Position numbers and translations under genes: made by a program
Notes under the pieces: generated by a model
What the model was told of the DNA's origin: nothing
What the model saw: only the letters and a program-made list of their open reading frames with translations
Database searches by the model: none
Shown here: piece by piece, positions 1 to 64,000 of the stretch
Layout: every line of letters starts with the position of its first letter
Position numbering within the stretch: the stretch's first letter is position 1
DNA from: Sphingopyxis sp. OPL5
GTDB taxonomy: Bacteria > Pseudomonadota > Alphaproteobacteria > Sphingomonadales > Sphingomonadaceae
Assembly: GCF_003797775.2 (NCBI RefSeq)
Contig: NZ_CP060725.1
Span: forward strand, 2,536,001-2,600,000
Length of the DNA: 64,000 nucleotides
Reading direction: 5' to 3'

Positions 1-1
1 C

Positions 2-685
2 GTGGCCGCACCGGCGCCGGTAGCCGGTGAGCGGAGCCCGGTCGCGGCGCGCCGTGCCTTTCTCGAAGGCGGCGCCGGCAAACCGAACGAAAGTCCCGAA
101 CGCATTGGCGGACCCAGCTCGCCCTACATCCTCCAGAGCGGGAGCGTCATCCCGGCGGCGCTGATCACCGGCATCCGCTCCGACTTGCCCGGGCAGGTCA
201 CCGCGCAGGTGACGCAAAATGTCTATGACAGTCCGACCGGCCGGATCCTGCTCATTCCGCAGGGGGCGCGGCTCGTCGGCGACTATGACAGCGAAATCGC
301 CGCAGGGCAGGAACGCGTGCTGCTTGCCTGGGACCGGTTGATTCTGCCCGGCGGCCGGTCGATCCGGCTCGATCGCCAGCCCGGCACCGATGCACGCGGC
401 ATGGCGGGGCTTGCCGATCGCACCGACCATCATTGGGGATCGATGCTGCGTGCGGCGCTTGTCTCGACCTTGCTCGGGGCCGGTGCCGAGCTTGGCTCGG
501 ACGGCGATGACGCGATCGTCAGGGCGATTCGCGACGGGTCGCAGGATACGGTCAACCAGTCGGGACGGCGGCTCGTCGAGCGCCAGATGAACATCCCGCC
601 GACCCTGACGATCCGTCCCGGCTTCGCGCTGCGCGTCCTGGTGACGCGCGATTTGATCCTCGAGCCCGAGGAAGCAGCGCGATGA
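2..685 (+). CDS. trbI: TrbI/VirB10-type conjugal transfer protein, C-terminal part
   Basis: This is the C-terminal 227 residues of a TrbI/VirB10-family protein, the scaffold that links the inner and outer membrane parts of a type IV conjugation channel. The N-terminal cytoplasmic tail and membrane helix lie to the left of the window. Visible family features are the SPYILQSGSVIPAALITG entry near residues 40-57, GRILLIPQGARLVGDYD, the amphipathic stretch MLRAALVSTLLGAGAEL and the terminal RPGFALRVLVTRDLIL. Its stop overlaps the start of the next gene by 4 bp, as in trb operons. This marks the left edge of the window as the end of a conjugative plasmid or integrative-conjugative element. Confidence 0.93.
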   Translation: MAAPAPVAGERSPVAARRAFLEGGAGKPNESPERIGGPSSPYILQSGSVIPAALITGIRSDLPGQVTAQVTQNVYDSPTGRILLIPQGARLVGDYDSEIAAGQERVLLAWDRLILPGGRSIRLDRQPGTDARGMAGLADRTDHHWGSMLRAALVSTLLGAGAELGSDGDDAIVRAIRDGSQDTVNQSGRRLVERQMNIPPTLTIRPGFALRVLVTRDLILEPEEAAR

Positions 686-903
686 GCAAGCTCAGACTCG
701 GGCCAATCGCCGACGACAAGCCGGTGAAGCTTGCCATCGAATTGCCCGGTGCGCTGCACCGCGAACTGATCGCCTATGCCGAGGTTCATGCGAAGGCCAC
801 CGGTCTCGCCGAACCCATGCCGCCGGAGAAGATTGCCGTGCCGATGATCGAGCGGTTCATCGCGAGCGACCGGGGCTTTGCGACCGCGCGCCGCCGGCGA
901 TGA
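682..903 (+). CDS. DUF2274 domain-containing protein
   Basis: A 73-residue protein that starts inside the end of trbI (ATGA overlap), so it is translationally coupled to it. Short DUF2274 proteins typically sit directly after trbI at the end of alphaproteobacterial trb clusters; their function is unknown. The sequence begins MSKLRLGPIADDKPVKLAIELP, is soluble and ribbon-helix-helix-like in size and composition, and ends in a basic RRRR tail. A DNA- or relaxosome-associated role is conceivable but not shown. No trb gene follows, so the transfer operon ends here. Confidence 0.85.
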   Translation: MSKLRLGPIADDKPVKLAIELPGALHRELIAYAEVHAKATGLAEPMPPEKIAVPMIERFIASDRGFATARRRR

Positions 904-913
904 CATTTGGCGA

Positions 914-1060
914 TCATGCGCGCCGTCCCGGACGCGCCGGTGCAGGCAATTTATAAGTGGGGCTGTCGGGCTTGCAACGCACCGCCCAGATGATGGCGGG
1001 CAGCGAACGCATCAGCTCGCGAATGGCGAGGCAGCCCAATATCAGTAGCAATTCGGTCAT
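914..1060 (-). CDS. Small membrane-anchored hypothetical protein (48 aa)
   Basis: A 48-codon frame on the minus strand starts at ATG 1060 with a good ribosome site (GGAGAGGAG about 6-14 bases upstream) and ends TGA at 914-916. The N-terminal 28 residues (MTELLLILGCLAIRELMRSL then PAIIWAVR) form a plausible membrane helix, followed by a short basic, proline-rich tail. It converges on the DUF2274 gene. It is not recognised as a known family. Support is only the ribosome site and the hydrophobic pattern, so a chance frame cannot be excluded. Confidence 0.4.
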   Translation of the reverse strand: MTELLLILGCLAIRELMRSLPAIIWAVRCKPDSPTYKLPAPARPGRRA

Positions 1061-1827
1061 GGGCAGCTCCTCTCCCTATCCATTTGCATCATCCTATGTC
1101 CGCTCTCGGTGCGTTACCGCCGTCCGATAGAGCAAAAGCCCAGACAGAATCTTGTCCGCCAGCCGGCGGTATGGACACGATTCCATCCGAAACCGCTGCC
1201 GCGCGGAACGGATGGACGGTCGGCTCGAACCGCCACCGATCGCCCAATTGTCGGGAACCCACAAAAGCGTCATCAAGCCTCCAGTTCCGCAAAAGAGATC
1301 GAGCCGGTGCGGTTTCGACCGGTTTTGACCCTATGCCGCTTCCGCACACCGCTGATCCGCGGCTTTCCGCCCCGATTTTCCGCTTTATCGTCTTCGCATG
1401 CGGTCGCTAGCATCACGCGGGCGGACACGTCTGCCCGAATAGACGGGTGAAACGGACACATCTGTCCGCCACCGCTTGGGTGCGGTTTGATTTTGCGTCT
1501 CATGCCGCGATTATGGACGATCGGGCGTTCAGGATCATGTGTCCCGATTCCAGGATCTTGTTTTCCCGCCAGCGGTCTCGGCGAGGGCCTTCGCTGAGAA
1601 AATCGATCATTGGGCGGCTCCATAAAAGGTCGATGGGCGGCAAGTGACCACGCTCGGCCGCGGCTTGCTACCGTTCCATAATGCCCGGGATGCGATCGAC
1701 CCCCGTCCGTCAACGGACGCCACTGATCGATTTTCCGGCTTCATGCCGCGAACCCGCACCGAACCAGGACCTATGGTATCGTTTCCATAAAAGTCGAATT
1801 GATCTTGACACGGTAAGCGGCATCCTT
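1061..1827. other. Long gene-poor interval between trb end and ars module
   Basis: About 770 bases in which I find no convincing gene. Frames on both strands are open only because of base composition and lack ribosome sites or recognisable domains. The interval holds a twin palindrome (1422-1468) and three near-copies of a TTCCATAA/TCCATAAAAG word (around 1619, 1674 and 1784). It may be the junction between the conjugative element and the resistance cargo, or a decayed gene. Confidence 0.5.
1422..1468. promoter_or_regulatory. Twin 16-bp near-palindromes, operator-like
   Basis: Two copies of CGGACACRTCTGYCCG lie at 1422-1437 and 1453-1468, with starts 31 bp apart, close to three helical turns. 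The second is an almost perfect dyad (GGACA-N4-TGTCC). A looser third match (CAGACAGAATCTTGTCCG) lies near 1141-1158. Spacing on one face of the helix suggests cooperative binding by a dimeric regulator. The regulator and the regulated promoter are not identified. Confidence 0.45.
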
Positions 1828-1849
1828 CATTTCAATCAATATCGAAATG
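1828..1849. promoter_or_regulatory. Putative ArsR operator upstream of arsR1
   Basis: An inverted repeat CATTTC-N10-GAAATG, with inner AT matches, ends 11 bp before the arsR start codon and overlaps the region just upstream of the ribosome site GAGGAAGAG. A TTGACA hexamer lies at 1805-1810. Location and symmetry fit autoregulation by the ArsR repressor encoded immediately downstream. Confidence 0.5.
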
Positions 1850-1860
1850 AGGAAGAGACC

Positions 1861-2199
1861 ATGGATTCGACATCGGCCATCGACGCGCTGGGCGCGCTTG
1901 CACAGGAGCATCGGCTCGCGCTGTTCCGACTGCTCGTGCAGGCGGGCGGTCGGGGAATGGCGGCGGGCGCGATCGCCGAGGCGCTCGGCGTCCCCAACAG
2001 CTCGCTTTCGTTCCACCTCGCTCAATTGCGCGCGGCGGGGCTGATCGAGCAGGAGCGCCAGCACCGGACGATCATTTACCGCGCCAATTATCCGGCGATG
2101 AATGCGCTCGTCGCTTACCTCATGGAGAATTGCTGCGCCGCCTCGGGATGCGAGGACGACGGCTGCGAAACCACGGCAGATGAAAGGGAAACAGCATGA
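1861..2199 (+). CDS. arsR: ArsR/SmtB-family arsenic-responsive repressor
   Basis: A 112-residue winged-helix repressor that releases operator DNA when its cysteines bind As(III) or methylated As(III). The recognition-helix region is NSSLSFHLAQLRAAGLIEQE (residues 46-65). The sensor is C-terminal: Cys91-Cys92 and Cys97, plus Cys102, in the arrangement seen in Acidithiobacillus-type ArsR rather than the ELCVCDL site of E. coli ArsR. ATG 1861 is chosen because GAGGAAGAG precedes it; an upstream in-frame start at 1681 lacks one. It is the first gene of the arsI module and overlaps arsI by 4 bp. It probably autoregulates through 1828-1849. Confidence 0.92.
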   Translation: MDSTSAIDALGALAQEHRLALFRLLVQAGGRGMAAGAIAEALGVPNSSLSFHLAQLRAAGLIEQERQHRTIIYRANYPAMNALVAYLMENCCAASGCEDDGCETTADERETA

Positions 2200-2651
2200 A
2201 AAGACTGCATGTCCATGTCTCGGTCGAGAATCTTTCGACTTCGATCCAATTCTACAGCACGATGTTCGGCGCCGAGCCGACGGTCACGAAGCCTGATTAT
2301 GCCAAATGGTTGCTCGACGATCCGCGCGTGAACTTCGCCATCTCGATGGGCAATCATGACCGACCCGGCATCCAGCATCTCGGTGTCCAGGTCGAAAGCC
2401 CCGCCGAACTTGGCGAGGTCTATGGCCGGATTCAGGCGGCCGAACGGCCAGTGCTCGAAGAGGGGCACACCACCTGTTGCTACGCCAAGTCGGAAAAAAG
2501 CTGGATATCTGATCCCGACGGCGTTGTCTGGGAGGCCTTCTATACCGACGGCGAGGCGACGACCTATGGCGACAGCCCGGCGCTCGCAAATCTGGTGGCG
2601 GCGCCGGCGGCGACCTCCAAATGCTGCGGACCCTCGGCAACCGCTGCCTGA
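2196..2651 (+). CDS. arsI: ArsI-type C-As lyase (VOC family)
   Basis: A 151-residue vicinal-oxygen-chelate protein resembling ArsI, the Fe(II)-dependent dioxygenase that removes methyl or aryl groups from trivalent organoarsenicals. The expected metal ligands are His5, His61 and Glu113 (in VVWEAFYTDGEATTYG). The substrate-binding vicinal pair is Cys94-Cys95 in HTTCCYA, the ArsI hallmark. The C-terminus adds a further CCG motif. It starts ATGA within the arsR stop, so the two are co-translated. CadI of mycobacteria is a related alternative name, but the ArsR neighbour and the Cys pair favour ArsI. Confidence 0.9.
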   Translation: MKRLHVHVSVENLSTSIQFYSTMFGAEPTVTKPDYAKWLLDDPRVNFAISMGNHDRPGIQHLGVQVESPAELGEVYGRIQAAERPVLEEGHTTCCYAKSEKSWISDPDGVVWEAFYTDGEATTYGDSPALANLVAAPAATSKCCGPSATAA

Positions 2652-2794
2652 TACAGGCTCTTGCGGCCATGGACGGCATGGCGGGCGTTGCCCGCCATGC
2701 ATAGACCTATGGCTCAATTCGATTGGACGCCGTCCATCCGGACCGCCTTAATGGCGCGCAGACCGATAATCGAAACGGCGAGAGGGATGGATCA

Positions 2795-3712
2795 ATGGAC
2801 ATGATGACGAGCGAAGTATCGCGCCGCTCGATGCTCGGGCTCTTCTCGCTGGCCGCGGCGCTGCCGCTGGTCGGCTGCGCGTCGGTGCCGCGCGCCGCAG
2901 AGTCGGCGCCGGCGTGGCGCACCAAATCGGTGCGCTCGCAGACCGACGATCTCAACATCGTTTATCACGAAGCAGGGCGCGGCAAGCCGCTGGTCATCGT
3001 TCATGGCGGCGGCAGCAATGCCGAACCCTATCGCAAGCTTGGCGACATGCTCACCCCCCATTTCCGGGTCGTGCGGGTCGAGCGGCGCAACTATTCGGTG
3101 AGCGGCACGCGGGCCTCGCCGATCACCTGGGAACAGGAAGTCGGCGACGTCGGAGCGGTGATTGCGGCGGTCGGCGGGCGCTGCCATCTCTTCGGCCATT
3201 CGGCGGGCGCGCTCGTCGCGCTGCATGTCGCGCGGCGCCGCCCCGAACTCATCGACAAGCTCGCGCTCTACGAACCGCCGCTGCTCGGAGGCGGGCCGGG
3301 CGTCGTCGCGGTCAAGGCCAAGTTCGATGCCTTTATCGCCGCGGGGCGCAAGGATGAGGCGCTGATCTTGATCTACGGCCATTTCGTCGGCCTTCCCGAA
3401 AATGTGGTGCGCGCGTCGATCGGTTCGCGCGGTCCCGACGTCTATGCCTTGCTTCCGGGCGCATCGGCCGATCTCGAAGCGCTGACCACGCTCGACACCG
3501 ACCCGGCCGACTGGTCCGGGATCAGGCTCGAGACGCTCTTTCTTGTCGGCGAAAAAAGTGCCGCGCACCCGCTGCTCGACAGCAGCGCGGCGCTCGCCAA
3601 GGTGATCGCGAACAGCCGCACCGTCACGCTGGCGGGGCAAGGGCATAGCGCGCAGGTATCGGCGCCCGATCTCGTCGCCGCCGCAATCAGCCCCTATTTC
3701 CGGGCGGGTTGA
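2795..3712 (+). CDS. Alpha/beta hydrolase with lipoprotein-like leader
   Basis: A 305-residue alpha/beta hydrolase. The nucleophile elbow is GHSAG with Ser136; HGGGSN (70-75) forms the oxyanion loop and His284 (GQGHSAQ) is the likely catalytic His. The acid residue is not obvious, because LVGEKSAA replaces the usual LVGxxD. The leader has a twin Arg (RR 10-11), a hydrophobic run and LVGC with Cys28, so a Tat-exported lipoprotein is possible. ATG 2795 is preferred over the in-frame ATG at 2723 because AGAGGG precedes it and the leader then starts correctly. It lies 143 bp after arsI and 2 bp before the flavoprotein. Substrate unknown; it may hydrolyse an arsenical or toxin ester (inference). 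Confidence 0.8.
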   Translation: MDMMTSEVSRRSMLGLFSLAAALPLVGCASVPRAAESAPAWRTKSVRSQTDDLNIVYHEAGRGKPLVIVHGGGSNAEPYRKLGDMLTPHFRVVRVERRNYSVSGTRASPITWEQEVGDVGAVIAAVGGRCHLFGHSAGALVALHVARRRPELIDKLALYEPPLLGGGPGVVAVKAKFDAFIAAGRKDEALILIYGHFVGLPENVVRASIGSRGPDVYALLPGASADLEALTTLDTDPADWSGIRLETLFLVGEKSAAHPLLDSSAALAKVIANSRTVTLAGQGHSAQVSAPDLVAAAISPYFRAG

Positions 3713-3714
3713 AC

Positions 3715-4764
3715 ATGGCAACGAAGGTGCGTGCGCCGGTCGTCGTGATCGGTGCGGGCCAGGCCGGGCTGGCGGCAGGGCGGATGCTCCAGAAGGCGGG
3801 GCTCGATTTTCTCATATTGGAGGCGGGGGACCGTGCATCGGGGTCGTGGCGCGCCTATTATGACTCGCTGACGCTCTTTTCGCCGACCGCCTATTCAGCC
3901 TTGCCCGATCGCGCGATGCCGGGCGATCCAAATGCCTATCCGTGCCGCGATGCGGTCGCCGATTATCTTGAAGATTATGCCGCGCATTTCGCTCTGCCGA
4001 TCCGTTTTGCCGCGCGGGTCGCTTCGGCCGATCCCGACAACGAGAGCGATTTTGTCGTGCGCCTCGAAAGCGGCGAGGCGATCGCCGCTTCGGCCGTTGT
4101 CGCGGCGACGGGCACCTTCGGCTCTCCTCATATGCCCGCGATCGAGGGGGCGGCCGGATTTGGCGGGACTGTCCTGCATTCGGCCGCCTACCGCCGGCCG
4201 ACCGATTTCGCCGGGCAGCGCGTGATCGTCGTTGGCGCCGCCAATTCGGCGGTGCAGATCGCCGCCGAACTGGCGGCGCTTGCGCGCGTGACGCTCGCGA
4301 CGCGCGAGGCAATCCGTTACGCGCCGCAGCGCCTTCTCGGCCGCGACGTGCATTTCTTCTTCAAATGGCTCGGGATCGATGCCACCAATATCTTCTCGGA
4401 TCAGGGTACGCCGGTCCTCGACGACGGCCGCTACCGGCTCGCGATCGCCGAAGGCAGGCCCGAGCGGAGGCAGATGTTCAAGGCGATGACGACAGAAGGC
4501 GTGATCTGGGCCGACGGCCGGGAGGAACCGGTCGATGCGATTCTGTTCGCGACCGGCTTTCGTCCCGACCTGCCCTTCCTTCCCGCCGCGGCCTTCTCGC
4601 CGGATGGAAAGTTGAAACAGCGCGGCGGCGCCTCGACGGCGATCGACCGTCTCTATTTTGTCGGTCAGCCGGGCCTGACCCGTTTCGCTTCCGGCGTGCT
4701 GCGCGGGGTCGGACATGATGCGGCAGCTGCCGTGCGCCGGATCAAGCGCCGCCTCGCGGCTTGA
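3715..4764 (+). CDS. FAD/NAD(P)-binding monooxygenase, ArsO/CzcO-like
   Basis: A 349-residue flavoprotein of the flavin-monooxygenase superfamily. The FAD fold is VVVIGAGQAGLAAG near the N-terminus; a second Rossmann motif (VIVVGAANSAVQIAAEL) binds NADPH; FATGFRPDLPF is the typical C-terminal signature. Proteins of this type occur in ars clusters as ArsO, with unproven function, and are often labelled CzcO. It starts 2 bases after the hydrolase stop at ATG 3715 (a TTG at 3709 is also possible) and its TGA overlaps the next start. A role in oxidising an organoarsenical or thiol-arsenic species is an inference from context. Confidence 0.82.
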   Translation: MATKVRAPVVVIGAGQAGLAAGRMLQKAGLDFLILEAGDRASGSWRAYYDSLTLFSPTAYSALPDRAMPGDPNAYPCRDAVADYLEDYAAHFALPIRFAARVASADPDNESDFVVRLESGEAIAASAVVAATGTFGSPHMPAIEGAAGFGGTVLHSAAYRRPTDFAGQRVIVVGAANSAVQIAAELAALARVTLATREAIRYAPQRLLGRDVHFFFKWLGIDATNIFSDQGTPVLDDGRYRLAIAEGRPERRQMFKAMTTEGVIWADGREEPVDAILFATGFRPDLPFLPAAAFSPDGKLKQRGGASTAIDRLYFVGQPGLTRFASGVLRGVGHDAAAAVRRIKRRLAA

Positions 4765-5972
4765 GCCTGGCGGGGCCTTCAGCTGGTCTGACGCCGCGCG
4801 CGCAATGGACGCTCGCGCTGCTCCAACTCATCTCCTGGGGGTCGTTCTTCTACGCCTTCTCGGTGCTCGCGCTGCCGATGGAGATCGAACTGGGCTGGTC
4901 GCGGCCTGCGATCATGATGGCGATGTCGCTCGCGCTTGTCGTCGCGGGCTTGTCGGCGCCCGTCGTCGGCAGCGCGATCGACCGCGGCCACGGCCGGTGG
5001 GTCATGACCTTCGGCAGCCTGCTCGGCGCTGCGATGCTGCTCCTCTGGTCGGCAAGCAGCGCAAAGCCTGCGCTCTACGCCGCCTGGGCCGGGCTTGGCG
5101 TCGCACAGGCGATGACCTTTTACGACGCGGGCTTCGCGGCGCTCACCCGCCGGCTTGGTGGCGGCGCACCGCGCGCGATCATGCGCATGACCTTGCTCGG
5201 CGGCTTCGCGGGCACGGTCTTCATCCCGCTGACCGGCTGGCTCGTCGATACATGGGGATGGCGCGATGCACTGATGATCCTCGCCGCGATCAATATCCTG
5301 GTCGCGGCGCCGCTCCACTGGGCGGCGCTCGCCGGCGATACGGTCGATGCGCAGGACGCCTCGGACCATGCGGCACCGGCCCCGGCCTGGTCGGCCGCGC
5401 TGCGTGAGCGCGCCTTCTGGATGCTTGTCGTCACTTTCTGCTCCTGGTCGCTCGCCTTCGGGTCGTTGACCTTCCATCTGCTGCCGTTGCTCGCCGAGCG
5501 CGGTATTTCCGATACGATGGGCATCGCGCTGCTCGCATCGGTTGGCCCGCTGCAGATCGCCGGGCGGATCGGGCTGATGCTCTATCGCGGCACCATGCCG
5601 GCGCGTCTTCTCGGTCGGTCGCTGACCGCCGCGCTCGTCGCGGCGATCCTCCTTCTCTATGTGGCGGGGGCGAACATCTGGATGATCGCGGCGGGCGTGG
5701 CGCTCTATGGTATCGCCAATGGCATGGTGACGATCCTGCGCGGGATCGCGGTCGCCCATTATCTGGGCGTGGCTGGGTTCGGGCGCAAAAGCGGGATGAT
5801 CAGCGCAATCAACGGCTTCGCGCTCGCGCTCGCGCCCTATGCGGCGGGGCTGCTCTGGACGGGTGGGGGCTATGCGCTGGTGCTCGCCGGCCTTGCCGGT
5901 GCGGCGAGCGTAGGCGCACTCGCCTTCTGGTCGCTGCCCGCCGCGGGGCGGACGCGCGCGGACGAGGCCTAA
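4761..5972 (+). CDS. MFS transporter, possible arsenical exporter
   Basis: A 403-residue major-facilitator protein with about 12 membrane helices. It starts at TTG 4761, overlapping the preceding stop (TTGA). The N-terminal half begins WTLALLQLISWGSFFYAFSVL and a short cytoplasmic linker near residues 195-210 (DAQDASDHAAPAPAW) separates the halves. It closes an arsR-arsI-hydrolase-flavoprotein run, so it may export an arsenic species, as ArsK or ArsJ do in other ars clusters. The sequence alone does not tell which. Its last 4 bases overlap the convergent TetR gene. Confidence 0.8.
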   Translation: MSLAGPSAGLTPRAQWTLALLQLISWGSFFYAFSVLALPMEIELGWSRPAIMMAMSLALVVAGLSAPVVGSAIDRGHGRWVMTFGSLLGAAMLLLWSASSAKPALYAAWAGLGVAQAMTFYDAGFAALTRRLGGGAPRAIMRMTLLGGFAGTVFIPLTGWLVDTWGWRDALMILAAINILVAAPLHWAALAGDTVDAQDASDHAAPAPAWSAALRERAFWMLVVTFCSWSLAFGSLTFHLLPLLAERGISDTMGIALLASVGPLQIAGRIGLMLYRGTMPARLLGRSLTAALVAAILLLYVAGANIWMIAAGVALYGIANGMVTILRGIAVAHYLGVAGFGRKSGMISAINGFALALAPYAAGLLWTGGGYALVLAGLAGAASVGALAFWSLPAAGRTRADEA

Positions 5973-6583
5973 CTGCGGGGAACCAAACCCTCGAACAGGA
6001 CTTCGAGAAAATCGTCCGCCATTTCGAGCGCGGGCGGGCGGTCGGGACCGGCCGGCAAACGCGCGATACCGTTGAAAGCGGCATAGAGCAGCCGGCTGGT
6101 GACGACGGGTTTGCACCGACGCACCGACCCGTCGGCGATGCCTTCCTCGATCATCGTGGCGACCGCTTTTCCGAGCGCAAGCTGCGCCTTGCGCGTCGTC
6201 TCGCGCTCATCCTCGGCCATTTCGCTGAAATCGGTCAGGACGAAGCAGCGGCCGAAATCCTCGCTGACGATCTCGGCATAGCGGCGGAAAAAGGCGGCAA
6301 GGCGGGCACGGCCGTCGGGCTCGCCGCGCGAGAGGCCGAGCGCTTCGATCAGCTGCTGGCGTGCGATGTCGCCGCAAGCAGTGAGCAGCGCGTCCTTGCT
6401 CCGCGCATAATGGTAGAGCGCCGCGCGCGTCATGCCGAGCTCGCGCGCGACATCCTCGAGCGTCGCCTGGCGAAAGCCGAGGTCGCTGAACACATTCGCC
6501 GCGGCGCGCAGCACCTCGATGCGGCGGTCGCCGAAGCGGTTATTGGGCCGGCCGCGCGGCTTGCTGATCGTTCGTGTCGCCAT
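5969..6583 (-). CDS. TetR/AcrR-family repressor
   Basis: A 204-residue TetR-type regulator. The N-terminal helix-turn-helix is ATLEDVARELGMTRAALYHY (about residues 40-59); the rest is an all-helical ligand domain, typical for fatty-acyl or xenobiotic sensing. It is read in the same direction as the downstream catabolic genes and is convergent with the MFS gene. Its 5' side faces the SDR gene end across about 80 bp. It is likely to repress the acyl-CoA catabolism genes to its right; no operator can be assigned with certainty. Confidence 0.88.
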   Translation of the reverse strand: MATRTISKPRGRPNNRFGDRRIEVLRAAANVFSDLGFRQATLEDVARELGMTRAALYHYARSKDALLTACGDIARQQLIEALGLSRGEPDGRARLAAFFRRYAEIVSEDFGRCFVLTDFSEMAEDERETTRKAQLALGKAVATMIEEGIADGSVRRCKPVVTSRLLYAAFNGIARLPAGPDRPPALEMADDFLEVLFEGLVPRS

Positions 6584-6665
6584 GGAGTCTCCGTTGCGAT
6601 GACTTGTGGCCTGCGAACCCGCGGGTCAAGGCCATGGACGGACGTGCCGCCCATGGCCTCTTCCG

Positions 6666-7493
6666 TCAGATGCTGACGCCGCCCCCAACGATCAGCGTCT
6701 GGCCGCTCACATAATTGCTTTCGGGAATGCAGAAGAGATAGACGCCCCCGGCGGCTTCCTCGGCCGTGCCCGCGCGTCCGAGCGGCACCATGGCAGGCAG
6801 CGCCGACAGCGCCGACTGCGGCACGCCCGCCTGCACTTCCTTGCCCTCGATCACGATCTTCGATGCGGGATCGTCGAGCGGCTTGGTGAGGCGTGTTTCG
6901 ATGAAGCCGAAGGCGACGCAGTTCACGCACACCTTGTAGCGGCCCCATTCCTTGCTCATCGTCTTGGTCATCCCGACGAGCGCCGACTTGGCCGACGAAT
7001 AGTTGATCTGCCCGGCATTGCCGTGCGTGCCCGCCATCGACGAGATCAGCACCACCTTGCGGAAATTCTCCTCCCCAGCGGCGGCTTCCTGCTTGGCGAA
7101 CAGGCGGATCGGCTCGGCCGCCGCGCGCAGGATACGAAAAGGCGCGACAACATGGACGTCGAGCATCTTCTGAAACTGGTCGTCGCCCATCTTCTGGACG
7201 ACGCCGTCGAGCGTGTAGCCCGCGTTCGAGACGATGATGTCGAGCCCGTTGAAGGTCTTGATCGCGGTGTCGACGAAGCGGTCGCCGAAATCGGCGTCGG
7301 TGACATTGCCGACGCAGGCAATGGCGTCGCCGCCGAGATCCTTGATCGCCTTTACCACTTCGGCCGCAGGTTCTTCGTCGAGATCGTTGACGACGATACG
7401 CGCGCCATCGCGCGCGAGCTTGAGCGCGAGCGCGCGGCCGATGCCGCGGCCCGAACCCGAAATAAGGGCAACTTTGCCCGCCAATCTGGTCAT
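6666..7493 (-). CDS. Short-chain dehydrogenase/reductase
   Basis: A 275-residue SDR oxidoreductase. The cofactor loop is SGSGRGIG (12-19), NAG is at 90-92, and the catalytic Ser151/152, Tyr165 and Lys169 are all present (INYSSAKSAL). It is longer than a minimal SDR, with an insert at 135-145 before the active-site strand and another near 205-230. In a beta-oxidation-like cluster it probably oxidises a 3-hydroxyacyl-CoA or a ring or side-chain hydroxyl. It lies 13 bp after the MaoC gene and is the last catabolic gene of the minus-strand run. Confidence 0.88.
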   Translation of the reverse strand: MTRLAGKVALISGSGRGIGRALALKLARDGARIVVNDLDEEPAAEVVKAIKDLGGDAIACVGNVTDADFGDRFVDTAIKTFNGLDIIVSNAGYTLDGVVQKMGDDQFQKMLDVHVVAPFRILRAAAEPIRLFAKQEAAAGEENFRKVVLISSMAGTHGNAGQINYSSAKSALVGMTKTMSKEWGRYKVCVNCVAFGFIETRLTKPLDDPASKIVIEGKEVQAGVPQSALSALPAMVPLGRAGTAEEAAGGVYLFCIPESNYVSGQTLIVGGGVSI

Positions 7494-7506
7494 ATTCTTC
7501 TCCCTG

Positions 7507-7929
7507 TCAGTTGATCTGGATGACGGCTTCGCCGTCGATCGTCGTCGTACCGGCGTCGGTCTGGGTGCGCAGCGCGAGGCGCGCGCAGCGCTTATCGCCG
7601 TCGTCGAATATTTCGGTGATCTCCCCGCTCGAGGTCACGGTCGCATAGAGCGGCGTGATCGCGGTGAAGCGCACGGTCCAGTTCAGCAGCCGTTCCTGCG
7701 GCACCCAATGGGTGACCAGCTGGGCAAGATAGGCCATCGACAACATGCCATGACCGAAGACGTCGGGCATGCCGGCCGCCTTGGCGAAGTCGCTGTCGAT
7801 ATGGAGCGGCACATAATCGTTCGACGCGCCGGCGAAAAGCGCGAGCGTCGCGCGGTTGATCGGTCCCTGCACATGCGCGGGGAGGGTGTCGCCGACGCGA
7901 AGCGCGGCGAGATTGGTCATGTTGGTCAT
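7507..7929 (-). CDS. MaoC-family enoyl-CoA hydratase, catalytic-type subunit
   Basis: A 140-residue single hot-dog protein of the MaoC family, adding water to enoyl-CoA. The R-hydratase motif is intact in NDYVPLHIDSDFA, with Asp38 and His43 as the expected catalytic pair. The start at 7929 is chosen because GAGAGGG lies 8 bases upstream; an earlier in-frame ATG at 7986 would run deep into the partner gene. It follows the second MaoC gene by 14 bp. Two adjacent single-domain MaoC proteins, one with and one without the catalytic His, resemble heteromeric hydratases such as ChsH1-ChsH2 of steroid side-chain degradation. Confidence 0.87.
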   Translation of the reverse strand: MTNMTNLAALRVGDTLPAHVQGPINRATLALFAGASNDYVPLHIDSDFAKAAGMPDVFGHGMLSMAYLAQLVTHWVPQERLLNWTVRFTAITPLYATVTSSGEITEIFDDGDKRCARLALRTQTDAGTTTIDGEAVIQIN

Positions 7930-7943
7930 CGCTGGTGTCCCTC

Positions 7944-8390
7944 TCATCCGTTCCGCACGACGGTGACGACGCGCATATCGACGCACAGGTCGCCCGCGGC
8001 GTTTGTGGCCTTCGTGTCCTGGACGATGAACTCGAGCGCGCCGCCCTTCTTCTCGTAGATATCGCTGGTCGTCGTCGTCAGCGTGATCGTCTCGCCGGCA
8101 TAGATCGGCCGATGATAGGTAAAGCTCTGCTCGCCATGCAGGATGCGGTGCATATCGACCCCCATGTCGCCGAGCAGATTGCCTTTCGTCGGCGGCGCGC
8201 CGAGCGCGAGGCTGAAGGCGAAGGTCGGCGGCGCCGGCAGGGCGGGATGCCCTGCGGCGCGCGCCTTATCCTCGTCGAAATAGATGGGGTTGGTCTCGCC
8301 GGTCGCATGGGCGAAGAATTTGAGTTGGCCCTTTTCGACATCGATCTGGCGAGGCTCGGACGTGAAGCCCTTGAAGCTCTGGTCGATCAT
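7944..8390 (-). CDS. MaoC/FAS1-like dehydratase partner subunit
   Basis: A 148-residue hot-dog protein of the FAS1-like dehydratase type. The region matching the hydratase motif reads TGETNPIYFDEDKA, where Tyr37 replaces the catalytic His, so it is probably the non-catalytic, substrate-accommodating half of a heteromer with the neighbouring MaoC protein. It is co-directional with short gaps on both sides (9 bp to the thiolase stop). The pair arrangement suggests a bulky CoA thioester substrate. Confidence 0.85.
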   Translation of the reverse strand: MIDQSFKGFTSEPRQIDVEKGQLKFFAHATGETNPIYFDEDKARAAGHPALPAPPTFAFSLALGAPPTKGNLLGDMGVDMHRILHGEQSFTYHRPIYAGETITLTTTTSDIYEKKGGALEFIVQDTKATNAAGDLCVDMRVVTVVRNG

Positions 8391-8399
8391 GTCCGCCTC

Positions 8400-9581
8400 C
8401 TATGCCTGGCCGAAAAGGGTGACGACGCAGGCGCCGCCAAGGCCGAGATTATGCTGGAGCGCATGGCGGGCGCCTTCGACCTGGCGCCGGTCGGCGCTGC
8501 CGCGCAGCTGGTGCGTAAGTTCGAAGCACTGCGCGAGTCCCGTCGCGCCGAGCGGATGACCCTTGGAAAGCAGGCCGCCCGAAGGGTTGGTGACCACCTT
8601 GCCGCCATAGCTGTTGTCGCCATCGTCGATGAATTTCTCGGCGCCGCCCTCGGGGCAGAGGCCGAGCGCCTCATAGGTGACGAGTTCGTTGGCGGTGAAA
8701 CAGTCGTGCAGCTCGACGACCGCGACATCGTCGGGGCCGATCCCGGCTTCCTCATAGACCTGCCGCGCGGCCTCCTTCGCCATGTCATAGCCGATGACCT
8801 TCATCATCGACGGCTCGAAGCTCGTCTCGGTATCGGTCGTCATCGACTGGGCGACGATCTCGACTCGCGCATCGAGGCCATGCTTCGCGGCAAAGGCGGG
8901 CGAGACGAGGATTGACGCGGCGGCGCCGCAGGTCGGCGGGCAGGCCTGAAGCCGCGTGAGCGGGCCGTAAAGCTTCGGCGAAGCCATCACTTCCTCCAAG
9001 CTGATCGGGTCGCGGAAGAGGGCGAGCGGGTTGTTCGCGGCATGGCGGCGCGCCTTCACCGAGATTTTGGCAAACGTTTCGTCCTTGGCGCCATAACGCT
9101 CCTGATAGTCGCGTCCGCCGCCGCCGAAGAGCTGCGCCGCCCACGGGGCTTTCTCGTCCGCGCCCTGGATCGCATGGGTCACGTTGGTGTGCCGCTCCAT
9201 CGGCGCCTTGCGGTCGTGAAAGACATTGCCTAGCGCGCCGGGGAGCATTTGTTCGAACCCGACCGCGAGCACGCAATCGGCGCCGCCGAGCGCGATCAGC
9301 TGGCGCGCAAGGAAGAGCGCGGTCGATCCGGTCGAGCAATTATTGTTGACGTTGACGATCGGAATGCCGGTGCAGCCGACGCGGTAGATCGCCGACTGAC
9401 CCGCGGTCGAATCGCCATAGACATAACCGGCATAGGCCTGCTGGACATGGCTGTAGTTCAGCCCGGCGTCGGCGAGCGCCAGATTGATAGCCTCTTCGGC
9501 CATGCTGTCCCAGTCGCCGGCCTGGCTCGGTTTCTGGAACGGCACCATGCCGACTCCCGCTACGCGCGCTTTGATCGTCAT
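8400..9581 (-). CDS. SCP-x-type thiolase / lipid-transfer protein
   Basis: A 393-residue thiolase-fold protein of the SCP-x/Ltp type, cleaving or retro-aldol splitting a 3-oxo- or 3-hydroxyacyl-CoA. The nucleophilic Cys is in NVNNNCSTGSTAL; the family motifs VELHDCFTANE and GHPLGATG supply the catalytic histidines. ATG 9581 is chosen because GAGGAGA lies just upstream; the frame stays open further up only by base composition. It sits between the acyl-CoA dehydrogenase (24 bp) and the MaoC pair (9 bp). Ltp2-like aldolases act together with such MaoC pairs in steroid side-chain removal, so this is either a thiolase or an aldolase. Confidence 0.88.
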   Translation of the reverse strand: MTIKARVAGVGMVPFQKPSQAGDWDSMAEEAINLALADAGLNYSHVQQAYAGYVYGDSTAGQSAIYRVGCTGIPIVNVNNNCSTGSTALFLARQLIALGGADCVLAVGFEQMLPGALGNVFHDRKAPMERHTNVTHAIQGADEKAPWAAQLFGGGGRDYQERYGAKDETFAKISVKARRHAANNPLALFRDPISLEEVMASPKLYGPLTRLQACPPTCGAAASILVSPAFAAKHGLDARVEIVAQSMTTDTETSFEPSMMKVIGYDMAKEAARQVYEEAGIGPDDVAVVELHDCFTANELVTYEALGLCPEGGAEKFIDDGDNSYGGKVVTNPSGGLLSKGHPLGATGLAQCFELTHQLRGSADRRQVEGARHALQHNLGLGGACVVTLFGQA

Positions 9582-9604
9582 CTCTCGTCTCCTCAATGTC
9601 GCCG

Positions 9605-10759
9605 CTACAGAGCGCGGGCGATCAGGGTTTTCATGATTTCGTTGGTGCCGGCGTAAATCCGGGCGACGCGCGCGTTGGTCCACATCCGCGCGATCGGATA
9701 TTCGGCCATATAGCCGTAACCGCCGTGGAGCTGGAGGCACTCGTCGGTCACCCGGCCGAGCGCTTCGCTGGTCCAATATTTGGCCATCGCGGCGGTCGCG
9801 GCGTCGAGCTCGCCGGCGAGCAGGCGCACCATCATCTCGTCGATGAAGACGCGCGCGACGACGGCCTGCGTCTTGCACTCGGCGAGCTTGAACTGGGTGT
9901 TCTGGAATTCGGCGATCGGCTTGCCGAAGGCGCTGCGCTGCCGGACATAGTCGGTCGTGACGCGCACCGCTTCTTCCATCTCGACGACGCAGTTGAGCGC
10001 GACCGATGTCCGCTCCCACGCAAGCTGCTCCATGAGCTGGTAGAATCCGCGGCCTTCCTCGCCGCCGAGAAGATTGTCGTGCGGCACAAAAACTTCATCG
10101 AAGAAAAGCTCGGAAGTGTCCTGCGCGTGCATCCCGACCTTGTGGAGATTGCGGCCGCGCCGGAAGCCCTCTGCTTCGCCCGTTTCGACGATAAGCAGTG
10201 AGATGCCCTTCGCGCCCGCCGCCGCGGTGTCGGTCTTGGCGACCACCACCACGACACCGGCATTCTGCCCGTTGCTGATGAAGGTCTTCTGGCCGTTGAT
10301 CACATACCCGTCGTCGCTGCGCCGTGCCGTCGTGCGCACCGCCTGGAGGTCCGACCCGGTGCCGGGCTCGGTCATAGCGACCGCGCCGATCAGCTCGCCG
10401 GTCGCCATGCGCGGCAGCCAGCGGTGACGCTGCGCCTCGGTGCCATAAGCGAGGATATAATGGGCGACGATTCCCGAGCTGACATTGTTGCCGGTGCCGA
10501 AGCCGCCCCACAGGCCGGCCCGCACCACCTCCTGCGCGATGACCGCTTCGTGGGCGAGCGTTCCACCGCCGCCGCCATATTCGGCGGGGATGCTCGCGCA
10601 GAGCAACCCCGCCGTCCCGGCGCGCCGCCAGGCGTCGCGATCGACGACGCGCTCGGATTCCCAGCGTTCGGCGTGTGGCACCAGTTCGCGCGCGACGAAC
10701 TTGGCCGCTTCGTCGGCGAGCATCGCGAGCTCGTCGTCCATCCATGGTGAACGCTTCAT
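9605..10759 (-). CDS. Acyl-CoA dehydrogenase
   Basis: A 384-residue FAD acyl-CoA dehydrogenase introducing an alpha,beta double bond. MTEPGTGSDLQAVRTTA binds FAD and substrate. The C-terminal loop is IYAGTNEIM, which lacks Glu at the MCAD position; the base is then expected in the helix-G region (LAWERTSVAL), as in isovaleryl-CoA and long-chain dehydrogenases. ATG 10759 is preferred over 10789 because AAAGGA lies at the right distance and family members begin RSPWMDDEL. It heads the minus-strand run of thiolase, MaoC pair and SDR. Confidence 0.9.
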   Translation of the reverse strand: MKRSPWMDDELAMLADEAAKFVARELVPHAERWESERVVDRDAWRRAGTAGLLCASIPAEYGGGGGTLAHEAVIAQEVVRAGLWGGFGTGNNVSSGIVAHYILAYGTEAQRHRWLPRMATGELIGAVAMTEPGTGSDLQAVRTTARRSDDGYVINGQKTFISNGQNAGVVVVVAKTDTAAAGAKGISLLIVETGEAEGFRRGRNLHKVGMHAQDTSELFFDEVFVPHDNLLGGEEGRGFYQLMEQLAWERTSVALNCVVEMEEAVRVTTDYVRQRSAFGKPIAEFQNTQFKLAECKTQAVVARVFIDEMMVRLLAGELDAATAAMAKYWTSEALGRVTDECLQLHGGYGYMAEYPIARMWTNARVARIYAGTNEIMKTLIARAL

Positions 10760-10844
10760 GTCGAATCCTTTAACTTGCGCGACAGTCAATTATATCAAAG
10801 CGAGGCGGAGTCAAGCGCGGCCGAAGCGCGGCCCGCGTCGAAGC

Positions 10845-11999
10845 TCAGCCTTGCGCCGCGATGTCCTGTTTGATCTTGTTGGCGATCGACCAACGATGCA
10901 CTTCGGAAGGCCCGTCGTAGATGCGGAAGGCGCGCAGCTCGCGAAACACGCGCTCGACGATCGTGTCGCGGGTCACCCCGAGCCCACCGAGAATCTGCAC
11001 ACAGCGATCGGCAACGCGATAGAGCGCTTCGGACACCGCGACCTTGGCCATGCTCGATTCCTGGCTGCCGCGCCCGCCGGCGTCGAGGATGTCGGCGCAC
11101 CAGTCGGTGAGAAGTTCAGCCGATTTGAGATCGATCAGATTGTCGGCGAGCATGAAGCCCACGCCTTCATGGTCGATCAGCGGCTTGCCGAAGGCCATGC
11201 GCTCGCAGGCATAGCGCGCAGCGACATCATGCGCGCGTTGCGCGGCCCCGGTCCAGCGCATGCAATGCGTGAGCCGCGCCGGCGCCAGCCGCACCTGCGC
11301 ATAGCGCAGCCCTTGGCCAACTTCGCCGAGGACATCGGCGTCGGCGACGACGAGACCGTTCAGCGAAATGACCGCATGCCCGCCGGGCAGCGCGCTGTCG
11401 AGCGTATCAAGCACGCGTTCGATAACGATCTCGTCGCGTTCCATATCGCTGAGGAACATTGTCGGGCCCGCCTCGGTCATCGCCATGATGATTGCGAACC
11501 GGGCACCCGTCGCGCCGGTGATTAGCCATTTGCGGCCGCTGATGCGCCACCCGCCGTCGATGCGTTCGGCACGGGTCTTCATGAGTGACGGATCGGACCC
11601 GGCGCCATTGTCGGGTTCGGTCATGAGGAAGACCGAGCGCGCGAAGCCGCTCGCGAGCGGTTCGAGGATATCGGCCTTCTGTGCCTCGGATGCAACGCGT
11701 TCGAGCAGGTGCATATTGCCCTCGTCTGGCGCCGCGATGTTGAGGGCGACCGGGCCAAGCGGCGAATAGCCCGCCGCCCGGAAGAGCCGAGCGGTGTCGC
11801 GCATCGAGAGCGCCGGACGGCCGGCCCGGGCGAGATGCGGCGCGATGAGGCCGGCGGCGCGCGCAGCGCTGCGCATATCATCGACGAGTTCGGACGATGG
11901 GCCGTGGCTGCCCCAGCGCCCATCCTGTTCGAGCGGGATGAGCTCGTCGCGGACGAACGCAGCGGTGCGCTCGACAAGGCTTTCGACAGCTTGGGACAT
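10845..11999 (-). CDS. Acyl-CoA dehydrogenase, ACAD10/11 (LvaC)-like
   Basis: A 384-residue acyl-CoA dehydrogenase-fold protein. FLMTEPDNGAGSDPSLMKTRA marks the FAD/substrate region and the C-terminal motif is IYDGPSEVHRWSIAN. The DGPxEVH signature is that of ACAD10/ACAD11 and bacterial LvaC-type proteins rather than of classical dehydrogenases. In that group the enzyme works with a partner kinase: the 4-hydroxyl of an acyl-CoA is phosphorylated, then phosphate is eliminated. A kinase of exactly that type is encoded divergently 89 bp away, which strongly suggests the same partnership here (inference). Confidence 0.85.
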   Translation of the reverse strand: MSQAVESLVERTAAFVRDELIPLEQDGRWGSHGPSSELVDDMRSAARAAGLIAPHLARAGRPALSMRDTARLFRAAGYSPLGPVALNIAAPDEGNMHLLERVASEAQKADILEPLASGFARSVFLMTEPDNGAGSDPSLMKTRAERIDGGWRISGRKWLITGATGARFAIIMAMTEAGPTMFLSDMERDEIVIERVLDTLDSALPGGHAVISLNGLVVADADVLGEVGQGLRYAQVRLAPARLTHCMRWTGAAQRAHDVAARYACERMAFGKPLIDHEGVGFMLADNLIDLKSAELLTDWCADILDAGGRGSQESSMAKVAVSEALYRVADRCVQILGGLGVTRDTIVERVFRELRAFRIYDGPSEVHRWSIANKIKQDIAAQG

Positions 12000-12088
12000 C
12001 TCGCTCTCCTCCCGGCATATCAGCGCCGCTTGATTTAATTACCCGTCGCGTTAGTTAATTAAAGATCAGAGTCAAGCAGGAGGACGCG
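12000..12088. promoter_or_regulatory. Divergent promoter with TTAATTA inverted repeat
   Basis: The 89-bp gap between the divergent ACAD and kinase genes holds an AT-rich inverted repeat, TTAATTA (12035-12041) and TAATTAA (12056-12062), separated by 14 bp. This is the only AT-rich stretch in a GC-rich neighbourhood. It is a candidate operator for the TetR or LysR regulator of the cluster, controlling both genes together. Confidence 0.45.
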
Positions 12089-13162
12089 ATGTTCACGGCC
12101 GAAGACGACATGGACGGGACCGGCCCTGTTCGCGAGGGGCAGGCAATCGACACGGTGCGCGTGGCAAGCTGGCTCGCGGGGCGTGTGCCGGTCGCGCCCC
12201 CACTCACGATCAGCCAGTTCAAGGGCGGCCAGTCGAATCCGACCTATCTCGTGACCGATGCCGCAGGCGCCCAATATGTCCTGCGGCGCAAGCCGCCCGG
12301 CGCGCTGCTCGGGTCGGCGCACCAGGTCGAACGCGAATATCGGGTCATGTCGGCGCTCGCACCGACAGGTCTGCCCGTTCCGCGCATGATCGGTCTCTGC
12401 GAAGATGCCGACGTCATCGGTTCGGACTTCTACGTCATGAATTATGTGTCCGGGCGGTCCTTCTGGGATCAGCGTCTTCCCGGACTCGAAGCTTTCGAGA
12501 AGAAAGCGATCTACGCCGCGATGGTGTCGACGCTCGCGCAGCTCCATCGCGTCGACCCGGCGGCTGTGGGCCTTGCGGACCTCGGCCGACCCGATGGCTA
12601 TGTAAGCCGGCAGGTCGAGCGCTGGACAAAGCAATATCGTGCGTCCGCGCGCACGCGCATCGCGCCGATGGAAGACGTTATCGCATGGATTGGCGGGCAC
12701 GCGCCCCAAGGCGAGGCGGGCGTCCTCATCCACGGCGACTTCCGGCTCGACAATCTGATCTTCGATGCGCGCGAGCCGCGCATCGCGGCGATCCTCGACT
12801 GGGAAATCTCGACGCTTGGCGATCCACTCGCTGACCTTGCCTTCCAGCTCTTCGCCTATTGGCTACCGCCAGAGATACTCAACGGAATTTCAGGAATTGA
12901 GGGCGAACTCGGACTGCCGTCGGAGGCTGACCAGCTCGCCTGTTACGAGGCCGCGTCGGGCCGGGCCATCGGTCCCGACTGGCCGCTCTACCGCATCTAT
13001 ATCCTGTTTCGCCTCGCGGCGATCTTCCAGGGGATCGAAGGCCGGGTCCGCGACGGGACAAATTCGAACCCGCGCGCCGAAAAGCTCGTCGGAATGACCG
13101 AACCGCTCGCGCGGCTCGCCCTAGCGCGGATCGAGGCCTGGGAGCGCGGGATGCGCGACTAG
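12089..13162 (+). CDS. APH-fold kinase, ACAD10/11 N-domain / LvaA-like
   Basis: A 357-residue aminoglycoside-phosphotransferase-fold kinase. The catalytic loop is [14 protein letters not shown] (HGDxxxxN, about residues 213-226) and the metal-binding stretch is [19 protein letters not shown]. These are the forms found in the kinase domains of human ACAD10/ACAD11 and in LvaA, which phosphorylate the 4-hydroxyl of a 4-hydroxyacyl-CoA, not antibiotics. It is divergent from the ACAD10/11-like gene and convergent with LysR (4-bp overlap). An antibiotic-resistance role is unlikely given the DWE motif and neighbours. Confidence 0.87.
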
Positions 13163-14079
13163 ACGGGCGCGTCGTCCGAAAGGCGGCGGATGCGCAGCCG
13201 CAGCATCTCGATGAGCGGTTTGGCGGCGGTGGTTTCGTTCCAACCCACGCGCGTCGCGACGTGGAAGAGCATCGGTGGCACCGGCGACCAGTCGTGCCAC
13301 ACGCGAAAGGTCTCATCGAATTCGGGCGCCGCGGCATAGCGCGAGAAGGCGAAGGAGAAGCTGTCGGTGCGCTCGACGATGCGCAGCGACAGCGCGAAAC
13401 TGTCGACGGTGAGATGCGGTATCCGGTAGGGCGAATTGCTCGCGCTCGCGATGTTGTTGATGAACGTCGTGTGCGGATCGGCGTGCGACGGCCCGACCAT
13501 TGGATAAGCCAGGAGCTCCTCGAAGCTCGGTGGCTCGGGCCGATCGAGCGGGTGCCCGCGCCGCACAAACGGGGACACCGCGAGGCTCGCGATATCCTCG
13601 ATTTGCAGCGAGCCATTGCCGCGCAGCGCCTCGAGCGATCCGATCGCGAAATCGAGATCGCCCGACTGGAGCAGCGACGATATCTCTTCGACCGATTCGG
13701 CCGACGTCGCGACCTCGATCCCGGGGTAGCGCGCGGCGAAGATCGGCAGCACTTCGAACCAGAACAGACGGAACGAGGCGGGGGCGGCGCCCATCCGCAC
13801 GCGGCCGCGGTCGGTGGTCCGTGCGCTGCGCGCGAACCGTTCGAGTGTCGCCGCCTCTTCGAGCAGTTTTGTGCCGCCTTCGATGAACTGCTCCCCTTCG
13901 CGGGTCAGGCGAATGCCGCGCGGTCCGCGCTCGAAAACCTGGATGCCGAGATTGTCTTCGAGAATCTGGACGCTGCGCGTCAGCGCCGACTGGGTGATGT
14001 TGAGCGTCGCCGCAGCCTTGGCGAATCCGCCCTGTCTCGCGATCTCAATGACATGGTTCACCTTGCGCAAATCCAGCAT
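13159..14079 (-). CDS. LysR-family transcriptional regulator
   Basis: A 306-residue LysR regulator. The winged helix is [20 protein letters not shown] (residues 17-36) and the effector-binding domain fills the rest. It faces the acyl-CoA ligase gene across a 144-bp gap, the classic arrangement for a LysR and its target. That gap contains CCCA-AAA-TGGG (14142-14152) and a GGAC-AGGT-GGAC repeat, candidate regulator sites. The inducer is unknown; a CoA intermediate or free acid of the pathway is likely. Confidence 0.9.
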
Positions 14080-14223
14080 TTCGCTCTCCGCCTATCTCGG
14101 CCACGCACAAGCCCATCGATAAAAGACATTGGACAGGTGGACCCAAAATGGGCTGGCTCTACGCGCGCATTAGCACGGCGAACGCGGCGCAATACAAGAA
14201 GACAAATGGGACAGGGGATTGGA

Positions 14224-15777
14224 ATGTTTGTTCAGGCGATCTTGCGCGCAGCCCAGCTCCGGGGCGACGAGGCCGCGACGATCTGCGATGGCCGCACGCG
14301 AAGCTGGTCTGAATCGGCCGATCGCACCGCACGGCTCGCCACCGCCCTGGTCGGCCTTGGCGCGCGCGCCGGTGACCGGATCGCTATCCTGGGTCTGAAC
14401 AGCGATCATTATCTCGAGGCAATGCACGCGACATGGTGGCTTGGCGCGATAACCGTGCCGATGAACACGCGCTGGGCGATCGCCGAGCATCTCTACAGCG
14501 CCCGCGACGCGGGCTTTTTGATCATTTTCGTCGACGAGGCGAACAAGGCGTGCGCCGCCGAGCTTGCGCGCGCCGAGCCGGCGCTCGGGCCATTTATCTA
14601 TATGGGCGAGGACGCCCCGCCAGCGAACATGATCGCAATGGAGGCGTTGATCGCCGAAGCGGCGCCGCTGCCGCCCGCGCCGCAACCGAACGAAGCGGTC
14701 ACCGGCATCTACTATACCGGCGGCACGACAGGCCATCCCAAGGGCGTCATGCACAGCGCTTTGTCGCTCTGGGCCGGGGCGACCTGCATCGCGATGGAGA
14801 TGCAGGGCCCGCGGCACCATCGCTATCTCCACGCCGCGCCGATGTTCCACCTCGGCGATCTCGCGCAGGCTTATGCCACCACCGCGAAGGCGGGCTGCCA
14901 TGTCTTCGTTCCGGGATTCACCGCCGACGGCGTGGCCAAGGCGATCCGCGAGCACGGGGTCGAAGTCACGTTGCTCGTGCCCACTATGATCGGCATGCTG
15001 CTCGATCACCCCTCTTTCGATCCTGCCGATCTGGCCTCGCTCGAAGTGCTGCTGTTCGGTGGATCGCCGATCTCCGAGACCGTGCTCGGGCGGATGCGGG
15101 CGGCGCTGCCGCACACGCGGCTGATCCAGGGGTTCGGCCAGACCGAGACGATGGCAACGGGGTCGATGCTACCCGATGACGGCGCGGCGCTCGACGTCGC
15201 CGACCCGCGCCGCCAGTCGGCGGGGCGCGCCGCCTATGGGATCCAGCTTGGTATCTTCGACGATTGCGGCCAGCCCGTTGCGGCTGGCGCGACCGGCGAA
15301 ATCTGGATACGCGGGGCGAGTGCGATGCTCGGCTATTGGAACAAGCCCGTGGAAAGCGCCGCAGCGCTGACCGACGGCTGGGTCCATACCGGTGACGCGG
15401 GCTATCTCGACGCGGACGGCTATCTCTTCGTCTGTGACAGGGTGAAAGACATGGTGATCTCGGGCGGCGAGAATGTCTTCTCGGCCGAGGTCGAAAACGC
15501 CATCGCTTCGCATCCCGACGTCGCGCAGGTCGCGGTCATCGGCGTCCCTGACGCTCGCTGGGGCGAGCGCGTGCATGCGGTGATTGTTCCTGTGCCCGAG
15601 CGCGAGCCCGACCTTTCCGCGATCCAGGACCACTGCCGCACACTGATCGCGGGCTACAAGATCCCGCGCAGCGTTGAGCTCCGCCGCGAGCCGCTTCCGC
15701 TTTCCGCCGTCGGCAAGGTCCTCAAGACCAAGCTGCGCGAACCGCACTGGCAGGGCCATGAGCGGCGGGTCAGCTGA
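14224..15777 (+). CDS. AMP-forming acyl-CoA synthetase
   Basis: A 517-residue ANL-superfamily ligase activating a carboxylic acid to its CoA ester with ATP. The P-loop is YYTGGTTGHPKGV; the hinge region is GWVHTGDAGYLDADGYLFVCDR; the C-domain lysine is in SAVGKVLKTKL. ATG 14224 follows AGGGGATTGGA; the ATG at 14206 is an alternative start 6 codons earlier. The open frame continues far upstream without a start context and is not coding there. As the entry enzyme it should feed the neighbouring dehydrogenases, hydratases and thiolase. Probably controlled by the divergent LysR. Confidence 0.9.
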   Translation: MFVQAILRAAQLRGDEAATICDGRTRSWSESADRTARLATALVGLGARAGDRIAILGLNSDHYLEAMHATWWLGAITVPMNTRWAIAEHLYSARDAGFLIIFVDEANKACAAELARAEPALGPFIYMGEDAPPANMIAMEALIAEAAPLPPAPQPNEAVTGIYYTGGTTGHPKGVMHSALSLWAGATCIAMEMQGPRHHRYLHAAPMFHLGDLAQAYATTAKAGCHVFVPGFTADGVAKAIREHGVEVTLLVPTMIGMLLDHPSFDPADLASLEVLLFGGSPISETVLGRMRAALPHTRLIQGFGQTETMATGSMLPDDGAALDVADPRRQSAGRAAYGIQLGIFDDCGQPVAAGATGEIWIRGASAMLGYWNKPVESAAALTDGWVHTGDAGYLDADGYLFVCDRVKDMVISGGENVFSAEVENAIASHPDVAQVAVIGVPDARWGERVHAVIVPVPEREPDLSAIQDHCRTLIAGYKIPRSVELRREPLPLSAVGKVLKTKLREPHWQGHERRVS

Positions 15778-15824
15778 CCCGTGCGCCGACTGCCTTTGAC
15801 CGATTTTCCGGGGACCCCGTATTC

Positions 15825-16790
15825 ATGGCCGATTTGATTTCGCCTTCGCTCGAACGTCAGACCGCTCGCGGTCTGACAGACCGGCTGAAGCTTCCGCTTG
15901 TCGTCGCGCCGATGTTTAAGGTGTCGACCCCCGAACTGGTCGTCGCTTCGTGCCGCGCCGGTGCAATCGGGTCCTTTCCATCGATCAATGCCCGCACGCC
16001 GGCGTTATTCGATGACTGGATGACGCGCATCGCGGGCGAGCTCGAAGCAACCCGCGCCGCCGGCGAGACCCCCGCCCCGATGGCGGTGAACCTCCTGACC
16101 CACGACAGCAATCCGCGCTTCGAGCCCGATTTCGAGATCGTAAGAAAATGGGAGCCCCCGGTGGTGATCACGAGCGTCGGGCGGCCCGAGGTCGTGATCG
16201 ACGCGGTGCATGGCTATGGCGGCCTCGTCTTCGCCGACGTGGTGTCGCTTCACCATGCGCGCCGCGCGGCGCGCTGCGGGGTCGACGGCATGGTCCTGCT
16301 CTGCGCCGGCGCCGGCGGCCAGACCGGACGCCTCAACCCGATGGCGTTCGTCGAGGCGGTCCGGCAATTTTACGACGGGATCCTTATCGTCGCGGGCGGT
16401 ATCACGCGCGGTTACCAGCTTCGCGCGCTCGAACTGATGGGCGCCGACCTCGCTTATTGCGGCACGCGCTTCATCGTAACGCCCGAAAGCGGGGCGCCCG
16501 ACGAGCATAAGTCGGCGATCATCGACGCCGAGATCGACGATGTCTGGGATAGCGACGCGATGAGCGGAATTCCGGCGAGCATGCTGCGCAGTTCGCTCGA
16601 GCGGCTCGGGCTCACCCCCGAGACGCGCTGGCTGCAGGAAAAGCGCGAAAAATATGACTGGAGCGCGGTCAAGGAAACGCCTGGCGTCTATTCGCTCGGC
16701 CATGGCGCAACCGACATCGCAAGCGAGGAAAGCACGGCATCGATCATCGCCCGCATGATCGCCGAGTATCAAGCGGCGTCGGCGCGATAG
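15825..16790 (+). CDS. NMO/FabK-like FMN oxidoreductase
   Basis: A 321-residue TIM-barrel flavoprotein of the nitronate monooxygenase (2-nitropropane dioxygenase) group. The N-terminal strand is LPLVVAPMFKVSTPELVVA; the FMN-phosphate sites are VAGGITRGYQL and LAYCGTRFIVTPES. The motif that normally carries the catalytic His (GGHxG) reads CAGAGGQTGRLNP, so Gln occupies the His position and true nitronate oxidation is doubtful. Follows the acyl-CoA ligase by 47 bp and is probably co-transcribed. An enoyl-CoA reductase or other FMN role in the acyl pathway is possible. Confidence 0.8.
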   Translation: MADLISPSLERQTARGLTDRLKLPLVVAPMFKVSTPELVVASCRAGAIGSFPSINARTPALFDDWMTRIAGELEATRAAGETPAPMAVNLLTHDSNPRFEPDFEIVRKWEPPVVITSVGRPEVVIDAVHGYGGLVFADVVSLHHARRAARCGVDGMVLLCAGAGGQTGRLNPMAFVEAVRQFYDGILIVAGGITRGYQLRALELMGADLAYCGTRFIVTPESGAPDEHKSAIIDAEIDDVWDSDAMSGIPASMLRSSLERLGLTPETRWLQEKREKYDWSAVKETPGVYSLGHGATDIASEESTASIIARMIAEYQAASAR

Positions 16791-16994
16791 CGCGCGCGGC
16801 CGGGCACGGTATCGCGGCCTGCGGTCCTTCGCCGCGGGCGGCGCCTTGGCGTGGAAAAAGGCCGGGCGCGCGCCGTGCAGCGCGCGCATTGCCCTATGTA
16901 TATTCGAGATTGGACAGCGGGGCGCCCAGCCTGTCTTCTCATAAAGCGACGTGGCCCGTGAAGAGGCCCCGCGGGGGAGGTTTTGGCGAGCCGG

Positions 16995-17011
16995 GTGCGA
17001 TCAGATCGCAC
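16995..17011. promoter_or_regulatory. Perfect 17-bp palindrome upstream of TonB receptor
   Basis: GTGCGATC-A-GATCGCAC is a perfect dyad 79 bp before the receptor start. A second dyad, CCCCGCGGGG, lies at 16967-16976. Either can be an operator or a leader hairpin. The rest of the roughly 300-bp gap 16791-17089 shows no gene. Confidence 0.45.
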
Positions 17012-17089
17012 GGCGCGTCCCGGATGTTCCCTCAATGAAAATGGCGGGGTCTTCATGACCTTTGCCCGGAGAGGATTGAGGAGCTTCAA

Positions 17090-19372
17090 ATGCGATTGAC
17101 CATCAAGGCGCGTCATCTGGTGGGGACCAGCTGCCTCGGCATGATGCTGGCCTGTGCGCCGGCCGTGTCGGCGCAAGAGACCGGGCCGCAGGACGCGGAG
17201 ACGCAGCGCGCGGGCATCGAGGATATCGTCGTGACGGCCAACCGCCGGACCGAAAATGTTCAGGATGTGCCGCTGTCGATCACCGCCATTTCGTCATCCG
17301 ACATCGAAAGCGAACGGATCCAGTCGACGTCCGATCTCGGCCGGCTCGTGCCGACGATCACCGATGCCGGTCTGCCCGCGGTTTCGGGCGGCGGTCTCAC
17401 CATCCGCGGCATTCGCGGAAATGATCGCTCGGCGGGTGCCGATCCGCCAAACGGCCTCTTCGTCGATGGCGTCTATTTCGGGCGCCCCGAAGATGGTGAC
17501 GCATTGCTGTTCGACGTCGAACGCATCGAAGTGCTGCGCGGTCCGCAGGGCACATTATTCGGGAAGAATGTCGTCGGCGGCGCGATCAACGTGACGACCA
17601 AGGCTCCCTCTCAGAAGCTCGAGGCCATCGTCACCGGCACCTATGGCAATTACAATCGCATCGAAGGCCAGGCCGCCGTCTCGGGACCGCTCACCGACAC
17701 GATCGCGGCCGGGATTTCGGTCCAGTCGCAATCATCGGATGGCTATGCCCACAATGTGATCACCGGCAACGACCTGATGGGGACGAGCCGGAACGCGATC
17801 CGCGGGCGGATCGACTTCGAGGTGACACCCGAGTTCACCAGCTCCTTCTCGGCCAATTACGAGCGCGTCCGCGATGGCGGTCTCGCTTCCTATGAAGTCG
17901 CGAAGCCGGCGCTGCCGGCGGCCTATTATCCCGTCGATCTCGACCAGCCGCGCGATGCGGCTCAGAATATCGACGGGTTCCGCAATCGCAACGCCTTCAG
18001 CTTCATCGCGACACAGAATTACCGGGGCGAGGCGATCGGCTTCAAATCGATCACGGCCTATCGCGGATCGAGCAACCACACCTTCTATGACGTCGACGGC
18101 ACTCCGCTGCCGATCACCAGTCAGGAGCAGTTCGATCGCTACCGGCAGTTCAGCCAGGAATTGCAGCTCTCGTCGCCCGAGGATGCCAAGGCGCTGCGCT
18201 GGGTCGCCGGACTCTATTATTTCCGAGCAACGACCGACCAGCTGACCGAGAATATCATCCGGCCGCCCGACGGGACGTTCGTGAATGTCCTCAACAACCA
18301 GCTCGGCTTCGGACCCGGACCGCATGTCACGCCCAACTCGCAGGATGTGCTGACGATCAACTATGCGGCTTTCGGGCAGGCGACGCTGGCGGTCACCGAC
18401 CAGCTTAACCTGACCGCGGGCATTCGCTACACGATCGAGAAGAAGAAGGGCATGTCGGCGACCTTCGGCGACCGCGACGTCTCGCTCTTCCCGGGGCTTC
18501 CCGAGTTGCTCCCGCCGGTTGCCGGCGGGCCGCTCACCGGGCGGATCGAAGGCAATATCGATCGCACCTGGAAAGCATGGACCCCGCGCGTCGCGATCGA
18601 CTATTCGCCGGTCGAGGACATCATGTTCTATGCCTCGGCGTCGCGCGGCTTCAAGGGCGGCGGCTTCACTGGCCAGAACGGCTCGCTCGCGACGATCAGC
18701 CGGACCTTCAATCCTGAATTTGCCTGGAACTACGAGCTCGGTCTGCGCTCGCGCTTCCTCGACAACCGGGCGCAGGTCAATGCGACGCTGTACCAGATGG
18801 ATTACAGCAATCTGCAGGTCACGACGATCATCGGCACTTCGCGGGTCACCGACAATGCCGCGAATGCGCGCATCCGGGGGCTCGAGGTCGAGACCGAGTT
18901 CATCCCGGTCGACGGGCTGACCACGGCTTTGTCCTACGCCTACACCGACGCCAAATATCGCGACTATATCGACGGCTCGGGACGCGATCTCAGCGGGAAT
19001 AAATTCCCCGGGGTGTCGCGGCACGTCATCAACCTTCGCGCCGATTATGCGTGGGACGTCGGTGGCGGAGAGCTGACCTTGTCGGGCGGTCTCACCTACC
19101 GGAGCAAGCGTCCGAACAATTCGGTCAACTCGCCCGAGGTGACGGTCGCGCCGGTGACGACCTATGACGCGTCGCTCGCCTATGAGAAGGGCAGCGTCGA
19201 GCTCCGGCTCTGGGCGCGGAATATCACCAACGAGCGCTACATCGTGACAGCGAACGACGTGACAGCCTTCTTCTATCTGTCGCCGACCTCGGCAAATGCG
19301 ACGACGTCGAGCTTCCTCGTCAACTATTCCCAGCCGCGGACCTTCGGCATCACCGGAACCTGGCGCTACTGA
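17090..19372 (+). CDS. TonB-dependent outer-membrane receptor
   Basis: A 760-residue TonB-dependent receptor. A signal peptide ends near AVSAQE (residue about 27). The TonB box/plug start is EDIVVTANRRTENVQDVPLSI, followed by the plug (LGRLVPTITD, VEVLRGPQGTLFGKNVVGGAINVTTK) and a beta-barrel ending in an aromatic TWRY. The VTANRR-VQDVPLSI type is abundant in sphingomonads and often imports hydrophobic or aromatic compounds. It follows the acyl-CoA gene run on the same strand with its own long leader, so it may import the substrate of that pathway. GAGAGGATTGAGGAG precedes the start. Confidence 0.92.
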   Translation: MRLTIKARHLVGTSCLGMMLACAPAVSAQETGPQDAETQRAGIEDIVVTANRRTENVQDVPLSITAISSSDIESERIQSTSDLGRLVPTITDAGLPAVSGGGLTIRGIRGNDRSAGADPPNGLFVDGVYFGRPEDGDALLFDVERIEVLRGPQGTLFGKNVVGGAINVTTKAPSQKLEAIVTGTYGNYNRIEGQAAVSGPLTDTIAAGISVQSQSSDGYAHNVITGNDLMGTSRNAIRGRIDFEVTPEFTSSFSANYERVRDGGLASYEVAKPALPAAYYPVDLDQPRDAAQNIDGFRNRNAFSFIATQNYRGEAIGFKSITAYRGSSNHTFYDVDGTPLPITSQEQFDRYRQFSQELQLSSPEDAKALRWVAGLYYFRATTDQLTENIIRPPDGTFVNVLNNQLGFGPGPHVTPNSQDVLTINYAAFGQATLAVTDQLNLTAGIRYTIEKKKGMSATFGDRDVSLFPGLPELLPPVAGGPLTGRIEGNIDRTWKAWTPRVAIDYSPVEDIMFYASASRGFKGGGFTGQNGSLATISRTFNPEFAWNYELGLRSRFLDNRAQVNATLYQMDYSNLQVTTIIGTSRVTDNAANARIRGLEVETEFIPVDGLTTALSYAYTDAKYRDYIDGSGRDLSGNKFPGVSRHVINLRADYAWDVGGGELTLSGGLTYRSKRPNNSVNSPEVTVAPVTTYDASLAYEKGSVELRLWARNITNERYIVTANDVTAFFYLSPTSANATTSSFLVNYSQPRTFGITGTWRY

Positions 19373-19399
19373 CGAGCTTCCGGGGGGCACCGGACACTG

Positions 19400-19435
19400 G
19401 CCGGGTGGCGCGAAGGCGCCGCCCGGCTTCTTTGT
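19400..19435 (+). terminator. Rho-independent terminator after TonB receptor
   Basis: A 12-bp stem (19400-19411 with 19416-19427, one G-U pair) with a GAAG tetraloop is followed by TTCTTTGT. It lies 28 bp after the receptor stop and ends that transcript. Confidence 0.8.
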
Positions 19436-19627
19436 GCCTGTAACAAACGGGCCGAGGATTTGGACGCGTTCGTTTGAGGTTTGACGAACTGGTCGGCATG
19501 ACCGCGCACGGATATGGCGGAGCGGAGCGATTCTCTCGCGCCCGGAAGGTGAACGCGGACTTGCAGCCTTGATTGCCGGGATGTGGCAGGCCAGTCTGTC
19601 CGTTCGCTGATTCCGAGGTGGGCAAAT

Positions 19628-20113
19628 ATGCATGTGCGGCAAATCGTCATGGGGGACGCACCAGCCGTTCAGGCGATTTACGCGCCCTATGTGACTGCCA
19701 CCACCATCTCGTTCGAGGAGGTGGCGCCCGACATTGCCGAAATCGAAAGGCGCATGGCTGCCATTCTGCCGCGCTATCCCTATCTGGTAGCCGAAGTGGA
19801 TGGGCGGGTTGTCGGTTATGCCTATGCCTCCGAACACAGGACGCGCGCGGCATACCGGACATCAGTCGACGTCGCGGTCTATGTGGCGCAGGGCGCCCAA
19901 CGGAGCGGCGTCGCGCGGTGTTTATATTCTCGCTTGCTGCCTGCCGCAGCGGGCTTGGGCTATCACGCCGCCTTTGCCGGCATTGCGCTGCCGAACGAGG
20001 CGAGCGTCCGTCTGCACGAAGCGATGGGTTTCGAGCCAGTTGGAATCTATCGCGAGGTCGGACGAAAATTTGATGCTTGGCACGATGTCGGTTGGTGGCA
20101 GCGCCTGTTGTGA
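19628..20113 (+). CDS. GNAT acetyltransferase, PAT/ArsN-like
   Basis: A 161-residue GNAT N-acetyltransferase of the phosphinothricin acetyltransferase group. Typical blocks are YPYLVAEVDGRVVGYAYAS (51-69), AAYRTSVDVAVYV and ALPNEASVRLHEAMGFEPVG, with DVGWWQR at the end. ATG 19628 has GAGGTGGG before it; the earlier in-frame ATG 19583 does not. Related enzymes acetylate phosphinothricin, methionine sulfoximine or arsinothricin (ArsN1). Given the arsenic genes elsewhere in the window an ArsN1 role is possible, but here it stands alone between a receptor and the Cus locus. Confidence 0.85.
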   Translation: MHVRQIVMGDAPAVQAIYAPYVTATTISFEEVAPDIAEIERRMAAILPRYPYLVAEVDGRVVGYAYASEHRTRAAYRTSVDVAVYVAQGAQRSGVARCLYSRLLPAAAGLGYHAAFAGIALPNEASVRLHEAMGFEPVGIYREVGRKFDAWHDVGWWQRLL

Positions 20114-20195
20114 TCGACGCCGGAGAGCTAGGCGCCGACGAAGGTCAAGGACCAATCGGATAACCTGATGCGTTAGCCGGCTCCTATCACCGGTC

Positions 20196-20594
20196 TCACG
20201 CTGAATGACACGGCCCGAGCGTTTCAATGATCCGGCAATCGTCGATCGTGCCTTGCTCGCATGTCGTCAATATGCGGCTCAACTCGGCGCGCATCTTGGC
20301 CAGATCGGCTATCTTGGCGTCAATCTCCTCAAGATGGCGCGTGGTGATTTCATCAACCGCGCCGCAAGAGCGGGACCGATCGTCGGCGAGGGCCAGAAGT
20401 TCGCGGACATCGTCGAGGCGAAACCCCAGATCGCGTGCGCGCCGAATGAAGGACAGCCGTTGTCCATGTTCATTGCCGTAGCTGCGATAATTGGCGGACG
20501 TTCGCGCTGCCCGCGGCAGGAGACCCTCCTTCTCGTAGAAGCGGATCGTCTCCGTTTTCGTTTTCGTGATCCGGGCAAGCTCGCCGATGCGCAT
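20196..20594 (-). CDS. MerR-family divalent-metal regulator (CadR/PbrR/ZntR type)
   Basis: A 132-residue MerR regulator. The N-terminal winged helix is MRIGELARITKTKTETIRFY; the dimer helix follows; the metal loop contains Cys112 and Cys120 with a CH tail at 129-130. Cys77 is present, as in Cd/Pb/Zn/Hg sensors, whereas CueR-type Cu(I) sensors have Ser there. This is notable, because the operon it closes encodes a Cus-type Cu/Ag pump. Two matching 21-bp dyads, one just before this gene (20602-20622) and one before the TonB gene (22680-22700), are probably its operators. Confidence 0.9.
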   Translation of the reverse strand: MRIGELARITKTKTETIRFYEKEGLLPRAARTSANYRSYGNEHGQRLSFIRRARDLGFRLDDVRELLALADDRSRSCGAVDEITTRHLEEIDAKIADLAKMRAELSRILTTCEQGTIDDCRIIETLGPCHSA

Positions 20595-20601
20595 GACCTC
20601 A

Positions 20602-20622
20602 ACCTTATAGTTTCTGCAAGGT
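20602..20622. promoter_or_regulatory. MerR-type operator upstream of merR
   Basis: The dyad ACCTTATAG-N3-CTGCAAGGT ends 8 bp before the merR start codon. It matches the site at 22680-22700 in length and sequence. No good sigma-70 hexamers surround it, so it may act in autorepression of read-through from the TonB gene. Confidence 0.6.
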
Positions 20623-20648
20623 TGGTTTAGCGGCGCTTGACCGGATGC

Positions 20649-22613
20649 TCAATGCCCGCCGAATTTGAACCGGACGCCGCCATTGACGACGAACCCATCG
20701 GTCGGTCCCCAGGCATCGACGGTCCAGCTTCCGTCCGGTGCGCGCTGCGGAAGCAGCAGCGGATCATATTTGGTCTGGCGGATGTTGAGGATATTCTCGG
20801 CATTTACGAACAGGCTGACCTTGCCGAGCGTGATTTCGCCGAGCGCGCCGAGTTCGAAATAGGGGCGGCTGCGCGCGCGATAGGGATTGTCGTCGAGTTG
20901 CTGGCGGCCGGTGTAATAGGCTTCGATCCCGATGCGCCCCTTGCCATGCTCCTCCCACATCCCGACGAGGCCGGCGCTGTGACGCGGGGTACGCGGCGTG
21001 GTGCGGCGGCCGGTGCCCGACGGGTCGGGTTCGCTGGCGTCGACGAAGACATAACTGCCGGTGACCGAGAAGCCTTGCCAGCGATAGCGCAGCATCAACT
21101 CGCCGCCGCGCGTGCGCGTCGTGCCGGCGGCATTGACGAGGCGCACGCTGTCGGCATCGACATCGACGAGCTGGACGGCATTGTCGATGTCGGAGGCGAA
21201 AAGGGTGAAGCTCGCTTCGATCGGCCCCTTGGCATAGCCGAAGTCGAGCGAGGCGGTCTTCGCGGTTTCGGCCTTGAGCGGGCCAAGCGGTTCGAGGCGC
21301 GACAGGCCCGCCGCCTCGATCTCGTCGACGAAAGGCGTCGGCGCGTAGAAGCCCTGGCCGAGCGAGGCGCGGATCGTCCACGGGCCGGGGCGATAGAGCG
21401 CCGAGAGGCGCGGGCTGAACCGCGTGCCATAGTCGCTGTGGAAATCGACGCGCGCGCTGCCCGCGAGCAGCAGCTCGTCGGTCAGTTCCTGCTCGATCTG
21501 TCCGAACAGGCCAGGGACGGTGTAGCTGTAGTCGAAGGTAGGAAAGGCGCGCGAGCGGTAGAGGTCGGCCTGGAATGCCGCACCCGCGAGCCAGTTCGTC
21601 GGCCCGCTTTCCCCGGCGAGCGAGGTCTCGGCGAAGAATGTATGTTGATTGTCGGTTTCGGCGCTGGTGCCGAACAGCTGCCGGTGGCGCTGCGTCATCG
21701 CCGAAGCCCGCACACCGATCTTGCCAAGATTTTCGACCGGGAATTCGGCGACGAGCCCGGCGTCGAGGCGGCGGCTGTCCTGCGTCAGCGGGAAGGGCTG
21801 GCCGTCGGGGGCGGTGCGGCCCGCGAGCGTGCCGCCGGTCCGGTCTTCCTGCGTCGCGCCGACGGTGATCAGTGCGGTCGCGCCATCGTCACCTTCCCAA
21901 AAGAGGCGCGGGCGGACCGTCCAGCGGTCGAAGCCCGGCATGTCGATCCAGCCGTCATCGTCGAGATCCTTGCGAGTCTGGCGATGATAGCCGCCGGTGA
22001 GCGAATAGCTCCAGTTCGCAGCCAACGGTCCCGCCGTATAGCCGGTGACGTCCTGCCCGTCGCGGGTCGTGGCATTGGCGAGCAGTTCGGCCTCGGCCTC
22101 GGCACGCGGGCGGCGCGAGACAAGGTTGATCACGCCACCGAGGGCGGAGGGGCCGTACAGCGCCGATGCCGACCCCTTGATGACCTCGACCTGCCCGAGA
22201 TCGGTCGGCGGAATCTGGAGCAGACCGATCGATGACGGCTGGCCGCCGTAGAGCGGCAAGCCGTCGGCGAGGAGCTGCGTGTAGCGCCCCGACATACCCT
22301 GCATGCGGATGTTCGACGATCCGAGTGACGGCGAGGTGACCTGCACGCGCACGCCCGGCGTTTCGGCGACGAGCATCGAGACATTGCCCGGTGTCATCAG
22401 CAGCTTTTCCTCGATCTCCTCGCGGCCGATCACCTCCACGCGGATCGCTTCGTCTTGCACGCGCCGGCCCGAGCGCGTCGCTTGCACGAGGATCTCTTCT
22501 TCCTCTTCGTCCGCCTCGTCACGATGCTCCTGCGCATGGGCGGCGGGCGTCCAGAGCAGAAGGCTCTGGGTCATCGCTGTCGCGGCAACGAGAAGGATTT
22601 TCGAGGATTTCAC
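20649..22613 (-). CDS. TonB-dependent receptor of the metal locus
   Basis: A 654-residue TonB receptor. The signal peptide ends at HAQE (residue about 28), followed by an acidic stretch EHRDEADEEEEEILVQATRSGRR, then a plug domain (VEVIKGSASALYGPSALGGVINLVSRRP) and a short barrel ending FKFGGH. Size and plug are those of BtuB/FepA-like receptors for small chelates. It lies between cusF and merR and has its own MerR-type promoter (22672-22702). A receptor in a metal-efflux operon suggests uptake of a metallophore or a metal chelate; the substrate cannot be read from sequence. Confidence 0.9.
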   Translation of the reverse strand: MKSSKILLVAATAMTQSLLLWTPAAHAQEHRDEADEEEEEILVQATRSGRRVQDEAIRVEVIGREEIEEKLLMTPGNVSMLVAETPGVRVQVTSPSLGSSNIRMQGMSGRYTQLLADGLPLYGGQPSSIGLLQIPPTDLGQVEVIKGSASALYGPSALGGVINLVSRRPRAEAEAELLANATTRDGQDVTGYTAGPLAANWSYSLTGGYHRQTRKDLDDDGWIDMPGFDRWTVRPRLFWEGDDGATALITVGATQEDRTGGTLAGRTAPDGQPFPLTQDSRRLDAGLVAEFPVENLGKIGVRASAMTQRHRQLFGTSAETDNQHTFFAETSLAGESGPTNWLAGAAFQADLYRSRAFPTFDYSYTVPGLFGQIEQELTDELLLAGSARVDFHSDYGTRFSPRLSALYRPGPWTIRASLGQGFYAPTPFVDEIEAAGLSRLEPLGPLKAETAKTASLDFGYAKGPIEASFTLFASDIDNAVQLVDVDADSVRLVNAAGTTRTRGGELMLRYRWQGFSVTGSYVFVDASEPDPSGTGRRTTPRTPRHSAGLVGMWEEHGKGRIGIEAYYTGRQQLDDNPYRARSRPYFELGALGEITLGKVSLFVNAENILNIRQTKYDPLLLPQRAPDGSWTVDAWGPTDGFVVNGGVRFKFGGH

Positions 22614-22671
22614 GTTAGCGTCTCCGGCAACTTAGATTATTCGGCCGCGCTTTGGGCGGCCCGCCGGTGGC

Positions 22672-22702
22672 GCCATAAAGGTTGAAGTGGCTACAAGGTC
22701 AA
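22672..22702 (-). promoter_or_regulatory. MerR-activated promoter of the TonB-merR pair
   Basis: Read on the minus strand: -35 TTGACC (22702-22697), a 19-bp spacer and a weak -10 TATGGC (22677-22672). The overlong spacer is the hallmark of MerR-activated promoters. The dyad ACCTTGTAG-N3-CTTCAACCT (22700-22680) overlaps the spacer and matches the site upstream of merR. Transcription would start roughly 50 bp before the TonB receptor. Confidence 0.65.
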
Positions 22703-22850
22703 GCGCCATATGGCCTTGTCCGGTCTTCGCCGCAGCCGGTCTAAATTCGGGGGCGCGGGCCGGAAAATCCCCCTGATTGGGCGGACGCACGGCCTTCGGC
22801 AATGAACCGAAGCCATCTCGCCCGCCCAAGGCGTTTCAGTTTTCGCTCGC

Positions 22851-23222
22851 TTATGGCGCCTTGCTGATCTGCGTGATCGTCCCGGCCTTGCCGTCCCAGT
22901 CGAGTTCGAACGACACCTTGTCGCCGACCTTGATATCCTTGAGCAGTTCGGGCTTCGCGGCAAAGCCCATCGCCATCGGCGGCCATTCGAGTTCGGCGAT
23001 CGCACCATGATCGAGGGTGACCTGGCCCTTCGCGGTGTCGATTGCGGTCACGGTCCCTTCGCCTTTGCCATGCTTGGCTTCTACCGGCATCGCCATGTCC
23101 TTGGCGCCCTCGGCCGGAGCCGCGGTCGCTTCTTCGGCTTTCGGCGCTTCGCTGGGCTTGCCGCAACCGGCAAGTCCGGCGCTGAGGGCAAGCCCCAGCG
23201 CGATGGTGATCGATTTCTTCAT
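22851..23222 (-). CDS. cusF: CusF-like periplasmic Cu/Ag chaperone
   Basis: A 123-residue exported metal chaperone. The leader ends with a lipobox-like LAGC (Cys20). The CusF fold carries His72, Trp80, Met83 and Met85 (in HGAIAELEWPPMAMGF), with exactly the spacing of E. coli CusF His36/Trp44/Met47/Met49, the cation-pi Cu(I)/Ag(I) site. The linker at 40-50 adds DMAM. It follows cusA by 1 bp and would hand Cu(I) to CusB. After it comes a gap of about 235 bp with the MerR promoter. Confidence 0.93.
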   Translation of the reverse strand: MKKSITIALGLALSAGLAGCGKPSEAPKAEEATAAPAEGAKDMAMPVEAKHGKGEGTVTAIDTAKGQVTLDHGAIAELEWPPMAMGFAAKPELLKDIKVGDKVSFELDWDGKAGTITQISKAP

Positions 23223-23223
23223 G

Positions 23224-26200
23224 TCATTTCTCCTTCGGGTTGATCGCTGTTGGCCGCGGCCTGCGCATCAGCAGATAGGCGGCGGGAATGATGAACATCG
23301 AGAGCAGGGGCGCGGTCAGCATGCCGCCGACCATCGGCGCGGCAATCCGGCTCATCACCTCGGAGCCCGTGCCGGTCCCGACGAGGATCGGAAACAGGCC
23401 GGCGAGGATAACCGCGACCGTCATCGCCTTGGGCCGGACGCGCAGCAGCGCGCCGTCGCGGACCGCGGCAATCACGTCATCGTCGCCGCGCTGGGCGAGC
23501 GCCTGCTTGAGATAGATGAGCATGACCACCCCGAACTCGGCGGCGACGCCGGCGAGCGCAATGAACCCGACCGCGCTCGCGACCGACTGATTATAGCCGA
23601 GCAGATAGAGCAGCCAGAGACCGCCGGTGAGCGCGAAAGGCATGGTCGCCATAATGAGCAAAGCCTCGTCCCAGCGGCGGAAGGTGAAGTAGAGCAGGAC
23701 CAGGATGATCGCGAGCGTGATCGGCACGACGATCTTCATCCGTTCGGCGGCACGAACGAGAAATTCGAACTGCCCGGTATAGGAAATGCTGATCCCCGGC
23801 GGCAGCTCGACCTCGCGCGCGATCGCCTGTTGCATATCCTTCACCAGCCCCTGCAGATCGCCGTCGCGGCTGTCGACATAGATGAAGGTCACCGGGCGCC
23901 CATTCTCGCTGCGCAGCATCGGCGGGCCGTCGCTGACCTTCACACTCGCCACGGTGCCGAGCGTGATCTGCTGACGCGAGGGGGTAAGGACCGGCAGGCT
24001 CGAAAGCTCGCCGAGACTGTCGCGCAGCTCGCGCGGATAGCGCACGCTGATCGGATAGCGCGCGAGCCCCTCGACCGTCTGGCCGATCGTCTCGCCGCCG
24101 ATCGCGCCCGCGATGATCGCCTGCACGTCGGCGACATTGAGACCGTAGCGCGCCGCGGCCGCGCGATCGATATCGACATCGATATAGCGGCCGCCGGTCA
24201 GCCGCTCGGCAAGCGCCGAGGCGACGCCGGGGACGCCTTTGACGACCGTCTCGATCCGTTTGGCGGTGCGGTCGATCTCGGCGAGGTCCGATCCCGCGAC
24301 CTTGATCCCGACCGGGCTCTTGATCCCCGTCGCGAGCATGTCGATCCGGTTGCGGATCGGCGGAATCCAGAAATTGGCGAGCCCTGGAACGCGAACCCGC
24401 GCATCGAGTTCCGCAATCAATTTCTCCTCGGTCATGCCGGGACGCCATTGGTCCTTTGGCTTGAAGCGGATCGTCGTCTCGAACATTTCGAGCGGCGCGG
24501 GATCGGTCGCGCTGTCGGCGCGCCCGGCCTTGCCGAACACGCTCTCGACCTCGGGCACCGTCTTGATCAGCCGGTCGGTTTGCTGGAGCAGGCTCGATGC
24601 CCGCGCCGCCGAAATGCCCGGAAGCGCCGAGGGCATATAGAGCAAATCGCCTTCGTGCAGCTGCGGCATGAACTCGCCGCCGAGCTGGATCATCGGCCAC
24701 AGGCTGGTGGCGAAGACGAGGCCAGCGATCATAAGCGCTTTTTTCGGCCGCTCGAGCACCCAGTCGAGCGCCGGCCGATAGGCGTGGGTCAGCCAGCGAT
24801 TGACCGGATTGGACTGTTCGGCAGGGATGCGGCCGCGAATCAGCCAGCCCATCAGCACCGGGATGAGCGTGATCGACAGGATCGCGGCCGCGCCCATGGC
24901 ATAGGTTTTGGTGAAAGCGAGCGGCGCGAAGAGCCGTCCCTCCTGGCCTTCGAGCGTGAAGATCGGGAGGAAGGAGAAGGTGATGATCAGCAGGCTGAGG
25001 AACAGCGCCGGACCGACTTCGGCGGCGGCGTCGGTAATCACCCGCCAGCGCTCGGCGCCCCTCAATTCTTCGCCCGGATGATCCTGCTCCCAATGCTCGA
25101 GATGCTTGTGGGCATTTTCGATCATCACCACCGCCGCATCGACCATCGCGCCGACCGCGATCGCGATGCCGCCCAGCGACAATATATTGGCGTTGAGGCC
25201 CTGCAGCCGCATGACGATGAAGGCGATCAGGATGCCGAGCGGCAGCGTCAGGATCGCCACCAGCGCAGAGCGTGCGTGCCAGAGGAAGAGCGCGCAGATG
25301 ATCGCGACAATGATGAATTCCTCGACGAGCTTCGAGGAAAGATTATCGACCGCGCGGTCGATAAGGCCCGAACGGTCATAGGTGGTGGCGATTTCGACCC
25401 CCGGCGGCAGGCTGCGCTTGAGCTCGGCGAGCTTGGCGCGCACGCCGTCGATCACCTCGCGGGCATTCTTGCCCTCGCGCATCACGATCACGCCGCCGGC
25501 GACCTCGCCCTCGCCATTGAGTTCGGCGATGCCGCGCCTGGTGTCGGGGCCTATCTGGACCGTGGCGACGTCGCCCACGGTCACCGGGATTCCGCCGCCC
25601 GCGGTACGAATCGGGACGCTGCGAAAATCGTCCAGCGACTTCAGATAGCCGCTCGCGCGAACGATATATTCGGCCTCGGCCAGCTCGAGCGTGCCGCCGC
25701 CGCTTTCCTGATTGGCGCGTTTCAGCGCGTCGGAGACGTCGGTCGCGGTCACGCCATAAGCGGCAAGTTTCTGCGGATCGACGATGATCTGATATTGGCG
25801 CACCATGCCGCCGATGCTCGCGACCTCGGCGACCCCGGGGACCGACTTAAGCTCGAAACGCAGGAACCAGTCCTGGAGGCTGCGCAGTTCGGCGAGGTCG
25901 TGGCGGCCGCTCTTGTCGACGAGCGCATATTCATAGATCCAGCCGACCCCGGTCGCATCGGGTCCGAGACTCGCGCGCGCCCCTTCGGGAAGCCGGCTTT
26001 GCACCTGGCTCAGATATTCGAGCACGCGGCTGCGCGCCCAATAGGGATCGGTGCCATCGTCGAACAGCACATAGACGAAGCTGTCGCCGACGAAGCTGTA
26101 GCCGCGCACGACGCGCGCGCCGGGCACCGAGAGCATCGTCGTCGTGATCGGATAGGTGACCTGGTCCTCGACGATCCGCGGCGCCTGGCCGGCATAAGTG

Positions 26201-26352
26201 GTGCGGATGATGACCTGGACGTCGGAGAGATCGGGCAAGGCGTCGACCGGCGTCGTGCGCACCGCGGCAATGCCGAGCAGCGTCAGGATCAGCGCGGCGG
26301 CGGCGACGAGGCCGCGCGCCGCGACCGAGGCGCGGATGATGCGCGCGATCAT
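23224..26352 (-). CDS. cusA: CusA-type RND Cu/Ag efflux pump
   Basis: A 1042-residue heavy-metal RND transporter. It has 12 membrane helices with large periplasmic loops; the helix-4 motif is [16 protein letters not shown]. The methionine triad that binds Cu(I)/Ag(I) in E. coli CusA (573, 623, 672) is present at the same numbers here: [18 protein letters not shown] and [12 protein letters not shown]. That assigns it to monovalent Cu/Ag rather than to Co/Zn/Cd CzcA pumps. Overlaps cusB by 4 bp and is followed by cusF after 1 bp, forming cusC-B-A-F. Confidence 0.96.
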
Positions 26353-27578
26353 TGCGCCGGGTCCAGCGGCCGGACCGCAAGGCCGGTCAGGCTCGCTTCG
26401 GAGTCGAGCAGGAACTGGCCGGAGGCGACGACCTTCTCGCCGGGGGCGAGGCCGCGCAATATCTCGGTCTTGCCGCCGCCCTCGCGGCCAGCGACCACCT
26501 CGGCGGGATGATAGCGGCCATCGCCCCTATCGAGCATCACGATGCTGCGCGTGCCGGTGCGGATCACCGCTTCGCTCGGCACCAGCAGCGCCGGCTTGGC
26601 ATCGCCCCCGAGCGCCACGACCGCGAACATGCCGGGACGCAGGCGACCGCCGCGGTTGGCAAGCTCGATGCGCACCGTCAGCGTCCGGCTGTCCGCCGCG
26701 GCGGTCGGCAGGATCGCGACGACCCGGCCGGCGAAGGCCTCGCCGGGAAAGGCGGTGAGCTTGGCGCTCGCACGCTGGCCGACCTGCACCGAGCCGGCCT
26801 GCGCTTCGGGAAGCGCGGCGTTGAGCCAGACTGTGCCGAGGCCCGAGATTTCGGCGAGCGTCTGTCCGGCAGCGAGCGTCACCCCGGCGCGGGCATTGAG
26901 CGCCTGGATCACCCCGCCGATCGGGGCGCGGACGGTCATCCGGCCGCCGGTCCGTCCGCTCCGGTCGACCTCGGCAATCACGCCTTCGGGCATGCCTATC
27001 AGCCGCAGCCGCTGCTTAGCCGCGGCGGTGAGTTCGGGGCGGCCGAGTTTCTTGACGCTCAGATATTCGGCTTGCGCGCTGCCCCATTCGGGCAGTTGCA
27101 GGTCGGCGATCGGCGTGCCGGCGCCGATGACGTCGCCGGGTGCGAGGCGGTAGACGCGCTCGAGGAAGCCGCCCGAGCGCGCTTGCACGATCGCGACGTC
27201 GCGCTGGTTGAAGTCCACCGTTCCGTTGACGTCGAAGGTCGCCGCGAGGCTGCCCAATTCGGCGGCGACGACGCGCATGCCGAGGCTTTGCCGCGCGGCG
27301 GGATCGACCGATATGCCGGGGGCGCCGTTCGCGCCGCCCTCATCGGCATATTTGGGCTCGAGCTGCATATCCATGAAGGGCGACTTGCCGGGCTTGTCGA
27401 ACTTCTGGTTCGGGAACATCGGGTCGTAATAATAGAGGATCTTGCGCCCATCGCTCGTGGCGCCGGACGGAGCGTCGCTCTGGCCGCGCTGTCCGAGCCA
27501 ATAGCCGCCGCCGCCTGCGATCAGCACGGCAGCCAAAATCCCGGCGCGCCACCGCACCGCTGTCGTTGCATCGGTCAT
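26349..27578 (-). CDS. cusB: CusB-like periplasmic adaptor
   Basis: A 409-residue membrane-fusion protein linking CusA to the outer-membrane channel. An N-terminal membrane anchor (residues 10-28) is followed by a heavy-metal-binding segment [20 protein letters not shown] and [13 protein letters not shown], then barrel-sandwich, hairpin and beta domains. The DPM...MDM methionines match the CusB Cu(I) entry site and accept Cu(I) from CusF. Starts in a 4-bp overlap with the cusC end. Confidence 0.94.
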
Positions 27579-28804
27579 CGCGCAGTCTCCCCATAGATAT
27601 AATTGATCCGGATCGCGTCGCGCGCGACCTCGGCCTCGCGCGCCAGCGCATCGACCTCGGCTTCGGCCAGCGCGAGCGTTGACAGCAGCGCGGCGCCGAG
27701 ATCGAGTTTGCCGGCGGCGTAACTCGCAAGGTCGAGTTCGGCGCGCTTCTTCGCGAGCGGCACCAGCCGCGACCGCGCATTGCCGAGCTGCTCATGGTGC
27801 ATAAGATGGTCGGCGAGATCGGCGTCGAGCGCGGCGGCGATATCGCGCTTCGCCGCTTCGCGGTCGAGCCGCGCGCGCGTCGCTTCGCTGGCGCGCGCGG
27901 CGATCTTCGGGTCCTGCCTTTTCTTCGCGAAGAAGGGCAGGTCGATCGTGACCCCTAGCGTGACGAGGTCGCCATAATTGGGCTCGCGCCGGCCATAGGC
28001 GGCATTGACGGTCCAGTCGGGGCGCTTGTCGGCACGCGCGAGGCCGGTGTCGGCATCGGCCGCAAGCGCGCGCGCATCGAGCGCGCGCAGCCGCGGCAGC
28101 GCGTCGATGCCGGCGCGCAGCGCCACTTCGTCGATCATCGGGGACGGCGGGTCGCCCGCCGTGTCAGCCGCGGGATCGCCGGTAAAGCGCGCGAGCTGGG
28201 CGCGGGCACGCGCGATCTCGGAAGTCAGGGCGCTACGGCGGTCCTGGACTTGGGCGCGAAGCTGTTCAGGCTCGAGCGCCTGCGCCGGGCGGGCCGCGCC
28301 GCTGGCCAGCCGCGCCGTGACCGTCGCCTGCAGCCCATCAAGGTCGGCGTCGAGCAGATCGAGTTCCTTCAGCCTTTTCTTCGCATAGAAGAGATCGACC
28401 CAGGCGAGCGCCGTTGCCAGCCGGACGTCTTGCGCGGTGACCGCTTCGTCGGCGCGCGCGATCCCGATGTCGGCTTGCGCGCGCGTGGCGCGCGCCCTTC
28501 GTTTCGCGGGATTGGGGAAATCCTGGCTGATGCCGATCACCTGCATCGTAAAATCGTCGCGATTGAGCCGGCCTGCATCGGGCCCGGTCACCGGGAAATC
28601 CTGCAAGGTGACGTTGAGTTTCGGGTCGGGCAGCCGGTCGGCGGCGATCGCCGAAGACTCGGCCGCATCGATCCCGGCTTCGCGTCCGCGCAGCTCGGGG
28701 GCCTGCGTCTCCGCCAGCCTGAGAGCAGCGTCGAGCGTCATCGGTTCGGCATGAAGCGCGGACGATATCGGGATCAGCATCGCTGCCGCTAGGAATATGC
28801 GCAT
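27575..28804 (-). CDS. cusC: CusC/CzcC-like outer-membrane factor (TolC family)
   Basis: A 409-residue outer-membrane efflux protein with a signal peptide (ends near LHAEP, residue 21), two OEP repeats and long coiled-coil regions (ARAQLARFTG, RARLDREAAKRDIAAALDADLADH). It forms the exit duct of the Cus pump. The first gene of cusC-cusB-cusA-cusF. A 26-bp perfect hairpin lies 30 bp upstream (28834-28859), between it and the broken small gene, and may set how much upstream transcription reaches the pump. Confidence 0.92.
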   Translation of the reverse strand: MRIFLAAAMLIPISSALHAEPMTLDAALRLAETQAPELRGREAGIDAAESSAIAADRLPDPKLNVTLQDFPVTGPDAGRLNRDDFTMQVIGISQDFPNPAKRRARATRAQADIGIARADEAVTAQDVRLATALAWVDLFYAKKRLKELDLLDADLDGLQATVTARLASGAARPAQALEPEQLRAQVQDRRSALTSEIARARAQLARFTGDPAADTAGDPPSPMIDEVALRAGIDALPRLRALDARALAADADTGLARADKRPDWTVNAAYGRREPNYGDLVTLGVTIDLPFFAKKRQDPKIAARASEATRARLDREAAKRDIAAALDADLADHLMHHEQLGNARSRLVPLAKKRAELDLASYAAGKLDLGAALLSTLALAEAEVDALAREAEVARDAIRINYIYGETAR

Positions 28805-28833
28805 ATGTCCCCCTTGAGAGATGATGAGCTAAT

Positions 28834-28859
28834 GTCCCCCGGCGCGCGCGCCGGGGGAC
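28834..28859. repeat. 26-bp perfect GC hairpin upstream of cusC
   Basis: A fully symmetrical palindrome: GTCCCCCGGCGCG followed directly by its reverse complement. It starts 8 bp after the stop of the small Cys-containing frame and 30 bp before cusC. It lacks a U-tract on either strand, so it is either a partial terminator/attenuator or an mRNA stability element in the long leftward transcript. Confidence 0.55.
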
Positions 28860-28867
28860 GGGGACCG

Positions 28868-29125
28868 TCAGCCTTTGACGGGCTGTCCGTGCATGGCTTT
28901 CATGCAGTCGGACGCGTCGGTCTTCATCATGTCGCAGTCGCAACTGGCCATCTGCGCGGTCTTGTCCTTGACCCAGACGCGTTCGCGCGGCGCGATGCCC
29001 GACTTGTTCGGGCCGGGGATATAACGAGACTACCATTCATAATGGCCGCCGGCCGCCTCTTGGGCGAAGGACGGGGTCGTGGTGAGGGCCGCAAGCGCTG
29101 CGGCCGTCGCAAAAATCATCTTCAT
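28868..29125 (-). pseudogene. Small secreted Cys/Met/His protein interrupted by an amber codon
   Basis: From ATG 29125 the frame reads a signal peptide (MKMIFATAAALAALTTTPSF then AQE), then GGHYEW and an in-frame TAG at codon 32 (29030-29032). It continues in the same frame as SRYIPGPNKSG...RVWVKDKTAQMASCDCDMMKTDASDCMKAMHGQPVKG to TGA at 28868. The downstream CDCDMM and CMKAMH metal-ligand pattern, conserved reading frame and operon position show one ancestral 85-codon gene. A single C-to-T change (CAG to TAG) explains the break. Either a natural nonsense mutation, a sequencing error or a suppressed stop. Its role is probably periplasmic metal binding (inference). Confidence 0.65.
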
Positions 29126-29191
29126 GTTGAATTTCCTCAGGTGAAATGCCGAAGGACACGCAGCGACGAAGGTCGCCGCGCATCGCGCGTT

Positions 29192-29560
29192 TCAGCCGAG
29201 GAATAGCGGCGGGTCGGGCTCCGGACCGAGCTTGCGGCCAACCAGCCGCGCGACGGGGAGGCGGTCGGCGGGTGCTGCGCAATGGTCCGCCGCCGCTGCC
29301 AAGACGGCGGGCGTGGACACCGCGAGCGGGAGCGCGCAGCCCATCTTGGCGATGCAGTCGAGCGTCAGGCCCTTGCAGGGCGCGCTGTCCTGCGACTTGT
29401 CGATCCCCATCATTTCCGCACACTCGTCGCTCATTGCGGGCGCGGCAACATGTGTGTCGGACGCCACAGGTATCGCCGGCGCCGCCGCAAACGCAGCTTC
29501 CTGGGCCAAAAGGCCCAGCACGGCTCCCAAGAGGAGCAGCAAGGAAAGCCAGCGTTTCAC
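29192..29560 (-). CDS. Small exported Cys-containing protein of the copper locus
   Basis: A 122-residue protein with a signal peptide (LSLLLLLGAVLGLLAQEAAF, cleaved near AFAAAPA) and a mature part with five Cys (DECAEMM, APCKG, LDCIAKMGCAL, DHCAAP), then a proline-rich end. Not a recognised enzyme family; such proteins accompany metal-efflux operons in sphingomonads. It lies 160 bp after the ATPase and 66 bp before the broken small gene, on the same strand. A periplasmic metal or redox role is likely but unproven. Confidence 0.7.
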   Translation of the reverse strand: MKRWLSLLLLLGAVLGLLAQEAAFAAAPAIPVASDTHVAAPAMSDECAEMMGIDKSQDSAPCKGLTLDCIAKMGCALPLAVSTPAVLAAAADHCAAPADRLPVARLVGRKLGPEPDPPLFLG

Positions 29561-29720
29561 AGGTTATGCATGATCCTTGTCCAATCGGGCGTCAATTCGA
29601 TTCTGGGCGAGAGGCTTCCCGTCTATTCGCAGGCCGTTCTGCCCTCGTTACATCCGACCCGCGCTTCAGCCACATCCCATCGCCATTCAGACCCAAATCT
29701 TTGCCGGCGACGTCCCTTGG

Positions 29721-32042
29721 TCAGATTTTCACGAACCGCAGCCGGAGAGAATTGGCGATCACGCTGACCGAGGAGAGCGCCATCGCGGCCGCCGCGATGA
29801 TCGGCGAGAGCAGCAGCCCGAACAGCGGATAAAGCGCGCCCGCCGCAATGGGTATGCCCGCGACATTATAGGCGAAGGCGAAGAAGAGATTCTGCCGGAT
29901 GTTCGCCATCGTCGCATGGCTGAGATGCCGCGCCCGAACGATGCCGAGGAGGTCCCCGCGCAGCAGCGTCACGCCGGCGCTTTCGATGGCGACGTCGGTT
30001 CCCGATCCCATCGCGATGCCGACATCGGCGGCAGCGAGAGCGGGTGCGTCATTGACCCCGTCCCCCGCCATCGCGACGATCCGCCCCTCGTCGCGGAGCC
30101 GCTGGACGACGGCGCTCTTCTGGTCGGGCAGGACATCCGCCTCGACATCGGCAATGCCGAGGCGCCGCGCGATCGCTTCGGCCGTGACGCGATTGTCGCC
30201 GGTCAGCATGATGACCCTGATTCCCGCCTCGCGGAGCGCCGACAGCGCCTCGCTCGTCGTCGCCTTAACCGGGTCGGCGATGGCGATGACACCAGCTGCC
30301 TTGCCGTTGACGGCGACATAGATCGCGGTCGCGCCGTCTGCACGGAGACGATCGGCGGCTTCAGCCACCGCGGCGAGGTCAACGTCATATTCCTGGAGAA
30401 AGGCGGCGTTGCCAAGCACGACCGCCCTCTCTTCGACGGCGCCGACGATGCCCTTGCCCACCGGCTGATCAACCCCCGAAGGCTCGACAAGCACCAACCC
30501 GCGATCTTCGGCAGCCTTGACGATCGCGGCCGCCAGTGGATGCTCGCTACTACGCTCAAGGCTCGCTGCGATACGAAGCAGTTCGCTTTCGTCAAACCCG
30601 TCGGTGATTTCGATGGCGACGACAGAGGGCTTGCCTTCGGTAAGGGTCCCTGTCTTGTCGACGACGAGCGTATCAACCTTTTCCATCCGCTCGAGCGCTT
30701 CGGCATTCTTGATCAGGACGCCGGCTTCGGCGCCGCGTCCCACGCCCACCATGATCGACATCGGCGTTGCGAGGCCGAGCGCGCAGGGACAGGCAATAAT
30801 CAGCACCGAGACCGCCGCGATCAGACCGTAGGCCATCGCCGGCGTCGGACCAACCAGCGACCATATGACGAACGCAGCGATGGCAACCGCGATCACACCA
30901 GGCACGAACCACCCCGAAACGGTGTCGGCAAGGCGCTGGATTGGCGCCCGGCTGCGCTGCGCGTCCGCAACCATCTGCACGATGCGGGCCAGCATCGTGT
31001 CGCGGCCAACCTTCTCGCTTCGCATCAGCAGACCGCCGGTCTGGTTGATCGTCCCGCCGATGAGCGCGTCGCCGACGGTCTTGGTGACGGGCATCGACTC
31101 GCCCGTGACGAGCGACTCGTCCACCGTACCGCGGCCCTCGAGGACAATTCCGTCGACGGGAACCTTTTCCCCCGGACGGATACGCAGCACGTCTCCAACT
31201 GCAACTAGCTCGAGTGCGACTTCTTCGTCGCTGCCGTCGCCGCGGACACGGCGGGCCAGCTTCGGCGTGAGGTCGAGGAGCGCGCGGATCGCGCCGCTCG
31301 TTGTCTCCCGTGCTCGCAGCTCGAGCACCTGGCCGAGCAGGACGAGCACGGTGATGACCGCTGCCGCCTCGAAATAGACGGCGACCGAGCCATCGGCCGC
31401 ACGAAAGGCGGCAGGGAAAATCTGCGGCACGAGCGCCGCGATCATGCTGTAGCTCCAGGCCACCCCCGTTCCCATTGCGATGAGGGTGAACATGTTGAGG
31501 CTCTTGTTGCGGATCGAGAGCCAGGCGCGCTCGAAGAAGGGCCAGCCCGCCCACAAGACCACCGGGGTCGCGAGCAGCATCTGAACCCAATTGTTCGTCT
31601 GGCGACCGACAAATTGATGAAGGCCGGTCATGTGGCCGCCCATTTCGAGCGCGAGGACGGGCAGTGCGAGCAAGAGTCCGATCCAGAAGCGCCGCCGCAT
31701 GTCGCGATAGTCTTCGCTGGGACCATCCGACGCGGCTGGCATGACGGGTTCGAGCGCCATGCCGCAGATCGGGCAGCTTCCCGGACCAGGTCGCTGAATT
31801 TCGGGATGCATCGGGCAGGTCCAGATCGCGCCCTCGGAGGCTTGGGCTGCTACCGGCTCCGCCTTCTGCGCGTAGCGATCCGGGTCGGCCTCGAACTTCG
31901 CAAGGCAGCCGGCGCTGCAGAAATAGTGGTGAACACCGCCGTGCGTGGTGGCATGCGCCGTCGTTGCCGGGTCAACGGCCATGCCGCAGACCGGATCGGT
32001 AGCGGCCCCGCTGGCATTAGCTGCATCCTGATGGTCGTCCAC
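29721..32042 (-). CDS. Cu(I)-translocating P1B-type ATPase with YHS and HMBD domains
   Basis: A copper-exporting P-type ATPase of about 773 residues. The N-terminus has a YHS domain ([23 protein letters not shown]) and a heavy-metal-binding domain ([20 protein letters not shown] then GMALEPV) instead of CxxC ferredoxin-like domains. The core has TGES, the CPC membrane site ([14 protein letters not shown]), DKTGT, the HP loop ([10 protein letters not shown]) and [13 protein letters not shown] 32042 with GGGAG upstream is preferred; the frame is open to an ATG at 32162, whose 40 extra residues look non-coding. It pumps Cu(I) to the periplasm for CopA and Cus. The name copA is avoided because the oxidase below uses it. 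Confidence 0.94.
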
Positions 32043-32212
32043 TGCCGCCGCTCCCGTCGTTGTCCCGGCGCCGCCGGGACAGGCGCGCCGCCCTTTTTCG
32101 CGGCCGCAGAATGAGGCCACTCCTGTGGATACGCAAGAAACGGCTCGAGCCCTCAGATTCATGTCCGACGGCGATCAGCCGAAGGGCTTGCGCCCCCAAA
32201 GGATGCGCCGGA

Positions 32213-33151
32213 TCAACGGGCGACATAGGGTTCGAGCATCCCGAACCACGCAACGAGAGCGAGGATGGCAAGCCCGGCCAAAGCTTCGATCGCGAGGCTG
32301 CGGCGCATCGCCGCCAAGGCGCTGGCTGGTCCGGTCTCGTCGATCTTGTCCGGATTGTCGACGGCCGAACGTAGGGCCGGAGTAAGGCGCCAGCGGTTCG
32401 CTGCCGCGAGACCGAGCATTAGGGCGAAAAGGACAAGCTTTGCGAGAAGCATCTGGCCATAAGGCGAAGCCAGGGACGATCCTATATTCTGGACCCCGAC
32501 GATCATCTGCCCGTTCACCAGACCCGTCGCGGCGATCACGATCACGCAAATCGTCCCGACGCGGGCAAACCGATCGAGGCTCTGCGCCGTGGCGTCAACG
32601 TCGCGCTGGTCGGGCTGCCCACCGGGCCTGAGCAGCAAAAGGAAGGCGGCGATAGCGCCGAGCCAGACAGCGGCAGCGATCATGTGCAGCGCGTCGCTCG
32701 CGCGGTGGATCGTGCCGGCGAGGCCCTCGGTTGCCCCGGCATGGCCCGACCAGACCAAAGTGGCGAGGGCAATCGAGCCCGTGCCTGCGATCAACCATCC
32801 GGCCGCACCCGGTTTTCGCTGGAGCCACCAGGTCGCTGCCAGCGCGCCGGCCAGCGCGGCGATGCGCACAAGCCATGCCGTTCCCGCGTCGCTGTCTCTC
32901 ACAATCGAAAAGACCATGTCCGCGTCGATCGCGAAGAGACCGACGCCCTGCATGCTGGCAGTCAGGATCGCCATCCCGGCAACCGAGACAAGCAATCCCA
33001 AGGTACAGAGCCAGCGGAGCGGTGCTGTAAAATCCCGCTCCTGTCCTTCGCCGGATCGCGACGCATAAAGCGGGAAAGCCGCCAGCCCCACGATAAGCAT
33101 CAGGTTCGCGAACAGCGCGAACCTGACACCCATCATCAAGGCGTCGCTCAC
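32213..33151 (-). CDS. copD: CopD-family copper resistance membrane protein
   Basis: A 312-residue inner-membrane protein with about eight hydrophobic helices and conserved His/Met (SGHAGATEGLAGTIHRASDALH, MIAAAVWLGAIAAFL). CopD, together with periplasmic CopC, moves copper across the inner membrane. It follows copC by 4 bp on the same strand and precedes the Cu ATPase. Length is typical of the CopD family. Confidence 0.9.
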   Translation of the reverse strand: MSDALMMGVRFALFANLMLIVGLAAFPLYASRSGEGQERDFTAPLRWLCTLGLLVSVAGMAILTASMQGVGLFAIDADMVFSIVRDSDAGTAWLVRIAALAGALAATWWLQRKPGAAGWLIAGTGSIALATLVWSGHAGATEGLAGTIHRASDALHMIAAAVWLGAIAAFLLLLRPGGQPDQRDVDATAQSLDRFARVGTICVIVIAATGLVNGQMIVGVQNIGSSLASPYGQMLLAKLVLFALMLGLAAANRWRLTPALRSAVDNPDKIDETGPASALAAMRRSLAIEALAGLAILALVAWFGMLEPYVAR

Positions 33152-33155
33152 CGGC

Positions 33156-33539
33156 TTATTTCACCGTGAAGCTGAATTCACCGCCCATGCGGTGCGTATC
33201 CGCGCCGGCGGCCGACCATTTGACCTTGTAGCTTCCCGGGACGAGCGCGCGTTTGACCATCAGCATCGTCGATTTGCCGTCCTTGCCCATCATCGAGGTG
33301 GTCGGGATCTTCATCGGCGCGTGATTGGCCATGCCGGGCATGCCGGTCATCACCAGTTCGGTCTTCACCGTGGATGCGACGACCTTTTCGTTGAACTGCA
33401 GATTGACCGACGTCACCTTCGAGACGGTCGAATTGGCAGCCGGGGTGGAACCGACGAGCTTGGTGTGGGCGCTCGCGGCATTCGGCATGAGAAGCAGCGC
33501 GGCGGCGGCCGTGACAGAGGGGAGAAACGACTTGAACAT
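33156..33539 (-). CDS. copC: CopC periplasmic copper-binding protein
   Basis: A 127-residue CopC protein. The signal peptide ends NAASA, so mature protein begins HTKLVGSTPA, with the N-terminal His that binds Cu(II). The methionine-rich loop MTGMPGMANHAPM can bind Cu(I), and His in ADTHRMGGEFSF completes a site. ATG 33539 is set by GGAGG 6 bases upstream; the frame is open further up without a start context. First gene of the leftward copper run, reading out of the divergent control region shared with the cnr-like cassette. Confidence 0.93.
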   Translation of the reverse strand: MFKSFLPSVTAAAALLLMPNAASAHTKLVGSTPAANSTVSKVTSVNLQFNEKVVASTVKTELVMTGMPGMANHAPMKIPTTSMMGKDGKSTMLMVKRALVPGSYKVKWSAAGADTHRMGGEFSFTVK

Positions 33540-33591
33540 AAAAACCTCCAATTGCGGGTCTGTCCTGCTAATACGCAGATCAACGCCGCGG

Positions 33592-33634
33592 CCCTCAGAA
33601 ATTTGGCACCACTTTGTTGGAATATTTCTGAGGG
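33592..33634. promoter_or_regulatory. Divergent control element of the copper superlocus
   Basis: A perfect 11-bp inverted repeat, CCCTCAGAAAT (33592-33602) and ATTTCTGAGGG (33624-33634), separated by 21 bp, lies midway between copC (leftward) and the cnrY-like gene (rightward). Each arm sits about 52 bp from its gene. Symmetry suggests either a pair of outward-facing elements for the ECF sigma factor encoded next door, or a two-site operator. Confidence 0.6.
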
Positions 33635-33685
33635 ATGTTGCGATCGTGCGCGTATGTTCTTGGGTAAGGATGGCGAGAAAGGCCG

Positions 33686-33949
33686 ATGGACGAACTCCGG
33701 ATTTTGAATGAAGCGCCGTTGCCGGCAGGGCTCGACACGCTCGACGATCGCGTCCTGTCCGCGCTTGCCGGGCGGCAGCGCGAAGCATCGGCAACGCGGC
33801 GCATGATGGCGCTCGCAGCCTTTGTTTCGCTGGGAGGCGGATTTGTCGCCGGTAGCGCCGTCATCCCGCCCGCCGTCGCCGCGAGCCCGATCACGCCGCT
33901 GATCCCGGCGAGTCCGCTGGCCCCCTCGACGCTCCTGGATTCGCGTTGA
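33686..33949 (+). CDS. CnrY-like membrane anti-sigma factor
   Basis: An 87-residue protein with a short cytoplasmic N-terminal segment (MDELRILNEAPLPAGLDTLD), one membrane helix (about residues 41-60) and a small proline-rich periplasmic tail. Size, topology and position directly before a CnrX-like sensor and an ECF sigma factor match CnrY, which holds the sigma factor CnrH at the membrane. Sequence similarity in this family is low, so the assignment rests mostly on order. Overlaps the sensor start by 1 bp (TGATG). Confidence 0.7.
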   Translation: MDELRILNEAPLPAGLDTLDDRVLSALAGRQREASATRRMMALAAFVSLGGGFVAGSAVIPPAVAASPITPLIPASPLAPSTLLDSR

Positions 33950-34386
33950 TGACCTCGCGCCGTTTGTTGCTCTTCGGGCTGGTGGCCTTCATCGCCGCCC
34001 TTGCCGGCGTGCTCGCTGGACGGCTCATTGTCGAGACCCCGCGCGCAAGCGAAACCGAATTGCATTCGCTGCTCCACAGCCAGCTCAAGCTCTCGCCCGC
34101 GCAAAAAGTGAAGCTCGACCGGATCGAGGCGAAATTCGCGCTGCGGCGCGACGCGCTCGAACTCGACATGCGCGCCGCCAATATCCGGCTCGCGCAGGCG
34201 ATCGAGGCCGAGCATGGCTATGGTCCCCGCGTCACCGAGGCCATCGACGAGACTCACCGCGTGATGGGCGAACTGCAGAAGGAAACGCTGCAGCATCTGT
34301 TCGCGATGCGCGTCGTCCTCGATCGCGACCAGGCGGCGATGTTCGACAAGACCGTGGTCAAGGCGCTGACCGCCGATGCGCGGTGA
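33949..34386 (+). CDS. CnrX-like periplasmic metal sensor
   Basis: A 145-residue membrane-anchored sensor. One helix (residues 5-24) is followed by a four-helix periplasmic domain. The five Co/Ni ligands of Cupriavidus CnrX (His42, His46, Glu63, His119, Met123) all occur here with a constant offset of three: His39, His43, Glu60, His116 and Met120. CnrX relays metal binding to CnrY, freeing the ECF sigma factor. ATG 33949 is used; a TTG one codon earlier is possible. Placed before copper rather than nickel/cobalt genes, so the sensed metal may be copper. Confidence 0.87.
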   Translation: MTSRRLLLFGLVAFIAALAGVLAGRLIVETPRASETELHSLLHSQLKLSPAQKVKLDRIEAKFALRRDALELDMRAANIRLAQAIEAEHGYGPRVTEAIDETHRVMGELQKETLQHLFAMRVVLDRDQAAMFDKTVVKALTADAR

Positions 34387-34967
34387 GCCTCGACCTCTCG
34401 TTTTGTAGCGACCGCGAGCTCGTCGCGCTTGCGCGAGCAGGACAACAGCACGCCTATCGGGAATTTCTCCGGCGCTACAAGGAGCCGATCTTCCGCCTGA
34501 TCCGGAGCAATATCGGCGATCCCGACGAGGCGATGGATCTGACCCAGGAAGCCTTTGTCGCGGGCTTTGCGGCGCTTGGTCGTTATGACGCCGACCGGCC
34601 CTTTCAGACCTGGATAGCCCGTATCGCGCTCAACAAGTGCCGCGACTGGGCCCGGCGGCGCGCCGTCCGGTCCTTCTTTGCGCGCGCCCTCCCGCTCGAA
34701 AGCGCCCACGACGTCGCCAGCGAAGGGCCCGCTCCCGATGCCGAAGCCGCCGATCGCACCGAGCTCGCGCGCGTTCGCGCCGCGATGTTGCGCCTCGCGC
34801 CGAATCTGCGCGAGGTAATCGTTCTTCGCGGGGTCGAGGATCTCAGCCAGGCGGAAACCGCCGAATTGCTGCAGATCAGCGAAAAGACGGTCGAGACCCG
34901 GCTCTACCGCGCGCGCATGAAGTTGAAAACGCTGCTTGGCGAAACATCGGCGCGCGGCGCCGACTGA
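34383..34967 (+). CDS. CnrH-like ECF sigma factor
   Basis: A 194-residue extracytoplasmic-function sigma factor. Region 2 is SNIGDPDEAMDLTQEAFVAG then FAALGRYDADRPFQTWIARI; region 4 is LSQAETAELLQISEKTVETR. It starts GTG 34383 in a GTGA overlap with the sensor stop, so the three regulatory genes are co-translated. By analogy with CnrYXH it is released when the sensor binds metal and then transcribes its own operon, including the copA-copB genes beginning 97 bp downstream. Confidence 0.88.
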   Translation: MSLDLSFCSDRELVALARAGQQHAYREFLRRYKEPIFRLIRSNIGDPDEAMDLTQEAFVAGFAALGRYDADRPFQTWIARIALNKCRDWARRRAVRSFFARALPLESAHDVASEGPAPDAEAADRTELARVRAAMLRLAPNLREVIVLRGVEDLSQAETAELLQISEKTVETRLYRARMKLKTLLGETSARGAD

Positions 34968-35064
34968 ATGACGCACGGCGTGCCGGGTTTTTCGCTCCAA
35001 TGGTTGAGGGGCGAGCGAGCGTGCCGCGTATAACTATTGAGACAAGGCAAGAACCGGGAATTTT

Positions 35065-36936
35065 ATGCAGATAGACAGGCGTCGTTTCGTGGCTGGTGCA
35101 TTGGGCGGAGGGACCGCGGCCGCGCTCGCACCCTGGTTTCCGGCCTGGGCGCAATCGGTGTCGCCCGGCATCGTCGCCCCGCTCCCTACGGTATCGGGCA
35201 ATGACATCACCCTTCGCATCGCGCGCCAGACGATGCGGATCGACGGCAAGGTCAGCCGCGCGATCGGGATCAACGGAACGGTGCCTGCGCCGCTCGTCCG
35301 CCTCAAGGAGGGTCAGACCGCGCGCCTGACCGTCGTCAACGATCTTGACGAGGACAGCTCGATTCACTGGCATGGACTGATCCTGCCCTTCCAGATGGAC
35401 GGCGTTCCCGGCGTCAGCTTCCCCGGCATTAAGCCGCGCTCGCAGTTCGTTTACGAGTTTCCGGTCGTCCAGTCGGGGACCTATTGGTATCACAGCCATT
35501 CGGGCCTGCAGGAACAGCTCGGCCATTATGGACCGATCGTGATCGATCCCGCGGGCGCCGATCCGATCGGCTATGACCGCGAGCATGTCGTCGTCCTCTC
35601 CGATCACAGCCAATTGTCGCCTGAGGCGATCTTCCGCAAGCTGAAGGTCAATCCCGGCCATTTCAACATGCAGCGCCAGACGCTCTCGGGCCTGCTCGCC
35701 GGCAAGGACCAGCCGCTCGCGGAACGCATCGACTGGGGCAAGATGCGCATGGATCCGACCGATGTTGCCGACGTCAACGGATCGACCTACAGCTTCCTCG
35801 TCAATGGCCATGGCCCGCGCGACAATTGGACCGCGCTCTTCAATCCCGGCGAGCGGGTGCGCCTGCGGATCGTCAACGCATCGGCGATGACGATCTTCAA
35901 TGTCCGCATCCCGGGACTCAGGATGACCGTCGTGCAGGCCGATGGCCTCAACGTCGTGCCGACCGAGATCGACGAATTCCAGATCGCCGTCGCCGAAACC
36001 TATGATGTCATCGTGACGCCGGTCGAGGACCGCGCCTATACATTTGTCGCCGAGGCGAACGATCGATCGGGCATGGGCCGCGCCACGCTGGCGCCGCGCG
36101 CCGGCATGGCCGCCGAGGTCCCGCCGCTGCGCGAGCGACCGCTCGCGACGATGAAGGACATGGGCATGGGCGACATGTCGGGCGGCGCGATGGCAGGGAT
36201 GGCCCATTCGGGCGGCGCGATGGCAGGGATGGCCCATTCGGGCGGCGGCGACATGGGCGCGATGCCGATGCCCGCGGGCGATCCCGCCTGCGCCCCCGAA
36301 CATGCCAAGATGGGTCATTGCACCCCCGCAGGCGAAGGCGGTGCAATGGCGGGCATGGATCATGGATCGGGCGGCATGCAGCACAGCATGCGCGACTTCA
36401 GCGTCGCGCCGCAGGTCAAGCGCGATCCCAGCGTCCAGACGATCTCGCCGATGCCGACCGACCGTATGGGCGAACCGGGGCAGGGCCTCGACAATGTCGC
36501 GCACAAGGTGCTGACCTATCACGACCTCGTCGCGCTTGAGCGCAATCCCGATGTGCGCGCCGCCTCGCGCTCGCTCGACATCCATCTGACCGGCAATATG
36601 GAACGCTTCATGTGGTCGTTCGACGGCGTGAAAATGTCCGACCATCACGAGCCGATCCCGTTCATCGAAGGCGAGCGGGTGCGGATCAACCTGATCAACG
36701 ATTCGATGATGAGTCACCCGATTCACCTGCACGGGCATTTTTTCGAACTGGTCACGGGCAAGGGCGATCGCTCGCCGCGCAAGCACACCGTGCTCGTCCA
36801 GCCGGGCGGCACCGCGAGTTTCGATTTCACCGCCGATGCGCTCGGCGACTGGGCGTTCCACTGCCACCTTCTCTACCATATGCACGCCGGGATGATGCGT
36901 GTCGTGAGCGTCCGCCCGAAGGGAGACGCAGCGTGA
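35065..36936 (+). CDS. copA: CopA multicopper oxidase (periplasmic Cu(I) oxidase)
   Basis: A 623-residue multicopper oxidase exported by Tat (DRRRFVAGALGGG). Copper ligands are in SSIHWHG, TYWYHSHSG, MMSHPIHLHGHFFEL and the type-1 site HCHLLYHMHAGM. The region 363-445 between domains 2 and 3 is rich in Met and His (MKDMGMGDM, GGAMAGMAHS twice) and holds CAPEHAKMGHCTP at 409-421. Oxidises Cu(I) to Cu(II) and binds copper in the periplasm. Overlaps copB by 4 bp. Probably under the cnrH-like sigma factor. Confidence 0.96.
   Translation: MQIDRRRFVAGALGGGTAAALAPWFPAWAQSVSPGIVAPLPTVSGNDITLRIARQTMRIDGKVSRAIGINGTVPAPLVRLKEGQTARLTVVNDLDEDSSIHWHGLILPFQMDGVPGVSFPGIKPRSQFVYEFPVVQSGTYWYHSHSGLQEQLGHYGPIVIDPAGADPIGYDREHVVVLSDHSQLSPEAIFRKLKVNPGHFNMQRQTLSGLLAGKDQPLAERIDWGKMRMDPTDVADVNGSTYSFLVNGHGPRDNWTALFNPGERVRLRIVNASAMTIFNVRIPGLRMTVVQADGLNVVPTEIDEFQIAVAETYDVIVTPVEDRAYTFVAEANDRSGMGRATLAPRAGMAAEVPPLRERPLATMKDMGMGDMSGGAMAGMAHSGGAMAGMAHSGGGDMGAMPMPAGDPACAPEHAKMGHCTPAGEGGAMAGMDHGSGGMQHSMRDFSVAPQVKRDPSVQTISPMPTDRMGEPGQGLDNVAHKVLTYHDLVALERNPDVRAASRSLDIHLTGNMERFMWSFDGVKMSDHHEPIPFIEGERVRINLINDSMMSHPIHLHGHFFELVTGKGDRSPRKHTVLVQPGGTASFDFTADALGDWAFHCHLLYHMHAGMMRVVSVRPKGDAA
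36181..36240 (+). repeat. Perfect 30-bp tandem duplication in copA
   Basis: Two identical 30-bp units (36181-36210 and 36211-36240) encode GGAMAGMAHS twice in the Met/His-rich linker of CopA. The absence of any silent change indicates a recent, slippage-prone duplication that adds putative copper ligands. Confidence 0.9.
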
Positions 36937-38117
36937 TCCGTATCGCCTATCTCCTGTCGGGCATCGCGCCGCTGATGCTCGCAGCCCCCGCCATGGCGCA
37001 GCCGATGGACCATTCGATGCACGGGTCCGCGCCCGCGCCCTCGCCCACGCCTGCCCCGGCGACGCAGCCCGCGCCCGAAGCACCCGCTGAAGGGTCGGCG
37101 GAGCCGATGGACCATGGCGCGATGGAACGCATGGACATGGCGCCCGAGGCTTCCACCTGCGCACCCGAACATGCGGCGATGGGGCATTGTACGCCCGAGC
37201 CGGCGGCGTCCGACATGGGCGCGATGGATCATGCTGTGCAGCCGGCGTCCGATCCCGATTGTCCGCCCGAACATGCCCAAATGGGGCATTGCACCCCGAA
37301 GGGCGCAGCATCGGAGCCCATGGCCGGTATGGAAGGCATGCAGGCGGCGAGCAGCGCCAGCGGCACCGACCTGCCGCCGGGCGATGCCGCCGCACCCGCG
37401 CCGCCCGGCGACTGGTATGCCGATCGTATCTACCCCAAGGCCGCAATGGACCACTCGCGCCACGAGATGATGAAGGAGAATGGGGCGCAGACCATCGCCT
37501 TCATCAGCTTCAATCTCGCCGAATATCAGGCGCGCAAGGGCCGCGATGGTTTCCGCTGGGATGGCGAAGCCTGGTACGGCGGAGATATCAACCGGCTGAC
37601 CATCAAGAGCGAAGGCGAGGGCGTCTTCGGCGAGGGCATCGAAGGCGGCGAAGTGCAGGCGCTCTACAGCCGCGCCATCGGCCCCTATTTCAATGCCCAG
37701 GCCGGTGTCCGGCAGGACTTCGGACCGGGTCCCGATCGCACCTATGCGACGATCGGCTTCGAGGGATTGGCCCCCTATTGGTTCGAAGTCGAGGGGGCTC
37801 TCTTCCTTTCGACCAAGGGCGATCTGCTCGGCCGTTTCGAGGGCTATTACGACCAGCGCCTTACCCAGAAGCTGATTCTCCAGCCGATGGCCGAATTCAA
37901 TCTGGCCGCGCAGGACATTCCCGAGAGCGGCATCGGCTCCGGCCTGTCCGACGTCGAACTCGGGCTTCGTCTGCGGTATGAAGTCGTCAAAGAATTCGCA
38001 CCCTATATCGGGGTCGAGTGGGCCCGCAAAGTTGGCGATACCGCTCGCTTTGCGCGGGCCGCGGGCGACGATCCGAACAGTGTCAGCTTCGTCGCGGGGG
38101 TGCGCGTCTGGTTCTAG
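36933..38117 (+). CDS. copB: CopB outer-membrane copper resistance protein
   Basis: A 394-residue CopB. It starts at GTG 36933 within the copA stop (GTGA). A signal peptide (ends AMAQP, residue 23) is followed by a long low-complexity Met/His/Pro region to about residue 150, with CAPEHAAMGHCTP (76-88) and CPPEHAQMGHCTP (110-122). The C-terminal 240 residues are the CopB outer-membrane beta-barrel (DWYADRIYPKAAMDHSRHEM, ending VAGVRVWF). Sequesters or controls copper at the outer membrane and works with CopA. Confidence 0.95.
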   Translation: MIRIAYLLSGIAPLMLAAPAMAQPMDHSMHGSAPAPSPTPAPATQPAPEAPAEGSAEPMDHGAMERMDMAPEASTCAPEHAAMGHCTPEPAASDMGAMDHAVQPASDPDCPPEHAQMGHCTPKGAASEPMAGMEGMQAASSASGTDLPPGDAAAPAPPGDWYADRIYPKAAMDHSRHEMMKENGAQTIAFISFNLAEYQARKGRDGFRWDGEAWYGGDINRLTIKSEGEGVFGEGIEGGEVQALYSRAIGPYFNAQAGVRQDFGPGPDRTYATIGFEGLAPYWFEVEGALFLSTKGDLLGRFEGYYDQRLTQKLILQPMAEFNLAAQDIPESGIGSGLSDVELGLRLRYEVVKEFAPYIGVEWARKVGDTARFARAAGDDPNSVSFVAGVRVWF

Positions 38118-38149
38118 CTGCGGGGCGGCGAAATGGCAGGAGAAACGGG

Positions 38150-38593
38150 ATGAAACCGGCTTATCGCAGTCTCGCGTGGCAAACGCTCGCCGGCGGCGTC
38201 ATCATGTATCTGGTGATGTTCGTGATGATCGACCGTCTGTCGAGCTTCTACAACAATCTCAACATGCTCTACATGACGCTGATGATGGTGGCGCCGATGG
38301 TCGTCCTGATGGTCATCGCCATGCCCGACATGTTTCCCGACAAGCGCCGCAACGCTCTCCTTCTCGGCGGCGCCGCGCTGGCTTTCGTCGGCAGCTTCGC
38401 TTTTATCCGCAACCAGACCACCATCGACGACACGGCTTTCCTGCGATCGATGATCCCGCATCACTCGGGCGCCATCCTCATGTGCGAGCAGGCAAGCCTC
38501 TCTGACCCGGAAGTGCGGGCCCTGTGCCGCGGCATCATCGCCGGGCAAAAACAGGAAATCGACCAGATGAAGCGGATTTTGGAGCGGAAATGA
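38150..38593 (+). CDS. DUF305-domain membrane protein
   Basis: A 147-residue protein with three membrane helices (residues 10-30, 42-60, 70-87) and a C-terminal DUF305 segment, FLRSMIPHHSGAILMCEQAS and ALCRGIIAGQKQEIDQMKRI. The MIPHH-x4-M and E-x-x-QM residues are the usual metal-ligand pattern of copper-locus DUF305 proteins. Start 38150 has AGGAG 7 bases upstream. Ends in an ATGA overlap with the next gene. Confidence 0.85.
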   Translation: MKPAYRSLAWQTLAGGVIMYLVMFVMIDRLSSFYNNLNMLYMTLMMVAPMVVLMVIAMPDMFPDKRRNALLLGGAALAFVGSFAFIRNQTTIDDTAFLRSMIPHHSGAILMCEQASLSDPEVRALCRGIIAGQKQEIDQMKRILERK

Positions 38594-39105
38594 CCATCGG
38601 TTCGTGTTGCAGCCGCCGAAGCCTGTTCGGGCTGATCCTGGGAGGCGGCGCGGTTCTGGCAGGCTGCGATAGAAAGGCACCGGCCGGACGCGCAACGACC
38701 GATCGGTCAAAAGCGCCGGCCGCACCCGATGACAAGGCGCTTCTCGTCTACCGCGATCCCGAGTGCGGTTGCTGCGAGGCATGGGCGGACATCGCGCGCG
38801 GGGCAGGCTATGCCGTCACGGTCGAGAACCGCTCCGACATGTCCGCGGTCAAGGCCCGCTTCGGGGTGCCGCAGGACCTGGCCTCGTGCCACACCGCCAT
38901 CGTTGCAGGCTATGCCATCGAAGGCCATGTGCCGATAGCCCAGATCGCGCGGCTCCTCCGCGACAAGCCGTGCGGCATCGTCGGCATCGCCGTACCGGGC
39001 ATGCCGCGCGGCTCGCCAGGGATGGAAATGCCTGACGGGAGCAAGGACGCATTCGACGTGCTCGCCTTCGACCGCGCTGGCGAGATTTCAGTATTTCCCG
39101 CGTAG
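38590..39105 (+). CDS. DUF411 metal-binding lipoprotein-like protein
   Basis: A 171-residue DUF411 protein. The leader has RRSLFGLILGGGAVLAGC (twin Arg and lipobox, Cys26), so it is exported and perhaps lipid-anchored. The core motif YRDPECGCCEAW carries three cysteines, with further Cys in ASCHTAIV and DKPCGIVG and a final MPRGSPGMEMPDG loop, all typical of DUF411 copper-locus proteins. Probably binds copper in the periplasm. Coupled to the DUF305 gene by ATGA overlap. Confidence 0.88.
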   Translation: MTIGSCCSRRSLFGLILGGGAVLAGCDRKAPAGRATTDRSKAPAAPDDKALLVYRDPECGCCEAWADIARGAGYAVTVENRSDMSAVKARFGVPQDLASCHTAIVAGYAIEGHVPIAQIARLLRDKPCGIVGIAVPGMPRGSPGMEMPDGSKDAFDVLAFDRAGEISVFPA

Positions 39106-39314
39106 AGGATGCGTCGTCGATCCTGCGGTTTGCGATTCTCGAAAAAAAATTGCTCGAAGGTGAGGGGTGGTCGCTTGGCGTGCGTATTATAGAGACCGAC
39201 TATGCGCCCGAGATTCCGAGTTAACATATTGATCTTCAACGTAATTTTCTATTGACCTGTATATACATTTGATGCTCTCTGCGGTGGGTAACGCAACCAA
39301 AAGGGGGTTTCGCG

Positions 39315-42017
39315 ATGAAGATCAGGACAGTTTTGCTTGCCGGCGCAGCAGTTTGTGCAGGCATTTCGGCACCGGCGCTCGCGCAGACCGAGTCGGCGCC
39401 TCAGGCAGGCGCGGATAGCGCCAGCAGCGGCAACGACATCGTCGTCACCGGATCGCGCATCCGCCGCCAGGATCTCGCGGGCGTCGGCCCGGCCACGGTC
39501 GTCTCCGCCGAGCAGATCGAAAACACCGGCGTCGTCAACATCGAGACCGTGCTCCAGCGTCTTCCCGCCAATGCGGGCTTCGCGGGCAACCAGACCTCGG
39601 CCTATTGGGCGAACAATGGCTATGGCACCGCGCAGGTCAATCTCCGCGGCCTCGGTATCAAGCGCACGCTCGTGCTGCTCAATGGTCGCCGTCTGGTCGC
39701 GGGCGGCACCGGCGCCAACTCGTCGCCCGACCTCAACATGATCCCGGTCGCAGCGCTCGCACGCACCGATGTCCTCAAGGACGGCGCCTCGGCGATCTAC
39801 GGCGCCGACGCGATGGCGGGCGTCGTCAACCTCGTGACCCGCACCGACTATGAAGGTCTCGGCCTGAGCGTCCGCCAGGGCATTACCGAAAAGGGCGACG
39901 GCTCGGATTTCACCGCCGACCTGCTCTGGGGCATTCGCAACGATCGCGGCGGCTTCATGGCGGCGGTGACCTATCAGAAGACCAAGGCGGTCAATATGGC
40001 CTCGCGCGCACCCTGCTCGCTTGCCGAAACCACGCCGGGTACGCTTGGCTGCGTCAACAGCGCCTCGACGATCGGCGGCCGCGCGGTGCTACCGAACGGT
40101 CAGCAGATCAATTTCAACCAGGTGCTGGGCGGCAACGGCAACTTCTTCGAGCCGTACAGCGCCGCGAAGCATAATTTCAATTCGAACCCGTTCCTCAATG
40201 CGGTGAGCCCGGTCGAACGCGTCAGCACGGCCTTCTTCGCCGACTATGACCTCACCGACGATATCGAGGCGTTCGGCGAGTTCCTGTACACCTTCCGCAA
40301 GTCGAACCAGATCGCGACGCCGGGAACGCTGCGCAATCTCTCGATTGCGGCGAGCAATCCGACCAACCCGACGGGGCAGAATATCGTCCTCATCCAGCGC
40401 CGCCTCGCCGAGCCGGGTCCGCGCCAGTTCTTCCAGGAAACCGACACCTGGCAGGGCACGTTCGGCGTAAGGGGCAAGCTGTCGAACAATTGGGGCTGGG
40501 AAGTCGCCGGCGCGTTCGGCCGCAACACAGCGGTCGACGGCTCGACCAACATCGCCAATCTCGAGCGCGTCGCCAATACGCTCGATACCAGCAAGTGCAG
40601 CCTCGCCGCGGGGGCGACGATCCCGTGCGCCGATTATCTCGGCTTTGGCGACCTGACGCCCGAGGTTCTCGACTATATCCTGTTCACCTCGCGCGACCGC
40701 GGCGGCAACGAGCTGGCGACGGTGACGGCAGACCTGAACGGCGACCTGTTCAAGCTGCCCGCGGGGCCCGTCTCGTTCGCGGCGGGCGTGGTCTATCGCA
40801 AGGAGAAAGGCTGGCGCGATCCCGATCCGCTGACCGTGCTCGGTATCGCCAACACCAATCAGCAAAGCCCGATTTCGGGGACGAGCGTCGCCAAGGAAGC
40901 CTATCTCGAACTGTCGGTGCCGATCCTCGCCGACAAGCCTTTCTTCGAGGCGCTGACGCTCGACGGGGCGGTGCGCTATTCCGACTATGACCTGTTCGGC
41001 AGCGACTGGAATTACAAGGCGAGCCTCGACTGGATGATCAGCGACAGCTTCCGCCTCCGCGGCACCTATGGCACGGGTTTCCGCATCCCGAACGTGCCCG
41101 AACTGTTCGGCGGCGTGTCCGAAGGCAATTTGACGACCACCGATCCCTGCTCGCGCTACTCGACGAGCGGCAATGCGGGGCTGATCGCCAATTGTCAGGC
41201 GTCGGGCGTCCCCGCAAATTATGTCCAGCTCGGCACGACCATTCTCACCACCGTTGGTGGCAATGAGGATCTGAAGCCCGAAAGCTCGACGACCTGGACC
41301 GTCGGCACGGTCGTAACGCCCAAGGGCCTGATCCCGGGCCTATCGCTCACTGCCGATTGGTTCGACATCAAGATCAAGGACGCGATCCGCGCGATTCCGG
41401 GCTCGACGAAGCTTGCCATTTGTTATGCCAGCGCGAACCTGTCGCATCCCTTCTGCGATGATTTCACACGCAGCCCGCTGACGGGCGAGGTGACCTTCCT
41501 CTCCGCTCAGCCGATCAACACCGGTCGCGAGGAGATGAACGGCCTCGATCTAGGGCTCGTCTATGCGGGGGGCATCGGCAGCGTGAACATCTCGCTCGAC
41601 GTCAACCTCACCTATCTCAACAAATATGTCGTCCTGCCCTTCCCGGGCGGCGCGCCGATCGATTTCGACGGCTTCATCGGCGGCGGCAACGGCGGCTACC
41701 CGAAATGGCGTGGCTATGGCGTGCTGACCGCCGAGAAAGACGGCGTCAGCGCGACCTGGTCGACCCAGTGGATCGGCAAGGCGACCGACTTCAATGCGGC
41801 ACCCGGCGAAATCGGCTACAGCACGCCGAATGTCTTCTACCACAATCTCCAGGTCGCGTTCGAGATCGACGAGAAGACACGCTTCCAGGTCGGCGTCGAC
41901 AATCTTTTCGATCGCAAGGCGCCCTATATCCAGAGCTTCACCGATGCGAACACCGACACGATGACCTACGACCTGCTCGGACGGCGCTTCTACGTCGGCT
42001 TCCGCACCGCGTTCTGA
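39315..42017 (+). CDS. Large TonB-dependent receptor
   Basis: A 900-residue TonB receptor. Signal peptide ends APALAQT (residue 24); the TonB box region is NDIVVTGSRIRRQDL; the plug contains LRGLGIKRTLVLLNGRRLVA and DVLKDGASAIYGADAMAGVV; the barrel ends YVGFRTAF. The wide extracellular loops hold paired Cys (APCSLAETTPGTLGC, SKCSLAAGATIPC). It has its own 209-bp upstream gap with AT-rich promoter-like sequence (39225-39275). Followed by two PepSY proteins, a combination used for ferric-siderophore import and reductive release; here it adjoins copper genes. Confidence 0.92.
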   Translation: MKIRTVLLAGAAVCAGISAPALAQTESAPQAGADSASSGNDIVVTGSRIRRQDLAGVGPATVVSAEQIENTGVVNIETVLQRLPANAGFAGNQTSAYWANNGYGTAQVNLRGLGIKRTLVLLNGRRLVAGGTGANSSPDLNMIPVAALARTDVLKDGASAIYGADAMAGVVNLVTRTDYEGLGLSVRQGITEKGDGSDFTADLLWGIRNDRGGFMAAVTYQKTKAVNMASRAPCSLAETTPGTLGCVNSASTIGGRAVLPNGQQINFNQVLGGNGNFFEPYSAAKHNFNSNPFLNAVSPVERVSTAFFADYDLTDDIEAFGEFLYTFRKSNQIATPGTLRNLSIAASNPTNPTGQNIVLIQRRLAEPGPRQFFQETDTWQGTFGVRGKLSNNWGWEVAGAFGRNTAVDGSTNIANLERVANTLDTSKCSLAAGATIPCADYLGFGDLTPEVLDYILFTSRDRGGNELATVTADLNGDLFKLPAGPVSFAAGVVYRKEKGWRDPDPLTVLGIANTNQQSPISGTSVAKEAYLELSVPILADKPFFEALTLDGAVRYSDYDLFGSDWNYKASLDWMISDSFRLRGTYGTGFRIPNVPELFGGVSEGNLTTTDPCSRYSTSGNAGLIANCQASGVPANYVQLGTTILTTVGGNEDLKPESSTTWTVGTVVTPKGLIPGLSLTADWFDIKIKDAIRAIPGSTKLAICYASANLSHPFCDDFTRSPLTGEVTFLSAQPINTGREEMNGLDLGLVYAGGIGSVNISLDVNLTYLNKYVVLPFPGGAPIDFDGFIGGGNGGYPKWRGYGVLTAEKDGVSATWSTQWIGKATDFNAAPGEIGYSTPNVFYHNLQVAFEIDEKTRFQVGVDNLFDRKAPYIQSFTDANTDTMTYDLLGRRFYVGFRTAF

Positions 42018-42027
42018 GGGTAGCGGT

Positions 42028-42732
42028 ATGGCGATCCGTTGGCCGCTGCTTGTTCGGCGAACGCATAAATGGCTGGCGCTGGTGGTCGGCGTCCAGGCTT
42101 TGCTCTGGACACTGACCGGGTTTTACATGGTGGTCGTCCATATCGACACCATTCATGGCGATCATCTGGTGCGCTCCCCGGCGTCCCAGCCCTTCGACCT
42201 CGACGGCCTGGCAGCGCCGTCGCAGGTCGTCGCGGCTGCGCACGGCGTGTCCGAGCTTCGGCTCCAGCGCTTTTTCGGGTCGCCCGTGTGGCGCGCCGAG
42301 ACGCCCGAAGGCCCCCGGCTCTACGATGCCCGCTCGGGCGCGCCGCTGCCTGCCCTGACCGAGTCCCAGGTCCGCGCGCAGGCGCGGCGCATCTATACCG
42401 GTGACGGCAAGATTGTATCGGTGCGGCTGCTGACCAAGGCGCCGCAGGAGATGCAGTCGCGCAAGCCGCCTTATTGGCAAGTCGAGTTCGAGGGCTGGAA
42501 TCGCCCGACCCTCTATCTCTCTCCGCAGACCGGCGAACTGATTTCGCGCCGCCATGCCCTCTGGCGCGTCTTTGATTTCGCCTGGATGCTCCACATCATG
42601 GATTATGACGAGCGAACGGACGTCAACAATCCGCTGCTTCGTGTCGCCACATGGAGCGCCTTTGCCATGGCCCTGACCGGGGCATGGCTGCTGATCTGGT
42701 CGTTCAAGCGCCGCAAAGGGAAGAAGGCATGA
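42028..42732 (+). CDS. PepSY-domain membrane protein 1
   Basis: A 234-residue protein with an N-terminal membrane helix (HKWLALVVGVQALLWTLTGF), a periplasmic PepSY-type region and a C-terminal helix (VATWSAFAMALTGAWLLIWS) ending in basic residues. Conserved RTHKW and WMLHIMDY motifs are seen in PepSY/PiuB-type proteins next to TonB receptors, where a heme-linked ferric reductase role has been proposed. Starts 10 bp after the receptor. Confidence 0.85.
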   Translation: MAIRWPLLVRRTHKWLALVVGVQALLWTLTGFYMVVVHIDTIHGDHLVRSPASQPFDLDGLAAPSQVVAAAHGVSELRLQRFFGSPVWRAETPEGPRLYDARSGAPLPALTESQVRAQARRIYTGDGKIVSVRLLTKAPQEMQSRKPPYWQVEFEGWNRPTLYLSPQTGELISRRHALWRVFDFAWMLHIMDYDERTDVNNPLLRVATWSAFAMALTGAWLLIWSFKRRKGKKA

Positions 42733-43466
42733 AGAAGATTCGTCTCACCCCGCTTTTCTTCCGGCGCATCCACAAATGGGTCGGGCTGATCCTCGGGCTC
42801 CAGTTCCTGCTCTGGGCGCTCAGCGGCTCGGTCATGGCGCTGCTCGACAAGGACAAGGTCGGCGGCCACGGCAGCGGAATGTCGCATGCCCATCCGTTGC
42901 CCGCGGGCGAATATTATAACATCGCCGCCTTACCGCAGGGCGAGCCCATAACCGGCGTGGTGATGCGCGACCTTGGTGCTCAACCCATCTATGAACTCCG
43001 CACGCGGAAAGGCTTCCGGCTCGTCGATGCGACGAGCGGCGAGGTCGTTCGGGTCGACGAGGAAATGGCCCGCAGCGTCGCCTCGATGATGAACGAAGCG
43101 CCGATCCGCAAGGTCAGCGTGCTGGCGAAGCCGAATCTCGAAGCCCGCGATCATGAAGGCGCGATGTGGCGGGTCGATTTTGCCGATGCCGAGAATAGCA
43201 GCGCCTATGTTTCGCTCGACACCGCTCGCTTCCTTGTGATGCGCGGCGACACATGGCGAACGTGGGATTTCTTCTGGATGCTCCACAATATGGATTATGT
43301 GAACCGGAAGAGCTTCAACCATCCGCTGATCATCTTCGTTGCCTTCGGCGCCCTTTGGCTGTCGGGGACCGGCTTCTACCTGCTGTTCAAAAGCTTCAGC
43401 CGCGCCGATTTCCGCTGGCTGCGCCGCCGCCGCAAGCCCGTGGTGGTCACTCGAAGCGCCGCCTGA
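42729..43466 (+). CDS. PepSY-domain membrane protein 2
   Basis: A 245-residue paralogue of the preceding protein: RIHKWVGLILGLQFLLWALS helix, periplasmic PepSY region, WDFFWMLHNMDY, then a terminal helix (PLIIFVAFGALWLSGTGFYL) and a very basic tail. Starts ATGA in the previous stop. A HGSGMSHAHP loop after the first helix could bind metal. The two paralogues probably form a heterodimer handling cargo from the receptor. Confidence 0.85.
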   Translation: MKKIRLTPLFFRRIHKWVGLILGLQFLLWALSGSVMALLDKDKVGGHGSGMSHAHPLPAGEYYNIAALPQGEPITGVVMRDLGAQPIYELRTRKGFRLVDATSGEVVRVDEEMARSVASMMNEAPIRKVSVLAKPNLEARDHEGAMWRVDFADAENSSAYVSLDTARFLVMRGDTWRTWDFFWMLHNMDYVNRKSFNHPLIIFVAFGALWLSGTGFYLLFKSFSRADFRWLRRRRKPVVVTRSAA

Positions 43467-43470
43467 CGCG

Positions 43471-44271
43471 TCAGTCGTCGATCGAGAAGGCGGCCGACAG
43501 CTCGAAGCGCGATCCCGGATGCGTTAGCCACGCGTGGCTAACGAGACGCGAATGGCTCCAGGTGCGGCGGGTCATGCGAAGCACCGGTTCGCCGTCCGAC
43601 AGCCCAAGCATGCTGTGGGTCTGCGCATCGGGCATCTCGGCCCGGACGCGGTGCTCGACGCGTTCGAGCGGCGCGGTGCGCGTCAGATATTCGTTCGGCG
43701 TCGTCTGCGTGAAGTCCATACTGCCATAATCGGGAGCCGCCGACGCGAGCACGAAGCGCTCCTCGAGCTGGATCGGGAATTCGGCCTCGTGATGCACTAT
43801 GATCGAATGGAACAGCTTTGTTCCGACCGGAACCTCGAGAAGCGCCGCCATTTCGGCATTGGCCCGAATCTCGTCATTCTGGACGACGCGCGCCCGATAC
43901 ACATGGCCGCGTTCCCGGATTTCTTCGGCAATATTGCGGATCTCGATCATCTGGCCGATCGGTTTCGGTTCGGCGATGAATGAGCCGCTACCGGCCCGGC
44001 GAACAACCACACCCGCGGCCTGAAGTTCACGGAGCGCCCGGTTCGCGGTCATCCGCGATACGTCGAATTGCTCGACGAGCTCGGATTCGGACGGCACGCG
44101 GTCGCCGGGTTTCAAATGACCATCGCGAACGGCGTCGCAAATGCTCTGCTTGATCGCGGCATAGAGCGGGGGCGCTGGGCCGTTGTTACTATCGGAGCTG
44201 CCATGGCCTGAGGGCGTCAAGCCATTTGCAGATTTTGATCCGCCAGCCGGCGAGCGCAAATTGGAATTCAT
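43471..44271 (-). CDS. HutC-type GntR-family regulator
   Basis: A 266-residue GntR/HutC regulator. The winged helix is GDRVPSESELVEQFDVSRMT then ANRALRELQAAGVV; the UTRA effector domain follows (IAEEIRERGHVY to the end). ATG 44271 is chosen; ATG 44322 would add 17 residues. No histidine-utilisation gene is nearby, so the histidine label is not safe. It lies 55 bp after arsH on the same strand. The gene contains a perfect 20-bp palindrome (43523-43542). Confidence 0.85.
   Translation of the reverse strand: MNSNLRSPAGGSKSANGLTPSGHGSSDSNNGPAPPLYAAIKQSICDAVRDGHLKPGDRVPSESELVEQFDVSRMTANRALRELQAAGVVVRRAGSGSFIAEPKPIGQMIEIRNIAEEIRERGHVYRARVVQNDEIRANAEMAALLEVPVGTKLFHSIIVHHEAEFPIQLEERFVLASAAPDYGSMDFTQTTPNEYLTRTAPLERVEHRVRAEMPDAQTHSMLGLSDGEPVLRMTRRTWSHSRLVSHAWLTHPGSRFELSAAFSIDD
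43523..43542. repeat. Perfect 20-bp palindrome inside the HutC-like gene
   Basis: GTTAGCCACGCGTGGCTAAC is fully self-complementary and encodes VSHAWLT-type residues near the C-terminus of the regulator. It lies about 60 bp after the convergent PepSY gene end. It could be an operator read by this or another regulator, or a DNA cruciform; chance is unlikely at 20 of 20 positions. Confidence 0.6.
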
Positions 44272-44326
44272 CACCCGTCTATACAGCTTCGGGCAAACAG
44301 AATCCAACCATCCCAATGACAAATGT

Positions 44327-45091
44327 CTAATCTGCTTTGGTCCCGGGCAACTGCGCCAATTCGGCGGGAGTCACGACAGGCTCCATGTGCTCCTTGCGCT
44401 CCGAATAGCGGTCGACGAGCTGATCGGCATGGCCGCGCGTGAGCACGGTGAAGCGCACCAGCTCCTCGGCGACATCGACAATCCGGTCATAATAGCTCGA
44501 CGGCAGCATGCGGCCCGCCTCGTCGAACTCGGCATAGGCCTTGGCGACGCTCGACTGGTTGGGAATGGTGATCATCCGCATCCAGCGGCCGAGGATGCGC
44601 AGCGTGTTGACACTATTGAACGATTGCGATCCCGCCGACACTTGCATCACCGCGAGCGTGCGGCCCTGCGTTGGGCGAAGCCCCTTATAGGCGAGCGGGA
44701 GGTGATCGACCTGTGCCTTCATGATGCCGGTGATCTGCCCGTGCCGCTCGGGGCTGCACCAGACCTGGCCTTCGGACCAGAGCGAATGCTGCCTGAGCTC
44801 CTCGACCGCCGGATGATCGTCGTCGGCGATCAGGTCGGGCAGCGGCAGGTCCGACGGATCGAAGATGCGCGTCTCGCAGCCGAACAGCTGGAGCAGGCGC
44901 GCGGTCTCCTCGACGACGAGCCGCGAATAGGAGCGTTCGCGCAGGCTCCCGTAGAGCAGGAGGATGCGCGGCGCGGGATCGAGTGGGCCGAGGCCGAGCG
45001 CGGGCTGCGACCGGATATATTCTGCGCTGAGCGCCGGAAGGTGATCGGGATCGGCGAGCGTGCGGAGGCGTGTGGAGACAGCGGGTATCAT
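44327..45091 (-). CDS. arsH: ArsH NADPH-dependent FMN oxidoreductase
   Basis: A 254-residue ArsH, an NADPH:FMN reductase that oxidises trivalent methylated and aromatic arsenicals. The flavodoxin-like FMN loop is [19 protein letters not shown] and the family block is [20 protein letters not shown] then L. Last gene of the inorganic ars operon, 2 bp after acr3. Length and motifs are typical. Confidence 0.95.
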
Positions 45092-45093
45092 GG

Positions 45094-46161
45094 TTATTCC
45101 TGTGCGGGCGTGCTCGCGGGAAACCAGCGGCGGCCGAGCCAGAAGGCGACGCTGACGAGCAGGATAAGGACGGGGACCTCGACCAGCGGTCCGATGACCG
45201 CGGCGAAAGCCACCGGCGACGCGAGCCCGAAGGCGGCGATCGCAACCGCGATCGCCAGCTCGAAATTATTGCCCGCAGCGGTGAAGGCGACCGCGGTCGT
45301 GCGCGGATAATCGGCCGCGATGAGCTTGCCCATCCAGAAGCTGATGAGAAACTGCACGACGAAATAGATGGTCAGCGGGATCGCGATCCGCACGACATCG
45401 CCGGGGATCGTGACGATCTCATTGCCCTTGAGACTGAACATCGCGACGATCGTGAACAGCAGGGCCATGAGCGTGATCGGTGCGATTTTCGGCAGGAAGC
45501 GCGTCTCGTACCACTCATTCCCCTTGGCGCGCGCCAGCGTCTTGCGCGTGAGATAGCCCGCAAGGAACGGGATGCCGAGATAGATGAGGACCGCCTCGGC
45601 GATCGTCCAGAAGCTGACGTCGATCACGCTGCCTTCGAGCCCGAACAGCGGCGGCAGGATGGTCAGGAAGAACCAGGCATAGACGCTGAAGAAAAGGATC
45701 TGGAAGATCGAGTTGAAGGCGACGAGCGCCGCAACATATTGATTGTCGCCCTTGGCGAGCTGGTTCCAGACGATCACCATCGCGATGCAGCGCGCGAGAC
45801 CGATCAGGATCAGCCCGGTCATATATTCGGGCTTGTCCGAGAGAAAGAGGACTGCGAGCCCAAACATCAGCACCGGACCGATGATCCAGTTCTGCACCAG
45901 CGAGATCGCAAGCACGCGCTTGTCCTCGAACACACGCGGCAGCTCGTCATAACGCACGCGCGCCAGCGGCGGATACATCATCAGAATAAGACCAATGGCG
46001 ATCGGAATATTGGTCGATCCGACCGACATCGCGTCGATCGCGGCGGGCAGGCCTGCGAACGTCGATCCAAGCAGGACACCCAACGCCATGGCGAGGAAGA
46101 TCCAAAGGGTGAGGTAGCGATCAAGGAACGACAGGCGTTCGCGCTTGGCGGGGGCTGACAT
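45094..46161 (-). CDS. acr3: ACR3-family arsenite efflux transporter
   Basis: A 355-residue, ten-helix ACR3 (often labelled arsB) arsenite exporter. The conserved TM4 cysteine is in [19 protein letters not shown], and the TM9 region has [20 protein letters not shown]. It expels As(III) formed by the two arsenate reductases encoded upstream. Followed by arsH with a 2-bp gap. Confidence 0.96.
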
Positions 46162-46171
46162 GGCGATCCTC

Positions 46172-46603
46172 TCAGCGCTGGATAAGGTTGCCGTCGGCGT
46201 CGACGACCTGTTCGCCGTCTTCCTTGGCGAAGGCGCCGAGCTGGGCCGCCGGAAGGAGGTCGAGCACGACTTCGGAGGGGCGGCAGAGCTTGACGCCGAG
46301 CGGCGACACGACGAGCGGCCGGTTGATGAGCACGGGGTGCGCCATCATGGCATCGACGAGTTCGACATCGCTCAGTGCCGGATTGTCCAAGCCCAGTTCG
46401 GCGAACGGCGTTCCCTTCTCGCGAAGAAGGGAACGCGGCGTGATACCGACCCGGTCGATCAGCTGTTCGAGCAGCGCCCTTGCGGGCGGCGTCTTCAGAT
46501 ATTCGACGACATGCGGTTCGATCCCGGCATTGCGGATCATCGCGAGGGTGTTGCGCGACGTGCCGCATTCGGGATTATGATAGATGACGATGTCGGTGGT
46601 CAT
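46172..46603 (-). CDS. arsC: Glutaredoxin-type arsenate reductase
   Basis: A 143-residue ArsC of the Grx/ArsC (Spx-fold) class. The catalytic Cys13 is in [11 protein letters not shown] and the arginines that bind arsenate are in [19 protein letters not shown]. Reduces As(V) to As(III) with glutathione/glutaredoxin. Overlaps the preceding low-molecular-weight reductase by 4 bp. Confidence 0.94.
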
Positions 46604-47121
46604 TCCGCCGACTCCGCCTGGTTGCTGGCACCGGCGGCGCGGCCGATTTCTTTGAGCTTTCGCTCCATCGCCATCTCGTCGATGCTGCCGTGCGGCAGCG
46701 CGAGAAACAGCGAGATACGGTTCTGTAGATAATGCAGCGCATGTTCGAATGCTACACGCTGACCGGGACCGTCAACCGCGGCAGGGTCTTCGATGCCCCA
46801 ATGCGCGCTCATCGGGTTGCCCGGCCAGATCGGGCAGGTTTCGCCAGCCGCATTGTCGCAGACGGTGAAGATGAAGTCGAAAGCGGGGCTTCCAGGACCG
46901 GAGAATTCGTCCCAGCTCTTCGAGCGCAGATCTTTCGTCTCGAAACCAAGCTCGTCGAGAAGCGACAGCGCCTGTGGGTGGACATCTCCCTTGGGAAAGC
47001 TCCCCGCGCTGTAAGCATGGAAGCGCCCCTCTCCTAGCCGGTTCATCAGGGCTTCTGCTAGAATCGAGCGTGCGCTGTTGCCCGTGCAAAGAAACAGCAC
47101 TTTGTAAGTCTTGTCGGTCAT
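46600..47121 (-). CDS. arsC: Low-molecular-weight phosphatase-type arsenate reductase
   Basis: A 173-residue protein of the LMW tyrosine phosphatase fold. The P-loop is Cys12-TGNSAR18; the redox pair lies in VCDNAAGETCPIWPG, as in thioredoxin-coupled ArsC. This is a second arsenate reductase, unrelated to the Grx-type one next to it. ATG 47121 is chosen because AAGGAG lies 6 bases upstream; the ATG at 47127 touches that site. Second gene after arsR. Confidence 0.9.
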   Translation of the reverse strand: MTDKTYKVLFLCTGNSARSILAEALMNRLGEGRFHAYSAGSFPKGDVHPQALSLLDELGFETKDLRSKSWDEFSGPGSPAFDFIFTVCDNAAGETCPIWPGNPMSAHWGIEDPAAVDGPGQRVAFEHALHYLQNRISLFLALPHGSIDEMAMERKLKEIGRAAGASNQAESAE

Positions 47122-47216
47122 CGGCATCTCCTTAATCGCTGCAATGCGCCGAAATGCGCGTTTTGAAAGTCGTTCAGATAATTGTTGGCGTTAGACGTGC
47201 GCTGCCAAAGCATGCC

Positions 47217-47546
47217 TCAACTGCACGCTAGTTCGGCGAGCAGCGGCTCGCAGAGCTCGGCTCTCCCCTGGCAGCAATCCTTGGCGAGAAAGAGCATCAA
47301 GCCCCGAAGCGCATCGATTTCGGCCCGCTGGATAATATGCCGGCCGCGCTTTTCCGACTTCACCAAGCCGGCTTTTGCCAAGACTGCGAGATGTGTGGAG
47401 AAGGTGCTTTGAGACAGCCCTGACGCTTCGACGAGTTGACCAGTCGAAAGCCCCTCGGGTTCGCTCTGAACCAGCAACCGAAAGGCCTCAAGCCGAGTGG
47501 GATGGGCCAACGCGGCGAGAATGGGCAGGGCAGAATCGGACAACAT
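47217..47546 (-). CDS. arsR: ArsR/SmtB-family arsenite repressor
   Basis: A 109-residue ArsR heading the inorganic ars operon. The recognition region is SGLSQSTFSTHLAVLAKAGL (42-61). The sensor is C-terminal: Cys91-Cys92 and Cys99, with Cys108, again the Acidithiobacillus-type site. It differs clearly from the repressor at 1861, so the two ars modules are probably regulated separately. The dyad at 47549-47564 just before the gene is the likely operator. Confidence 0.93.
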   Translation of the reverse strand: MLSDSALPILAALAHPTRLEAFRLLVQSEPEGLSTGQLVEASGLSQSTFSTHLAVLAKAGLVKSEKRGRHIIQRAEIDALRGLMLFLAKDCCQGRAELCEPLLAELACS

Positions 47547-47548
47547 GG

Positions 47549-47564
47549 ATCGGTATTATCCGAT
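47549..47564. promoter_or_regulatory. Putative operator of the inorganic ars operon
   Basis: ATCGG-TATTAT-CCGAT is a perfect inverted repeat 2 bp upstream of the arsR start codon; further ATCGA/TCGAT words follow to 47615. Position fits an autoregulatory ArsR site. Confidence 0.5.
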
Positions 47565-47750
47565 GCTTTCGATGGCGTCAAATTGCATCGAGAATTGTCG
47601 ATGGTTATGGTCGATCGATCATCCGGCTGCGGGGCGCTGCGTATGACGTTAGCGACGGCGGGCCGTCGGTCGTACCGAAAAATCGGCGGCTGAGAGTAAG
47701 CCGATGTCGCCGACATCGCCGCTACTGCGCCCGACCTGGCGCCACCAATA

Positions 47751-49241
47751 TCATCGCTCCCGCACTTTGAGCTCAGTCCCGGCGTAATGTTGTGGACGTA
47801 TCGCGATGTTCCTGCTGGTCTTGCGACCAGCGGCGCTCATGAACGTAACCTCGACTGTTATGGGCGCGGTCGATGCAAGGCCGAAGTGAAGCGGCTGTGT
47901 CCCTTGCGCGTTATAGCCCCCACCGGTCGAGACCTGGCGCGTCGCGAGAATCTTGCCCGCGGCGTCGTAGAGCCGCACTTCTGCGCCCATCCTCGTGAAG
48001 CGCCCGGCCTTGTCGAGGACGCGGACGGCGAGGCCGCGGCGAGCCGCCGCCTTGCCGAGATCATTGTGGAACAGGAAGTGGCCGCCGGTGTCGGTGTAAC
48101 CGCGGGTCACCGACAGATCGAGCGCACCGTCACGATCATAGTCGATCCACTGGACACCGTGATCGGCGACGTTGAGCATGGAGTCCGGGGTCAGGATATT
48201 GGCAAAGCCCTCGCCGCCGAGATTTCGGTAGAGCCGGTTCGCCGGCTGCTGCTGACCCGACTTGCCGGTGTAGGCGGTAACGAAAAGATCGAGCCAGCCG
48301 TCATTGTCGAAATCACCCCATGCCGCACCGACGGCATGATTGTCCTCAGCGAGGCCGAGGCGCGGCGCGACGTCCTCGAAGCGTCCGTCGCCTTTGTTGC
48401 GGTAGAGGATGTTGACGCCGTAGCTCGTGACGAACAGATCGAGTTCGCCATCATTGTCATAGTCACCGACCGCGCAGCCGACGCTGCCGTCTTCGGTCGG
48501 ACGGCCCGGGCGGTCCATGCCGAGCGCGGGAGCGACATCGACGAAGCGGTCGCCATCATTGCGCCACAGCGCGTCGGTCGCGCCGGCCTGGTTGGCGAGG
48601 AAGAGGTCGAGATCGCCATCGCGGTCGTAATCGAGCCAGCAGGCACCGACGGTTGGCCGCGGGTCGTCGCCCGCCTGCGCGGCGCCGACGCGCACGAAGC
48701 GGCCCGCGTCCTGGCGGAACAGACCATTGGGGCCGGCGCGGTCGGAAGCAAAAAGATCGAGGTCGCCATCGTTGTCGTAATCGACCCAGCTTGATTGCCG
48801 CGCCGAACGGCCGGGCGCGACGGGATCGAGATCCTGGGCGACGAAGCGGCGGCCAGTCTCATTGCGAAACAGGAGATTGGCTTCGGTCGCCTTGGTGGCG
48901 CCGGCGTAGAGATCGAACCAGCCATCGCCGTCATAGTCGCCCCATGACAGCCCGCGCATTTCGGCGCCGGAGACAGGAAGGCCCACGGCGGGTCCGATGT
49001 TGGCGAAGTTGCCGCGATCATTGCGGTAGAGTCGAATCTCCCCGCTCTTGATCGACACCGCGAGGTCGAGATCGCCATCACGGTCGAAATCGGCCCAACT
49101 GTTCGACAGCGAGCCGGGAACGCTGAAGTCCGCCGGCTGCACCGGCGTAAAGGCGGGTTCGGTCGTCCCGGCCGCCCCGCCGCCGGCAATGCCGGTCGAC
49201 AGGACGGCCCAGGACAGGATCCGCATCAGTTCATCGCGCAT
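47751..49241 (-). CDS. FG-GAP/VCBS-repeat protein with ASPIC/UnbV C-terminus
   Basis: A 496-residue exported protein (hydrophobic leader, residues 5-25). Seven DxDxDGxxDL repeats (for example DFDRDGDLDL, DYDNDGELDLF) build a calcium-binding beta-propeller; residues 415-480 form the ASPIC/UnbV domain (RMGAEVRLYDAAGKILATRQ). Such proteins are found next to TonB/SusC-like receptors but their function is unknown; surface binding of substrate is likely. It follows the TonB receptor by 27 bp on the same strand, so the two are one operon. Confidence 0.9.
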   Translation of the reverse strand: MRDELMRILSWAVLSTGIAGGGAAGTTEPAFTPVQPADFSVPGSLSNSWADFDRDGDLDLAVSIKSGEIRLYRNDRGNFANIGPAVGLPVSGAEMRGLSWGDYDGDGWFDLYAGATKATEANLLFRNETGRRFVAQDLDPVAPGRSARQSSWVDYDNDGDLDLFASDRAGPNGLFRQDAGRFVRVGAAQAGDDPRPTVGACWLDYDRDGDLDLFLANQAGATDALWRNDGDRFVDVAPALGMDRPGRPTEDGSVGCAVGDYDNDGELDLFVTSYGVNILYRNKGDGRFEDVAPRLGLAEDNHAVGAAWGDFDNDGWLDLFVTAYTGKSGQQQPANRLYRNLGGEGFANILTPDSMLNVADHGVQWIDYDRDGALDLSVTRGYTDTGGHFLFHNDLGKAAARRGLAVRVLDKAGRFTRMGAEVRLYDAAGKILATRQVSTGGGYNAQGTQPLHFGLASTAPITVEVTFMSAAGRKTSRNIAIRPQHYAGTELKVRER

Positions 49242-49268
49242 GATGCGGACTCCAGTGGTTGGTTCAGG

Positions 49269-51743
49269 TCAGAAATCGAGCGAGATCCGGCCATAATAGT
49301 AGCCGCCATATTGCCCGAACGGTCCGGCGCCATAGGGCGCGAGCCCGATGGTGTTGGCGATGGTCGTGCGGTCGGGATAGACGTCGAAGATGTTATAGGC
49401 GCCCGCTGCGACCCGCAACTTCTCGGTCACGCCATAGGACACTTCGAGATCGGTGATCCACTTGGCGCCGAAGCTCTGGTCGTTGACGGGAAGGCCACCG
49501 ACGAGATTGTCGAGCGACTTGAACTTGTCGTAGCGGGTTTCCTTCACGTTGATGGTGAAAGGCCCGGACTCGAAGTTGGCGCCGAGGATGAGCTTGGTCT
49601 TGGGGGTCGAGGTGAACCAGCCCTGGGTACGCCGGTCGAACAGGGTCAGGCCGAGGCCCGCGAGTTGGCTCGGGTTGGCGGCGATCTTCTTGATGTCGGT
49701 ATCATTATAGTTGAACCCGACGCTCGTGCGCAGGCGTCCGGCGCTGCCGACGTCGAACGCATAGGTGCCGACGACATCGACGCCCCGCGTGCGGGTGTCG
49801 ACGGCGTTGGTGAAGAAGCGCACCGACTGGTCGCCCGAAAAGCCGTTGGCGATCAGGATATTCCGGATACCCGTTCCCGACAACAGGCCGGTGAGGGTGA
49901 TGCGGTCGTCGAGATCGATCTGATAGGCATCGACCGAGAGCGAGAGACCCGCCGCCGGCGTCAGCGTGAAGCCGAGGCTGAAGTTCTTCGACTTTTCGGG
50001 TTTGAGCGGCTGCGCCCCGAGCGCCTGCGCCACCGCCGAGTTCGTCTTCACGATCTTGGTAAGGACCGGGATATAGACTCCGCCGACGAGGTTGATCGAC
50101 GTCGAGGTCTGCGCGAAGTCCTGCTGCGCGAGCGAGGGCGCTCGGAAGCCGTTGCTGAACGCGCCGCGAAGCGCGAGCCAGTCGGTCAATTCATAGCGCG
50201 CGCTCACCTTGCCGCTAAAGACGCTGCCCGAACTGTCGTCGAAATGCTCAAAGCGCCCTGCCGCGGTGACGAGGAAGCGCGGGCTGACGTCGAGCGCGAG
50301 ATCGACATAGCCCGCCCAGATGTTGCGATTGATATTGGCCGCATCTTCGGGGGTTACTACGATCGCGCCCTGCGCGCCGACCTGGGCCGGGCGCCCGGCG
50401 AGCGGTCCGGTCGGATAGAAATATCCGCCGTTGCGGTAGCTGTCCACGTCGAGCGGCTTGGTCACGTAGGATTCGTAGCGGTATTCCGCACCAAGCGAGA
50501 CCTGCAGCGCCGTGTCGCCGCCGAATTCGACCCGCCGGGTGAGGTCGAGATTGTTCGTCCACTGGTCGAACGCCGAACTGAAGGTCTTGAATTCGGTCGG
50601 GCTCGACGGGCCGATAGAGGCGTTGAGCGTATTGTCTGCGCCATTCTCGGCATAGTTGCGCCCGTAGGTGCTGCTGAGATCGATGTTCCAGCCCGCAGTT
50701 TCGCCGCGCAGGCCGCCGGTGAACTGGAAGTCGGTTTCCTTCAGCGTGTAGAAGGGTGAGAAACCGTCAGGATAGATCTCTATGATATTCTGGTTGCTGT
50801 TCGGTCGGCGGCCGGCCTGGCCGACGCTCGCGTCGCGATAACCGAACGTTCCGTCTGAATAAAATGTGACATTACCGAGCGGCAGCACGAGCGTCTGCGC
50901 GACCTTGACGTCCTTCACGTCGGGGAGGCCGCCGAGATAGGTGCGGCGGTTGGCGGTGAGTTCGCGCGGATCGGCCGCGCCGCCGGGCAGCGGGAAGTAG
51001 AGCGCGCCCGTGACGTCGGTGTTGCGGACGGCCGCCTTCGCCTTCTTGCCTTCGACCGAGAGGGTGAACGAGCCGCCGTCGCCGATCGCAAAGCCGTGCG
51101 AGACGCTGCCCGAGATCGTCTCGCCGTCGCTGCCGCTGCCATCGCGACCATAGCGCTGGCCGGCCTCGATCGACGCCTTGCCGCCCGAATCGTTGGTCTT
51201 CAGGATGACGTTGATCACGCCCGCGATCGCGTCTGAACCATATTGCGCCGAAGCGCCGTCGCGCAGCACTTCGATGCGCTCGATAGCGCTCGACGGGATG
51301 AGATCGAGATCGACCGGGTTGCCGCCTTGCGACGTCGCGCCCGAGTTGAAGTCGATGATCGAGCTGTTGTGGCGGCGCTTGCCGTTTACGAGCACGAGCA
51401 CATGAACGCCCGAGAGGCCGCGCAGCCCGGCGGGGCGTGTCAGGCTGTTGAACGACGAGCTGCCGACCGTCGTAGACTGGAAGGACGGCACGAGCTGGGT
51501 TAGCGCATCGCGCAGCTGCATACCGCCGCCGAGCTTCTCGAGGTCTTCGCCGCCGATCACGTCGATCGGGGTCGGACTCGAAATCACGGTGCGGCCTGGG
51601 CCGCGGGTGCCGGTGACGATGATCTCGGACTGGGACGCCGTTTCGCCAGCGTCGTCGGCGGCGGTATCCTGCGCGAAAGCGGGCATGGACATGGCGGCGG
51701 CGACACAGGACGCCCCCACCAGCAGTCTCGTATATGTTTTCAT
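49269..51743 (-). CDS. TonB-dependent receptor paired with ASPIC/UnbV protein
   Basis: An 824-residue TonB receptor. Signal peptide ends PAFAQDT; the box is SEIIVTGTRGPGRTVISSPT; the plug contains LRGLSGVHVLVLVNGKRRHN and EVLRDGASAQYGSDAIAGVI; the barrel ends YYYGRISLDF. ATG 51743 is preferred over 51761 because TAGGAG stands at the correct distance. Transcribed ahead of the FG-GAP gene. Receptors with the SGVHVLVLVNGKRRH type of plug import peptides or glycans; cargo not known. Confidence 0.92.
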   Translation of the reverse strand: MKTYTRLLVGASCVAAAMSMPAFAQDTAADDAGETASQSEIIVTGTRGPGRTVISSPTPIDVIGGEDLEKLGGGMQLRDALTQLVPSFQSTTVGSSSFNSLTRPAGLRGLSGVHVLVLVNGKRRHNSSIIDFNSGATSQGGNPVDLDLIPSSAIERIEVLRDGASAQYGSDAIAGVINVILKTNDSGGKASIEAGQRYGRDGSGSDGETISGSVSHGFAIGDGGSFTLSVEGKKAKAAVRNTDVTGALYFPLPGGAADPRELTANRRTYLGGLPDVKDVKVAQTLVLPLGNVTFYSDGTFGYRDASVGQAGRRPNSNQNIIEIYPDGFSPFYTLKETDFQFTGGLRGETAGWNIDLSSTYGRNYAENGADNTLNASIGPSSPTEFKTFSSAFDQWTNNLDLTRRVEFGGDTALQVSLGAEYRYESYVTKPLDVDSYRNGGYFYPTGPLAGRPAQVGAQGAIVVTPEDAANINRNIWAGYVDLALDVSPRFLVTAAGRFEHFDDSSGSVFSGKVSARYELTDWLALRGAFSNGFRAPSLAQQDFAQTSTSINLVGGVYIPVLTKIVKTNSAVAQALGAQPLKPEKSKNFSLGFTLTPAAGLSLSVDAYQIDLDDRITLTGLLSGTGIRNILIANGFSGDQSVRFFTNAVDTRTRGVDVVGTYAFDVGSAGRLRTSVGFNYNDTDIKKIAANPSQLAGLGLTLFDRRTQGWFTSTPKTKLILGANFESGPFTINVKETRYDKFKSLDNLVGGLPVNDQSFGAKWITDLEVSYGVTEKLRVAAGAYNIFDVYPDRTTIANTIGLAPYGAGPFGQYGGYYYGRISLDF

Positions 51744-51819
51744 GGTCTTGCTCCTAAACACGGTAAAATGTTCCCCCGATTGAACCTGCTGTTTTTTCGT
51801 TTTTCGCCGGTTTCGGCGC

Positions 51820-53025
51820 TTATCCTGCGGCCCTCAACTTGCGCTGCGGCGCGGCGGTGTCCTGCGAAAGGGTGTCGAGCCCTTGCCGCAAATCTGCGAT
51901 GAGGTCATCCACCCTTTCGAGCCCGATGTGCAATCTTAGCAAGGGCCCGGGATAGTTGAGCTTGTGAGTCCGGGCCTTGAGCTGCGGGTCGACCGGAATG
52001 GCGAGGCTCTCGTACCCGCCCCAGCTGAAGCCGAGGCCGAAAAGTTCGAGCCGCTCGACCATCGCTGCGACCGCCAATTCGGATGCGGGGTGGAGAACCG
52101 CGCCGATCAGGCCGCATATGCCGGTGAAGTCGCGCTTCCAGACCGCGTGGCCGGGATCGCTCGGCAGCGCCGGGCACATGACCGAGTGAACTTCGGGTTG
52201 GTGCTCGAGCCATTGGGCGACCTGGAGCGCCGCGGCGCCATGATGGGCGAGGCGTGTATGGAGCGTGCGCAGGCCGCGGATCGCCATATAGGCATCGTCG
52301 GGCGACACCGCCCAGCCGGTCTCATAGCTCGACGCCGCAAGCAGATCGGCGGCGGGCCCCTTGGCCGCGGCGAGCCCCATGAACACGTCCGAATGGCCGC
52401 AGACATATTTGGTGAGCGACTGGATGCTGACATCGACGCCATGGTCGAGCGGCTTGAACAAAACGCCCGCCGACCAGGTGTTGTCGATCACCGTCATGAT
52501 CCCGGCCTCCCTCGCCATCGCGGCGATGGCGGGAATGTCCTGCATCTCGAACGTCAGCGAACCCGGCGATTCGAGGAATATCACGCGAGTTGCGGGCGTG
52601 ATCATCGCGCGGATCGTCTCGGCACTGTCGGCGGGATCGAAATAGCGCGCGGTGACGCCGTACCGCGCGAGCGTACCGGCGAGGAAGCGCCGGGTCGGAT
52701 TATACACGGTGTCGCACGCCAGCACTTCGTCGCCCGCGGACAGCAACGCGAGCAAGGTGCCGGTGATCGCGGTGAGGCCCGAGGGATAGATGAATGCCTC
52801 GTCGGCACTTTCGAGGTCGCGAAGCGCATCGCGCAATGTCCGCTGGGTCGAGAGGCCGACACGACCATAGGTCACCTTGCCGCCATCGTAGAGCGCTTCG
52901 CAGCTTGGCAGGAGCACGGTCGATCCGCGCTGGATGACTGGGCCCGGCGTCCGCTGGAGCGCGTCGCACGGACTGTCGCCGTGGATCAGCCGCGTCTGCT
53001 CGTGAACCGTGCTGCAAAGCGTCAT
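51820..53025 (-). CDS. metC: Cystathionine beta-lyase-like PLP enzyme
   Basis: A 401-residue Cys/Met-metabolism PLP enzyme. The PLP lysine is in QSLTKYVCGHSD (STK-type motif) with DNTWSAGVLF ahead of it. This is the MetC-type beta-C-S-lyase form, releasing a thiol, pyruvate and ammonia through 2-aminoacrylate. It lies between the ECF sigma gene (14 bp away) and the TonB receptor on the same strand. The isolated setting, away from methionine genes, suggests catabolism of an imported S-conjugate rather than biosynthesis (inference). Confidence 0.88.
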   Translation of the reverse strand: MTLCSTVHEQTRLIHGDSPCDALQRTPGPVIQRGSTVLLPSCEALYDGGKVTYGRVGLSTQRTLRDALRDLESADEAFIYPSGLTAITGTLLALLSAGDEVLACDTVYNPTRRFLAGTLARYGVTARYFDPADSAETIRAMITPATRVIFLESPGSLTFEMQDIPAIAAMAREAGIMTVIDNTWSAGVLFKPLDHGVDVSIQSLTKYVCGHSDVFMGLAAAKGPAADLLAASSYETGWAVSPDDAYMAIRGLRTLHTRLAHHGAAALQVAQWLEHQPEVHSVMCPALPSDPGHAVWKRDFTGICGLIGAVLHPASELAVAAMVERLELFGLGFSWGGYESLAIPVDPQLKARTHKLNYPGPLLRLHIGLERVDDLIADLRQGLDTLSQDTAAPQRKLRAAG

Positions 53026-53039
53026 GTATCTTTTCTTTC

Positions 53040-53735
53040 TCAGATGGAATTGGAGAGGAGTTTCTGCCGCTGCGGCGACATGCCGTTGCGGTTCGCCGCG
53101 ACGAGGTCGCTGCGGCGGACGACCGAGAGAGCCTTGGCGGCCTTGGTCACATGCTTTTCGATCGCGCTGGTCGAAATGTTATAGCGGGTCGCGAGGGTCT
53201 TGAGGCTCGACCCCTCGACGCGGATCGCGACAAGGATCTCCTGGGTGCGTTCGGGAAGCTGGCTGAGCATGTCCTCGACCGCGCGAACATCGTCCTTCGC
53301 CAGGAGAATACGCAGCGGCGACATATCATCGACGGGATGGTCGGGTTCGTCGAGCTGGCAGTGGCAGTCGATGCGTCGCGTCGTCCGGCGGCGATGGCGA
53401 TCGATGAGGGCGGCCTGCGCGGCCTGGAAGAGATAGCATTTGGGGTGCGCGACCGCGGCGGCGTCGGCGCGGCGGATGATGCTGAGCAGAACATCCTGTA
53501 GGACGTCGTCGAGGTCGGAGGCGGGAACGCGGCGGCGGAGGTATTTTTTGAGCAGGGGGAGATGCGGCCAGAAGGCTTCTACGAAGTTGGGGCGAGCGTC
53601 GGTGGCTGTTGTAGGTGCAGCGGTGTCGACCGGCGGTCTCTCCGCTGGCGGGGAGACGAAATCAAATGCCTGCCAGACATCGTCCGTCGCGACGTTTTCA
53701 TTCTCATAATCTGCCCCATAGGCGCTGAATGTCAT
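53040..53735 (-). CDS. ECF (FecI-like) sigma factor without FecR
   Basis: A 231-residue sigma factor. A 60-residue non-conserved N-terminus is followed by region 2 (DLDDVLQDVLLSIIRRADAA, PKCYLFQAAQAALIDRHRRR) and region 4 (LPERTQEILVAIRVEGSSLK then TLATRYNISTSAIEKHVTKA). FecI-type factors in sphingomonads normally have an adjacent FecR anti-sigma gene; none is seen here. It is first in a run with the lyase and TonB receptor and probably transcribes them. Confidence 0.88.
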   Translation of the reverse strand: MTFSAYGADYENENVATDDVWQAFDFVSPPAERPPVDTAAPTTATDARPNFVEAFWPHLPLLKKYLRRRVPASDLDDVLQDVLLSIIRRADAAAVAHPKCYLFQAAQAALIDRHRRRTTRRIDCHCQLDEPDHPVDDMSPLRILLAKDDVRAVEDMLSQLPERTQEILVAIRVEGSSLKTLATRYNISTSAIEKHVTKAAKALSVVRRSDLVAANRNGMSPQRQKLLSNSI

Positions 53736-54051
53736 CGTGCGTCCCCTTATGGCGACATTTTATGACATGAGAGCTGGGGTGAATTCATCACCGACTTTGA
53801 CGGCAAATCGGCAAATCTTGGGATGTATAAACCACAAAATGGTGATTTATCCGATCAAATAATCTAACTCCCGCATGAACGACGCTGGTTCGGTCGAATC
53901 AACTGTCCCGGATTCGCCTTGAATTTGCAACAATGGCGGCTGGGGCGCGAAACTTCCTCGCAGTTTTGCTCTTTGGGCGATGGGGTATTCGGTTTGCACC
54001 GCGTCAAAGCCAAGGGGCTTCCCGCGTCGAGGAGGCAGGAGGAGTGGTCGC
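53736..54051. other. Divergent intergenic region, sigma gene / symporter
   Basis: A 316-bp gap with no convincing gene. It is unusually AT-rich for the window around 53760-53870 and holds the dyad GGTGA-N5-TCACC (53778-53792) and a TTGAATTT stretch near 53919. It should contain the promoters of both the sigma factor and the symporter-lrp operon. Confidence 0.5.
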
Positions 54052-55380
54052 ATGGCGAGAACCTGGCTCATATTGTCGGCGCTGGTCGCCGGGCTGGCGC
54101 TGGGTGTGGGGTGGACGCGGCTCGGGCTCGGCGGGCTTGCCGACGCCATGGCCATAGCCGACAGCGTCGGCGGGATCTGGCTCGACGGGCTCAGGATGAC
54201 GATCGTGCCCCTTGTCGTGTCGCTCCTCATCACCGGGATCGCGAAGACGGTCAACAGCGCGCGCGGCGATCGCGTGGCGATGCGCTCGGTCGTCATATTT
54301 ATCGCCCTCCTGTGGATTTCGACCGCCATGGCGGCCGTTCTCGTGCCCGCACTGCTTGACGCCTTTCCGATGCCCGCCGACGCGGCCCGGTCGCTCGCGG
54401 CGAGCCTCTCGAGCACTGCCCCGGTTGACGCACCGACGGTGGGGATCGCGGCGTTCCTGCGCTCGATCGTCCCCACCAATCCGGTCGCGGCAGCGGCGAA
54501 TGACGCGCTGCTTCCGCTCATTCTTTTTACCGCGATCTTCGCGGTCGCGCTGGCCCGGTTGCCGGCCGCCCAACGCGAGCCGGTGACGGCCTTCTTCGAT
54601 ACGATCGCTAGCGCGGTGTTGCTCATCGTCGGCTGGGTGCTTGCGCTCGCGCCGGTCGGCGTCCTCGCGCTGGCTTTTGGCGTCGGCGCGCGTGCCGGCA
54701 CCTCGGCGATCGGCGCGCTGGCCCATTATGTCGTGATCGTATCGAGCGCGGGTCTCGCTGCCTGGGCGCTCGCTTATCCGGTGGCCGTCTTCGGCGGTCG
54801 CGTTCGTCTTCTCGCCTTCGCAAAGGCAGTCGCGCCCGCACAGGCGGTGGCGCTCAGCACCCAGTCTTCGCTCGCCTCGCTGCCGCCGATGCTGAAAGCG
54901 TCGGCCGAGCTCGGCGTCGAGCGGTCGATCGCGCGCGTCTCGCTGCCCGTCGCCGTCGCGATCTTCCGGGTGACGAGTCCGGCGATGAACCTCGCGGTTG
55001 CCATCTACGTCGCACATTGGCTCGGCATTTCGCTCGCGCCATCGGCGATCGCGGCGGGCGCGGCCGTCGCGGCGATCACGACGATCGGTTCGGTTAGCCT
55101 GCCCGGACAGGTCAGCTTCCTGACCTCCATCGCGCCAATCTGCGTTGCGATGGGCATCCCGATCGAGCCGCTCGCCCTGCTCATCGCGGTCGAGATGATC
55201 CCCGACCTCGTGCGGACAGTCGGTAATGTGACGATGGATGTTGCCGCGACGACGGCGATCGCCCGCATGGGGCCTGCCCGGGACGGCGAGTTAGCGAAAG
55301 GCGAGGGGGAGGGCCCCCCGCGGCCCGTTTTTGCGACGGGTGCCGCCGGTGTCCCGGATTTAGAAGGAGAAAAGCCATGA
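54052..55380 (+). CDS. DAACS-family dicarboxylate/amino acid:cation symporter 1
   Basis: A 442-residue sodium or proton symporter of the DAACS (GltP/DctA) family with about eight helices and two re-entrant loops. The first loop carries STQSSLASLPPML, the family serine-rich motif; the second region has TTIGSVSLPGQVSFLTSIAP, a deviation from the usual form. ATG 54052 has GGAGGAGT upstream. It overlaps the Lrp gene by 4 bp, so expression is linked to an amino-acid-sensing regulator. The long polar C-terminus (RDGELAKGEGEG) is unusual. Confidence 0.87.
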   Translation: MARTWLILSALVAGLALGVGWTRLGLGGLADAMAIADSVGGIWLDGLRMTIVPLVVSLLITGIAKTVNSARGDRVAMRSVVIFIALLWISTAMAAVLVPALLDAFPMPADAARSLAASLSSTAPVDAPTVGIAAFLRSIVPTNPVAAAANDALLPLILFTAIFAVALARLPAAQREPVTAFFDTIASAVLLIVGWVLALAPVGVLALAFGVGARAGTSAIGALAHYVVIVSSAGLAAWALAYPVAVFGGRVRLLAFAKAVAPAQAVALSTQSSLASLPPMLKASAELGVERSIARVSLPVAVAIFRVTSPAMNLAVAIYVAHWLGISLAPSAIAAGAAVAAITTIGSVSLPGQVSFLTSIAPICVAMGIPIEPLALLIAVEMIPDLVRTVGNVTMDVAATTAIARMGPARDGELAKGEGEGPPRPVFATGAAGVPDLEGEKP

Positions 55381-55856
55381 CCCGCGTTTCGCTCGACGAT
55401 GCCGATGTCCGGATACTGGGTATACTCCAGGAGGATGCGACACTTTCGATCGCAGCGGTCGCCGCCAAAGCGAACATGTCGCAGAATGCCTGCTGGCGGC
55501 GGATCAAGCGGCTCGAGGAAAGCGGGGTGATCGCACGGCGCGTTACGATCCTCGACGCGAGCGCGCTCGGCCTCGATCTCACCGTTTTCGTGAGCCTGCG
55601 TGCGTCCGAGCATAGCGAAGCATGGCTCGACACGCTGAATTCGGCGATCCGCGACATTCCCGAAGTTGTCGAATTCTACCGTATGACCGGCGACGTCGAC
55701 TATCTTCTCAAGCTGCGCGTCGAGAATATGGCTGCTTATGATGCGGTCTACCGGCGCATCATCCGTTCGATCCGGCTCACCGACGTGAGCTCGGCCTTTT
55801 CCATGGAAGAAATCAAGTTCACCACCGCGCTGCCGCTCACGGCGCGCCCGTCCTGA
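55377..55856 (+). CDS. Lrp/AsnC-family regulator
   Basis: A 159-residue Lrp-type regulator. The N-terminal helix-turn-helix is LSIAAVAAKANMSQNACWRR; the C-terminal RAM domain follows (LRASEHSEAWLDTLNSAIRD, VVEFYRMTGDVDYLLKLRVE). It responds to an amino acid and probably regulates the symporter it is coupled to (ATGA overlap) and perhaps the divergent or convergent neighbours. Confidence 0.92.
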   Translation: MTRVSLDDADVRILGILQEDATLSIAAVAAKANMSQNACWRRIKRLEESGVIARRVTILDASALGLDLTVFVSLRASEHSEAWLDTLNSAIRDIPEVVEFYRMTGDVDYLLKLRVENMAAYDAVYRRIIRSIRLTDVSSAFSMEEIKFTTALPLTARPS

Positions 55857-55884
55857 TCCAGCAAGACGGGCGCGGCGCGGGCCG

Positions 55885-57132
55885 TTAGCGCGTGTAGCGC
55901 TTGCCGAGCTCGGTGGCGCGCGACGTCATCGGTTGTTCTTTGCCGGCGATGAAGATCGCGGTTGGCTGGGTGAGCGGTTCGAGCGGATCGCCGTCCCAGA
56001 TCACGATGTCGGCGGCCTTGCCTGCCGCAATCGAGCCCATCTGGTCGGCGACGCCGAAGATGCGCGCGGGCGCGAGCGTGAGTGCTTCGATGCCGGCGGC
56101 GTAGGGCAGGCCGCGCGACACCGCGAGGCCGGCATTGTATCGCATCTCGCGGACGCGATGACCGGCGTCGTTGCCGCCGATCGCGATTTCGACGCCTGCA
56201 GCCTTCAGGATCGAGGCATTCTGTAGCGACGCCCCGAGCATGTCGAAGTTCGACGGGATGTTCGACGTCGGGTTGATGAGAACGGGGACCCTTGCCGCGG
56301 CAATCTCGTCCGCGACGCGCCAGGCTTCCTCGGCGCCGCTCAGGATGATCTTGAGCCTGTAGTCGCGCGCGAGCTTCAGCACCTGTTGGATATCGGCGGC
56401 GCGGTGGACGACGATGATCAGCGGCATCGTGCCCGCGAGCACGGGCCTCAGCGCCGCGACATCGGCCTGCGAGAGTTCGAAGGGATATTCGTCGCGCGGC
56501 GCCTGGCGCGCGAGGTCGAAAATCTGGCGAAGCTGCACGAATTCGGCGGCGCGCGAGCCCCCGACGCGCGCGGCGCCATCCTCGCCGAGTTCGAGCATCA
56601 TGCCCACGCCCGGCCGGTGCAGGATATTGGCGCCCTCGCCGAGCGAGATCAGCGCCGCCTTGCCCGCGAAGGGCAGTTCGCGTTCCTTGTCGCTGTCGTC
56701 ATAGTCGGGCATCACGACGGCGTGCGTGACGCCGCCGAGCCGCGCGATCGGGATCAGCGTCGAGGCCGGATTGAGTCCATATTGGACGTCGAACGAGGCG
56801 CTGATCCCCGAATTGCGCGTCTTGTTGTCGACCGAACCGTCGACCGAGCTCACCTCGAGCAGCCCGAGCGCGGTGTTCACCGCGATGAGACCGGGCGTGA
56901 CGATCGCGCCGCGTGCGTCGATGGTGCGCATGCCCGTGGGCACTGCGACCCCGGAGCCGGCCGCGGCAATTCGCCCGTCGCGGACGACGACCGTGCCATT
57001 CTCGACTTCGCCCACCGGACCGGGGGTTACGATATGGGCGTTGGTGATGGCGAAAGTCTGCGCTGCGGCCGTGGGGGCGGCCGCAGCGAGGGCCAGGGCG
57101 AGGCCTGTGAAAACTGGGAGCCGTCGTTGCAT
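55885..57132 (-). CDS. Exported amidohydrolase-like protein with degenerate metal site
   Basis: A 415-residue amidohydrolase-fold protein with a signal peptide (ends AAAQTF). Where metal-dependent members have PGxIDxHxH it reads TPGLIAVNTALGLLEV, so both N-terminal His ligands are missing. Other elements (PLIIVVHRAADI, the C-terminal ADIVIWDGDPLE) are kept. Likely a non-catalytic or altered partner of the intact amidohydrolase directly upstream. The start at 57132 has GGGAGGAATGAG before it. Confidence 0.85.
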   Translation of the reverse strand: MQRRLPVFTGLALALAAAAPTAAAQTFAITNAHIVTPGPVGEVENGTVVVRDGRIAAAGSGVAVPTGMRTIDARGAIVTPGLIAVNTALGLLEVSSVDGSVDNKTRNSGISASFDVQYGLNPASTLIPIARLGGVTHAVVMPDYDDSDKERELPFAGKAALISLGEGANILHRPGVGMMLELGEDGAARVGGSRAAEFVQLRQIFDLARQAPRDEYPFELSQADVAALRPVLAGTMPLIIVVHRAADIQQVLKLARDYRLKIILSGAEEAWRVADEIAAARVPVLINPTSNIPSNFDMLGASLQNASILKAAGVEIAIGGNDAGHRVREMRYNAGLAVSRGLPYAAGIEALTLAPARIFGVADQMGSIAAGKAADIVIWDGDPLEPLTQPTAIFIAGKEQPMTSRATELGKRYTR

Positions 57133-57133
57133 C

Positions 57134-58597
57134 TCATTCCTCCCCGACCGGTTGGCCGATTTCAAAATCGCTTCTGTAGCGCGTTGCCGGATCGCTCGTG
57201 TCGAGGATGAGCGCGCCGTCGATGAAGACCTTCTCGGCGATCGCATAGACGCTGAACGGATTCTTGCTCCACAACACCACATCGGCCATCTTTCCGGGCT
57301 CGAGCGAGCCAGTGCGGTCGGCAATGCCCATGATCTTCGCCGGGTTGAGCGTGATCCACTTGATCGCCTCTTCCTGCGATATATCGATCCCCGCCCGCCG
57401 TCCGGCGGCGATCGCCACCGCGCTTTCGACGTTGAGGCGCTGGATCAGCCGCTGCTCGTCGGAATGGATCGCGACGCAGACGCCCGCCTTGCTCAGGATC
57501 GCGGCATTTTCCTCGATCGCGTCATAGGCTTCCATCTTGAAGCCCCAGCGCGTCGCCCAGGTTGCGACGCAGACGTCGTCGGCGACGAGCAGGTCCGCGA
57601 TCTTATAGGCTTCCACCGCATGGTGGAAGGCGCGCGTCTTGTAGCCGAATTCGTGACCGACATCGAGCATCACCGCCATTTCGTCGGCGCGGTAGCAATG
57701 ATTCTGGACGAGAATGTCGCCCTTGAGCACACCTGCGAGCGTCTCGAGGCCAAGGTCCCGCTTGGGCGCCTCGGCCGCCTCGCCGCGGGCGCGCTTCTTT
57801 TCATAGACGTCGACCTTGCGGCCATATTCGGCGGCGTCAATCCACGCGCGGCGGAAGCCGGCGACTTCGCCCATCCGGGTGGCGGGCGCGCGTCCGCGAC
57901 TGCCGTAGCGGCCCTTCGGATTCTCGCCGCATGCCATCTTGAGGGTGTAGGGCGCGCCGGGGAACTTCATCTGCTGGACCGTGACGGCGGGGACATTTTT
58001 CACGCTGACGCCGCGACCGCCGAAGAGATTGGCCGAACCGGGGAGGATGAGGAGACTTGTGACGCCGCCGGCGCGCGCCTTGGTGAACACCGGGTCCTGC
58101 GGCCAGATCGAATGCTCGGCCCAGACATGCGCGGTATAAGGATCGATATTCTCATTACCGTCGGCGTGGCCCTGGACGCCGGGCGCCGGGAAGACGCCGA
58201 GGTGCGAATGGGCGTCGATGATCCCGGGCGTGACCCATTTGCCACGCCCATCGATGACGCGCGCGCCCGCGGGGACGGCGACGTCGGCGCCGACCGCGAC
58301 GATCTTGCCCGCTGCCATCAGCACGGTGCCATTGTCGATCCGTGTCCCGGTGCCGGTGAGGATCGACGCGCCGACGATCGCGGTGTCGGCCGCGGGGCGC
58401 GGCGCATAGGTGCTGGCGAAGGGCTCGGGCACTGCGGCTGCCGGGGCGGCGGGCGGCGGCGGCGCGTCGGCGGGCCGGGCGCTCGATGCGGCGGCCGAAC
58501 AGCCGGCGAGCAGGGCAAGGCCCGTGCCGAGAAGGAAGGCCCGCGCAAGGCGGGGCCCGCGCGGTGAAGGATTATTGTCCGAGGGCAGATATGTCAC
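57134..58597 (-). CDS. Amidohydrolase lipoprotein, intact metal site
   Basis: A 487-residue exported amidohydrolase. A lipobox LLAGC (Cys33) is followed by a proline/alanine linker. The metal site is complete: TPGIIDAHSHLG, the later His in NHCYRADEM and TRAFHHAVEAYKIA, and the catalytic Asp in IHSDEQ. Imidazolonepropionase/prolidase-type relatives hydrolyse cyclic amides or dipeptides. It is 1 bp ahead of the degenerate paralogue, as a pair probably acting in the periplasm on material delivered by the neighbouring TonB receptor. Confidence 0.88.
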   Translation of the reverse strand: MTYLPSDNNPSPRGPRLARAFLLGTGLALLAGCSAAASSARPADAPPPPAAPAAAVPEPFASTYAPRPAADTAIVGASILTGTGTRIDNGTVLMAAGKIVAVGADVAVPAGARVIDGRGKWVTPGIIDAHSHLGVFPAPGVQGHADGNENIDPYTAHVWAEHSIWPQDPVFTKARAGGVTSLLILPGSANLFGGRGVSVKNVPAVTVQQMKFPGAPYTLKMACGENPKGRYGSRGRAPATRMGEVAGFRRAWIDAAEYGRKVDVYEKKRARGEAAEAPKRDLGLETLAGVLKGDILVQNHCYRADEMAVMLDVGHEFGYKTRAFHHAVEAYKIADLLVADDVCVATWATRWGFKMEAYDAIEENAAILSKAGVCVAIHSDEQRLIQRLNVESAVAIAAGRRAGIDISQEEAIKWITLNPAKIMGIADRTGSLEPGKMADVVLWSKNPFSVYAIAEKVFIDGALILDTSDPATRYRSDFEIGQPVGEE

Positions 58598-58636
58598 GCC
58601 TGGGTCACCTTGTCCGGAAAGCAGGGAAGGACGGTA

Positions 58637-58669
58637 ATCGGCCGCCCCGCGCGGGGCGGGGCGGCCGAT
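58637..58669 (-). terminator. Hairpin terminator after the 58680-61766 receptor
   Basis: A 12-bp perfect stem (ATCGGCCGCCCC with GGGGCGGCCGAT) and 9-base loop begins 11 bp after the receptor stop codon on the minus strand. It has only a weak U-rich tail (TTACC), as is common in GC-rich genomes. Confidence 0.65.
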
Positions 58670-58679
58670 AGGGGATGCG

Positions 58680-61600
58680 TCAGAAATTCTTCTTCACACT
58701 CGCATACCAGTAGCGCGGGTTCGGCGAATAGAGCGAGCCCATATAGCCAAAGGCGCTCGAATCGAGCGGCGGCTGGGCATTGGTGATGTTGCGCACGCCG
58801 ACGCGTAGCTGCGTCCCGTCGGTGAAGCCGCCCTTGAGGTCATACTGCAAATAGAGGCTTCCGGTCGTATAGGCCTTGAGCAGAAGATTCTCGCCGTTCA
58901 CCGAAATATCATTGTCGAGAACGCTTCCGGTGTAGCTCACGAAGCCCCCGGCGGTGAACTGGCCGACCTTCCACGTCAGCGACGACGAGGCGCGCCATTT
59001 GGGCAGGCCGTCCTGGCGGACGAGGTTGCCACCCTCGGGAATGATCGTGTCGATGTTGATCAGGCCGGCGGCGCGCGCGTCGAGCAGCGTCTGGATATCC
59101 GGCGAGGCGTCGCGCGAATATTTGAGCAGATAGGCCGCGTTGGCGCTGAAATCGAAGGTGCCGATCCCGGTATCGCGCAGCGACAGGTTGAACCCGAAGT
59201 CGATGCCGCGCACCGTCTGCGGCTCGAGATTGCGGTAGATGTCGTCGACATATTGAACCTGTCCGACCGGCGCGATGCCCGTACCGGCGAACAGCGCGAT
59301 GTCGTCGGCCGTCGGCGCAAGGCGGACGACATTGGGGTCGGTCGAGCCTTGCAGGCGCTGGAGATAGTCGTTGATCAGCGCGTTGCCCTCGCCATAGACG
59401 CCGACGATGCCTTTCTGCTTCACCTGCCAATAGTCGACGGTGAAGGTGGTGCGGACCTGCCCGGTGTTGAAGATCGGTGGCTGGAGCACGGTGCCGACGG
59501 TCCAGGTCGACGAACTTTCGGGCTTGAGATCTGGATTGCCCGCACGGCGGCCGGTGGTCACGAAGCTTTGCGCGCAATTGCCAAAGGTGGCGATGCGGCC
59601 GGCGCGCAGGTCCGCCTCGCAGCGGATATAGTCGGTGCGGCTGTTGCCGCGGGTCACGACCGTCGCATTGGTCTGCTCGAGATTGGGGGCGCGGAAGCCC
59701 TGCGCCCAAGATCCGCGGACGCGCCAGCCCTCGAACAGGTCCCAGGCGGCGGCGATCTTCGGCTTGGCGATGCTGCCAAAGTCCGAATAATGTTCGTAGC
59801 GGCCCGCGAGCTGTAGTTCGAGGCTGCGTACCAGCGGAATGTTCATTTCGGGGGCGATGAGGGGCACCGCGAGCTCGGCATAGGCGGCGAAGACCGTGCG
59901 CGAACCCTTGGTGTCGGGGGTCGGGCTGACGCCGAACAGGTCGCTGTCCTGGACGACGCCGGTGACTGTATCGGTCCATTTGATTGTGCCGTCGACGCGC
60001 TCGTCGCGGTCGTCGAGCTGCGAATCGCGCCGCACTTCGCCGCCGATCGCCATCCCGACATTGCCTGCGGGCAGCGCGAACAGGTCGGCCTTCGACGCCT
60101 TGAAGTCCCACATCGCGAGCGTCGCCTTGCCGCGGCGCGTGCTCTTGATGCGGATCGCGTCGAGCGCCGCCTGGTTGCTCGGGCTTGTGTCGATGCCGGT
60201 GGGATCGGCGGGATTGCCGCCATTGAAGGGGTTATAAGCGTCGGGGGTCGAGAGCGCGAGATTCTGCTGGAGCAGCGTCGCGCTGATCCCGTCCTGCACG
60301 TCGCGCACCGTCGCTTCCGAATAGACGCCCGCGGTCTCCCAGTTGAAGCCCAGCGCTTCGCCGCGCAGGCCAAGCACCGCGCGGAACTGGCGGTTGGTGA
60401 CGTCGACCACGGTCGGCCCCATGTCGGTGAAGCGGTAGTTGGTCATCGTTACGGGCAGTCCGGCGGCGGGGGCATCGATGCCCGCGAGGCGGTTCGGATT
60501 GACCGCGCCATTGGCGAAGGCGACCGGGCCGAACGGGTTCCAGTAGTTGGAGGACGGGATCGACATCCGGATCGAACCGATGGTGAAGACGCTGTCCTGG
60601 ATGCTGCGCGTCTTGCCCTGGTAGAAGCCTGCCTCGCCGAAGAGCGTCACCGTGTCGCTGAGGTCGTAATGACCCGCCGCGAACAGGTTGATGCGGTTGA
60701 GCCGCGGCGAGATCGAGATCGGATAATTGGCCTGCGCGTCCCAGCGCGTGTTGCGGTCGGCGGCCGTCGTCGCGCGGGTGCCATCGTCGATGCAGATATC
60801 GCCCGCGAGCGTCGCCGAGCAGCCGCCGTTAGCGGTTGGCTGGAGCGAGAAGACCCCGGCATTGGTCGTGATGTTCGTGCCCGCGCGGCGGACTCTCACG
60901 CCCGTCGTGAAATCGCCCCAGGGCGATAGCGTGCTGCGGTCGTCGAGCGCGTTGTTACCGGCGAAGACCGTGTCTGCGAATCCGGGGAAGTCGCGGTGGT
61001 CGGCGGTAGCGGTGAAATCCTGATCCTGCGAGGTCAGCGCGGTACGCCGCGTATAGTTGAACAGGATCGAGATATTGCCGCGGTTCTCTGCGAGATCCTT
61101 GCCGAGATAGCCCGAGGCGTTGAACTCGCGCAGCCCCGTACCTTCGCCGCCGCCATATTGAAGCGACAGGCTGCCGCCGTTGATATTGTCGCGCAGCACG
61201 GTGTTGACGACGCCCGCGACGGCGTCGGTGCCGTAAATCGCCGCGGCGCCGTCGCGCAGCACTTCGACGCGCTGGATGCCGTAAACCGGAATGGCGTTGG
61301 TGTTGTAGGTAATGACGGGCGCGAGCGATGCGCTCGCCTGGCTGCCGGGGTGTTGGACCACGCGGCGGCCGTTGAGAAGGACGAGCGTGTTGCCGACCCC
61401 GAGGCCGCGCAGGTCGACCGAGCCGATGTCGCCGCGGGCAAAGTTGCTGCTCGTCTGGCCGTTGCTGCTGTTGAAGGACACATCGCCCATCTGCGGAATC
61501 GAGCGGAAGAGCTCGTCGCCCGATACCGCAGCGGTTGCCGCGATCTGCTCTTCGCCGACGACGGTGACAGGCAGCGCCTCGGTGATTTTCGAGCCGGCGA

Positions 61601-61766
61601 TGCGGCTCCCGGTGACGACGATATCGGAGGCGGCCGAGTCAGGCGCCTGCGCTTCCTCGCTGCCGTCGGCGGTCTCCTGGGCGAAGGCGGTGCCCGCCAT
61701 CGCGAGGCACAATGTCGATGATGCCAGGAGCAAGGCCCGGCGGAGCGGCGTGTGAATCGAAAGCAT
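58680..61766 (-). CDS. Very large TonB-dependent receptor
   Basis: A 1028-residue TonB receptor. Signal peptide ends TAFAQET; the box is SDIVVTGSRIAGSKITEALP; the plug shows LRGLGVGNTLVLLNGRRVVQ and EVLRDGAAAIYGTDAVAGVV; the barrel ends YWYASVKKNF. Its size matches receptors for peptides or large conjugates. It is transcribed ahead of the two amidohydrolases, with a terminator between, and near RidA and two DAACS symporters. Confidence 0.93.
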   Translation of the reverse strand: MLSIHTPLRRALLLASSTLCLAMAGTAFAQETADGSEEAQAPDSAASDIVVTGSRIAGSKITEALPVTVVGEEQIAATAAVSGDELFRSIPQMGDVSFNSSNGQTSSNFARGDIGSVDLRGLGVGNTLVLLNGRRVVQHPGSQASASLAPVITYNTNAIPVYGIQRVEVLRDGAAAIYGTDAVAGVVNTVLRDNINGGSLSLQYGGGEGTGLREFNASGYLGKDLAENRGNISILFNYTRRTALTSQDQDFTATADHRDFPGFADTVFAGNNALDDRSTLSPWGDFTTGVRVRRAGTNITTNAGVFSLQPTANGGCSATLAGDICIDDGTRATTAADRNTRWDAQANYPISISPRLNRINLFAAGHYDLSDTVTLFGEAGFYQGKTRSIQDSVFTIGSIRMSIPSSNYWNPFGPVAFANGAVNPNRLAGIDAPAAGLPVTMTNYRFTDMGPTVVDVTNRQFRAVLGLRGEALGFNWETAGVYSEATVRDVQDGISATLLQQNLALSTPDAYNPFNGGNPADPTGIDTSPSNQAALDAIRIKSTRRGKATLAMWDFKASKADLFALPAGNVGMAIGGEVRRDSQLDDRDERVDGTIKWTDTVTGVVQDSDLFGVSPTPDTKGSRTVFAAYAELAVPLIAPEMNIPLVRSLELQLAGRYEHYSDFGSIAKPKIAAAWDLFEGWRVRGSWAQGFRAPNLEQTNATVVTRGNSRTDYIRCEADLRAGRIATFGNCAQSFVTTGRRAGNPDLKPESSSTWTVGTVLQPPIFNTGQVRTTFTVDYWQVKQKGIVGVYGEGNALINDYLQRLQGSTDPNVVRLAPTADDIALFAGTGIAPVGQVQYVDDIYRNLEPQTVRGIDFGFNLSLRDTGIGTFDFSANAAYLLKYSRDASPDIQTLLDARAAGLINIDTIIPEGGNLVRQDGLPKWRASSSLTWKVGQFTAGGFVSYTGSVLDNDISVNGENLLLKAYTTGSLYLQYDLKGGFTDGTQLRVGVRNITNAQPPLDSSAFGYMGSLYSPNPRYWYASVKKNF

Positions 61767-61950
61767 GCAACTGTCCCCTTATTGTCGACCCGAAGTCGTC
61801 CTCCATGCAGGCGGATGGATCGTTAAGCGCCCATCTCATCCTGCGTTGACGCAACGCCGGTCGAATTCCCCACCGATTTGTGGCAGATAGTTTCAACCGG
61901 TTGCTTTGGACGGCAATTTTCTTCGGGGAGAGCCCTTAGCAGCCGAAGCA

Positions 61951-61979
61951 AGATTGTCTATTGTTTTAATCGACAATCT
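61951..61979. repeat. Inverted repeat across the ridA stop codon
   Basis: AGATTGTC (61951-61958) and GACAATCT (61972-61979) with a 13-base AT-rich loop that contains the ridA stop codon. On the minus strand it would form a weak hairpin at the end of the ridA transcript. Confidence 0.45.
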
Positions 61980-62430
61980 CAATGACGGCGTCGACCTCGA
62001 CCGCAAAGTTGAACGGCAGGCGGTAAACGCCGATCGCCGAGCGCGCATGCTTGCCCGCCTCGCCGAACACATCGACGATGAGGTCCGAGCAGCCGTTCAT
62101 AACGGTCGGTATGTCGTAGAACTCGGAGCCGGCCTGGACATAGCCGCCGAGCCTCAGGACGCGTGCGACGCGATCGAGGTCGCCGCCAGCCGCCGCCTTG
62201 AACTGGGCGATGAGGTTGATCGCGCAGAGCCGCGCAGCGATGATGCCGTCTGCAAGGCTGCAGTTGTCGCCGACCGTGCCCTTGATCCCGCCATTGGCAT
62301 GGGTCGACAGCTGGCCCGAGATCTGCACGATATTTCCCGAGCGGGTCGATGAGACATAGTTGGCGACGGGGGGGCAGACGTCGGGCAGCTCGATGCCGAG
62401 GCTGGAAAGGCGGGATTCGATCTTGGACAT
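61966..62430 (-). CDS. RidA/YjgF-family enamine/imine deaminase
   Basis: A 154-residue RidA-family protein. It hydrolyses 2-aminoacrylate and other enamines made by PLP enzymes. The conserved Arg is in HARSAIGVYRLPFNFAVEVD, and ISGQLSTHANGGIKGTVGDN is the typical N-terminal strand. Its stop is 2 bp... the gene follows the second symporter by 2 bp, forming an operon. Presence beside a C-S lyase and amino-acid-type symporters suggests a detoxifying step in amino-acid catabolism. Confidence 0.9.
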   Translation of the reverse strand: MSKIESRLSSLGIELPDVCPPVANYVSSTRSGNIVQISGQLSTHANGGIKGTVGDNCSLADGIIAARLCAINLIAQFKAAAGGDLDRVARVLRLGGYVQAGSEFYDIPTVMNGCSDLIVDVFGEAGKHARSAIGVYRLPFNFAVEVDAVIEIVD

Positions 62431-62432
62431 GA

Positions 62433-63719
62433 TTACTCCTTGGTAGCGAGAGAGGGGTGTTGTTCGGCGGGGGCCGGGTCACCGGCAGCGGCTTCGCGCG
62501 CCATGCGCCGGCCTTCCCAGCGGTCGATGACCGCGGCGGCGACCGAATTGCCGACGACGTTGGTCGCCGAGCGGCCCATGTCGAGCAGATGGTCGACCGC
62601 GAGGATCAGGAGCAGCCCGGCTTCGGGCAGCTTGAAATAGGCGAGTGTCGCCGAGATCACCACGAGCGAGGCGCGCGGGACGCCCGCCATGCCCTTCGAC
62701 GTGATCATGAGCAGAAGCAGCATCGTGATCTGCTGGCCGATGGTCATGTCGATGCCATAGGCCTGCGCGATGAAGAGCACCGCGAAGGTGCAATACATCA
62801 TCGACCCGTCGAGGTTGAAGCTGTAGCCGAGCGGCAGCACGAAAGAGACGATGCGGCGGTTGACCCCCTGCTTCTCGAGCTCCTCCATCGTCTTCGGATA
62901 GGCGGCCTCCGAGCTCGCGGTCGAAAAGGCGAGGAGGACGGGCGTGCGAATGCCGCGGAAGAGGCTTAGCGCGCGCGGTCCGATGATCGTGAGCGTAGCG
63001 AGGAAGAGGACAAGCCAGAGGACGCCAAGCGACAGGTAAAAGCCGCTGACGAAACCGGCATAGGTGACGAGTACGCCGGGACCCTGTGTAGCGACGGTCG
63101 AAGCGAGAGCGGCGAAGATCGCGACCGGCGCGGTCTTCATCACGAAGCCCGTCACCTTGAGCATGATCGCGGCGACCTGCTCGACGAGCGCGAGCACGGC
63201 GGGCGCCCTGTCGTCGATCGCCGCCACCGCCGAGCCGACGAGCACCGAGAAGACGACGATCTGCAGGATCTCGTTTTCGGCCATCGCCTGGACGATCGAC
63301 TGCGGAATGAGGTGGGTCACGAACTGCTTGAGCGAGAAATCGCCCGTCGCGACGACCCCCGCAGCATCGCCTGTCGGCAGGTCGAGCGCGAGGCTCGAGC
63401 CTGGCTGGAGCAGATGAACCATGACGAGCCCGATCGAGAGCGAGACGATCGAGGCGCCGATAAACCAGCCCATCGTTTTCGCGCCGACCCGGCCGATCGC
63501 GGCGGCGTCTTCCATGTGCGCGATCCCCGCGACGAGCGTCGCGAAGACAAGCGGTGCGATGATCATCTTGATCAGGCGCAGGAAGAGGTCGGTGAGGATC
63601 GAGAGATTTTCGGCGATTTCGGCCGCCCGAGCGGCCGGGTAATGCGAATTGACAAACCAGCCCGCCGCGATGCCGGCGACCATGGCAAAGATGAGGATGA
63701 AGGCGAAAACTCTGTTCAT
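62433..63719 (-). CDS. DAACS-family dicarboxylate/amino acid:cation symporter 2
   Basis: A 428-residue GltP/DctA-type symporter. Motifs: LLAFSTASSEAAYPKTMEEL (re-entrant loop 1), GYSFNLDGSMMYCTFAVLFI (NMDGT-like, here NLDGS), ASLVVISATLAYFKLPEAGL and HLLDMGRSATNVVGNSVAAA. This is the classical aspartate/glutamate/C4-dicarboxylate type. ATG 63719 starts a correct first helix (NRVFAFILIFAMVAGIAAGW). Co-transcribed with ridA. Confidence 0.92.
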   Translation of the reverse strand: MNRVFAFILIFAMVAGIAAGWFVNSHYPAARAAEIAENLSILTDLFLRLIKMIIAPLVFATLVAGIAHMEDAAAIGRVGAKTMGWFIGASIVSLSIGLVMVHLLQPGSSLALDLPTGDAAGVVATGDFSLKQFVTHLIPQSIVQAMAENEILQIVVFSVLVGSAVAAIDDRAPAVLALVEQVAAIMLKVTGFVMKTAPVAIFAALASTVATQGPGVLVTYAGFVSGFYLSLGVLWLVLFLATLTIIGPRALSLFRGIRTPVLLAFSTASSEAAYPKTMEELEKQGVNRRIVSFVLPLGYSFNLDGSMMYCTFAVLFIAQAYGIDMTIGQQITMLLLLMITSKGMAGVPRASLVVISATLAYFKLPEAGLLLILAVDHLLDMGRSATNVVGNSVAAAVIDRWEGRRMAREAAAGDPAPAEQHPSLATKE

Positions 63720-63922
63720 GTCTGTCCCGTTCCGGCTTCGCCCCGGGCGGGGCGTACAGGAAGCAGAGACGCACGCGCGGCGAGGTTCCGCAGCGGCAAC
63801 GCGGTCGACAAGCTCATTTTGTTGCGACATGGCGGGCGCGGACCGAACCACATGGTGGGGATATGGGCTGCCACTGCGTCAATGCAGAGCAGGGTGACAT
63901 TCAGACAATCGAGGAGACGCGC

Positions 63923-64000
63923 GTGGCCAGTTTTCGGAAGATGCTCGTAGCGGGGACGGCGATCGCCGCCGGTCTTGGCTGGGCGAGCCAGTCGGTGCTT
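63923..64000 (+). CDS. 5' end of an exported protein, cut by the window
   Basis: From GTG 63923, with GAGGAGA 5 bases upstream, the frame reads MASFRKMLVAGTAIAAGLGW then ASQSVL to the window end. This is the start of a signal peptide. The rest of the gene lies to the right, divergent from the symporter. The product cannot be named. Confidence 0.6.
   Translation, partial: MASFRKMLVAGTAIAAGLGWASQSVL

Follow-up and report, generated by a model that had tools for sequence, protein, structure and literature searches.

The window analysed here is a stretch of 64,000 nucleotides from the genome of Sphingopyxis sp. OPL5 (4.68 Mb, single contig), and coordinates refer to it unless a locus name precedes them. 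It contains a kinase gene and a gene for an acyl-CoA dehydrogenase (ACAD) homologue with the motif DGPSEVH, which are divergent, as the first-pass annotation of this DNA had described, and separated by 89 bp (12000-12088). The genes and sites at the locus are listed below with the evidence for each.

5969..6583, minus strand: TetR-family regulator, last gene of the operon (Pfam)
6666..7493, minus strand: SDR, top PDB match (3R)-hydroxyacyl-CoA dehydrogenase 2et6 (Pfam, PDB)
7507..7929, minus strand: MaoC-like subunit b, HadB/hydratase-2-like, start codon picked by eye (Pfam, PDB)
7944..8390, minus strand: MaoC-like subunit a, FAS1_DH_region, HadA/ChsH-like (Pfam, PDB)
8400..9581, minus strand: SCPx-type thiolase, top PDB match SCP2-thiolase type-1 (6hsj, 474 bits) (NCBIfam, PDB)
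9605..10759, minus strand: second ACAD, an ordinary LCAD-like dehydrogenase with no HCMR (Pfam, tree)
10779..10798, minus strand: second copy of the shared motif, TTGATATAATTGACTGTCGC, upstream of the LCAD-like/SCPx operon (motif comparison)
10845..11999, minus strand: ACAD homologue of the clade ACAD_H, predicted 4-phosphoacyl-CoA phosphate eliminase (residues, trees)
10896..10916, minus strand: codons of the DGPSEVH motif with the catalytic Asp (sequence)
11256..11267, minus strand: codons of the HCMR motif, phosphate-binding helix, within RLAPARLTHCMR (role from the cited part of PMC12440821)
12030..12049, plus strand: operator-like shared motif TTGATTTAATTACCCGTCGC (motif comparison)
12034..12063, no strand: palindrome TTTAATTA-N14-TAATTAAA in the divergent promoter (sequence)
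12089..13162, plus strand: APH-fold kinase, predicted 4-hydroxyacyl-CoA kinase (motifs, Pfam, trees, folds)
13159..14079, minus strand: LysR-family regulator, divergent from the ligase (family search)
14224..15777, plus strand: acyl-CoA ligase, AMP-binding (Pfam, NCBIfam)
15825..16790, plus strand: NMO/FabK-like flavoprotein (Pfam, NCBIfam, PDB)
17090..19372, plus strand: presumably a TonB-dependent receptor, from its translation; a role in uptake for the pathway is possible and its membership uncertain

The last part of a Trb conjugation operon, with TrbI, is located at 2-685, and the segment 1681-5972 encodes a helix-turn-helix regulator, a glyoxalase-fold protein and an FMO-like protein, along with a hydrolase and a transporter recognised by eye. 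An AcrB/CusA-type efflux pump, a CusB-like adaptor and a P-type ATPase with a heavy-metal-binding domain follow at 23224-32162. No close relative of the SCPx thiolase was found in 15 other genomes of the same genus (E <= 1e-165), and this absence together with the TrbI and metal-efflux flanks makes the cluster look accessory; it may be located on or beside a mobile element.

The kinase ORF is intact and preceded by the ribosome-binding sequence AGGAGG ahead of 12089. Its product matches the APH family PF01636 with 197 bits and carries both motifs that had been reported for it, HGDFRLDN (codons at 12731-12754) and a second kinase motif. Residues D217 and N222 correspond to the catalytic D220 and N225 of ACAD11 and are kept, as are the arginines with which the ACAD11 kinase domain contacts CoA (the Arg next to the alphaC Glu, numbered R86 in the ACAD11 paper, is position 84 when counted on the chain). 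Sequence scores against the PDB were 243 bits for ACAD11, 50 bits for the 25-hydroxy steroid kinase (25-HSK), 28 bits for MphH and 23 bits for capreomycin phosphotransferase. With the APH(3') model the kinase scored 46.7 bits, below the curated family cut-off of 205, and on this model and the PDB scores we rejected an identity as antibiotic phosphotransferase. In one tree, a group of 46 rows with the window kinase and the ACAD11 kinase was separated from other APH proteins with a support of 95/94, and in a second tree the corresponding group of 45 rows obtained 100/97 against just two outside rows, both trees being built without LvaA and without any antibiotic kinase row. The kinase thus groups with that of ACAD11 and not with antibiotic phosphotransferases, and the refuting outcome at the sequence level that the first-pass annotation had named did not occur. 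It forms a separate long branch without a supported place inside the ACAD11-kinase group.

The ORF of the ACAD homologue is likewise intact, with GGAGGAG as ribosome-binding sequence ahead of 11999 on the minus strand, and its product matches PF00441 and PF02770. Phosphate elimination by mouse ACAD11 involves R626, H634 and R637 of the HCMR helix and the catalytic D753, according to the cited part of PMC12440821. These residues correspond to R237, H245, R248 and D362 of the ACAD homologue; all are kept. The HCMR-bearing segment RLAPARLTHCMR, which the first-pass annotation did not mention, is more telling than DGPSEVH. We found the residues kept in 111/111 fetched loci, whereas HCMR was present in none of 34 other ACADs and DGPxEVH was likewise missing from these 34 ordinary ACADs. 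The 111 loci comprise 80 retrieved by peptide patterns, 30 retrieved by whole-protein search and a second copy in the host genome. Since one of the patterns was THCMRWTG, the motif conservation among the 80 loci is partly selected; the 30 loci from the whole-protein search also keep the residues (L001-L030 partly overlap L031-L110, for example L003/L040, L006/L069 and L024/L107). The second copy (L112:9279-10409, at 789 kb of the same genome) is 60% identical with HCMR intact; it has a transporter gene on one side and a flagellin gene on the other, with no kinase within the fetched 19 kb.

Conservation at the residue level with tested enzymes supports the predicted kinase and eliminase activities well. 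Taken as a pair, the two proteins probably carry out a two-enzyme, ATP-dependent dehydroxylation that feeds beta-oxidation. Alternatively, phosphorylation followed by elimination could act on a tertiary hydroxyl or on one at another position, for instance in a 4-hydroxy-4-methyl isoprenoid acid or, in the manner of 25-HSK, in a steroid-like alcohol. We consider this unlikely because the kinase is much nearer to ACAD11 than to 25-HSK (243 against 50 bits), the CoA-contacting arginines are kept, and the phosphate-binding residues of the eliminase match those of ACAD11.

The clade entered the ACAD tree with 37 rows, made up of the window protein, a random sample of 28 named loci and eight rows taken from plasmids and the host genome (the plasmid row L135 was left out); 12 ordinary ACADs, also sampled at random, were added. 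In place of LvaC and ACAD10, the tree had mouse ACAD11, six bacterial relatives and 4hr3, the bacterial stand-ins reaching about 60% identity to ACAD11. The clade was recovered with a support of 100/100 and the LvaC/ACAD11-type group of 8 rows with 100/98, and their union, with 99/97, was placed apart from the ordinary ACADs. The union stayed, with 98/88, after removal of six long branches. Identities of the window protein were 52-66% to aligned clade members and 32-35% to the LvaC/ACAD11-type proteins. Orthology to LvaC/ACAD11 was rejected, as both trees place the ACAD homologue in the sister clade. It thus looks ACAD11-like at the active site, as judged from the alignment, yet belongs to a sister clade. 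The first-pass annotation had matched the pair to the chemistry of ACAD10/ACAD11 and LvaA/LvaC: this is consistent with the residues kept for 4-phospho-binding, kinase catalysis and CoA contact and with relatives in apparently lva-shaped operons, and the kinase falls with its ACAD11 counterpart, but the dehydrogenase homologue does not. We found no literature on the clade in the titles and abstract openings searched, a coverage from which subscription journals are mostly missing.

A kinase was present in the fetched flank of 31 of the 80 named clade loci and in none of the other 49, with flanks of varying length and ORFs called by crude pickers. Including duplicates, 43/111 loci bear a kinase, and in the window alone the kinase is encoded on the strand opposite to the ACAD; the split, divergent arrangement is thus unusual, the other 42/42 pairs (some of them duplicates) being co-directional. 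We also scanned 296 genomes. All 68 with a clade ACAD hold a related kinase somewhere, as do 172 of the 228 without one (Fisher p 9e-8, ignoring kinship, and with 3dxp-type kinases that pair with ACAD11-type ACADs counted as well). A scan of 20 neighbours from ten kinase-less clade loci revealed no kinase family as partner; the neighbours included ligases (L040, L043), an ACAD (L043), a thiolase C-domain (L037) and an SDR (L039), the rest being unlike. Several of these ten loci lie amid unrelated genes and a few have a ligase, thiolase or SDR nearby. The kinase-less clade ACADs (49/80 of L031-L110) keep the phosphate-binding residues. Around six of the seven best relatives of the window kinase in the order (L137-L142; G036 omitted), the examined stretches contained no clade or ACAD11-type ACAD; one of them has an LCAD-like ACAD about 1 kb from the kinase.

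Annotated plasmid runs that hold the pair read as pathways. On a Cupriavidus oxalaticus plasmid (L121:6879-14024), a kinase, clade ACAD, SDR, CaiB, ligase and alcohol dehydrogenase form an lva-shaped run. A Pseudosulfitobacter plasmid has a ligase, ACAD, SDR, clade ACAD, kinase and thiolase with a TRAP transporter, and a Novosphingobium plasmid has an OB-fold protein, thiolase, ACAD and kinase. The kinases beside clade ACADs are of the 9o56 type in Cupriavidus and of the 3dxp type in most others, and the window kinase is its own long branch; the pairing therefore had more than one origin, or its partners were exchanged. We regard this recurring adjacency as the best indication that the two are functionally linked. 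It is very improbable that an ordinary acyl-CoA dehydrogenase merely happens to lie beside an unrelated APH-family kinase: the 49/80 loci with no kinase in the fetched flank and the abundance of APH proteins (14 matches in the host genome) would fit such a coincidence, but HCMR and DGPxEVH are missing from 34/34 ordinary ACADs, and clade ACADs repeatedly lie next to kinases of clearly distinct lineages, in annotated gene runs as well. Elsewhere in the host genome there are two ACAD11-type ACADs with a kinase within 3.5 kb, so the window pair probably has a different substrate range. On a Sphingopyxis macrogoltabida plasmid (L117:6379-13907), an ACAD11-type ACAD and kinase are located by an OB-fold protein, SDRs, an aldehyde dehydrogenase, a P450 and a ferredoxin.

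By sequence resemblance, the neighbouring operon contains an MFE-2/SCPx-like set, consisting of an SDR like (3R)-hydroxyacyl-CoA dehydrogenase, a hydratase-2-type MaoC and an SCP2-type thiolase. MFE-2 and SCPx are peroxisomal; taken with the ACAD11-like pair, the operon parallels the peroxisomal enzymes of mammals. Close SCPx relatives (E <= 1e-165) occur in 6/296 genomes of the order, host included. Four of the five others keep the order SCPx-MaoC-MaoC-SDR (L159:5922-11632, with an additional LCAD-like gene and ligase; L161:7592-10493; L162:7575-10415; L163:303-3225), and none of the five has the kinase or a clade ACAD in the fetched stretch. The ligase, MaoC pair and SCPx thiolase noted around the pair are thus real, but the SCPx-MaoC-MaoC-SDR part is found elsewhere without it, so the 4-hydroxy step seems to be an entry module that was added to this part. 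Three CoA-transferase III genes and an NMO accompany one of these cassettes, and a biotin carboxylase, an FMO, an enoyl-CoA hydratase and a CoA-transferase III another, a company that suggests a modular origin of the window cluster and, weakly, methyl-branched substrates. The whole cluster was not found elsewhere: 6/8 regions around relatives of the LCAD-like gene (L143-L150) contained no other cluster homologue, and of the remaining two one had a 55% identical SDR and one had weak ligase, TetR and TonB matches.

Least probable of all is a variant of the levulinate (lva) operon. In its favour, the cluster has a kinase, an ACAD, an SDR and a ligase, as do lvaA, C, D and E (PMC6692424, cited part). 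Against it, there is no room between the cluster genes for LvaB (12 kDa), the regulators are TetR and LysR and not LvaR-type, neither the MaoC pair nor the SCPx thiolase appears among the lva genes that the cited part of that paper names, the SDR is nearest to (3R)-hydroxyacyl-CoA dehydrogenase, and the ACAD homologue is placed outside the LvaC/ACAD11-type clade. The largest gap within 5969-17090 is 299 bp (16791-17089), less than the approximately 108 codons of LvaB, and a crude gene caller set to a minimum of 80 aa found no such gene; this absence is by itself weak evidence, since the cluster of P. citronellolis also lacks LvaB (PMC6692424, cited part).

The palindrome reported between the divergent genes exists, but an inverted repeat as good arose in 23 of 1000 shuffles of the intergenic stretch, so that it is weak evidence alone. 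It is partly overlapped by the shared 20-bp motif. The two motif copies are identical at 16/20 positions, a level reached by 0/300 dinucleotide-preserving shuffles, and no third site was found in the 64-kb window at <=3 mismatches; the ligase promoter has no site. In a genome scan with the derived pattern, the next best site had 2 mismatches. Exact-match counts of both operator patterns, of which the first was weaker than the second, are circular because the patterns were written after both sites had been seen; only the shuffle test and the absence of any third site serve as evidence. The motif links the kinase/ACAD pair with the beta-oxidation operon and suggests one regulator for both promoters, with the TetR protein of the operon perhaps its binder.

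From the genes, motifs, trees, folds and shared motif, we infer the following reactions and their order for the proposed dehydroxylation route. The CoA ligase would activate the hydroxy acid, the kinase (12089-13162) would phosphorylate the 4-hydroxyl of the acyl-CoA, and the ACAD homologue, with FAD, Asp362 and Arg237/His245/Arg248, would eliminate the phosphate to give a 2-enoyl-CoA. This would be hydrated by the MaoC pair, oxidised as (3R)-hydroxyacyl-CoA by the SDR and cleaved by the SCPx-type thiolase, with the LCAD-like ACAD serving further rounds; a TetR-type repressor may act on the two promoters by way of a common operator. The first-pass annotation had suggested a lactone-derived or longer 4-hydroxy acid as a possible substrate; a methyl-branched or bulky chain is hinted at by the SCPx thiolase and by the genes that accompany the cassette in other genomes. 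Tentatively, the clade may represent a second, unrecognised phosphate-eliminating ACAD family with at least two, perhaps three, kinase partnerships, the kinase often coming from elsewhere in the genome, and act here on branched or bulky (perhaps tertiary) 4-hydroxy acids in a bacterial equivalent of the peroxisomal route through ACAD11, MFE-2 and SCPx.

If so, the known 4-hydroxy acid route would widen from one ACAD subfamily to two, and HCMR plus DGPxEVH would become a testable rule for predicting phosphate elimination. Relatives of the ACAD homologue are encoded in at least 589 stretches in one scan, and many proteins named plain acyl-CoA dehydrogenase or aminoglycoside phosphotransferase would be re-labelled. 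The separate, small enzymes would also be available for work on the FAD mechanism, which is called unclear by the authors of the ACAD10/11 study in the cited part of PMC12440821.

Compared with the mammalian fusions of kinase and ACAD, ACAD11 and ACAD10, the window system has both domains, both sets of catalytic residues and the fold, and also an SDR, a hydratase pair and a thiolase similar to MFE-2 and SCPx of peroxisomes; ACAD11 is itself peroxisomal (PMC12440821, cited part). It differs in having two separate divergent genes, a sister-clade ACAD and a long-branch kinase. Bacterial orthologues have been shown to replace ACAD10 domains (PMC11342911, cited part). With LvaA/LvaC of the Pseudomonas putida lva operon it shares a kinase followed by an ACAD-fold eliminase and a nearby ligase and SDR, but it lacks LvaB and LvaR and adds the MaoC pair, the SCPx thiolase, a second ACAD and TetR; the LvaC/ACAD11-type proteins are the sister clade of the window ACAD, set apart through stand-ins and without the LvaA and LvaC sequences themselves. 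PDB entry 3dxp (Reut_A1007, Ralstonia eutropha), labelled putative acyl-CoA dehydrogenase in the molecule field and putative aminoglycoside phosphotransferase in the title, is by sequence and fold a kinase of the ACAD11-kinase group, placed near but not inside the kinase group found beside other clade ACADs. The Mycobacterium abscessus ACAD 4hr3 is the top match of the ACAD homologue (165 bits) and has the same Arg/His/Arg and Asp, but falls on the LvaC/ACAD11-type side of the split and has HAMR in place of HCMR. The 25-hydroxy steroid kinase of Sterolibacterium is likewise an APH-fold kinase in an ATP-dependent dehydration, but takes a tertiary steroid alcohol without CoA and scores 50 bits to the window kinase.
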